A stretch of DNA of 33,971 nucleotides from Streptococcus sp. DD10 (lineage in GTDB: Bacteria; Bacillota; Bacilli; Lactobacillales; Streptococcaceae): contig NZ_KQ969164.1 of the NCBI RefSeq assembly GCF_001578805.1, forward strand, positions 1 through 33,971, written 5' to 3'. Under the pieces are notes generated by a model. It made no database searches. It was not told the DNA's origin and saw nothing but the letters and a program-made list of their open reading frames with translations. Shown here piece by piece: positions 1-33,971 of this stretch. A program made the translations under genes and the position numbers. Position 1 is the first letter of the stretch, and the number at the start of each line of letters is the position of its first letter.

Positions 1-329
1 TTTTTTTTATTCTTTTGTTTTTCCTTACTAACATTACTTTTTAAAAGCTATACTTGAGCTATACTTGTAGTTTTTTGGCAGTGCACTTGCGCTTTTCATT
101 CCTTTATTGGTGACGAGCGTCAAAACTTTATTTTCTAACGCTTACTTTAGTGATAGTCAAATCGGTTTAATTGAACAATTCATTCAAATTATGTACTATT
201 CCAAATTTCTTTGCTAATAACAATTGCTAGGTTTCCTCAATTCTTCATACTTAATAAAATTAGAAGATTCCGTATTTTTTATGTTAATTTTTCTTTTAAA
301 TGTTATCGGATCTATTTTTAAACAAGGTA
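1..329. other. AT-rich stretch without a recognisable gene
   Basis: I see no gene with a ribosome binding site here. The stretch is strongly AT-rich. It contains an exact 11-bp tandem repeat (46-67) and a near-palindrome TGACGAGCGTCA (110-121). On the minus strand a 35-codon open stretch ends with a stop at 34-36, but it has no start supported by a ribosome binding site and resembles nothing I know. The stretch may be flanking DNA disturbed by the neighbouring insertion sequence. Confidence 0.5.
46..67. repeat. Exact 11-bp tandem repeat
   Basis: AGCTATACTTG occurs twice in direct succession (46-56 and 57-67). The 11-bp period is about one helical turn. No gene or promoter next to it explains it. 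It may be chance in AT-rich DNA or the product of a small duplication. Confidence 0.6.
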
Positions 330-342
330 GTTAAAATCATGA

Positions 343-413
343 CCACCCGTCAAACGGGTGGTTTGTACCAAGGCTATAAGCCCAAATTACCAACCAGCGC
401 CTAAAGACGCTGG
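343..413. repeat. Pair of stem-loops near the insertion-sequence end
   Basis: The first stem is CCACCCG (343-349) with CGGGTGG (355-361) around a 5-nt loop. The second is CCAGCG (394-399) with CGCTGG (408-413) around an 8-nt loop. Both lie downstream of the transposase remnant, where IS200-type elements carry their right-end hairpins. They could also stop transcription that enters or leaves the element. Confidence 0.55.
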
Positions 414-477
414 CTTTCACGTTGTTCAAGCCTCATTCCTCTTGACTCGTCACTTTCCTCTTAAAGAGGTTTTAGTA

Positions 478-862
478 TTACTTGCCACTATCCCTAAAGG
501 GTTCTTCATATTCTTTTACACTCAACTTATCTAAAGCAATATCTTTTCGCTCTTGTTCCTGAATGTATTTCTTTATTGTGGCTTCATTGAGACAAACTGT
601 ACTCACATAATAACCTTCTGCCCAGAAATGCCGATTCCTAAACTTGTACTTGAGATTGGCGTGTTTGTCAAACATCATGAGTGCACTTTTACCTTTTAAA
701 TAACCTATGAAACTTGAAACACTTATCCTCGGTGGAATATTTCGCCTAAACTACTTCGATAGTGATTATAAATCATTCTTTGTCTATACTTAGAGGTAAA
801 CACAATGTGATAGAACATGTCCACTTTGTGTGTGATAAACTATGTGCCTTTTGTTCCCTCAA
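478..862 (-). pseudogene. tnpA: IS200-type Y1 transposase remnant (frameshift and internal deletion)
   Basis: Three blocks of one protein can be read on the minus strand. An N-terminal piece (AHSLSHTKW) begins near a TTG at 860-862. A second block in another frame reads YHIVFTSKYRQRMIYN and continues to GEIFHR. After an internal gap, PPRISVSSF continues into the 66-residue open frame 478-678. The join between the first two blocks fits loss of one base. About 25 residues are missing between the second and third blocks, in the part where IS200 transposases carry the HUH metal-binding motif (DHVHM). The YIQEQ segment with the catalytic tyrosine is kept. Full-length members are about 150 residues. 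The copy is therefore dead. Block identities rest on my memory of pneumococcal IS200-type proteins. Confidence 0.75.
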
Positions 863-1063
863 CTTCTTTATTTTTAGGTTTCGACAAAAAACATCCACTA
901 GATAATTTTTCTTCTCCTTTCGCTTTACAATTGGCTTGAACACCTTTATTGTTCGCGTTTGGAGTTTTTTAGTATAACCGTAGATAGCGCACCTGCATAG
1001 CGGGTGATTTTTTGTCTCTCACCTAACGGAGCGAGACGGACTAATAGTCGCATAATAAAAGTT

Positions 1064-1105
1064 AAAGAAACATTAAATAGTAGAAAATACATTTAATGCT
1101 TCTTT
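1064..1105 (-). terminator. Terminator-like hairpin downstream of comX
   Basis: Arms 1064-1078 and 1091-1105 pair over 15 bp with a 12-nt loop. Read as minus-strand RNA, the only non-Watson-Crick pair is a G-U wobble; on the plus strand the same position is an A-C mismatch, so the fold favours minus-strand transcripts. A T-rich but interrupted stretch follows. It lies 18 nt past the comX stop codon. Confidence 0.6.
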
Positions 1106-1122
1106 ATTTATTCACTTTATCA

Positions 1123-1593
1123 TTATCCAAAACTACTAAAGTACGGCGCCATATCTTTAAGCATTTTTTTTCTTCCTTTGAATCTTTCATCTGCAAGTAG
1201 CATTTCAAGATGTTCTTTTTTTTCTGGCGCTAAAGTCTTTTTGTAAATGCTAATAGTATCATAAAAGAAAATATAGTCATCTAACAGTAATCCCGTACCT
1301 TTTATTCTGTCTCCTTTTTCATGTATATCCTCATATGCATTCATATTGACTTTTCTTTTATCATTACTCTGCTTCCTAACTTCATCAATAACTCTGTTTC
1401 GAAATTTTGTTTTATAATAACGGTACAGGTTCGGTAAGTTATCCACCAAATTTGGATGTTGTTTTAATAGGTTATAAAGACAGATTATACCTTCCTGGTC
1501 CCAATCATCTTTTTCCCAGCCATGAACATATAGGTCAATTCTTGTTCGATAGGTGATGTGTTGTACTTTTTCATAGATTTCTTCAATTTTCAT
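1123..1593 (-). CDS. comX: ComX-type competence sigma factor
   Basis: The 156-residue protein matches the streptococcal alternative sigma factor ComX (SigX), which directs RNA polymerase to CIN-box promoters of the late competence (DNA uptake and recombination) genes. Diagnostic stretches are DWDQEG near residue 31, YYKTKFRNR near 60 and ERFKGR near 136, all in the same order and spacing as in pneumococcal ComX (about 159 residues). Much of the rest differs, so this is a divergent ComX. The ATG at 1591-1593 has a GGGAG ribosome binding site 8 nt upstream. The upstream DNA carries direct repeats of the ComE type, so the usual ComE-ComX relay probably applies. The gene stands alone on the minus strand, divergent from hslO and followed by a hairpin. 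Streptococci may have more than one comX copy; whether this is the only one cannot be seen here. Confidence 0.85.
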   Translation of the reverse strand: MKIEEIYEKVQHITYRTRIDLYVHGWEKDDWDQEGIICLYNLLKQHPNLVDNLPNLYRYYKTKFRNRVIDEVRKQSNDKRKVNMNAYEDIHEKGDRIKGTGLLLDDYIFFYDTISIYKKTLAPEKKEHLEMLLADERFKGRKKMLKDMAPYFSSFG

Positions 1594-1627
1594 TTTGATT
1601 TCTCCCTTATTCTTTTTCTATACTATT

Positions 1628-1694
1628 AGTATAATTATTTTTTTTATCTTTGGGAGTTGAATCATTAAGATGTCATTTTTCATGTCTGAAATGT
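1628..1694 (-). promoter_or_regulatory. comX promoter with ComE-type direct repeats
   Basis: On the minus strand ACATTTCAG (1694-1686) fits the known left ComE half-site aCAnTTcaG. Exactly 12 nt later comes a weaker second half-site, ACATCTTAA (1673-1665). ComE boxes are 9-mers separated by about 12 bp, so spacing and the first half-site agree. An 11-bp exact direct repeat (ATGTCATTTTT on the plus strand, at 1670 and 1691) embeds both with a 21-bp period. A TATACT -10 hexamer lies at 1633-1628, 31 nt beyond the second half-site. This arrangement suits a response-regulator-dependent promoter lacking a good -35. Confidence 0.6.
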
Positions 1695-1740
1695 CATTTT
1701 TATTTTATAAATAGGTTTTTTTCCCTTTCTTGGTTCTTTA

Positions 1741-1749
1741 TGCTAAAAT
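1741..1749 (+). promoter_or_regulatory. Extended -10 promoter of hslO, possibly leaderless
   Basis: TGCTAAAAT (TG at 1741-1742, TAAAAT at 1744-1749) is an extended -10 element; the -35 region is weak. The hslO start codon lies only 7 nt after the -10, and no ribosome binding site is visible. The transcript probably starts at or within a base or two of the ATG. Confidence 0.5.
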
Positions 1750-1756
1750 AGTAGCT

Positions 1757-2629
1757 ATGGATAAAATTATTAAAACAATCTCAGAAAATGGCTCTTTTCG
1801 TGCCTATGTCCTCGACAGCACAGAAACCGTCCGCACTGCTCAAGAAAAACATCAAACCCAAGCTAGCTCGACAGTCGCGCTTGGTCGAACTCTCATTGCC
1901 AGCCAAATTCTTGCAGCCAATGAAAAAGGAAATACTAAAATTACAGTGAAGGTCCTTGGATCCAGCTCGCTTGGTGCCATCATCACTGTTGCAGATACCA
2001 AGGGAAAGGTCAAAGGATACGTTCAAAATCCTGGCGTTGACATCAAAAAAACCGCGACTGGAGAAGTCGTGGTGGGCCCTTTTGTTGGAAATGGTCAGTT
2101 TCTCGTTATCACAGACTACGGGACAGGCAATCCCTATAATTCGATGACACCTCTCATTTCTGGAGAAATCGGGGAAGATTTAGCCTTCTACTTAACTGAA
2201 AGCCAACAAACCCCTTCAGCAGTCGGCCTCAATGTCCTTTTGGATAAAGAGGACAAGGTTGAAGTCGCTGGTGGTTTTCTGCTCCAAGTTTTGCCAAATG
2301 CCAAGGAAGAAGAAATCGCACGCTTTGAGAAACGCATCCAAGAAATGCCAGCCATCTCAACTCTTCTGGAAAGTGAAGACCACATCGAAGCTCTGTTAGG
2401 GGCCATTTATGGAGACGAGCCCTACAAACGTTTGGCCGAAGAAGAAATCCGCTTTGAGTGCGACTGTAGCAAGGACCGCTTCATGGATGCTTTAGCAAGT
2501 CTACCAGTCACAGACTTGACCGAAATGAAGGAAGAAGACAAGGGAGCAGAAATCACTTGTCAATTCTGCCAAACCACTTACAATTTTGATGAAAAGGACC
2601 TGGAGGAACTCATTCGTGACAAATCTTAA
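1757..2629 (+). CDS. hslO: Hsp33 redox-regulated chaperone
   Basis: Hsp33 is a cytoplasmic holdase chaperone that is switched on by oxidation. The 290-residue protein has the family's usual length and begins [20 protein letters not shown]. The C-terminal redox switch is intact: CDC near residue 239 and CQFC near residue 271 supply the four zinc-binding cysteines. The frame is open further upstream to a TTG at 1730, but ATG at 1757 is preferred because known family members begin at this residue. No ribosome binding site precedes it, and a -10 element sits just upstream, which suggests a leaderless message. The 3' end overlaps dusB by 14 nt, so the two genes are co-transcribed. Its promoter shares 163 bp with the divergent comX promoter. 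Confidence 0.95.
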
Positions 2630-3596
2630 TACCCCCTTTATGATTGGTAATGTTGAGATTCCCAATCGTACCGTTTTAGCACCCATGGCTGGCGTGACCA
2701 ACTCAGCCTTTCGTACCATCGCAAAAGAGCTCGGAGCTGGACTCGTTGTAATGGAAATGGTCTCTGACAAAGGAATCCAATACAACAACGAAAAAACCCT
2801 GCACATGCTTCACATCGATGAAGGCGAAAATCCCGTTTCAATCCAACTTTTTGGAAGTGACGAAGACAGCCTCGCACGCGCAGCCGAGTTCATCCAGAAA
2901 AACACCAAGACCGACATCGTCGATATCAACATGGGTTGCCCGGTTAACAAAATCGTAAAAAATGAAGCCGGAGCCATGTGGCTCAAGGATCCTGACAAGA
3001 TTTATTCTATTATCAACAAGGTCCAATCTGTTCTAGATATTCCTCTCACAGTCAAGATGCGGACTGGCTGGTCAGATGCCTCACTAGCCGTGGAGAATGC
3101 CCTAGCTGCTGAGGCTGCAGGTGTCTCTGCTCTCGCCATGCACGGCCGGACCCGCGAACAAATGTACACAGGTCACGCAGACCTCGAGACCCTGCACAAG
3201 GTAGCCCAAGCCCTAACCAAGATTCCATTTATCGCAAATGGTGATATCCGTACGGTACAGGAAGCTAAACAGCGTATCGAAGAAGTCGGTGCTGACGCTG
3301 TCATGATTGGTCGCGCAGCCATGGGAAACCCCTATCTCTTCAACCAGATCAACCATTACTTTGAAACAGGCGAAATTCTCCCTGACTTGACATTCGAAGA
3401 CAAGATGAAGATTGCTTATGAACACTTGAAACGCCTCATCGACCTTAAAGGTGAACATATCGCAGTTCGTGAATTCCGCGGCCTCGCTCCTCACTATCTC
3501 CGGGGAACATCTGGCGCTGCCAAACTTCGTGGAGCCATTTCACAAGCTAACACCCTAGCAGAGATTGAAGAACTTTTGCAACTCTACCATTCTTAA
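2616..3596 (+). CDS. dusB: tRNA-dihydrouridine synthase B
   Basis: DusB reduces specific uridines in the tRNA D-loop to dihydrouridine, using FMN and NADPH. The 326-residue protein is a TIM-barrel flavoenzyme; visible signatures are LAPMAGVTN near residue 20, [11 protein letters not shown] near residue 105 with the catalytic cysteine, [12 protein letters not shown] near 180 and the phosphate-binding [11 protein letters not shown] near 230. I chose the GTG at 2616 because a strong GGAGG lies 9 nt upstream and the resulting N-terminus ([18 protein letters not shown]) fits the family; longer readings from TTG 2586 or ATG 2589 would extend further back into hslO. The start lies inside the end of hslO, so translation is probably coupled. 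A long hairpin follows the stop. Confidence 0.94.
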
Positions 3597-3617
3597 TATG
3601 TATAATTTCATAGCATA

Positions 3618-3668
3618 AAAAGTTCTGTGTGATTAAAAATAAATTACTTTTAATCGTGTAGGACTTTT
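3618..3668 (+). terminator. Long hairpin after dusB, plus-strand oriented
   Basis: Arms 3618-3638 and 3648-3668 pair over 21 positions without a gap around a 9-nt loop. Five of the pairs are G-U wobbles in plus-strand RNA and would be A-C mismatches on the other strand, so the structure belongs to plus-strand transcripts. It begins 22 nt after the dusB stop. The second arm ends in TTTT, followed by ATAAT rather than a long T tract, so it may act as a terminator or protect the 3' end. A TATAAT at 3668-3673 could start a transcript for the next gene. Confidence 0.65.
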
Positions 3669-3862
3669 ATAATATACTTAAAACACTTTTTAATAAAATC
3701 TTTAAAAGTTTAACTGATTTTTCATACAAAATTTTCAAGCGAGAAACGAGCATCTCAATTTGAACTTCTACAATTCTATAAAAGAAACTGATTAAAAAAA
3801 TCTTATCTTCACATACAACATTCTTCCTCAGCTGAACTCTCGAGATTGTTTTGTCTATCGGT

Positions 3863-4882
3863 ATGAATTTGAAACATTTTATTAGAATACTATTCTCACT
3901 TCTAATATTCTCAGCAATCATAGGTGGACTCTTTTATCTTACCCTACACCTCAACAACCGAGATATTAAGAAGCTCTCCATGCCATCAAATAAGGACGGA
4001 CTGAGCTTTACCATAAAAAATAAAGAGCTCTTAGATCAGTCTGTCCTACTTGAAAAAGGCACTATTAAAAATGTAGACATGCAGATTCTATCCTTCAAGA
4101 AGGACGGAAAATATGTTCTACAAAAAGGAAGGACCGAAGATGATAATCCTGAACTCACAGAGCAAAGTATTAAGTACGAAGCTAAGCGACGAGATGCTCT
4201 TGCTCTCATTAACGCAGGTTTTTGGTCTTACGAAGGGCTAGATCGTCCCTTCGCCCAAAAGGAAATCGAATTGGGCAAAACAGGGCTTTTATACGGAGAT
4301 GATCAAAATAATATTACTGCCGGTACCTACCCAAATATAGACACAGCTAAAATGTTTACTCACATGGGAAGCAACGGTTGGGATACTGGTGCCTTTGGTA
4401 TTCTCATTAAGGATAAAAAGGTAGATAAAACCTGGGAGAAAGGTGATCCTGACCAACCAAATGCCCGTTCCATTTATGTAGTAACCTATGATGGTATTAT
4501 CCGTATTATCCAAACCTATGGTCACAACTCCCTCAATAAGGGCTTGAATCACCAAGACGTATACAATCTTTTAAAAAATTTAGGCTACTCAAAAATTCGC
4601 CTTGCCTTCCTACTAGATGGTGGTGGAACGACTCGTATGTATACGCGATCTGATAATGGTACGGAAAAGGTTGCTGGGGCCTTTGTCGACAATAGAACCT
4701 ACATTGAGTACCTCTATCTCACCAAGCGAGATAGCAATGCTACTGATCCAAATGTTTGGCGAGATCCTGAGCTCGTAAAAGCAGGTAAGTCCAAGTCAAT
4801 CACTTATGACGACTATATTAAATCAATCTATTCAAACGGGAAAGTTTCAGGAACCCAATACCAGTTTGATATCTCCAAATAA
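3863..4882 (+). CDS. Membrane-anchored phosphodiester glycosidase-like (NAGPA/DUF2233) protein
   Basis: The protein (339 residues from the ATG at 3863) has one hydrophobic segment at about residues 8-26, then an extracellular part. Residues about 90-290 look like the NAGPA/DUF2233 fold, named for the mammalian enzyme that removes GlcNAc from a phosphodiester. Typical signs are ALINAGFW, GSNGWDTGAFG, ARSIYVVTYDG and, most clearly, FLLDGGGTTRMYTR. The substrate is unknown; a sugar phosphodiester of the cell surface is a reasonable guess given the facing polysaccharide operon. A TTG at 3851 in the same frame could extend it by four residues. Neither start has a clear ribosome binding site, so the start is uncertain. 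The preceding 190 bp hold no gene I can support. It converges on the polysaccharide operon across a shared terminator. Confidence 0.8.
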   Translation: MNLKHFIRILFSLLIFSAIIGGLFYLTLHLNNRDIKKLSMPSNKDGLSFTIKNKELLDQSVLLEKGTIKNVDMQILSFKKDGKYVLQKGRTEDDNPELTEQSIKYEAKRRDALALINAGFWSYEGLDRPFAQKEIELGKTGLLYGDDQNNITAGTYPNIDTAKMFTHMGSNGWDTGAFGILIKDKKVDKTWEKGDPDQPNARSIYVVTYDGIIRIIQTYGHNSLNKGLNHQDVYNLLKNLGYSKIRLAFLLDGGGTTRMYTRSDNGTEKVAGAFVDNRTYIEYLYLTKRDSNATDPNVWRDPELVKAGKSKSITYDDYIKSIYSNGKVSGTQYQFDISK

Positions 4883-4885
4883 TGC

Positions 4886-4913
4886 AAAAATCCTCACTAA
4901 AATGAGGATTTTT
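4886..4913. terminator. Bidirectional terminator between convergent transcripts
   Basis: AAAAATCCTCA (4886-4896) pairs perfectly with TGAGGATTTTT (4903-4913) around the 6-nt loop CTAAAA. T runs follow the stem in both directions. It starts 3 nt after the plus-strand glycosidase-like gene and 4 nt past the last gene of the polysaccharide operon, so it can end both transcripts. Confidence 0.9.
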
Positions 4914-4917
4914 TATC

Positions 4918-5970
4918 TTATTTTAAATTGTTCAATGCGGTAAGTAGGTAGTGACCATCACGAATACCTTTACCGACACGCTTGGTATTTTCAAGCAAAT
5001 CTTGGTAATCAGTATCTGAAAGATTGTCAATGGTAGCCTTCAAATCATGAAGCGACTCTACTGCAATCCCACAGCCATTCTCAAGTACAAAGTGAGACAA
5101 GGCTGACTGTTTCCAAACAACAAGCGGGAATCCTGATGCCAAGTAAAGTGAAGCTTTGTGAGAGTTGTTATAGCGAAGGTACTCGCCAAAAACACCACTA
5201 CATGTCTGAGCACTATCACCATCCCAGACAAGACCAAAACCACCCTCAAGGGCTGCAGGAAGCTCATCAGGTAGGAAGGAGCCAAAGTAGGTCTCATTCG
5301 CAAGTGCTCTGCTCTCGTCGAAGCCAACACCATAAAGGTTATAAGCAGGTTCTGCAGAAAGTGAGTAAAGATAACCAGCTTTTTCTTGTGCCAGATTACC
5401 AGCAACAATAATTGGCTGATTCTTACTTAGACCTGTCTTCTCTTGGAAATTTGGAATCAAATAGTCGAAAATGCCAAGGCTAACAATCTTAGCTTCCGTT
5501 ATCCCTTTATCCACCAAAACAGATTTCATAATTGGATTGTGGGCAATAATGCCATCAGCTACACCTAAAAGACCTGACTCCTGGATTTTCATTCGAACTC
5601 TATGTTTTAATGGAGCAGCTTGACTATTCATAAAACGAAGGGCATCCAAATCATGGATGATGAACTGAATTTTCACACCTCTTTTTCTTGCTTTTTTAAC
5701 AAGTAAAGTAGTGAAAAAACTATGATGAAGCATTGGAAATTGAATTAGAAGTTCATCCCCTTTATTCAAACGATTTAAAGACTGGCTGAATGATTTAGCC
5801 TTATGTATTTGAGACTTTATTATACTCATCTCGTACCAATTGTCAACTGAAAGAACCAAGGCTTGATAGCCCTCTCTCTTTACAATTTCTTCAACATCAT
5901 TACGAGCCTTATTTCCTGCATTTTTAACATTGTTATCGTGTAAAAATTCTTCTTTTAAATAGTATTTCAT
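4918..5970 (-). CDS. Putative galactofuranosyltransferase (Gtf3/WbbI-like)
   Basis: The 350-residue cytoplasmic protein looks like a GT-B glycosyltransferase of the group that contains beta-1,6-galactofuranosyltransferases and streptococcal Gtf3. Visible signs are NAGNKARND near residue 17, LLIQFPMLHHSFFTTLL near 73, FIIHDLDALRF near 103, GGFGLVWDGD near 244 and the acceptor/nucleotide-side stretch NNSHKASLYLASGFPLVVW near 268. It is the last gene of the polysaccharide operon, 10 nt after a Stealth gene and two genes after glf, which makes UDP-galactofuranose. I therefore infer transfer of galactofuranose to the repeat unit. The linkage and acceptor are not readable from the sequence. In oral streptococci a gene in this position is sometimes named wefE or similar; I leave the symbol open. 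A two-way terminator follows. Confidence 0.8.
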   Translation of the reverse strand: MKYYLKEEFLHDNNVKNAGNKARNDVEEIVKREGYQALVLSVDNWYEMSIIKSQIHKAKSFSQSLNRLNKGDELLIQFPMLHHSFFTTLLVKKARKRGVKIQFIIHDLDALRFMNSQAAPLKHRVRMKIQESGLLGVADGIIAHNPIMKSVLVDKGITEAKIVSLGIFDYLIPNFQEKTGLSKNQPIIVAGNLAQEKAGYLYSLSAEPAYNLYGVGFDESRALANETYFGSFLPDELPAALEGGFGLVWDGDSAQTCSGVFGEYLRYNNSHKASLYLASGFPLVVWKQSALSHFVLENGCGIAVESLHDLKATIDNLSDTDYQDLLENTKRVGKGIRDGHYLLTALNNLK

Positions 5971-5980
5971 CTCTTATTTC

Positions 5981-6973
5981 TCATTTTTCAAAAGCTGATT
6001 TTTCAGGATAGCGTTCTTGTAAGATTTCCTTAAAACGAATGATATTCTCCTCTTTAAAGTCAATATCATCATTGACACAAAGCAATTTTTTATGTTTATC
6101 TTTAAAAATACTCACTAACCTATCAACTTGATTTAGATCTATCGATTCTCCAAAATTTTTAGACATAGGATAAAATTGATCACTTTCAATCTGCCAATAC
6201 TGACAGATATATTGATTAACATCTACTTCGTAGTCTCTGATATGATTTCGAGACGTTTTATCTAACGTTTCTCCTTCAATTTTCCACAAATGTGCCAAGG
6301 TACTCTTTTTCATCGGTGTAGCTAAATGGTTGTGCACATATCCTGTTGGTCCCCATGGTAAAAGTAGTAAATTTTTTAAAACTAAATACCCATAGCGATA
6401 ATTAAAAAATTTCCAGGGCGAGGACTTTAGGGCCTTTTTTTTGGGGAAATGACGATAAATTAACTCAACATTTTTGTAATAAGTATTTGTATATGATGAC
6501 CAAGGGACCAAAGCATCATATACAGCTAAAAGCTTGGGTTGTCCATTCTTATAAAAATCCGAAGGCTGACTGTCTCTGATTAAGTACATATCATCATTGA
6601 AATACAAATAATTCTCCGACAATCCTTCAATCCGATGAAGATTAAGCTCAATAGCAGCAGAATTATAGGTAGGTAGGTACTCTTCAGGGATGAATTCCTT
6701 ATGAGTAATCCATCTGAGTTTCGGATGCTCTAAATTCAACCAGTCAGGCTTTTGCCCATTGGTAATTAAATAAACATTATTCACCCAAGGGGCATGCTTT
6801 TCAATCATTCGAAACCAGTAATTAAAAATTCCAAATTCACGGTATCTTAAATCTCCATCAACTAATTCATTAGAAACTGAGATTTGGCCTGTTACTTCTT
6901 GTTTCTCACGGATAAACTCTGGATCACTTCCATCGACCCAGAGGACAACGATATCAATTTTTTCTTCTGTCAT
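5981..6973 (-). CDS. Stealth-family sugar-1-phosphate transferase (distal copy)
   Basis: Stealth proteins transfer a hexose-1-phosphate to a growing glycan, giving a phosphodiester bridge; in oral streptococci WefC does this with GalNAc-1-phosphate. The 330-residue protein shows all four conserved regions in order: IDIVVLWVDGSDPEF at residues 6-20, YWFRMIEKHAPWVNNVYLIT with DWLN near 53-83, LSENYLYFNDDMYL near 118-131, a Ser/His-containing KKSTLAHLW region near 222 and KLLCVNDDIDF near residue 296. Its start overlaps the glf stop by four bases (ATGA), so translation is coupled to glf. A second, clearly related but different Stealth gene lies at 13410-14411 in the same operon. Which sugar each uses cannot be read directly; the neighbourhood of glf and the galactofuranosyltransferase suggests this one acts late in the repeat unit. 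Confidence 0.87.
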   Translation of the reverse strand: MTEEKIDIVVLWVDGSDPEFIREKQEVTGQISVSNELVDGDLRYREFGIFNYWFRMIEKHAPWVNNVYLITNGQKPDWLNLEHPKLRWITHKEFIPEEYLPTYNSAAIELNLHRIEGLSENYLYFNDDMYLIRDSQPSDFYKNGQPKLLAVYDALVPWSSYTNTYYKNVELIYRHFPKKKALKSSPWKFFNYRYGYLVLKNLLLLPWGPTGYVHNHLATPMKKSTLAHLWKIEGETLDKTSRNHIRDYEVDVNQYICQYWQIESDQFYPMSKNFGESIDLNQVDRLVSIFKDKHKKLLCVNDDIDFKEENIIRFKEILQERYPEKSAFEK

Positions 6974-8070
6974 TTACTAAATTCTTTCTCTACGACTTCT
7001 AAGGCACGCTCAATGACCACGTGCATGTCGTAGTATTTATAGTCTGCTAGACGTCCACAGAAGATGACCTTGTCATTTTTCTCAGCTTCTTCCTGGTACT
7101 TGGCAAACATAGCATTGTTTTTAGCATCATTGATTGGATAGTAAGGTTCATCTCCACGTTTCCAATCTGCTGGATATTCACGGGTGATGACAGTCTTAGG
7201 CTGGGTACCATACTCGAAATGCTTGTGCTCAATGATACGAGTATAAGGAATTTCACGTTCTGTGTAATTGACTACTGCATTACCTTGATGGTTTTCTTCA
7301 TCCAGGACTTCGTGTTCAAAATGAAGACTACGATACTCAAGCTCTCCGTGTTTGTAATCAAAATACTGGTCAATCATCCCTGTAAAGACAACTTTATCAG
7401 CTGAAGCTTCAAGCTCTTCACGATTGGCAAAGAAATCTACTCCAAGCTCTACTTCCACATCGCCTAGCATGTTTTCAATGATGACATTGTAACCACCGAT
7501 TGGAATCCCTTGGTAACGGTCATTAAAGTAGTTGTTATCAAAGGTCAAGCGAACTGGAAGACGTTTGATGATAAAGGGTGGAAGGTCTGTGGCAGAACGT
7601 CCCCACTGCTTTTCTGTATAGCCCTTAATCAACTTTTCGTAGATGTCTGGACCAATCAACTTGATAGCCTGTTCTTCAAGATTTTTAGGCTCAACATCCT
7701 TCATGTCAGCCGTTTGTTCCGCAATCTTGTCCTTAACTTCTTGAGGAGTCTTAGTACCCCACATGGCATAGAAGGTATTCATGTTGAAGGGAAGATTGTA
7801 AAGACTACCCTTGTAGTTAGCTACTGGTGAATTAATATAGTTATTAAATTCAGCGAACTGGTTGACATAGTCCCACACTTTTTTATTTGACGTATGGAAA
7901 ATGTGGGCACCGTACTTGTGAACATTAATCCCTTCCACTTCTTCACAGTAGATATTACCACCAATGTGATCCCGTTTGTCAATGACTTTTACTTTTTTAC
8001 CTCGTTTAGTAGCTTCGTGTGCGAAGATTGCTCCAGACAAACCAGCACCAACGATCAAATAATCGTACAT
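6970..8070 (-). CDS. glf: UDP-galactopyranose mutase
   Basis: Glf is a flavoenzyme that interconverts UDP-galactopyranose and UDP-galactofuranose, supplying the activated Galf for the polysaccharide. The 366-residue protein has the family's length and begins with the FAD-binding Rossmann motif DYLIVGAGLSGAIFAHEA, followed by VIDKRDHIGGN near residue 30 and KYGAHIFHTS near 52. A WGTKTPQE segment near 104, GYTEKQWG near 150 and a C-terminal GRLADYKYYDMH near 340 are also typical. An AAGGAG-type ribosome binding site precedes the ATG at 8068-8070. It lies 10 nt after wzx and overlaps the next Stealth gene by four bases. Its presence predicts Galf in the surface glycan. Confidence 0.97.
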   Translation of the reverse strand: MYDYLIVGAGLSGAIFAHEATKRGKKVKVIDKRDHIGGNIYCEEVEGINVHKYGAHIFHTSNKKVWDYVNQFAEFNNYINSPVANYKGSLYNLPFNMNTFYAMWGTKTPQEVKDKIAEQTADMKDVEPKNLEEQAIKLIGPDIYEKLIKGYTEKQWGRSATDLPPFIIKRLPVRLTFDNNYFNDRYQGIPIGGYNVIIENMLGDVEVELGVDFFANREELEASADKVVFTGMIDQYFDYKHGELEYRSLHFEHEVLDEENHQGNAVVNYTEREIPYTRIIEHKHFEYGTQPKTVITREYPADWKRGDEPYYPINDAKNNAMFAKYQEEAEKNDKVIFCGRLADYKYYDMHVVIERALEVVEKEFSK

Positions 8071-8080
8071 ATTTTTCTCC

Positions 8081-9496
8081 TTAGTTTTTCATTAACTGTT
8101 GTTTCAAATCTTTCATATCAACGACACGTAAGACAATAATCAAGACGATATAAATGATAGCACCAACAAGACCATCTACTGCTACATTAAGCATAGGATT
8201 AAATTGGACAAACATCTTAAAGACAAAGAGTCCAAGATACATGATAACTGATGCTAAGATAATTTTTGACATGGCTGGAAGGATTGAAACATCCTTGATG
8301 AATCTCCTTGAAAAATTCAATTGAATAACCCATACCAAAGCCTCTGTTAAAACTGATACAATGGATGCTCCGACAAAGCCAAATGGAGGAATCAACAAGA
8401 GATTAAATCCCACACTGACAACGGCTGGAATAGTCGTAGAGAGCATAAACTCACGATGTTTATTATGTGGAATCAAAATCTGGATTCCCATAATATTTGT
8501 CCAACCGATAAAGAACATCCTAAAGACCATAATAGCAATAGCAAGATAAGCCTCTTGGAAATCTTTCCCTAGGAAGAAACTCACAAAGTCCTTATTGACG
8601 ATCAAGAGACCTGCTATAATCGGGAAAATCACCAGATTATAAATCAAGAAAGACAACTCATGCATCTTGTTAACCGCCTTATGGTCACCACTAGACAAGA
8701 GTCCAGATACCCTAGGAAGCATCACACTTCCTAAAGACGTCACTAATGTTAAAAGGATATTGATAATCTTCAATGCCTGGTCATAAATACCGACATCATT
8801 GGTAGATGACAAGGCACCCAGCATGGTACGATCCAAAGTCACGTACAGTGAAATGGCAACCTGAGGAAGAAACAGCAAAATAACAGGTTTGAGATGTTTC
8901 TTAGCATAGTCTATGTCAAATTGAGGCTTACCAATATAAGACCTTGCTGGAAGCCACATACTCAACTGTCCTAGCAACTCGAAGAAGGTCAGAAGAAAAA
9001 CATAAAGATACAAATCATCCGGTGTTTTCACAAATAGGAAGATGGAAATAACTCCTAAGACCTTCACCGTTGTATTTCTTGCAGTAATACGACGAAAATC
9101 CTCCAAACCTTGGAATAACCAAGAAATGTCCATTCCTTTCGATATCAAGCTTAGTCCTAAAATATAGGCTACCAAATTCTGCATGGAAGGCAGAAGGAAA
9201 CACAAGATAGCGTATAAAATGATAGACAGAACGGTCGCTGCCAACTGAAGAGTGTAAATCCCCCAAAAATTTTTGCGAACATCCTTTCGATGCCCTGAAA
9301 TCTCCTTAGTTCCATAGTTAGCAACCCCCAAAGTCGCCAAAAGAATAAAGTAGGTCACAATAGAGTTAAAGTAACCATAAGTACCTAAATCTTTTGAACT
9401 AAAAATCCGAGTAACATAAGGGGTCGTAATGATTGGTAAAACAATGACCAGTAATTGATAGGAAAGATTATAGGCGTAATTTTTTAAAACTTTCAT
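8081..9496 (-). CDS. wzx: Wzx repeat-unit flippase
   Basis: Wzx moves the undecaprenyl-diphosphate-linked repeat unit from the inner to the outer face of the membrane. The 471-residue protein is hydrophobic throughout, with about 12-14 membrane segments, and belongs to the polysaccharide (MOP/MATE-like) exporter superfamily. The N-terminal stretch KNYAYNLSYQLLVIVLPIITTPYVTRIF followed by LGTYGYFNSIVTYF is typical; IPHNKHREFMLSTTIPAVV and LLIPPFGFVGASIVSVLTE near residues 345-385 are also family features. It sits between wzy and glf. A 49-nt gap separates it from wzy, the largest gap inside the operon, but I see no clear promoter or terminator there. Flippases usually match their own repeat unit, so this one should have travelled with the neighbouring wzy and transferases. 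Confidence 0.93.
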   Translation of the reverse strand: MKVLKNYAYNLSYQLLVIVLPIITTPYVTRIFSSKDLGTYGYFNSIVTYFILLATLGVANYGTKEISGHRKDVRKNFWGIYTLQLAATVLSIILYAILCFLLPSMQNLVAYILGLSLISKGMDISWLFQGLEDFRRITARNTTVKVLGVISIFLFVKTPDDLYLYVFLLTFFELLGQLSMWLPARSYIGKPQFDIDYAKKHLKPVILLFLPQVAISLYVTLDRTMLGALSSTNDVGIYDQALKIINILLTLVTSLGSVMLPRVSGLLSSGDHKAVNKMHELSFLIYNLVIFPIIAGLLIVNKDFVSFFLGKDFQEAYLAIAIMVFRMFFIGWTNIMGIQILIPHNKHREFMLSTTIPAVVSVGFNLLLIPPFGFVGASIVSVLTEALVWVIQLNFSRRFIKDVSILPAMSKIILASVIMYLGLFVFKMFVQFNPMLNVAVDGLVGAIIYIVLIIVLRVVDMKDLKQQLMKN

Positions 9497-9545
9497 AAGT
9501 ATATGACTCTGTTTAGACTTTCTAAATGATATACCTCTGCTTCAA

Positions 9546-10712
9546 TTACAAAAAATCTTTATCAGTCTTCATCACAAAGAGTCGACTAATCAATAGGATA
9601 AGAGGTGAGTAACGAAGAACAAGCATTTGGGGATCAAACATGCCATGAATGATCATAACCCCTAAGCAGGCAAGAATGATATCTTTTCGATTAGTTATAA
9701 AATAATTCATGACCCGTGTTAAAGCCAATAACATGAATGCACTAACAGCCAATCCATCAATTACGAGTAACTGCACAAATGAACTATCAATAAAGTTATA
9801 ATCGCTTGAATAGTTACCAAAAATATCCATGGTCGTAAATGAGATTGGTCGACCTAATAAGGAAACACCAAAATTTCGGAACCCTTGAACACTTAGTCTC
9901 AGACGGTTATGCGTAAATTGGTCAACTAGATGGAATAAATCACCAGTTGAATAGAAACAAAAATAGAGAGTAATGAACAATGCAATAATAAAACCATACT
10001 TAGCAAGATTTGCTGTTATGACATTACTATCTATGAAATCAAACTTAAAGACCTTCAGACTGAATAACGCATAAGTCAAAATCAAGAGACTTAGATAAAG
10101 TGGACTTGAGGTTGAAGTCTGTTGGTGCATATAAAATGTAGCAAACAGTAGAGCTAACAACTCTAGATAAGAAACTTTCTTTCCTCTGAACATTAAGTAA
10201 CTACATAGGGCAAAGAACATACGTTGAGAGGCAAAGGACACATAATTGAATCCTAAACTATAACGATAACCACTATCTGCACTCATCAACATATTTGAGA
10301 TAATGCCCATCTTACTAGCTAGAATAGTTACAAACAGCACTAAAAAGGTGGCAAAAGAAAAGGTCCCTAATAACTTCTTGAACTCTATATCCCTAGCTGA
10401 GAAAACCAACAGCAAAACGTTTATATCAGGAAAACCATCTCGATTTTTTGACACAATTAACATGGTCAAGGTAAATAATAAGAAAATTATTAATTCCTTC
10501 AAGTGGTATCTGAAATAATTTATGGTATCAGGGAGGTTAATGAGTTCCTTTATCGTAATCATGCCTATTGTAAAATACAGCAAGATACGATAGAGCGACA
10601 AAAAACCATCCAACCTTATAAAATAAGTTGTAGTTACCAGAGATGCAAATAATACCCAAACAAAGAGTGTAAATAAATAGATTTTCTCTGAGATAAAGCG
10701 ACTGCTATTCAC
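9546..10712 (-). CDS. wzy: Wzy polysaccharide polymerase
   Basis: Wzy joins repeat units outside the membrane into long chains. The 388-residue protein has about 10-12 membrane segments with little else conserved, as usual for Wzy. A large periplasm-side loop of about residues 265-315 (containing TGDLFHLVDQFTHNRLRLS and the stretch up to DIFGNYSSDYNFIDSSF) precedes the last membrane segments, and the NRLRLS... GR pattern is common in O-antigen polymerases. The start is GTG at 10710-10712, with GGAAAG about 4 nt upstream. Identification rests on topology and on position between the glycosyltransferases and wzx; no other polymerase candidate is present in the operon. The region is noticeably richer in A and T than the wzg-wchF part, which fits exchange between strains. 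Confidence 0.85.
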   Translation of the reverse strand: MNSSRFISEKIYLFTLFVWVLFASLVTTTYFIRLDGFLSLYRILLYFTIGMITIKELINLPDTINYFRYHLKELIIFLLFTLTMLIVSKNRDGFPDINVLLLVFSARDIEFKKLLGTFSFATFLVLFVTILASKMGIISNMLMSADSGYRYSLGFNYVSFASQRMFFALCSYLMFRGKKVSYLELLALLFATFYMHQQTSTSSPLYLSLLILTYALFSLKVFKFDFIDSNVITANLAKYGFIIALFITLYFCFYSTGDLFHLVDQFTHNRLRLSVQGFRNFGVSLLGRPISFTTMDIFGNYSSDYNFIDSSFVQLLVIDGLAVSAFMLLALTRVMNYFITNRKDIILACLGVMIIHGMFDPQMLVLRYSPLILLISRLFVMKTDKDFL

Positions 10713-10740
10713 AAGTACTTTCCATACCTTTCAATTATTC

Positions 10741-11733
10741 TTATAAATGTTGTAATATCATCTGCGTTTTTTTAAGGTAAATCAGAACAACATACATTCG
10801 ACATTTCAACAACAGTTTTATAAGTGGATTTAATACTGAAGAATCATTCTTAATAAAATCCGCTATATCCTGTTTCTTACAAATTTCTTTAACCAGCTTA
10901 ACTTTTTTATTAACTGGTAACTTTTGTTTGGTAATATTGTAGATATTACTCATCAAAATTCTTGCTTTTACATTATTATCAAGACTTGAATTGTCTAAAT
11001 GCCAATCCTCTAATAAGTTATCAACTAACTTCAATTCTTGAAGCTGATATTGAAGACGTTTGGGGTTATAGCCCGACATGGCGGAACCATTTCTACCAAT
11101 GACATAAACGTAATAGGAATCTTGAGAAAGATAAATCTTATTGACATTACGATAAACATCAAGATTAAAGCGGACATCTTCACCTAACTCATACTGCTCA
11201 AAAGAAAGGTTATTTTCAAGAAGAAATTCTCTGCGATAAATCTTATTCCAAACTGTGTACAGCATGTCCGATAAGAATAGTTCTTTAAATATCTTGATAA
11301 AACCATCCTTGTCGTAACTCCCTTTAAACGGAAGTGACTTTTCAGTACAGCTCTTCTCAGTTAAATCTTCCTCAAAAGAATTATAATAACTAAAAATAAC
11401 TAAATCTAAATCTGACACTAGCTTATCAGCAAAATCAGCAAAGAGATTCCCAACAAGATAATCATCACTATCAACGAAGTAGACAAACTCTCCCCTGGAT
11501 TTGGACAAGCCAAAATTACGTGCCGAGCCAACACCATGGTTTGCAATATGATAAACTGAGATATTTGAATACTCACTAGCATAAATATCGCAAATACTGC
11601 CGCTACTATCAGTAGATCCATTGTCTATCACTATAATCTCCAAGTCATTATAATGTTGAGAAATAATACTTTTCAAACAACGATCAATGTATTTCTCGAC
11701 ATTATAAACTGGAATAATAACAGAAAATTTCAA
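10741..11733 (-). CDS. GT2-family glycosyltransferase
   Basis: This 330-residue inverting glycosyltransferase has the GT-A fold. It begins MKFSVIIPVYNVEKYIDRCL, followed by IIVIDNGSTDSSG (residues 33-45), GVGSARNFGL near 67 and the metal-binding DSDD near residue 88. The C-terminal half carries YELGEDVRFNLDVYRN near 180, which resembles the acidic catalytic-base region of the family. It should add one sugar to the lipid-linked repeat unit on the cytoplasmic side. The donor cannot be told from the sequence. It lies directly between another GT2 gene (20-nt gap) and wzy (28-nt gap). IDNG instead of the more usual VDDG in the second motif is a small oddity. Confidence 0.87.
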   Translation of the reverse strand: MKFSVIIPVYNVEKYIDRCLKSIISQHYNDLEIIVIDNGSTDSSGSICDIYASEYSNISVYHIANHGVGSARNFGLSKSRGEFVYFVDSDDYLVGNLFADFADKLVSDLDLVIFSYYNSFEEDLTEKSCTEKSLPFKGSYDKDGFIKIFKELFLSDMLYTVWNKIYRREFLLENNLSFEQYELGEDVRFNLDVYRNVNKIYLSQDSYYVYVIGRNGSAMSGYNPKRLQYQLQELKLVDNLLEDWHLDNSSLDNNVKARILMSNIYNITKQKLPVNKKVKLVKEICKKQDIADFIKNDSSVLNPLIKLLLKCRMYVVLIYLKKTQMILQHL

Positions 11734-11753
11734 TTTTGACTCCTAAAATAATA

Positions 11754-12728
11754 TCAGAAAACGTTTTGAATACTGAAGGCTAGTTTTAAAACTTTAAGTC
11801 TAAACAGTACATATTTTAACTTATTTGGTTGGTCTTTCATTTGAGAAAGAGAAACATTATTTTTAAGCAATTCTTGCTTCACTTCATCAGTAATGTTTCT
11901 ATATTTTTTATCTAATTTAGATTTATACAAACTTGCTAATATATGAACCAATCCGTTTACATAATAACGTTGTGACATTTGCAACTCTTCTTTACTTAAT
12001 TGTGAACGGACAAACTCAGAATAAAAAACTTCTTTGTAGAATCCAAACATATCACTAAATTTCTTTTCATTCCATGACTGAGTAATAGAATCAGGATTAT
12101 CGATTAGATAGTGATAATACTTTTGATTTGTCGCATAAACCATCTTAGCTGAAAGAAATAGTTTGTAATTGGTGCCAAGATCTTCATAGTATTTACCAAT
12201 AGGAAACTGAATGTCATTATCAGTAAATAAAGACTTTCTATAGATTTTGTCATTAGCAAAACCAGTAATATAACTATGGCTAAGCAGCTGTACAAAAGCA
12301 TCTTTACCCTCAAAAACTTGAGTCACTAATGAATCCGAAACGATAGCATCTTCTTCACCCTTTACAAACTCTCGATTAAAAGAGATAATATCAAACTTCT
12401 GGGATTCCACCACTTCTGCTAACGCTATAAAGGTGTCTGGTTCAATCCAATCATCTGAATCAGGGAAATAGACATATTCTCCCTCAGCATGAGAAATACC
12501 AGTGTTACGAGCTGCAGATAGCCCACCATTCTTCTTATGAATAACTGAGATAAAGTCATACGCTTTAGCATAGGCATCACAAACTTGAGGAGAACGATCG
12601 GTGCTTCCGTCATCAACTAACAGAATGTCATAATCTTTCCACTCTTGAACAAGAATGCTTTCAATACAACGCTTTAGATATTTTTCAACATTATAAACTG
12701 GAATGACGACGGTTAAAAGTGGTTTCAT
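11754..12728 (-). CDS. GT2-family glycosyltransferase
   Basis: This 324-residue GT-A glycosyltransferase begins MKPLLTVVIPVYNVEKYLKRC. It continues with ILLVDDGSTDRSP (residues 35-47), GGLSAARNTGI near residue 68, and DSDDW near 90, where the aspartates bind the metal and nucleotide sugar. KYYEDLGTNYKLFLSA near residue 180 matches the catalytic-base region. Only the N-terminal third closely resembles the next gene; the C-terminal halves differ, so they are not a recent duplication and probably use different acceptors. It is likely to add an internal sugar of the repeat unit. Gaps to both neighbours are about 20 nt. Confidence 0.88.
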   Translation of the reverse strand: MKPLLTVVIPVYNVEKYLKRCIESILVQEWKDYDILLVDDGSTDRSPQVCDAYAKAYDFISVIHKKNGGLSAARNTGISHAEGEYVYFPDSDDWIEPDTFIALAEVVESQKFDIISFNREFVKGEEDAIVSDSLVTQVFEGKDAFVQLLSHSYITGFANDKIYRKSLFTDNDIQFPIGKYYEDLGTNYKLFLSAKMVYATNQKYYHYLIDNPDSITQSWNEKKFSDMFGFYKEVFYSEFVRSQLSKEELQMSQRYYVNGLVHILASLYKSKLDKKYRNITDEVKQELLKNNVSLSQMKDQPNKLKYVLFRLKVLKLAFSIQNVF

Positions 12729-12749
12729 AGATTCTTCACCTAAATGTTT

Positions 12750-13388
12750 TTATGTTAAGTCTGCTCCACCCTTATTCAACCAAGTTACAACATTAAAATA
12801 ACGGTGGTAAGTTTTTAAATCGATTCCAACATGCCCTTGTTTTTCAGCTGATTTAAAGTGTATCAATGAAGGTAAGTTGCTATGATTCTTTGAAGAGAAG
12901 ATAACCTTACTCTTATATGGAAGCTCCTCAAACTCTTTCATCAACTCATAGGTGCAGGCATCATTATCATTGAACTTAAAATACAAATTATCCCAATGTA
13001 TTCTCTTCAAACGGCGTTGCCATTTTTGTGTAGCTTCTTCTTCATCTGCGTAATGCAAAAAATGAAGTTCAATATCATCAAGAAGTGCAAGGGGATAAGC
13101 ATTATCAAAGTTTTTGATATATTTTGATTCCTTAACAAATTTCAGGGAGATATTTCCACTTAAATAGTGTTTTAAATTCTTGAGCATCTTGATGTAATCA
13201 GGCGAAAAGACAAACATTCCTACAAATGGTGTTTGATAAGGTAACCCCAGTTCCTGATAAACTTTTCCAGCCCAACAATTATCACAAATGATTGTGAAGT
13301 TTTTATTTTTGAGTCTTCGTCTAGGAATAAAATTAATAATTGGATAAACGATAGGTTTTATTCTATCTTTTAGTGATTTTCTTTCCAT
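12750..13388 (-). CDS. DUF1919-family polysaccharide biosynthesis protein
   Basis: The 212-residue protein shows the DUF1919 pattern: FTIICDNCWAGKVYQELGL at about residues 31-49, then TPFVGMFVFSPDYIKMLKNL near 54-73, and FKFNDNDACTYELMKEFEELPYKSKVIFSS in the middle. Members occur in capsule and exopolysaccharide clusters of many bacteria, but I know of no firmly established activity. A basic N-terminal tail precedes the domain; no membrane segment or signal peptide is visible, so it should act in the cytoplasm. It follows a Stealth gene (21-nt gap) and precedes a GT2 gene. A modification of the repeat unit or its precursor, or an unusual transferase step, is possible. The function is open. 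Confidence 0.75.
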   Translation of the reverse strand: MERKSLKDRIKPIVYPIINFIPRRRLKNKNFTIICDNCWAGKVYQELGLPYQTPFVGMFVFSPDYIKMLKNLKHYLSGNISLKFVKESKYIKNFDNAYPLALLDDIELHFLHYADEEEATQKWQRRLKRIHWDNLYFKFNDNDACTYELMKEFEELPYKSKVIFSSKNHSNLPSLIHFKSAEKQGHVGIDLKTYHRYFNVVTWLNKGGADLT

Positions 13389-13409
13389 AATCTCCTAATT
13401 ACCTTTGTT

Positions 13410-14411
13410 TTATAATTCAAAAGTACTCTTTTCAGGTAGAAACTCATCAAATGAAGCAATGAATTCTTTCATTACCTTATCTTCATCCTGAATGTTAAAG
13501 CCATCATTAATACACATAATTTTATATTTCTTCGAAACTAAAAGATTCCAGAAATCTGAATTTGCATCATCCAAAGAAAATAGTCCACCAATTTTTGAAT
13601 CACCAATAGCATATTGTCCACTAGCAATTTGCCAATATTTAAAAAGCCAAATATTTGTATCTGCTGGATTCCTAAAACGGCTAGCTGATGTTTTTTCTAA
13701 GATTTCCTTTTCTTTCTCCCATAAAAGAGCAAATGTTGATTTTAAAAGAGGATATGGAAGATGGCTTTCCCAGAAGCCACAAATAAATTTACTATTTTTA
13801 TAAAGTAAAGATTTTATAACTTGCTTTAAGCCCTGTTTCAGAGAAAAGAACTTCCCATTTTTCAAGATTTCTTCTTTGCTGAAATAACTTGTTATTATCT
13901 CCATATTATTAATTTGAAAGTTTCCTGTTCCAAATCGTTCAGGAATAATAGGAGATAAAGCAGTATTATACTTAGGTAGCCCTTTCTCAGAGAAAAAATC
14001 ACTTGGTGAAACTGGTGCCGTTAAATACATATCGTCGTTAAAACAAACAAAATGTTCTGACAAATTTGGTATTTTATGAATATTACATTCAATGGCATTA
14101 GATGAAAACACAGGTAGATAGTCATTGTTGATGATTTCTTTATGATCTATAACTTCTAATTTACTATTATCTAAATCTAACCAATCAGGTGTTTGATTGT
14201 CAGTTACTAAATAAACTTTATTCACCCAAGGTGCAAACTTCTCAACACCTCTAAACCAATACTTAAACGTCCCCCATTCACGGTACGCTTTATCGGAGTT
14301 CATATTATTTTCTGATGTTGTAAAAGTAGAGTCATATTTACTCTTTTTAGCTCTCCAATTAGGATCGCTCCCATCAACCCAGGTTACAACAAAATCTATC
14401 GGAAAATTCAT
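13410..14411 (-). CDS. Stealth-family sugar-1-phosphate transferase (proximal copy)
   Basis: This 333-residue protein is the second Stealth enzyme of the operon and comes first in transcription order. The conserved regions are all present: [15 protein letters not shown] at residues 5-19, [20 protein letters not shown] with TPDWLD near 51-80, [14 protein letters not shown] near 117-130, [11 protein letters not shown] near 222 and [10 protein letters not shown] near residue 295. In the last motif the usual DD is DG. It resembles the distal copy over the whole length, including the C-terminal PEKS(T/A)FE, yet differs at many positions. WefC-type enzymes of oral streptococci are the nearest relatives I know. 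Two such genes suggest two phosphodiester links per repeat unit, or two enzymes of which one has been replaced in function. Confidence 0.87.
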
Positions 14412-14429
14412 ATCACTTCCTCTTTATTT

Positions 14430-15575
14430 TTACTTCTTATATAACTCCGAGAAATTTCGAATGTAACTTTGTAATGAAAAGAGTTCTTTTTGGCGTTTGA
14501 CAGATGCCTTGCCAAATTGCTCTCTCTTCTCGGTGTCATCAGCCAATTCTTGAATAGCCTTAGACAATTCTGCAGGCTGATTTGGTGTGGCAAGAAGGCC
14601 ATTTTTACCTTCCTTAACCATTTCACAGACACCACCATGACGGTAGCCGACTACGGGTTTGCCACAAGCCATTGATTCGAGAACTACAGTTGGTAGAGGA
14701 TCTGGATTGGTACTTGGCAAGACAAAGATATCAAACATATTATAGAGCTCTGTCGTCTTGCTATAATAATCGATACGTTTAATCTGCCCAGCTACAGGTG
14801 AATCTGATATAGCCTTCTCCAGCTCATCAACTCGCCATTCTTCACCTTCAAAAGCACTCCCTGCCAGAAAGGCTACTGCTTTTGGATTAGCCTTTAAGAT
14901 TGGAGTGACAGCTTCTAGGAAGTCGCCTTGCCCTTTCCAAGCGTTCACTCGTCCAACCATTCCGATAACCAAGGCATCCTGTGCGATACCAAACTGGTCA
15001 CGAACTGCACTAGCATCCATTTCATGATAGACGGCATTGTCAACACCATTATAGATAACTTGAACTTGGTCATTTTTTACAAAGCGAGACTGCTTGACGT
15101 GGTTAGCCACAGCATTTGAAACTGTCACAATCGTATCAGCATAACGCCCCATCAAAAAGTTGATAAAATCAGAGATTGCTTTTGGTTTGACGATAATTTC
15201 ATGCACATGCCAAATCAAAGGTAATTTCAACTTACGTTTGAGATAAATCCCCTCAAGTACCGCAGTCGTATTATTGTGAATAAGAGTAATGCCATTATCC
15301 TTAGCATATTTAGCAATTTGCTTTGAATAACGATTATAAGAGCCAAAATACTCAAGAATTCCCTTAGAATTAAAATATTTACGGCGCAAGATTGGATAAT
15401 CGATAACTTTTACCTTAGCCCCAACCTTTTCCAATGCACTCACTAAGACACCATCGTTAGGCAAGATGACATGAGCTTCAAAGGCATCTTTATCCAGCCC
15501 CTTAATCAACTCCAACAAAACCTTGTCAGCACCATACATTTCGGCACCAGCGTGAAGATATAAAATTTTCTGCAT
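14430..15575 (-). CDS. GT4-family glycosyltransferase, probable third-sugar transferase
   Basis: The 381-residue protein is a retaining GT-B glycosyltransferase. The N-terminal half begins KILYLHAGAEMYGADKVLLE, with the glycine-rich acceptor-side loop; HNNTTAVLEG near residue 99, HVHEIIVKP near 123 and the SNAVANHVK segment follow. The C-terminal donor half includes YNGVDNAVYH near 175, GMVGRVNAWKGQGDFLEA near 200, FVLPSTNPDPLPTVVLESMA near 282 with the conserved glutamate, and GKPVVGYRHGGVCEMV near 305. It directly follows wchF (2-nt gap) in the place where oral streptococci have the transferase that adds the third sugar. Some databases would call it wefA; I leave the symbol open. The sugar is not readable from the sequence. 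Confidence 0.9.
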   Translation of the reverse strand: MQKILYLHAGAEMYGADKVLLELIKGLDKDAFEAHVILPNDGVLVSALEKVGAKVKVIDYPILRRKYFNSKGILEYFGSYNRYSKQIAKYAKDNGITLIHNNTTAVLEGIYLKRKLKLPLIWHVHEIIVKPKAISDFINFLMGRYADTIVTVSNAVANHVKQSRFVKNDQVQVIYNGVDNAVYHEMDASAVRDQFGIAQDALVIGMVGRVNAWKGQGDFLEAVTPILKANPKAVAFLAGSAFEGEEWRVDELEKAISDSPVAGQIKRIDYYSKTTELYNMFDIFVLPSTNPDPLPTVVLESMACGKPVVGYRHGGVCEMVKEGKNGLLATPNQPAELSKAIQELADDTEKREQFGKASVKRQKELFSLQSYIRNFSELYKK

Positions 15576-15577
15576 TT

Positions 15578-16750
15578 CTATCCTTTAAGTATGTTCTCGT
15601 AGTCTGTAACAATTTTTTCCCAAGTAAAGGCTTCAGTGATGCGATTACTTGATTTTTGATTGAGATCTTCGATTGCTTGAGCGTCCAATTGCTCAGCTTG
15701 ATCGATCACACTTGCCAATTGGTCTTTTTTCCAATAGAGAGCACCATCTTCACCGACTTCACGGTTAAAGCCAACATCCAGCAAGAGATTGAGCTTAGTA
15801 GACTCAAGAGCCTCAAGAAGGGAGGGATTGGTACCACCTACTTCATGACCATGGAAGTAAGCAAAGGCATTCTCACGAATGTATTTGAGCAATTCTTGGT
15901 CATAAACAGTTCCAACAAATTTCACACGAGAATCCTTGTCAAAACCAGTCTCCTGACGCAACTTGTCGTAGAACTTGTTTTCTTCAACATTTGTAATAAG
16001 AACAAAGTCCTTGTCAGAGTTTGATGCCATAAAGCCACGAATCATAGCCTCATAGTTATTCTCAGGCACAAAACGGCCTACAACAAGGTAATAATTGTTT
16101 TCAATGACGCCCTTTTCAAAATACCATGTGCGAACCTTATCATCAACCTTAGTTAATCGAGATTTAGTTGTATCTGTCCCATAGGCAATGTAAGTTGTCT
16201 GAGGACGATACTTCGCATAATCCTTTTGAATATATGCTTCGATGTTCTTACTATCACAGATTAAAAGATCCGCATGTTTCACCATGAGTTGCTCAGAAAT
16301 TTTCCAATATTTACGAACCGGAAGACTCCATTTGGCACGAAGCCATTCATGACCGTCTGGGTTAACCATAAGGGTACCACCGATAGCCTTGATTTTCTTT
16401 TTAATACCTGAGATGAATGGACCAATTCGGCAGGCCAAAACATAAAAGATTGGTGCTTGGTCATTGTTTTCCTTAGCAATTTCAATGGCCTTATTAAGAG
16501 CTGCAATATCATAAGCAATAGCACGTGCAGGTCCGATATTTGGGACATCGATATTGTAGCATTTAGCACCGTTATGTTCGAAAGTGTCTGCTGTAATACC
16601 TGATTTAGCAGAGTTTTCACGCATACAAGCTACATAATATTGGATATCTTTGTCTTGTTGGAACTCTGTTAACTTCTCAACAAAGGTCTCAAATCCACCA
16701 TATTTGGCAGGGATACCCTTGGAACCAACGATATAAACTGTTTTTGTCAT
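15578..16750 (-). CDS. wchF: WchF rhamnosyltransferase (DUF1972 family)
   Basis: WchF (Cps2T) adds the second sugar, rhamnose, from dTDP-rhamnose onto lipid-linked glucose and thereby commits the lipid to capsule synthesis. The 390-residue protein begins VYIVGSKGIPAKYGGFETFVEKL, the hallmark of the family. Further signs are NVPNIGPARAIAYD-like DVPNIGPARAIAYD near residue 68, MVNPDGHEWLRAKW near 127, VVGRFVPENNYEAMIRGF near 222 and FHGHEVGGTNPSLLEAL near residue 293, containing the donor-binding glutamates. It follows wchA by 31 nt. Rhamnose supply requires rmlACBD, which is not in the window, although many streptococcal loci carry it at the end of the operon. Confidence 0.95.
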   Translation of the reverse strand: MTKTVYIVGSKGIPAKYGGFETFVEKLTEFQQDKDIQYYVACMRENSAKSGITADTFEHNGAKCYNIDVPNIGPARAIAYDIAALNKAIEIAKENNDQAPIFYVLACRIGPFISGIKKKIKAIGGTLMVNPDGHEWLRAKWSLPVRKYWKISEQLMVKHADLLICDSKNIEAYIQKDYAKYRPQTTYIAYGTDTTKSRLTKVDDKVRTWYFEKGVIENNYYLVVGRFVPENNYEAMIRGFMASNSDKDFVLITNVEENKFYDKLRQETGFDKDSRVKFVGTVYDQELLKYIRENAFAYFHGHEVGGTNPSLLEALESTKLNLLLDVGFNREVGEDGALYWKKDQLASVIDQAEQLDAQAIEDLNQKSSNRITEAFTWEKIVTDYENILKG

Positions 16751-16781
16751 TTAATCACCATCAAAAAAGATGGAACGAGCA

Positions 16782-18152
16782 TTACTTCGCTCCATCCTTC
16801 ATCACTACTACCTTAATTGTTTTCAATAAAATTTTCACATCAGTCCAGATGGTCCAACCGTCCATGTAAGCTACATCAAGTTTGACCACCTCATCAAAAT
16901 CGGTAATTTCGCTACGCCCACTAACTTGCCAAAGTCCAGTAATTCCAGGTTTGAAACTAAGTCGACGTTTTTGACCCGGCGTATAAGACTCATACTCATC
17001 GAGTGTAGGTGGTCGTGTTCCAACCAAGCTCATATCCCCTTTAAGAACATTCCAAAATTGAGGCAGTTCATCAAGGCTTGTTTTACGAATGAAATGACCA
17101 ATTGGAGTAATACGCGGATCATTGTCCATTTTGAACATTCCACCAGTCATTTGATTTTGATCCATTAAATCTTTTTTTATCTCCTCAGCATCCACACGCA
17201 TAGAGCGAAACTTGTAAAACTTGAAAACACGTCCATTTTGCCCTACACGATTTTGGACGAAAATAGCTGGACCTCCGTCACGTTTAATAACAGGAACTAG
17301 GAAGATTCCTGCGATACCACAGAAAAACAAACCAACCAAGGCACCACAAATGTCAAGTGCACGCTTTGCTAAAACATGTCCATAGTTATAAAATTCATTT
17401 GAGAAAGTAACGACACTAAATCCGCTTAATTGATGAATTTCTTTCTCACCAGTACCAAGGAAATTCAAGGCATTGATGTTGACAGATACAGGAATTCCCA
17501 TCATTTCAAAGTCTGATACAAAATCAAGAATCATATACTTATCACTTGGTAAATTGATGAAGACTTCATCTACCACTGCTTGAGTAGCATAACTAATGAG
17601 ATTCATCAGAGGAACGTTTTTGATAAACTCATTTGTAAAGTGCACGTCATCTACTACACAAGCAGCTGTTATTTGCCCATCCAAATTATTTGACATTTTA
17701 GACATGGTCTTATCCAGACGGTTTTTGTTTGTGACCAATAGGATGTTTCGTTTATTCTTCCGACGAGTATAAATCGATCCTCTAAAAATACGAATGGACA
17801 AATTAGCTGCAAACATCAGTACGCCGTTCACCACGAGAAAGGCCATCAGCCCCCTACGAGAAATAGCAGGCGTATCGAGATCCATCACGAAGATAATAAA
17901 AGTGACAAAAACTCCCAATAGAACCGTATACTTAATCGTTTGAATCAATTCATCTATCATGCCTCTATATTTGAAGTTGACATAATAGTTGCCCACATAA
18001 TAAACCACCATATGGGCAATTCCAAAGAGAACGATGCCATTTCTTCGCAAATCTGAATCTGGGATACAAAAGACAATTCCGCTAGACAGCAGTATTACTA
18101 ACAGCTGTAAAACTGCAACTTCTAATTTACGAATATCTAACTTTTCTTGCAT
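16782..18152 (-). CDS. wchA: WchA undecaprenyl-phosphate glucose-1-phosphate transferase
   Basis: WchA (CpsE) starts the repeat unit by placing glucose-1-phosphate on undecaprenyl phosphate at the inner face of the membrane. The 456-residue protein has four or five N-terminal membrane segments (about residues 10-125), a CoA-binding-like middle domain and, after a further hydrophobic segment near 265-290, the C-terminal bacterial sugar transferase domain. Its signatures are visible: NRVGQNGRVFKFYKFRSM near residue 305, TSLDELPQFWNVLKGDMSLVG near 365 and GLWQVSGRS near 415. Length and architecture match the pneumococcal enzyme. It is 20 nt downstream of wze. The middle of the operon changes from conserved regulatory genes to serotype-specific genes after wchF. 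Confidence 0.96.
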   Translation of the reverse strand: MQEKLDIRKLEVAVLQLLVILLSSGIVFCIPDSDLRRNGIVLFGIAHMVVYYVGNYYVNFKYRGMIDELIQTIKYTVLLGVFVTFIIFVMDLDTPAISRRGLMAFLVVNGVLMFAANLSIRIFRGSIYTRRKNKRNILLVTNKNRLDKTMSKMSNNLDGQITAACVVDDVHFTNEFIKNVPLMNLISYATQAVVDEVFINLPSDKYMILDFVSDFEMMGIPVSVNINALNFLGTGEKEIHQLSGFSVVTFSNEFYNYGHVLAKRALDICGALVGLFFCGIAGIFLVPVIKRDGGPAIFVQNRVGQNGRVFKFYKFRSMRVDAEEIKKDLMDQNQMTGGMFKMDNDPRITPIGHFIRKTSLDELPQFWNVLKGDMSLVGTRPPTLDEYESYTPGQKRRLSFKPGITGLWQVSGRSEITDFDEVVKLDVAYMDGWTIWTDVKILLKTIKVVVMKDGAK

Positions 18153-18172
18153 GTTCTCCCCCTAAATGATTC

Positions 18173-18865
18173 TTATTTCTTACCGTAGTTACCGTAGGAA
18201 CCGTAATTCCCGTAGGAACCATATTGTTCAAGTTTCGTATCGTATTTGTTTAAAACAACACCTAAAAATGGGGTACCAGTGTGTTCTAACTGTTCTCTTG
18301 CTTTTTGTACTTCTCGGCGACGAGTTTCCCCAGAATCTGTAACTAGCATCGTTGCATCACACTTTTGTGAAATGATAGCAGCATCAATCACTACACCAAT
18401 CGGTGCTGTATCAACAATGATATAATCATAATACCGACGCAAAGTCGTCAGCATTGTCACAAAATTTTCACTCTGCAAGAGCGCTGTTGGATTTGGAGAC
18501 ACTTGACCAGACTGGATAACAAAGAGGTTTTCTACATTGGTGTCACACAGTCCGTTAGAAAGGTCAGCATTCCCAGAAAGGAAATCTGTTAAGCCAGTGA
18601 TTTTCTCGCGAGACTTGAAAACTCCTGACATAACTGAATTACGGATATCCGCATCAATAAGAAGCGTTTTATATCCTGCACGAGCAAAAGCAATGGCGAT
18701 ATTAATCGAAGTTGTTGACTTTCCTTCTCCTGGTTTCACCGATGAGATCGTAACAACTTCGAGATTATTTCCGCTGAGTTGGATATTGGTACGAAGAGCA
18801 TTATAGTACTCTTCTGCTTTTTGGAATAAATCCAAACGTTTTTGTGCAATTTCTAAAGTTGGCAT
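18173..18865 (-). CDS. wze: Wze/CpsD bacterial tyrosine kinase
   Basis: Wze is the cytoplasmic kinase that, with the membrane adaptor Wzd, autophosphorylates on C-terminal tyrosines and so controls polysaccharide chain length and attachment. The 230-residue protein has Walker A SSVKPGEGKST at residues 41-51, Walker A' LLIDADIRN at 68-76 and Walker B YIIVDTAP near 147. The tail carries five tyrosines spaced exactly three residues apart (215, 218, 221, 224, 227) in a YG-x pattern. At DNA level this is an imperfect 18-bp repeat, which could gain or lose units by slippage. It lies 11 nt after wzd. The partner phosphatase is Wzh, encoded in the same operon. Confidence 0.97.
   Translation of the reverse strand: MPTLEIAQKRLDLFQKAEEYYNALRTNIQLSGNNLEVVTISSVKPGEGKSTTSINIAIAFARAGYKTLLIDADIRNSVMSGVFKSREKITGLTDFLSGNADLSNGLCDTNVENLFVIQSGQVSPNPTALLQSENFVTMLTTLRRYYDYIIVDTAPIGVVIDAAIISQKCDATMLVTDSGETRRREVQKAREQLEHTGTPFLGVVLNKYDTKLEQYGSYGNYGSYGNYGKK
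18182..18223 (-). repeat. Imperfect 18-bp tandem repeat in the wze tail
   Basis: The 42 bp encode Tyr215 to Gly228 of Wze. Two units of YGSYGN are followed by a third partial unit YG. The units differ at a few third codon positions, so the repeat is not recent, yet it remains suitable for in-frame expansion or contraction in 9- or 18-bp steps. Confidence 0.8.
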
Positions 18866-18876
18866 ACTAGCTCCTA

Positions 18877-19569
18877 TTATAATTTATCTATATTGGGAAT
18901 AACTCCAAGTAAAGTCAGTTTCATGGTATCTTCGACATCTTCTGGACGTTTCACACGGTCATCCAAAATCTCTGTTAACAAGACAACTACAGTAATCACT
19001 GCGAAACCTCCCACAAATCCTAATAAAACATTACGGCGGATGTTGGGCGAAGATGGAGTTGTTGCAGGAATCGCTTCTTCCAATGTTGTTACATCAGACA
19101 CTCGAGTGACTGCAATAATCTTTTGTGCAGCTACTTCACGCAGAGCATTAGCAATACGACTAGCCTCTTCTGGTGTGCTATCTTCTACTGTGATAGATAC
19201 GATACGAGTATCGGTTGGAACTTGTACTGAAATTTTCTTCGTCAATTCTTGTATCGACAAATCCAACTTCAAGTCGCTGATGAGCTGGTTGAGTACATCC
19301 TGCGACAAAATAATCTCTCGGTAATCTTTTACTAGGTACGTTCCCGCTTGAAGATCTTGGTTCGTCAACCCTGGATTATCTGATTGGCTACGATTTACCA
19401 CGTAGATACGAGTAGTTGAGCTATACTCAGGCGTCACAACGAACATGCTGTAACCTAGTGCGACAATAGAAGTGAAGAGAGAGACAAGTAAGATTAAAAA
19501 CTTTCTTCTCCATAGCAATTTTAGCAAGGACATAACGTCAATTTCAATGGTTTCTTTTTGTTGATTCAT
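18877..19569 (-). CDS. wzd: Wzd/CpsC chain-length determinant adaptor
   Basis: Wzd is the membrane adaptor that activates the Wze kinase and takes part in chain-length control and cell-wall attachment. The 230-residue protein has two membrane segments, at about residues 24-44 and 182-203, enclosing an extracellular Wzz-like domain. Features include [18 protein letters not shown] at the first segment, [16 protein letters not shown] near 83, and [18 protein letters not shown] with the proline-rich stretch before the second segment. The short cytoplasmic end ([11 protein letters not shown] and [11 protein letters not shown]) is where these adaptors contact the kinase. It is 8 nt after wzh and 11 nt before wze, as in other streptococcal loci. 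Confidence 0.96.
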
Positions 19570-19577
19570 GGTTTCTC

Positions 19578-20309
19578 CTAAATTAGTTGATCATTAAGTA
19601 GCAAACTGGCATTATCATAAAACAATTCCCGAGCTCGCTTTTCGCCATATTGTTTGTTTATAATTTGATAAGCTTCTTTCATATAAGGAGGACGGTCATC
19701 CAGATTATGCATATCACTTGCTATAAAATGAACTAAACCCTTCTCCAAGAAAAACTGAGCACGCTTTTTCATGAACTTATACTTATCTCCAAAGAGTTTT
19801 GGTTTGAGAACACTAAAGCTATTTATCTGGATATAGCACCCCATATGAATCAGTTCCTGAACTCGTTGTGCCTCATTTTCTAGAGCGTGGTAACGCTCGA
19901 TGTGAGCTACAACTGGTGTAATCCCCAAACGCAAAACATCTCCTAGTGCCTTATGGATTTCCTTCCACGGCGTATTCATGCTAAACTCGATAAGAGCATA
20001 GCTAGTGCCAGCCAAGGTGGGAATGATTTTTTGCTCCAGTTTTTCTAGAACATCACTAGTGAAGTAAATCTCCGCACCATATAACACTGTCAAATCAACC
20101 GCCACTTCCTTGGCAAGTTCTTGGACATGCTGGAAGTTGGTGACGATTTTCTCCTCTGATGTTTCAAACATCCCTTTGCGACGATGGGAGGTAGCGACAA
20201 TTGTCCTCACCCCTTGATCATAAGCATACTGAAGAAGTGCCTTGGACTCCGCTCTGCTTTTGGGTCCATCATCCACATCAAACACAATATGAGAATGAAT
20301 ATCAATCAT
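19578..20309 (-). CDS. wzh: Wzh/CpsB tyrosine-protein phosphatase (PHP family)
   Basis: Wzh is a manganese-dependent PHP-family phosphatase that removes phosphate from the Wze tail and so resets the chain-length control cycle. The 243-residue protein begins [18 protein letters not shown], where H5 and H7 are metal ligands. Other ligand-bearing stretches are TSHRR near residue 41, LYGAEIYF near 76, VAHIERYH near 135 and FIASDMHN near residue 195. The length is as expected for CpsB. It follows wzg with only one base between stop and start, so translation is probably coupled. Confidence 0.96.
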
Positions 20310-20310
20310 T

Positions 20311-21774
20311 TTATTTTCCTTCCATTACATCTTGGATTGCAGTTTTAACAGAGTTAAGGCTATCCTGATTAATTTCCATCATGTAGAGGTTGCTACCTGG
20401 CATGGCATACGAAGGCAAGTCCATTCGACCAGTCCCCTGTAAATCTTGTGAAGTTACTGTATATCGCCCACCACTCTCTAGTTGTGTATTGACCAGATTC
20501 ATCATGGTGTCCAGTGGCATGTTGGTTTGAACAGAATCTCCTAAACCATTAATAATGTTGTTATAATTACGCAATGCTTCAGCTGATGTCAGTTTCTGGA
20601 TAATCGCTGCTATCACTTTTTGCTGATTGCGGCCACGATCTCGGTCCCCATCTGCTAGTGAGTAACGCTCGCGCACAAAACCAAGGGCTTGATCCGAGTT
20701 TAGGTGAACGTTCCCAACAGCAAATTCATAGTTGCCATGAAGCGAGGTGAAGGCTTGATCATTGTAAACATCTACTCCACCTAACAAATCGATTAGTTTT
20801 AAGAAAGAAGTGAAGTTAAGCCGTGCATAATAGTTAATGTCAATCCCATAGAGATTCTCAAGAGTATGGATAGAAGCATCTACTCCATAAATCCCTGCAT
20901 GTGTCAATTTATCTGACTGATTGTTCCCTCCATCAGCGATAGGAACATAACTATCCCGAGGTGTTGTTGTCAGCAGAACCTTTTTCGTTGCACGATTGAC
21001 CGTCATAATAATATTGACATCCGAACGGGATACAGAACTGATATCGCCGTAGGTATCAATTCCACTAATATAAACGTTAAAGACATCATTGTTTGTTACA
21101 CTAGCTTCCTCAACTGTTTTTGTCAAGGACTTGGTATAAATTTTCTTAATTTTTGAAGCATAATTCACATCCTCTGATTCAATCATACTTTCAAACACGC
21201 TATTTAAAACAATTGCCTTGGTCTCTCCATTTAAAAGACTTTGATAAGCCGCCAAATAAGATGTGCTTGGTTCAACTTGGATGTTCTTGTTTTGAGTAGC
21301 CTTTATATCATCAAGCAACTGTTGGATGTTGTCTGAATCTGTACTCGTTGGAGCAAGAACTGTATCCACTTGAGAGATATTCTGAATATCACTCCCTTCC
21401 AAAACGGCAATACTCATTGAATAGTTCGAATAATTTGAGGTTGCATTTAGGCGGTTACTTAAGCCAACAAATTGTTGAACAGCAAAAAGGGAAACCGTTG
21501 TTGTAAAAATTCCTACAATCAGTAACACAACTGTAAAAATTTTAGCTTTTTTGAAAAAAATGAGTAGAAATGCTAGTCCTGCCAAAAAAATGATTCCTAT
21601 TGTTAGGAGGACATTTAAATATCGGAAAGCAAGAATGTTATAGCGAAAGATTGAAAACAGTAAAAAACCAGCCAACAAGATAAAAATTGCTAATAGCACC
21701 ATGCTAACAATACTTATTTTTCTTTGTTTTTTTACCATCTTTGTTAAATGAGACCGACGTTGGTATTTACTCAT
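20311..21774 (-). CDS. wzg: Wzg/CpsA LytR-CpsA-Psr family protein
   Basis: Wzg is a membrane protein of the LCP family, which transfers polysaccharide from the lipid carrier to peptidoglycan. The 487-residue protein has three N-terminal membrane segments (about residues 20-45, 52-74 and 78-100), then an accessory extracellular domain and the LCP domain at about 235-400. Conserved charged positions are visible in [10 protein letters not shown] near residue 270, [10 protein letters not shown]-like [11 protein letters not shown] near 327, and [18 protein letters not shown] near 363, containing the arginines and aspartates that bind the lipid pyrophosphate. It is the first gene of the operon. An AGGAG ribosome binding site is 7 nt upstream of the ATG and a promoter lies about 30 bp upstream. 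Confidence 0.96.
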
Positions 21775-21805
21775 CGTATACTCCTATATAAACTTTATCA
21801 ATTCT

Positions 21806-21834
21806 ATTATATCATAAAAACTGTATTAATTTAA
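21806..21834 (-). promoter_or_regulatory. Promoter of the polysaccharide operon
   Basis: On the minus strand an extended -10, TGATATAAT (TATAAT at 21811-21806), lies 17 bp after a weak -35 hexamer TTAAAT (21834-21829). Transcription should start near 21799, giving a leader of about 25 nt with the wzg ribosome binding site. The TG extension probably makes up for the weak -35. Confidence 0.75.
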
Positions 21835-21879
21835 GGATTTCTTAAGATTTTCAACCTATAAGAAAAAGCAGGGAAATAC

Positions 21880-22001
21880 TTGCATGTTTTTACATGTTCT
21901 TGCAAAGCTTACTACATTACGTTTTCATTCATTTTCTTTATCTTAAAATAGCTCATGATTTTTTTGTAATCTTTTGTTGGTTTTTTGTAATATAATTGTA
22001 A
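21880..22001. promoter_or_regulatory. Candidate operator region upstream of wzg
   Basis: Three TTGTAA hexamers (21964-21969, 21985-21990, 21996-22001) are spaced 21 and 11 bp apart, which puts them on the same face of the helix. Closer to the promoter, CATGT (21883-21887) and ACATG (21892-21896) form a small palindrome nested in TTGCA (21880-21884) and TGCAA (21901-21905). No gene is in this interval. I know of no regulator that fits both patterns. Confidence 0.4.
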
Positions 22002-22068
22002 ACTAAATCGATAAACTTTTCTCTCTTAAAATTATTATTCTGCCTCATTTTCCTACCAAATCATAGAC

Positions 22069-22112
22069 AAAAAAACAAGTTACTCCTGTAAAACTTTACA
22101 AAAGTCACTTGT
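22069..22112 (-). terminator. Terminator downstream of nrdG
   Basis: The outer stem pairs 22075-22084 with 22103-22112 with one mismatch, and an inner stem pairs TGTAA (22087-22091) with TTACA (22096-22100). On the minus strand the stem is followed by seven T (22075-22069). It lies 60 nt past nrdG and keeps nrd transcripts out of the polysaccharide operon. Confidence 0.8.
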
Positions 22113-22172
22113 TCTCTCCATTTCATCAGTTTTATGTAACATTCTTCTATTGATAACGTAGATTTAATCCGT

Positions 22173-22766
22173 TTAACTTTCTCTCTTTAATTGTTCATAG
22201 TTTTCTTGTCCATCATTGAGTTTATCCCAAATAATGACTGCTCCAGCCTTAAGAGATTTTTGTACATCAATGATGCGTTGATTGGATGAACCACGAAACT
22301 GGAGCATGAGATTTTTCTTGGTCCGGTCAAAACGCCCATCCACCAGGATGTCAATCAAGGACAACAATTCCAGCTTGTCCTCGGTTTCCAACAGCATTTC
22401 CTCCCAAGTATAGCCCGTCCAAGACCAGATGTCCTTATCAGGCAATTCGTGGCGAATCCGCTTGACCAGAGGCAAGAGGATACCGGTGTTAAGAAAAGGC
22501 TCTCCACCCAAGAGGGTCAGCCCCTGCACGTAAGGTTGTGCCAAATCAGCCATGATCTGTTCTTCTAATTCTGCTGTATAGGGAATCCCTGCATTGAAAG
22601 ACCAGGTTGCCACATTGTAGCACCCTTCGCAGTGAAACATGCAACCCGCCACATATAGGGAATTACGAACACCCTCACCATCAACGAAGTTAAAGGCCTT
22701 ATAGTCAATGATGCGCCCCTGACTCAACTCCTTACTCTTCCATTCTTGTGGTTTGGGATTGTTCAT
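22173..22766 (-). CDS. nrdG: Anaerobic ribonucleotide reductase activating protein
   Basis: NrdG is a radical SAM iron-sulfur enzyme that creates the glycyl radical on NrdD so that deoxyribonucleotides can be made without oxygen. The 197-residue protein has the cluster-binding cysteines in CMFHCEGC near residue 42 (CX3CX2C), NFVDGEGVRNSLYVAG just before, and the SAM-binding glycine-rich LTLLGGEPFLN near residue 83. Length is as expected. Its start lies inside the end of the preceding acetyltransferase gene (35-bp overlap), so translation is probably coupled. It closes the nrdD operon and is followed by a terminator. Confidence 0.96.
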   Translation of the reverse strand: MNNPKPQEWKSKELSQGRIIDYKAFNFVDGEGVRNSLYVAGCMFHCEGCYNVATWSFNAGIPYTAELEEQIMADLAQPYVQGLTLLGGEPFLNTGILLPLVKRIRHELPDKDIWSWTGYTWEEMLLETEDKLELLSLIDILVDGRFDRTKKNLMLQFRGSSNQRIIDVQKSLKAGAVIIWDKLNDGQENYEQLKRES

Positions 22767-23277
22767 TCTTACCCTCCAAATCTATCCAATAACGTTCGTT
22801 CCCATCAATAGTATTGTCATAAACACCACCAGTCGCTAGGATAGTGCGACGACTGCCCTCGTTATTCACATTGCAGGTGATAAGCACACAGTCCAATCCG
22901 TGTTTGAACGCTTCTTCTAAGCCAAGTTTTAGTTGTTCTTTAGCCAAGCCCTGACGGCGCTTGCTAGGACGAATGGAGTAGCCGATGTGCCCGAACTTAG
23001 TGCAAATAGACTCATTCATTCCCAATCGCAACGAGAGGAAACCCAAAGGCAGACCTGTTTCATCAAAGGAAAGATACTGGACAGAAGGTACCCGATCGGA
23101 AGAACGGTACTCAGCTCGCTCTTTTCGAACAGCCAATTCCAACCACTCTTCGTAATTCTTGTTTTTTTGCCAAAAAGAGACTGCACCACCATACATGCAG
23201 GAATTTGATGCTTCAAACTCCGCTATCATCTCCAAAACAGCATCCTTATCCGCTAAACTTGGTCGTCGTAATTCCAT
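22732..23277 (-). CDS. GNAT-family N-acetyltransferase (second of a tandem pair)
   Basis: The 181-residue protein is a GNAT acetyltransferase, using acetyl-CoA on an unknown amine. It begins MELRRPSLADKDAVLEMIAEFE, almost the same as the gene before it. The acetyl-CoA binding motif A is visible as GHIGYSIRPSKRRQGLAKEQL near residues 110-130, with the R/Q-x-x-G loop. The C-terminal ATGGVYDN and ERYWID match the family. The two proteins share the whole fold but differ over much of the middle. An AGGAGC-type ribosome binding site stands before the ATG at 23275-23277, 9 nt after the first GNAT. The 3' end overlaps nrdG. The link to ribonucleotide reduction is positional only. Confidence 0.87.
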   Translation of the reverse strand: MELRRPSLADKDAVLEMIAEFEASNSCMYGGAVSFWQKNKNYEEWLELAVRKERAEYRSSDRVPSVQYLSFDETGLPLGFLSLRLGMNESICTKFGHIGYSIRPSKRRQGLAKEQLKLGLEEAFKHGLDCVLITCNVNNEGSRRTILATGGVYDNTIDGNERYWIDLEGKNEQSQTTRMEE

Positions 23278-23286
23278 AACAGCTCC

Positions 23287-23778
23287 TCAATCAATCCAGT
23301 AGCGCTCTACACCATCACGCACATCTTCCAAGACACCACCGTTGGCGATGATGACAGCTCGGCTAGCTGGATTATCTTGATGGCAGGTGACCAGCGTGCG
23401 GTGGATATTTTTCCCCCGAGAAAGTAGCAAACTCTGTTCCAACATAGCCTTAGCAAAACCCTTGCCACGCTGACTGGGGCGGACAGAGTAGCCGATATGA
23501 CCACCTTGATGTAAGAGGTAGTCACTGAGACGAAGACGCAGGTTGAGAAAGCCAACCGCCACACCATCTTCAAAGCCCACAAGTTGGATAGCAGGGACCC
23601 AACCGTCTGGCAAATGTAAACCAATTTCTGCATCTTGATTGCTTGCCAGCCAGTCTTCATAGACAAAATCTTCCCAGTCCCAGAAACCCCCATCATGAGG
23701 GGAAGCTTCCTGCTCAAACTCAGCTATCATAGCAAGAATGGCATCCTTGTCCGCTAAAGTTGGTCGCCGTAGTTCCAT
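23287..23778 (-). CDS. GNAT-family N-acetyltransferase (first of a tandem pair)
   Basis: From the ATG at 23776-23778 the protein has 163 residues and begins MELRRPTLADKDAILAMIAEFE. This start is chosen because TAGGAGG lies 4 nt upstream and because it aligns exactly with the start of the paralogue downstream; the frame is open for 17 further codons upstream but without a ribosome binding site. The acetyl-CoA motif reads GHIGYSVRPSQRGKGFAKAML near residues 95-115, and the end is ANGGVLEDVRDGVERYWID. The substrate is unknown. A tandem copy follows after 9 nt. Pneumococcus, as I recall, has a single such gene here, so the pair would be a local duplication that has since diverged. Confidence 0.87.
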   Translation of the reverse strand: MELRRPTLADKDAILAMIAEFEQEASPHDGGFWDWEDFVYEDWLASNQDAEIGLHLPDGWVPAIQLVGFEDGVAVGFLNLRLRLSDYLLHQGGHIGYSVRPSQRGKGFAKAMLEQSLLLSRGKNIHRTLVTCHQDNPASRAVIIANGGVLEDVRDGVERYWID

Positions 23779-23801
23779 AAAACCTCCTAAATATGAAGAA
23801 A

Positions 23802-23824
23802 GGTTAGGACAACAGTCCTCAACC
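23802..23824 (-). other. Short hairpin upstream of the first GNAT gene
   Basis: GGTTAGGAC (plus strand) pairs with GTCCTCAACC around AACA, with one bulged base. On the minus strand a T-rich but not uniform stretch follows. It lies inside the nrdD operon, between the 46-residue gene and the acetyltransferases, and may be a weak terminator or processing site that lowers downstream expression. Confidence 0.4.
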
Positions 23825-23975
23825 TCCAAAATGATATTACAAAATTTGTAAGACTCAGTCGCTATCTGACTTTAAATACGCTTGTACCAAGCTGTTAGTG
23901 ATACTGACTCTGTCAGCTCTATTTTCTGCCTCAAACAGTTCAGGGGACTATTTGAGAAATCCATATCTCACTCCC

Positions 23976-24116
23976 TTACTTTTTCTTCGTTTTTTGTAAA
24001 AATTGTTCTCGCAGACTGGCTACACGGTCTTTTTTGTTAACTCCACCTGTTGAATGTTTCTCGTGAAACCGTTGAACTTGTTTGCGCCCTTTGTCATCTA
24101 ATTGATATTTTCCCAT
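23976..24116 (-). CDS. Conserved 46-residue basic protein between nrdD and the GNAT genes
   Basis: The protein begins MGKYQLDDKGRKQVQRFHEK and ends in a lysine-rich tail (FLQKTKKK). It is short, highly charged, with many Lys, Arg and Gln, and no membrane segment. A similar small open frame between nrdD and the acetyltransferase gene exists in pneumococcus as far as I recall, so it is probably a real gene. The ATG at 24114-24116 lies inside the 3' end of nrdD (23-bp overlap), so translation is likely to be coupled. The function is unknown. RNA or nucleic acid binding is possible because of its charge, but nothing proves it. The 145 nt to the next hairpin carry no gene I can support. Confidence 0.75.
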   Translation of the reverse strand: MGKYQLDDKGRKQVQRFHEKHSTGGVNKKDRVASLREQFLQKTKKK

Positions 24117-26304
24117 TTTCATTCCCTTCAAAATTAATCGTTGAGCCATTCATATGTTTAACCCGTGCCGCAATTTCTTTGTGCCGTCCATTGACCATAG
24201 GTCTAGCTTGGGGATTTCCTAGGTAACCACAAGTTCGTTTGACCACATCTACAGTTTTCGGATCGCCATTGCCACAGTTTGGACAGGTAAAACCTCGCTC
24301 AGTGGGCGTGAAGTCCCCTTCAAAACCACAGGCATAACATTTGTCAATCGGTGTATTGGTCCCCAGATAACCGACACGGTCATAGGCGTAATCCCAAACG
24401 GCTTCTAGTGCCTTAGGATTTTGCTGAAGCACTGGATACTCGCAATAGTGGATGAATCCTCCAGTTGCACCTGCTTCTGGATACACTTTTTCAAATTCTA
24501 ATTTCTCAAACGGAGTCGGATTTTTCCGCACGTCGTAATGGAAGGAGTTGGTATAATATTCCTTATCTGTAATATCTTTAACCACACCAAATTTTTCTGT
24601 ATCCATACGACAAAAACGATCTGTCAAGCTCTCCGATGGGGTTGAATAAACTGAGAAGTGGTAATCGTATTGCTCAGACCATTCTTCGACTCGTTTTTTC
24701 ATTTCTTTAATGATAGCAATCGTAAAATCCTTAGCTTCCGGATTTTTCTCCCAATCGCCACCGTAGAAGACTGTTGCCACCTCGTAAAGCCCGATATATC
24801 CTAGTGAAACAGTTGCTCGACGATGGGTAAAGAGTTGCTCCACCTGATCATACTTTCCAAGACGTTTTCCAAAAGCACCATACTGATAGAGAATCGGAGC
24901 ATTTGCTGGAATAGCTTCCTTAGTCCGCTCGACACGGTAAACAAGGGCATCTTCAGCAATGTTCATGCGTTCATTGAAAACTTCCCAGAACCTATCCTTA
25001 TTTCCTTTGGATTCCATTGCAATACGTGGCAAATTAACGGTTACCACTCCTAGATTCATTCGACCAGAATTCACTTCCATGCCGCTTTCATCCTTCCAAC
25101 CTTGAAGAAAAGAACGACACCCCATTGGAACTTTAAAGGAACCTGTCAACTGGACAATTTTATCATAAGATAGCACGTCTGGGTACATCCTCTTAGTCGC
25201 GCACTCCAAAGCCAACTCTTTAATGTCATAGTTTGGACTACCCTCTTCTAAATTTAGACCCCTTTTTAAAGTGAAAATCAGTTTAGGAAAGATTGCCGTG
25301 CGATGTTCAGAACCAAGACCCTTGATTCGAATGGTCAAAATAGCTTTTTGAATTTCTCTTTCAAAACGACTAGTTCCTAAACCAAATCCTAAGGAAGTAA
25401 ACGGTGTCTGTCCGTTAGAGGTAAAAAGGGTATTGATTTCATACTCCAGAGATTGCATGGCATCATATATATCTTTTTGAGTTTTCTTCCAAGCGTAACT
25501 TTCCTGCTTTTCTGGCACAACCCACTCTGCTGCATCTACTAGATGTTTCTGATAATTCTTCTCTGCATAAGGTGCCAAGACTTCATCAATCCGATCCGCA
25601 GAACAACCTCCATACTGACTGGATGCTACATTCGCAATAATCTGTGAAATCTGCGCTGTTGCTGTTTGGATAGACTTAGGAGTCTCTACCTCAGCATTTC
25701 CAATCTTAAATCCATTTTCTAGCATCCCCTTAAAATCAATTAGACAACAGTTGGTCATTGGTGTATAAGGACTATAATCCAAATCATGGTAATGAATATC
25801 CCCTTTTTGGTGGGCGTTTGCCACATGTGGCGGTAGTAGCTTTAGACCAATAGACTTACCAACAATTCCCGCTGTTAAATCCCTTTGAGTGTTAAAAACT
25901 TCACTATCCTTGTTAGCATTTTCGTTTACTACGCTTCGATCTTTATCTAGTAACCTTCCGATACTTACATTGATATCCATCGCCTGAGCACGCTCAAAAT
26001 CACGTTGAACTCGGTAGGCAATATACTTTTCTGCAATAGCATACTCTTTTGCTGCTAGCAATTGTTGTTCAACAATCGTCTGGATTTCATAGATTTTGAC
26101 ATCTTTTGGAAAACGCAAGAACACTTCTGCAGCGACCTTTTCACTAATCTTCTCAAGTTGTAATTCCACCATCGGTGACAATGGAACTGTCTGGGCAGCA
26201 GCTTTTTTCACAGCATTGTAGATTTTTTCTAGATCAAAAGCGACTCTACGACCATCTCGTTTTTCTACAAAAGTTTTAGGCAAATCTTCTTCAAAAACAA
26301 TCAT
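24094..26304 (-). CDS. nrdD: Anaerobic ribonucleoside-triphosphate reductase
   Basis: NrdD is the class III reductase that makes deoxyribonucleoside triphosphates under anaerobic conditions with a glycyl radical. The 736-residue protein has an N-terminal ATP-cone (about residues 12-105, beginning FVEKRDGRRVAFDLEKIYNAV), the large catalytic barrel with HYHDLDYSPYTPMTNCCLID near residue 172, and a C-terminal zinc ribbon CYACGFEGDF...CPNCG near 658-680. The radical site is RTCGYLG at residues 690-696, with glycine 693. The length is normal. A GGGGAG ribosome binding site precedes the ATG. The first gene of an operon with the 46-residue gene, two GNATs and nrdG, it is controlled from a promoter overlapped by a NrdR-like inverted repeat. 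Confidence 0.97.
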   Translation of the reverse strand: MIVFEEDLPKTFVEKRDGRRVAFDLEKIYNAVKKAAAQTVPLSPMVELQLEKISEKVAAEVFLRFPKDVKIYEIQTIVEQQLLAAKEYAIAEKYIAYRVQRDFERAQAMDINVSIGRLLDKDRSVVNENANKDSEVFNTQRDLTAGIVGKSIGLKLLPPHVANAHQKGDIHYHDLDYSPYTPMTNCCLIDFKGMLENGFKIGNAEVETPKSIQTATAQISQIIANVASSQYGGCSADRIDEVLAPYAEKNYQKHLVDAAEWVVPEKQESYAWKKTQKDIYDAMQSLEYEINTLFTSNGQTPFTSLGFGLGTSRFEREIQKAILTIRIKGLGSEHRTAIFPKLIFTLKRGLNLEEGSPNYDIKELALECATKRMYPDVLSYDKIVQLTGSFKVPMGCRSFLQGWKDESGMEVNSGRMNLGVVTVNLPRIAMESKGNKDRFWEVFNERMNIAEDALVYRVERTKEAIPANAPILYQYGAFGKRLGKYDQVEQLFTHRRATVSLGYIGLYEVATVFYGGDWEKNPEAKDFTIAIIKEMKKRVEEWSEQYDYHFSVYSTPSESLTDRFCRMDTEKFGVVKDITDKEYYTNSFHYDVRKNPTPFEKLEFEKVYPEAGATGGFIHYCEYPVLQQNPKALEAVWDYAYDRVGYLGTNTPIDKCYACGFEGDFTPTERGFTCPNCGNGDPKTVDVVKRTCGYLGNPQARPMVNGRHKEIAARVKHMNGSTINFEGNENGKISIR

Positions 26305-26341
26305 TTGTCTCCCCTTTTATCTATTCTCGTTTACAAAAACC

Positions 26342-26369
26342 ATTATACCACTCTAAAATTAAAAATCAA
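26342..26369 (-). promoter_or_regulatory. nrdD promoter
   Basis: On the minus strand TATAAT (26347-26342) follows TTGATT (26369-26364) with a 16-bp spacer. The -35 lies within one arm of the long inverted repeat, so a protein bound there would block RNA polymerase. Confidence 0.75.
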
Positions 26370-26423
26370 TATCTTGTGGTGAAATTTATAAAAAACTTCA
26401 AAAAACACAAGATATTGATTTTT
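26361..26423. promoter_or_regulatory. Perfect 18-bp inverted repeat, probable paired NrdR boxes
   Basis: Arm 26361-26378 and arm 26406-26423 are perfect inverted copies, separated by 27 bp. Within each arm lies CACAAGATATTG; the 16-mer at 26405-26420 agrees with the NrdR-box pattern acaCwAtATaTwGtgt, which I recall, at 13 of 16 positions. The two boxes are about 41 bp apart centre to centre, near four helical turns. One arm covers the nrdD -35. The same sequence could also form a stem-loop in the transcript of the upstream membrane-protein gene, whose stop codon touches the other arm. Confidence 0.6.
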
Positions 26424-27963
26424 ATTTTCGTTTATAAAGAGTGAACTGATCAAAGCTTTGTTCACTCTCTTGGTAACTCTTCTGAAGAATGTTTTTCACA
26501 TCCTCATTTAGAGTCAAGCGATTGTTAACCGCAATATAGGCAGGGTATTTCTGCAAACCATTTAAAAGTTTAATTTCATTTTCATTGGTTGTTAAATATT
26601 GCGTTGGTGACAAAATAAGGGAGCTTGACAAACGCTGACTCACAAGATACATAGTAGCACTTGTATCCCAAGCATAGATGGTGTCAGTAGATTGACTGTT
26701 TTCCTTGATGTACCTCGCAACCTCTGTCCGTTCACGACTTTCTTCGCCATGAAGAATGTACGTCTCAACTAAGGGGCGCCCCATCACATATACGCCAACA
26801 ACAAAAGGAAGATACAAACTTACTGTCAGATACTTACTTAAGGGTGATGTTGTATTTCGAGCCCTACGGCTGTCTTCACCAACTAGAACCGATAGCTGCT
26901 CCCCCATCCAAAAGGTTATCAGTAAAAAGACAAAAGGAATCAACGGAAGCAGGTGATAAAGACCGAAATCTGGGTTAAAAATCGATAAAACAAGGACAAT
27001 TACGACGCCCAAAATCCCCATCCATTTCAACTCAAAGCTACCTTTAGAAAAACTAGTTAGAGTTGCAAATAGTAAAAAGAGGAAACCTAGGCCAAAAGCA
27101 AGACCCAAATAAGTTATCACGTTTTCTAATAGATGACTATGCGCTAGCTGAAAACTAGTCGCATCAAAGATAATCTGTCCTACTGCATCACCAAAGCTAC
27201 CTGTCCAAACGGTCACATACCCAATCGGATAAAAAAGAAGGGAAAAACCAAGTAAGCTAGCTAAAAATTGATAAACCCCTTGTAAAAATTGGTGCTGACG
27301 AATATCATAAAGAGCTAGAGCAATCAACGCTATACTGTAAAAAAAGAGGGCAGACATAGGCGAAATCATAAAAGCAAGCGCTGCCTGCATTCCATAACGA
27401 ATAAAACCAATTTTCTCTCGTGTTTGAATATATTTTGCTATTCGACTAAGGGAGTAAAATAATACTGGTAAGGCAAAGATAGGAGCGTACAACCCACCCA
27501 TTCCCAATAGAAAGACTAAGACATATACCATCGCCATTGCAAACTTGGCAACACGAATCTGTCCCACCAAACGATAGGCAAGACGGTAACTAATCCACCC
27601 CGTAGCAATTAAAGCTAAAAACTGAACTCCTATCCAAAGAAAACCAAAAGGAAGATAACCACTCAACCAAAGCAAACCATAGAAAAGAATACCTGACGTT
27701 CCAAAAAAACTTGCATAAGCCATCTGTCCTTGAGTCATCGCCCAGGAAGCATATAAATTTTGACTTTGAAGGTTGGTAGCAAGATTTGAAAAATGTGGTA
27801 AAAACAAACTAACTCCAGTCAATAGGATGCTAAAAATAAGTAGGTTAAACCACGGTAAACCTTCCACTTCTCTCATCCAAACTCCATTGGTTTTAAATTC
27901 CTGATGAAGGGCAGCCCCAAAACTTCCTAAAGACTCTCTGTGCTGCTTTTCATGTCTATACAT
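26422..27963 (-). CDS. Large polytopic membrane protein, GT-C glycosyltransferase-like
   Basis: The 513-residue protein has about ten membrane segments from residue 42 to 405, then a soluble C-terminal part of about 105 residues. The overall plan, with the loop after the first segment holding NLQSQNLYASWAMTQGQMAYASFF and a small extracellular C-terminal domain (IYAWDTSATMYLVSQR near 430), resembles GT-C enzymes that use lipid-linked sugars. I cannot name a family with certainty or point to a proven catalytic residue. AAGGAG lies 8 nt upstream of the ATG at 27961-27963. The gene lies 126 bp after a 43-residue gene with a CIN-like box in front, so it may belong to the late competence response. 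Its stop touches an inverted repeat before nrdD. Confidence 0.75.
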   Translation of the reverse strand: MYRHEKQHRESLGSFGAALHQEFKTNGVWMREVEGLPWFNLLIFSILLTGVSLFLPHFSNLATNLQSQNLYASWAMTQGQMAYASFFGTSGILFYGLLWLSGYLPFGFLWIGVQFLALIATGWISYRLAYRLVGQIRVAKFAMAMVYVLVFLLGMGGLYAPIFALPVLFYSLSRIAKYIQTREKIGFIRYGMQAALAFMISPMSALFFYSIALIALALYDIRQHQFLQGVYQFLASLLGFSLLFYPIGYVTVWTGSFGDAVGQIIFDATSFQLAHSHLLENVITYLGLAFGLGFLFLLFATLTSFSKGSFELKWMGILGVVIVLVLSIFNPDFGLYHLLPLIPFVFLLITFWMGEQLSVLVGEDSRRARNTTSPLSKYLTVSLYLPFVVGVYVMGRPLVETYILHGEESRERTEVARYIKENSQSTDTIYAWDTSATMYLVSQRLSSSLILSPTQYLTTNENEIKLLNGLQKYPAYIAVNNRLTLNEDVKNILQKSYQESEQSFDQFTLYKRK

Positions 27964-28089
27964 ATGTTACTCCTTGATATGACCTAGCAAATGTTATACT
28001 CACACAATCCAATCACATTTTTACCACTACACCTCCTATAGCAAGGATACGCGTTCTGAGATAACGGATTGAAAACTATCCCTAGTATA

Positions 28090-28221
28090 TCAAATAGTCA
28101 GCTGTTTGTCAGCCTCTACTCGTAACTTCTCTAATAAAATAGCATATCGCTCCAAGTCTCGAAATCGATGATAGTCTTGCTGTTGATAAGACTCTAGAAA
28201 TTGCTGTTCTTCTTGTGTCAT
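28090..28221 (-). CDS. 43-residue protein behind a CIN-like box
   Basis: The protein begins MTQEEQQFLESYQQQDYHRF and is highly charged and rich in glutamine, probably a single long helix pair, with no membrane segment. The ATG (28219-28221) has a perfect AGGAGG 6 nt upstream, which is strong support for such a short gene. It precedes the large membrane protein gene in the same direction. In pneumococcus the late competence gene ccs4 lies just upstream of nrdD; this pair holds the same place, but I cannot verify that they are homologous. The function is unknown. The 126 bp between the two genes contain a second GGAGGTG followed only by tiny open frames, which may be a decayed start. Confidence 0.65.
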   Translation of the reverse strand: MTQEEQQFLESYQQQDYHRFRDLERYAILLEKLRVEADKQLTI

Positions 28222-28240
28222 AAAAAACCTCCTATCCTTC

Positions 28241-28248
28241 TATTCGAA
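28241..28248 (-). promoter_or_regulatory. CIN-like box (ComX promoter) before the 43-residue gene
   Basis: TTCGAATA on the minus strand matches the CIN box TACGAATA at seven of eight positions. It lies 19 nt upstream of the start codon, with AGGAGG in between, a spacing typical of late competence genes. No good housekeeping promoter is visible nearby. The match alone is weak; its position is what gives it weight. Confidence 0.5.
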
Positions 28249-28294
28249 AACATAGAAAGATAAGAGGTAGTTTTATCAAGTGGAAAATACTAGT

Positions 28295-29236
28295 TTATTT
28301 ATCTAACTCAACAAAGCGTCCTAAAATATGTACATTATCAGAAATCGAGACAAAGGCATCTGGATCGGATTTCTTCATGATATACTTGAATTCATTGTAT
28401 TCAGCACGCGTGATGACAGTGATTAAAACAGCCTTATGTTGATGATTATAAGTCCCTTCAGCATCATTGATGATCGTTGCTCCACGTTGTAAGCGTTTAT
28501 GAATTTTAGCAATCACTTTCTCAGGATGACTAGTCACAATCATAGCTTGCATTTTCTTTTGTTTCGTAAAAATCGCATCTGTTACCCGACTCGAAACAAA
28601 AATCGTAATCATAGAGTATAACGCATACTTCCATCCAAAAGTCACACCTGCAATCAGCATAATCGTCCCATTTACGATAAGCGAAATACTTCCCACATTC
28701 CGTCCTGTACGCTTTCTTACCGTTAAACTGACGATATCTGTCCCACCACTTGAGATGTTATTGCGAAGAGCAAAGCCAATCCCCAATCCCATGACCACTC
28801 CACCAAATAAAGCATTGATAATCGGATCATTTGTCAAGGTCACTACTGGAACAATCTGAATAAAAAGAGAGCTCATACTTACCGTTATAAAGGTAAAAAT
28901 GGTAAATTTATGCCCTATCTGATACCAAGCAAGTAGCATCAAAGGAATATTTATAGCATAGAAGGTCACAGAGACAGGGATTGTAAAACCAAGAAAACGT
29001 GAACTCAAGGCAGTCAACACCTGTGCTAAACCTGTTGCGCCACTGGAATAAACGTTTCCCGGTTGAAAGAAGAAATTAACCGCTACTGCAGATAAAAATC
29101 CATAGACTATCGATGCGGAAATCTTCTCGTCATACTTCTCTTTTGAGATACTTTTTAGGACTTGTAAGAGTTTGAATCGCTTGGCAGCCCGCTTAACTTG
29201 AAGCTTCAGCAAGCGTTCGGGACTTGTTTTTTTCAT
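28295..29236 (-). CDS. YitT-family membrane protein (DUF161/DUF2179)
   Basis: The 313-residue protein has a basic N-terminal tail of about 40 residues, five or six membrane segments (about 40-215) and a cytoplasmic C-terminal DUF2179 domain (about 225-305). The signature NNISSGGTDIVSL near residue 160 and FFFQPGNVYSSGATGLAQVL near 56, with its glycine-rich turn, are typical of YitT proteins. The DUF2179 part reads RGATIINDAEGTY near 250 and AFVSISDNVHILGRF at the end. These proteins are common in Firmicutes and have no established transport substrate that I can vouch for. It lies 47 bp downstream of aspS and may be read through from it; no clear terminator separates them. Confidence 0.88.
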   Translation of the reverse strand: MKKTSPERLLKLQVKRAAKRFKLLQVLKSISKEKYDEKISASIVYGFLSAVAVNFFFQPGNVYSSGATGLAQVLTALSSRFLGFTIPVSVTFYAINIPLMLLAWYQIGHKFTIFTFITVSMSSLFIQIVPVVTLTNDPIINALFGGVVMGLGIGFALRNNISSGGTDIVSLTVRKRTGRNVGSISLIVNGTIMLIAGVTFGWKYALYSMITIFVSSRVTDAIFTKQKKMQAMIVTSHPEKVIAKIHKRLQRGATIINDAEGTYNHQHKAVLITVITRAEYNEFKYIMKKSDPDAFVSISDNVHILGRFVELDK

Positions 29237-29283
29237 CTTTTCACACTTTTTAACAGCTTGTTTTTAAAAAGGAAATGAACTAG

Positions 29284-31032
29284 CTACTCAGCCTGTTCGA
29301 CTATAAGGTTTAATTCATCTAGTTGAGCAAGTGCAACGGTGGATGGTGCTTGAGTCATTGGGTCACTTGCCTTATTATTTTTAGGGAAGGCAATTACTTC
29401 TCTAATATTTTCCTCACCAGCTAACAACATCACAAAACGGTCAAGACCTAAGGCTAAACCACCATGTGGTGGAAAACCATAATCCATAGCCTCAAGCAAG
29501 AAACCAAACTGGGCACTTGCTTCATCAGCAGAGAAACCAAGGGCTTTAAACATACGCTCTTGTAATTCCTTCTGGTTAATACGAAGGCTTCCACCACCGA
29601 GTTCGTATCCATTTAAAACGATATCATAGGCAATCGCTCGCACCTTAGAAAGTTCTCCTTCGAGTTCATTTTCCGTTTCTTTCTGAGGAAGAGTGAAGGG
29701 GTGATGGGCTGACATGTAGCGTCCTTCTTCTTCAGACCATTCAAACATGGGCCAATCCACAACCCAAAGAAAATGAAATTTAGTATTATCAATTAAACCA
29801 AGTTCTTTAGCAATCCGTCCACGCAGTGCTCCAAGTGTTGCATTAACTACATCCAATGTATCCGCAACAAAAAGAATCAAATCTTTTTCTTCAAGTTGTA
29901 AAGCAACTGTCAACTCGCTTGTCAACTCTGTCAAGAACTTAGCAACTGGACCATTTAGTGAACCCTCTGAATATTTTACCCAAGCTAGACCTTTGGCGCC
30001 ATATTGTTTCGCTACTTCTGTCAACTTATCAATGTCTTTACGAGAGTACTTATCCGCAGCTCCCTTCACCACGATTGCTTTAACCGCAGGTGCTTCCGAA
30101 AATACTTTGAATTCTACATCCTTGACAAGATTTGTCAGATCTTGAAGCAACATGCCAAAACGAGTATCTGGTTTATCCGAACCATACAAGGTCATGGCAT
30201 CGTCGTATTTCATCCGTGGAAATGGCAATGTGACGTCAATACCCTTGGTATCCTTCATAACTTTGGCAATTAGTCCTTCTGTAATATCTTGGATTTCCTG
30301 ATCAGATAAGAAAGACGTTTCTAAGTCAACTTGTGTAAACTCAGGTTGACGATCACCACGCAAATCCTCGTCACGGAAGCATTTGACAATTTGGTAATAG
30401 CGGTCAAATCCTGCATTCATCAAGAGTTGTTTTGTAATCTGTGGACTTTGTGGCAAAGCATAAAAATGTCCCTTGTGAACACGAGACGGTACTAAATAAT
30501 CCCTAGCTCCTTCTGGTGTTGACTTAGATAAAAAAGGAGTTTCAACATCGATAAACTCTAATTCATCCAAATAGTTTCGGATAGAATGAGTTACTTTTGC
30601 CCGAAGTTTAAGATTTTCTAACATTTCAGGACGACGAAGGTCTAAATAACGATAGCGCATACGCGTATCATCATTCGCTTCAATCCCATCTTTAATTTCA
30701 AAAGGAGTTGTCTTAGCAGTGTTTAAAACGATTAAGTTTTCAACCTGCAACTCTACCTTCCCTGTTGCCAATTTATCATTTTCTTGCTGACGAGCTTCTA
30801 CCGTTCCTGTTACTTCAATAACAAATTCACTACGAAGAGTCTCAGCTACTGCCATCAACTCTGTAGAAACGGTTGCTGGATTAATGACCAGCTGCATAAT
30901 GCCTTCACGATCGCGTAAATCGATAAAAATCAAACCTCCCAAATCACGACGACGAGCTACCCAGCCCTTTAAAGTAATTTGTGAGCCGATATGCTCTTTT
31001 CGCACACGACCAGCATACATAGAACGTTTCAT
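29284..31032 (-). CDS. aspS: Aspartyl-tRNA synthetase
   Basis: AspS joins aspartate to tRNA-Asp. The 582-residue protein is a class II synthetase of bacterial type: an N-terminal OB-fold (about residues 1-105; [20 protein letters not shown]), the catalytic core, and the bacterial insertion domain at about 280-410. Motif 2 is visible as [14 protein letters not shown] near residue 217 and motif 3 as [12 protein letters not shown] near residue 528. The length matches the family. The extended -10 TGGTAAAAT and a GGAG ribosome binding site lie upstream. Some bacteria use a non-discriminating form that also charges tRNA-Asn; the sequence does not tell me which this is. Confidence 0.97.
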
Positions 31033-31065
31033 TATATACCACTCTCCAATAATTCTTCTGTTACT

Positions 31066-31074
31066 ATTTTACCA
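31066..31074 (-). promoter_or_regulatory. Extended -10 promoter of aspS
   Basis: TGGTAAAAT on the minus strand (TAAAAT at 31071-31066) lies about 34 nt upstream of the aspS start codon. No convincing -35 is seen, so the TG extension probably carries the promoter. No T-box leader is visible. Confidence 0.55.
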
Positions 31075-31266
31075 TAAAGACTGATGAATAAACTAGTAAA
31101 TCTTCATTATTTTTTATCTTCATTTTTCCAAAAAATAAATTTCCTGACACAATCGTTTCAAATAGATGCCACACTTTATCGTTTAGAATAGTCAAATCTA
31201 TTTCCTATTTCAAAAAAGGTAGTCAGTTAGCTGATTTTAAGTACAATCAAGCGTAATTGAAAAAAT

Positions 31267-31291
31267 AAAAACGCTTAAAATCAGCGTTTTT
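31267..31291. terminator. Terminator downstream of rpmF-rpmG
   Basis: AAAAACGCT (31267-31275) pairs perfectly with AGCGTTTTT (31283-31291) around a 7-nt loop. T runs follow on both strands. It ends the rpmF-rpmG transcript 26 nt after the rpmG stop. The 176 bp between it and aspS contain only the aspS promoter. Confidence 0.9.
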
Positions 31292-31317
31292 CTAATGTAT
31301 TGATTCGTATTGAATGC

Positions 31318-31467
31318 TTACTTCACTTCTGTAAACACAACGTGTTTGCGAAGCTTTGGTGAGTATTTCTTCAACTGAAGACGGTCTGGAGTGTTACGTT
31401 TGTTTTTAGAAGTAAGGTACAAGCGTTCACCAGATTCTTTGTGTTCAAGTGTAATATTTACGCGCAT
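31318..31467 (-). CDS. rpmG: 50S ribosomal protein L33
   Basis: The 49-residue protein begins [20 protein letters not shown] and contains [20 protein letters not shown], the usual L33 sequence. It lacks the CXXC pairs of the zinc-binding form, so it is the C- paralogue, which is used when zinc is scarce in bacteria that hold both. Streptococci often have several L33 genes. The ATG at 31465-31467 has GGGAGC just upstream. It lies 15 nt after rpmF and shares its transcript. Confidence 0.95.
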
Positions 31468-31482
31468 GGTAGCTCCCTTCTA

Positions 31483-31665
31483 TTATTCAGCTGCTGCAGC
31501 TTTAGCGATCTTACGTCCTTTGTAGTATCCTTTAAGGGATACACGGTGAGAACGTGAGTAATCTCCAGTTGCTTCGTCAAAGTTTACAGATGGAGCTGTC
31601 ACTTTGTAGTGTGTACGACGTTTGTTTTTCTTCGCTTTTGAGGTGCGACGTGCAGGTACTGCCAT
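31483..31665 (-). CDS. rpmF: 50S ribosomal protein L32
   Basis: The 60-residue protein begins [19 protein letters not shown] and is basic, as L32 should be. The cysteine pairs of zinc-binding L32 are absent here, as in the L33 next to it. AAAGGAG lies 8 nt upstream of the ATG. The gene leads a two-gene ribosomal operon with its own promoter and terminator. Confidence 0.96.
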
Positions 31666-31727
31666 TTTTTGTTTCTCCTTTAGGGATTTATATTCGATTC
31701 AATCTAGTGATTTTCATCAACCATACT

Positions 31728-31756
31728 AGGATAACACATTTTTTTTGTAAAGTAAA
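31728..31756 (-). promoter_or_regulatory. Promoter of rpmF-rpmG
   Basis: TTTACT (31756-31751) and TATCCT (31733-31728) on the minus strand are 17 bp apart. The -10 lies about 60 nt before rpmF, leaving a leader without a recognisable riboswitch. Confidence 0.5.
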
Positions 31757-31777
31757 GTTACTTGACAAAAAAAGATG

Positions 31778-31813
31778 AAAAAATTCTCCCGTCCGACCCA
31801 GCAGACAGGAGAA
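31778..31813 (-). terminator. Terminator of the SPFH operon
   Basis: Arms 31784-31793 and 31804-31813 pair over ten positions around a 10-nt loop. In minus-strand RNA all pair, with one G-U wobble; the plus strand would have a mismatch there. Six T follow on the minus strand. It begins 4 nt after the stop of the ribbon-helix-helix gene. Confidence 0.88.
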
Positions 31814-31817
31814 GGTG

Positions 31818-32018
31818 TTAAATATCAACCTCAAATGGTTCGTCAATGGTTTCTGATACGTATTTTCCGTCTTTTTTTCGTTGTTTAACACATTCAGTAA
31901 GGAGATATTCAATTTGCCCATTAACTGAGCGAAAGTCATCTTCTGCCCATGATGCGAGTGCAGCATATAACTTTGTCGATAGTCGAAGGGGGATTTGCTT
32001 TTTTTTAGCTTCTGCCAT
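31818..32018 (-). CDS. Ribbon-helix-helix (Arc-like) DNA-binding protein
   Basis: The 66-residue protein reads [20 protein letters not shown] at residues 5-24, a beta strand and first helix typical of Arc/MetJ proteins, followed by [20 protein letters not shown], the turn and second helix. Alternating residues IPLRL would be the DNA-contacting strand of the dimer. The C-terminal tail is acidic. It lies 2 nt after the SPFH gene, so the two form an operon and translation is probably coupled. The promoter of that operon carries a repeated GATATC that could be its operator. Such small proteins can be toxin-antitoxin repressors, but no toxin gene is present. A strong terminator follows. Confidence 0.85.
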
Positions 32019-32020
32019 TA

Positions 32021-33028
32021 CTAATATAAACTTCCTGTATTGACAATTGGTTGTGCATCATGATTGCCACAGAGAACGACTAGGAGATTTGAAACCATGG
32101 CAGCTTTTCGTTCTTCGTCAAGCTCTACCAATTCCCCTTCATTGAGACGTTCTAGTGCCATTTCAACCATTCCTACAGCACCATCTACAATCATCTTACG
32201 TGCATCAATGATAGCAGATGCTTGTTGGCGTTGAAGCATAACAGCTGCAATTTCTGTAGCGTAAGCTAGGTAAGTAATACGTGCCTCAAGGATTTCCAAG
32301 CCAGCTTCTTCTACACGACTTTGAATTTCCTCACGAATACGGTTAGCTACAATTTCACTAGAACCACGGAGACTACCTTCATCTGCTTGGCCGTCACCCG
32401 TAGTATCTACATTAGGAGACACATCGTAAGGATAGATGCGGACAATATTTCGAAGGGCGCTGTCACACTGCAAAGAGAGGTATTCCTTGTAGTTATCAAC
32501 GTTGAAAACTGCTTTGGCGGTATCGACAACTCTCCAAGTTACGGCGATTCCAATTTCAACAGGATTTCCTAGACAATCATTGATTTTTTGACGGGAGTTA
32601 CTCAAGGTCATAACTTTGAGGGAAATGTGTTTCTTGCCAATTTCAAGATTTACATCATTGCCATTTGATGATTTAGCCCCTAAAAAAGGAGATTTTGTAC
32701 TGACATCACCACTTTGTCCAAGTCGAGTCTGGTTTGCAGGATTGACTGCTACGCTGAAGGGATTGACAAAGTAAAAACCAGGTTCTTTGATAGTACCTGT
32801 ATAGTTACCAAAAAGGGTCAAAACCAGAGCTTCCTGAGGTTTGACAACTTTTAAACCAGCATGAGCTAGCGCTGCAATTACAATTAGCAAAAGTCCGATA
32901 ATAATCCCAAAAATGTTTTCCGAACCAGCACCCATTATAAATATAAAGACACCAAATACGAGTGTCAATTCAGTAAGAATCAATGCGAATACACCATTTG
33001 GTTTTGAATTGATGAGTTTTTCAGTCAT
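32021..33028 (-). CDS. SPFH/Band-7 (stomatin/prohibitin-like) membrane protein
   Basis: The 335-residue protein has two close membrane segments (about residues 14-36 and 38-60), then a cytoplasmic or surface SPFH domain beginning [31 protein letters not shown] near residue 62. The domain continues with [21 protein letters not shown] near 165 and ends in a helical, glutamate- and alanine-rich part near 225-290 ([17 protein letters not shown]) that should form a coiled coil for oligomerisation. SPFH proteins build large ring or cage assemblies in membranes and are linked to membrane domains and quality control. The cargo here is unknown. AGGAGG lies 8 nt upstream of the ATG. It is co-transcribed with a ribbon-helix-helix regulator. 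Confidence 0.9.
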
Positions 33029-33049
33029 AAGAATGACCTCCTGTTATTT

Positions 33050-33087
33050 GATATCTAAATGATATCATTTTGTATTATTAAAGTCAA
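33050..33087 (-). promoter_or_regulatory. SPFH operon promoter with repeated GATATC
   Basis: TTGACT (33087-33082) and TATCAT (33064-33059) on the minus strand are 17 bp apart, a good promoter. GATATC occurs at 33050-33055 and again at 33061-33066, exactly 11 bp apart, so both lie on one face of the helix. The second covers most of the -10 and the first the probable start of transcription. Ribbon-helix-helix dimers commonly bind such pairs, so self-repression is a natural guess. Confidence 0.6.
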
Positions 33088-33126
33088 AAAAATAAAGGTG
33101 AGTTTTTTAAGAAAATATATTTATAG

Positions 33127-33141
33127 AATTTTCTGAAAATT
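33127..33141. promoter_or_regulatory. CodY box upstream of ilvD
   Basis: AATTTTCTGAAAATT matches the CodY consensus AATTTTCWGAAAATT at all 15 positions. It lies 37 bp upstream of the ilvD -10, so CodY bound here should reduce ilvD transcription when branched-chain amino acids are plentiful. An AT-rich partial second copy follows at 33137-33151. The SPFH promoter is 40 bp away on the other side. Confidence 0.88.
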
Positions 33142-33178
33142 TTAAAATTTTCTTCTATGATAACTTACAAAAATGTGA

Positions 33179-33184
33179 TATAAT
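33179..33184 (+). promoter_or_regulatory. -10 of the ilvD promoter
   Basis: TATAAT at 33179-33184, with TGTGA just before, lies 35 nt upstream of the ilvD start codon. The -35 is poor (TATGAT at 33156-33161). AAGGAGAG before the ATG is the ribosome binding site. Confidence 0.65.
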
Positions 33185-33219
33185 GTAGAGAAGAGTAGCT
33201 AGACTGAAAAGGAGAGAAG

Positions 33220-33971
33220 ATGACAGAATTAGATACACGTCACCGCAGTAGCATCTATGACAGCATGGTTAAGTCACCTAACCGTGCCATGCTTCGTGCT
33301 ACAGGAATGACCGATAAAGACTTTGAAACACCGATTGTGGGAGTGATTTCAACCTGGGCTGAAAACACGCCTTGTAACATCCACCTCCATGACTTTGGAA
33401 AACTTGCCAAAAAGGGAGTTAAAGCTGCAGGTGCATGGCCTGTGCAGTTTGGGACAATTACGGTAGCAGACGGAATCGCCATGGGAACGCCTGGAATGCG
33501 CTTCTCTCTGACCTCTCGTGACATTATCGCGGACTCTATCGAAGCTGCCATGGGTGGACACAATGTGGATGCCTTTGTAGCGATTGGGGGCTGTGACAAA
33601 AACATGCCAGGCTCCATGATTGCCATTGCCAACATGGATATTCCAGCTGTCTTTGCCTATGGAGGGACCATTGCACCAGGAAATCTTGACGGAAAAGACA
33701 TCGACCTCGTTTCCGTCTTTGAAGGAATCGGAAAATGGAACCACGGAGACATGTCTGCTGAGGATGTGAAACGTCTCGAATGTAATGCCTGCCCTGGCCC
33801 TGGTGGCTGTGGTGGGATGTACACCGCTAACACCATGGCAACAGCCATTGAAGTGTTGGGGATGAGCTTGCCTGGTTCCTCCTCTCACCCTGCCGAATCC
33901 GCAGACAAGAAAGAAGACATCGAAGCAGCAGGACGTGCTGTTGTTAATATGCTCAAGATGGGCTTAAAACC
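33220..33971 (+). CDS. ilvD: Dihydroxy-acid dehydratase, 5' part
   Basis: IlvD removes water from dihydroxy acids in the synthesis of isoleucine and valine, using an iron-sulfur cluster. The first 250 codons are present; the gene runs off the window. It begins [20 protein letters not shown], then [19 protein letters not shown] near residue 38, [11 protein letters not shown] near 125 and [19 protein letters not shown] near residue 190, so the expected cluster cysteines are in place. The full protein is usually about 565 residues. AAGGAGAG is 5 nt before the ATG. A perfect CodY box upstream predicts repression by branched-chain amino acids. It is divergent from the SPFH operon. Confidence 0.96.

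Follow-up and report, generated by a model that had tools for sequence, protein, structure and literature searches.

Two distantly related Stealth genes in one streptococcal polysaccharide operon, one of them apparently gained by recombination

The polysaccharide operon of Streptococcus sp. DD10 (contig NZ_KQ969164.1) harbors two different Stealth genes, named here StP and StD. Stealth proteins are hexose-1-phosphate transferases, and the phosphodiesters of receptor polysaccharides are made by enzymes of this kind. The best explanation of the data as a whole, to which we assign about an even chance of being correct, is a recombinant operon with two working Stealth enzymes that would produce a repeat unit with two phosphodiesters. 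The second Stealth gene appears to have been gained by DNA exchange; with two such enzymes, each repeat of the surface chain may contain two phosphate bridges, where one is usual.

The window (the whole analyzed stretch of 33,971 nucleotides) contains both Stealth open reading frames, of 330 and 333 codons and on the minus strand, exactly where the preliminary description had placed them. According to the ORF map, they belong to an uninterrupted series of 16 genes in the same direction, no gap exceeding 49 bp; the start of StD overlaps the stop of glf by 4 bases. The features are as follows.

4886..4913, no strand assigned: terminator-like stem (12 pairs on the minus strand, 11 on the plus strand) immediately following the wefE-like gene, identified by pattern matching alone
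4918..5970, minus strand: WefE-like beta-1,6-galactofuranosyltransferase (NCBIfam NF007326, 2.9e-88, below its cut-off)
5981..6973, minus strand: StD, predicted Stealth hexose-1-phosphate transferase, 330 aa, between glf and wefE (Pfam, clade, context)
6970..8070, minus strand: presumably Glf, UDP-galactopyranose mutase (locus order)
8081..9496, minus strand: Wzx flippase, Polysacc_synt (family search)
9546..10712, minus strand: putative Wzy polymerase, assigned from its position alone (aa identity to the G182 counterpart 97%; no family matched in Pfam or NCBIfam)
10741..11733, minus strand: GT2 glycosyltransferase b (family search)
11754..12728, minus strand: GT2 glycosyltransferase a (family search)
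12750..13388, minus strand: DUF1919 protein, 212 aa (family search)
13410..14411, minus strand: StP, predicted Stealth hexose-1-phosphate transferase, 333 aa, immediately following wefA in the WefC slot (Pfam, clade, context, model)
14430..15575, minus strand: GT4 glycosyltransferase, WefA by position (family search and locus comparison)
15578..16750, minus strand: WchF, beta-1,4-rhamnosyltransferase (NCBIfam Cps2T equivalog, over cut-off)
16782..18152, minus strand: what we take to be WchA, the initiating sugar-1-phosphate transferase (locus order)
18173..21774, minus strand: presumably the regulatory genes wze, wzd, wzh and wzg (locus order)

The layout is that of a receptor-polysaccharide locus, with wzg-wze beside nrdG, then wchA, wchF, wefA, Wzy/Wzx, glf and wefE, several of these genes being named by order. 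Coaggregation receptor polysaccharides carry a host-like motif, GalNAc-b1-3-Gal or Gal-b1-3-GalNAc, in the polymer. Promoter-like sites are no commoner in the operon than in shuffled sequences (60 vs. 61.5), and therefore no internal promoter is claimed. The DUF1919 protein gave no usable structural model (pLDDT 34.3), and a profile search led to 2g6t, an uncharacterised protein, and to one match at E 0.74.

The Pfam Stealth_CR2 domain (PF11380) was over its cut-off in both proteins (2.8e-40 for StD and 3.1e-43 for StP), as was CR1 (PF17101), and a search of the whole genome at E 0.001 returned StP and StD with no third CR2 match. Pfam matched CR3 in StP only (34.1 bits, cut-off 24.2), and likewise CR4, at 26.3 bits just under the cut-off of 27.4, with C-I-N-D aligned; for StD, neither CR3 nor CR4 was matched in Pfam at E 0.001. 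In StD, these regions are recognized by alignment only, its R246 and C-V-N-D matching the R and C-x-N-D shared without exception by 20 aligned Stealth proteins; the N of this motif is replaced by E in one of 63 streptococcal rows. For StD, the earlier claim of four conserved regions thus has the support of the alignment, and that of Pfam for CR1 and CR2 only. The two proteins do differ widely, as had been noted (39% identity over 335 columns), both end in PEKS-x-FE, and StP has NDG where StD has NDD. The catalytic residues of CpsY, listed as E305, N322, D324 and R419 in the accessible part of PMC10668966, are all kept in the alignment, as E108, N125, D127 and R247 in StP and as E109, N126, D128 and R246 in StD. 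The AlphaFold model of StP (pLDDT 81.7) shows a predicted GNPTAB/CpsY fold, with Z scores of 28–33 to CpsY/GNPTAB chains (32.7 to 7sj2 and 29.4 to 8j2n). Judged by their sequences, StP and StD are intact Stealth enzymes and predicted hexose-1-phosphate transferases.

A tree of 63 streptococcal rows, with the interrupted StD-type genes of G148, G144 and G206 left out, places StP in a clade of 19 rows (support 100/100) and StD in another of 15 rows (100/99). These separate, fully supported clades exclude an origin of the pair by tandem duplication. Of the 18 further members of the StP clade, 16 come directly after wefA and 2 directly after a wefB-like gene; all 14 further intact members of the StD clade are flanked by glf and wefE. 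This slot of StP, immediately behind wefA/wefB of an RPS-type locus, is where the gene order taken from the accessible part of PMC5462765 has WefC. Both proteins had been called WefC-type, and a tree with WefC relatives had been proposed; the label may suit StP, which groups with the WefC-slot genes and is likened to WefC by slot and clade, the comparison genes not being labelled wefC. It does not suit StD, with its glf/wefE slot and its clade other than that of the WefC-slot genes. In type 2G loci, the alternative gene is wefF (PMC2147599), which might also group with the StP clade.

The origin of StP was traced by comparison with other genomes. The single-Stealth locus of G182 (relatives L033–L037: Streptococcus sp. 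bf_0095, S. parasanguinis and S. australis) is the same operon and collinear with the window, except that StP is missing and 11 bp separate wefA from the DUF1919 gene. Amino acid identities to the window are 97% for WchF, 99% for WefA, 91% for DUF1919, 93% for GT2a, 88% for GT2b, 97% for Wzy, 86% for Wzx, 98% for Glf, 87% for StD and 89% for the WefE-like protein; G182 has a 332-aa acyltransferase (PF01757) between wzx and glf, which the window lacks. The G078 locus follows the order of the window, WefA-StP-DUF1919-GT2a-GT2b (96% aa identity for StP and 95% for DUF1919), but has no StD, and the gene in its Wzy position is unmatched to the window Wzy. At the DNA level, StP is 96% identical to the G078 gene (89–99% per 100 bp, with 8 of 10 blocks at 96–98%; dS 0.15). 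The wefA gene of the window is 98% identical to that of G182 (20 differences in 1143 bases) and 88% to that of G078, with ranges per 100 bp of 93–100% and 84–94% and dS values of 0.07 and 0.68, respectively. In G082, a WefA 97% identical to that of the window likewise precedes StP. The DUF1919 gene follows StP in the window and in G078, and follows wefA directly in G182; among the 17 other genomes with an StD-type gene, 7 lack it next to wefA. Resolved to 100 bp, one change-over falls at the end of wefA and the other inside the start of the DUF1919 gene. Because StP is G078-like while the adjoining wefA is G182-like, the comparison shows that StP entered by recombination, as a single gene, a type of locus that otherwise carries StD only, and that the donor was G078/G082-like.

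A wrong joining of StP into the contig, through a mixed culture or misassembly, would agree with the draft state of the genome (84 contigs) and with an arrangement found in 1 of 284 genus genomes. We regard it as highly improbable: the wefA-StP-DUF1919 spacing equals that of G078, yet wefA differs from the G078 gene, StP blocks match the compared loci at 97% at best, and the stated contamination is 1.19%.

A Stealth gene is present in 65 of the 284 Streptococcus species genomes, and two genes in two of them; one per locus is indeed the rule, as expected beforehand, with 63 of the 65 genomes having a single gene. The other double, G041, has its Stealth genes in two adjacent gene sets, the second opening with its own wzg, and was rejected as an earlier case of a two-Stealth operon, as wzg, wzh, wzd, wze and wchA separate them. 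The arrangement of the window is unique in the genus set. In the order and phylum samples, which overlap each other and the genus set, Stealth matches occur in 34/395 and 7/398 genomes, and in both the genome of the window alone has two. Full-text literature searches, with few papers in full text, found no printed precedent for two Stealth genes in one polysaccharide locus. The pneumococcal serotype 7B locus, credited with wcrK in the accessible part of PMC5111408 and with wcwK in that of PMC5028725, would be a possible precedent if it had both genes and both were of the Stealth family. The accessible parts of PMC3989065, PMC5974469 and PMC3640971 concern one Stealth gene, or Stealth polymerases in general. 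The S. parasanguinis FW213 capsule, 19B-like with a phosphodiester, appears to be of another locus type (neither ‘stealth’ nor ‘wef’ in the accessible text of PMC10986556). PMC12348895, a match for two phosphodiesters, deals with synthetic compounds in its accessible text.

The preliminary description had allowed for decay of one enzyme; the intact genes, low dN/dS values and kept catalytic residues speak against it. The dN/dS of StP is 0.11 to G078 and 0.15 to G082 (the pair with G204 was saturated and gave no value), and that of StD is 0.07–0.09 to four relatives; at clade-invariant columns, 0 of 183 are changed in StP and 2 of 175 in StD. NDG as a sign of decay is not supported either: it occurs in 19 of 19 rows of the StP clade, in 28 of 63 rows overall and in active CpsY; from the alignment, the NDG/NDD difference is evidently a clade trait. 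StP is recent on the wefA time scale, so that its low dN/dS is largely a record of the time spent in the donor. This recency leaves room for one enzyme being idle, either StP as a passenger with an unextended product or StD as redundant, with one phosphodiester in the polymer. StD-type genes are, moreover, broken in 3 of 17 other genomes with one (G148, G144 and G206, assigned by best match, G206 at 56–71% only), so that natural strains tolerate losing a Stealth step. We consider an idle enzyme unlikely, as both genes are intact and closely spaced in the operon, the catalytic positions and, in StP, the clade-invariant columns are unchanged, and capping an unextendable intermediate would presumably be costly.

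With both enzymes working, the likeliest outcome would be a repeat unit with two phosphodiesters. In this reading, a locus with StD alone in the glf/wefE slot, as in G182, gained the WefC-slot StP from a G078/G082-like donor. WchA, WchF and WefA would build a lipid-linked trisaccharide, and StP would add hexose-1-phosphate to the WefA sugar, as WefC does. Later glycosyltransferases would lengthen the StP-extended intermediate, its acceptance by the GT2 enzymes of this locus being presumed, StD would attach another hexose-1-phosphate close to the outer end, Galf would be added by the WefE-like enzyme, and the G182-type Wzy would polymerise the unit. The resulting repeat would have two phosphodiester bridges and one extra sugar relative to the G182 polymer.

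Alternatively, StP and StD may both be active and compete or use alternative acceptors, giving mixed repeat units or a sub-stoichiometric second phosphate. The wefA, DUF1919 and related GT2 genes are common to G182 (StD only) and G078 (StP only), and this common front half implies that the two enzymes normally serve alternative pathways. Against this, the slots of the two clades differ in all 32 intact relatives, which suggests different acceptors, and the only Wzy of the locus is G182-like, with 92–95% nucleotide identity. Competition thus seems improbable, slightly more so than an idle enzyme. Under the two-bridge reading, one recombination event would have raised the phosphates per repeat from one to two, and a single gene would thereby have changed the serotype in nature. 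The product would be a two-bridge Wzy-type streptococcal polymer, with two distantly related Stealth enzymes of different acceptor specificity working in one assembly line. We hold this tentatively, just short of even confidence; the searches made gave no earlier example of such a polymer. In oral streptococcal receptor polysaccharides, the motifs bound by lectins are flanked by phosphodiesters (PMC2147599). Together, the window (StP and StD), G182 (with StD alone) and G078 (with StP alone) offer a three-way comparison made by nature, which would allow a test of how Stealth acceptor specificity is set and of whether the gain of a single gene alters the charge of the surface polymer.

Among the solved Stealth enzymes, CpsY of M. 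tuberculosis and GNPTAB resemble the StP model in fold and catalytic residues, and the active CpsY has NDG, like StP (accessible part of PMC10668966); identity to StP is 26–28% over the fold, and donors and acceptors differ. The receptor-polysaccharide locus with WefC (order from the accessible part of PMC5462765) has WefC after wefA, in the same slot as StP, and StP is 71–75% identical to genes in WefC-order loci with a wefB-like gene (G121 and G124) or without it (G119, G131 and others). The WefC-type locus has wefD where the window has DUF1919 and two GT2 genes, and the window adds a second Stealth gene before wefE. In S. mitis SK137, the capsule Stealth enzyme is assigned to add Glc-1-P and, as in the window, its Wzy locus includes glf and the gene of a WefE-like glycosyltransferase; unlike the window, one such transferase is described, with a different acceptor oligosaccharide (accessible part of PMC5111408).

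The polysaccharide operon of the window is of the Wzy type, lies on the minus strand and comprises 16 genes in the order wzg, wzh, wzd, wze, wchA, wchF, GT4, StP, DUF1919, GT2, GT2, Wzy, Wzx, glf, StD and wefE-like; several of these names, assigned by gene order, are presumptive. The two Stealth genes and the flanking genes are as follows:

3851-4882, plus strand, gene flanking the operon on one side, which we take to be DUF2233-like
5981-6973, minus strand, StD, 330-aa Stealth protein
13410-14411, minus strand, StP, 333-aa Stealth protein
22173-22766, nrdG, flanking the operon on the other side

Beyond the operon, two neighbouring, similar acetyltransferase-like genes (22732-23829, GNAT-type by eye) lie between nrdG and a large gene at 24094-26304, by eye an anaerobic ribonucleotide reductase.

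StP and StD are both Stealth proteins by Pfam and share 39% identity. A whole-genome profile search found no third Stealth_CR2 match. The coordinates, lengths and motifs in the preliminary description were right; of the four Stealth regions that it assigned to each protein, CR3 and CR4 of StD are visible solely by alignment.

Such a pair is rare. Stealth_CR2 matches occurred in 65 of 284 Streptococcus genomes (one per species), two of which, the window's genome and G041, had two matches; only the window's genome (1/65) carries both within one operon. Genome G041 (L080-L081, G041:C7:326001-366000) has two tandem polysaccharide gene sets with one Stealth gene each, and each set has wchA, wzx, glf and a WefE-like gene. 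Its Stealth genes are separated by wzg, wzh, wzd, wze and wchA; the second set starts with wzg-wzh-wzd-wze, none of which was seen ahead of the first set within the slice. In the overlapping order and phylum samples, 34/395 and 7/398 genomes had a Stealth match, and in both only the window's genome had two.

Loci fetched from 64 other Stealth-bearing genomes (G142 as L034) gave, with the window, 67 genes; the broken or cut-off genes of G024, G144, G148 and G206 were left out before tree building, leaving 63 rows. StP falls in a clade of 19 rows (support 100/100) and StD in one of 15 (100/99). The deep branch dividing the tree halves, at 91/94, does not reach the level that the program stars, and long branches occur in several rows. 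Among the 18 other StP-clade genes, 16 have wefA immediately ahead of them and 2 instead follow a 333-aa gene that occupies the place of wefB; in the StD clade, the other 14 intact members are all flanked by glf and wefE. StP is likened to WefC by slot; wefF of type 2G loci, as described in PMC2147599, might belong to the StP clade.

The operon recurs in genome G182, where StP is missing and the wefA-DUF1919 gap is 11 bp versus 1,041 bp in the window. In 100-bp blocks, the window wefA shows 93-100% identity with G182 and 84-94% with G078, a relative with StP only; for StP, identity with G078 is 89-99% (96-98% in 8/10 blocks), and the DUF1919 gene is about equally distant from G182 and G078. 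Over whole genes, counting synonymous and non-synonymous changes, wefA differs at 20/1143 bases from G182 and 141/1143 from G078, and StP at 39/999 from G078. Synonymous distances agree with these differences: 0.07 and 0.68 for wefA, and 0.15 (G078) and 0.19 (G082, another StP-bearing relative) for StP. The single-gene origin of StP is clear, and misassembly of the locus is highly improbable. Since StP is absent from all other StD-type loci (one Stealth match each), its gain in the window lineage is more parsimonious than its loss from the rest.

The DUF1919 gene adjoins wefA in 10/17 other StD-type genomes and not in 7/17; in G082, a DUF1919 fragment follows StP. The nearest solved relative of the window's DUF1919 protein (12750-13388) is 2g6t, uncharacterised.

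The locus is mosaic elsewhere. The wzx end is unlike G182 (best match G176, 81%), and the regulatory half (about 17600-21800) reaches 70-80% identity to the compared loci at best, with some blocks unmatched. The same ceiling applies to 17100-21800, a stretch that runs from wzg into wchA and takes in its 5′ half. Most remaining sequence, except StP and the wzx end, is 80-99% identical to G182, which marks a further change-over point within wchA. A 332-aa acyltransferase (PF01757 in G182) lies between wzx and glf in G182 (L136:7637-8635) and several related loci. It is absent from the window, where the wzx-glf gap is 10 bp (8070-8081), and therefore polymer acetylation may also differ in this strain.

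Mutants of the solved CpsY show that E305, N322, D324 and R419 matter (PMC10668966); these align with E108, N125, D127 and R247 of StP and E109, N126, D128 and R246 of StD. In StP numbering, E108, D126, D127 and R247 are invariant across the 63 streptococcal rows, whereas at position 125 N is found in 57 rows, S in 4 and G in 2. Directly after C-x-N-D, 28 of the 63 rows have G, 18 have D and 16 have one of T, S, E and N. The NDG of StP is no sign of decay, because it is fixed in the StP clade (19/19) and found in CpsY. Compared with solved structures, the AlphaFold model of StP (pLDDT 81.7) scores Z of 28-33 against chains of GNPTAB and CpsY (best other chain 10.9). None of 183 clade-invariant columns is changed in StP; in StD 2/175 are (N214H, N265D), neither a CpsY catalytic residue. 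The dN/dS values are 0.11 (G078) and 0.15 (G082) for StP and 0.07-0.09 against four relatives for StD.

These data speak for two functional enzymes; however, the constraint on StP is mostly that of its donor, and the StD-type gene is interrupted in G148, G144 and G206, the last called StD-type by best match at 56-71% only. It comprises frames of 214 + 110 aa in the one-contig genome G148 (L137), a 254-aa frame in G144 (L138) and two pieces in G206 (L134). This hints at repeated loss of the StD-type step; that one of the window's enzymes is idle is rather doubtful.

A repeat unit with two phosphodiesters is the preferred reading and has about an even chance of being correct. Four points favour it: the different slots of StP and StD suggest different acceptors; the window has WefA, which is expected to produce the acceptor for StP; the second half of the locus, G182-type and serving StD, lacks nothing but the acyltransferase; and StP is found alongside DUF1919 and related GT2s in G078. 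The window WefA is 97% identical to that of G082, where wefA precedes StP, and would make the acceptor for StP. Later glycosyltransferases would have to accept the StP-extended intermediate; donors, acceptors and step order are likewise putative. A mixture of repeat units is unlikely.

Streptococcal cps loci with Stealth enzymes are described in PMC5111408 (S. mitis groups smI-smIII, S. infantis wcwK/wefC), where the S. mitis SK137 enzyme is assigned Glc-1-P, and RPS types are set apart in PMC2147599 by single genes present or absent, e.g., wefB. The window differs in uniting two Stealth clades: what appears to be new is one operon with two different-clade Stealth enzymes and a clear single-gene origin, with pneumococcal 7B, for which PMC5111408 names wcrK and PMC5028725 wcwK, a possible second case of two such genes.
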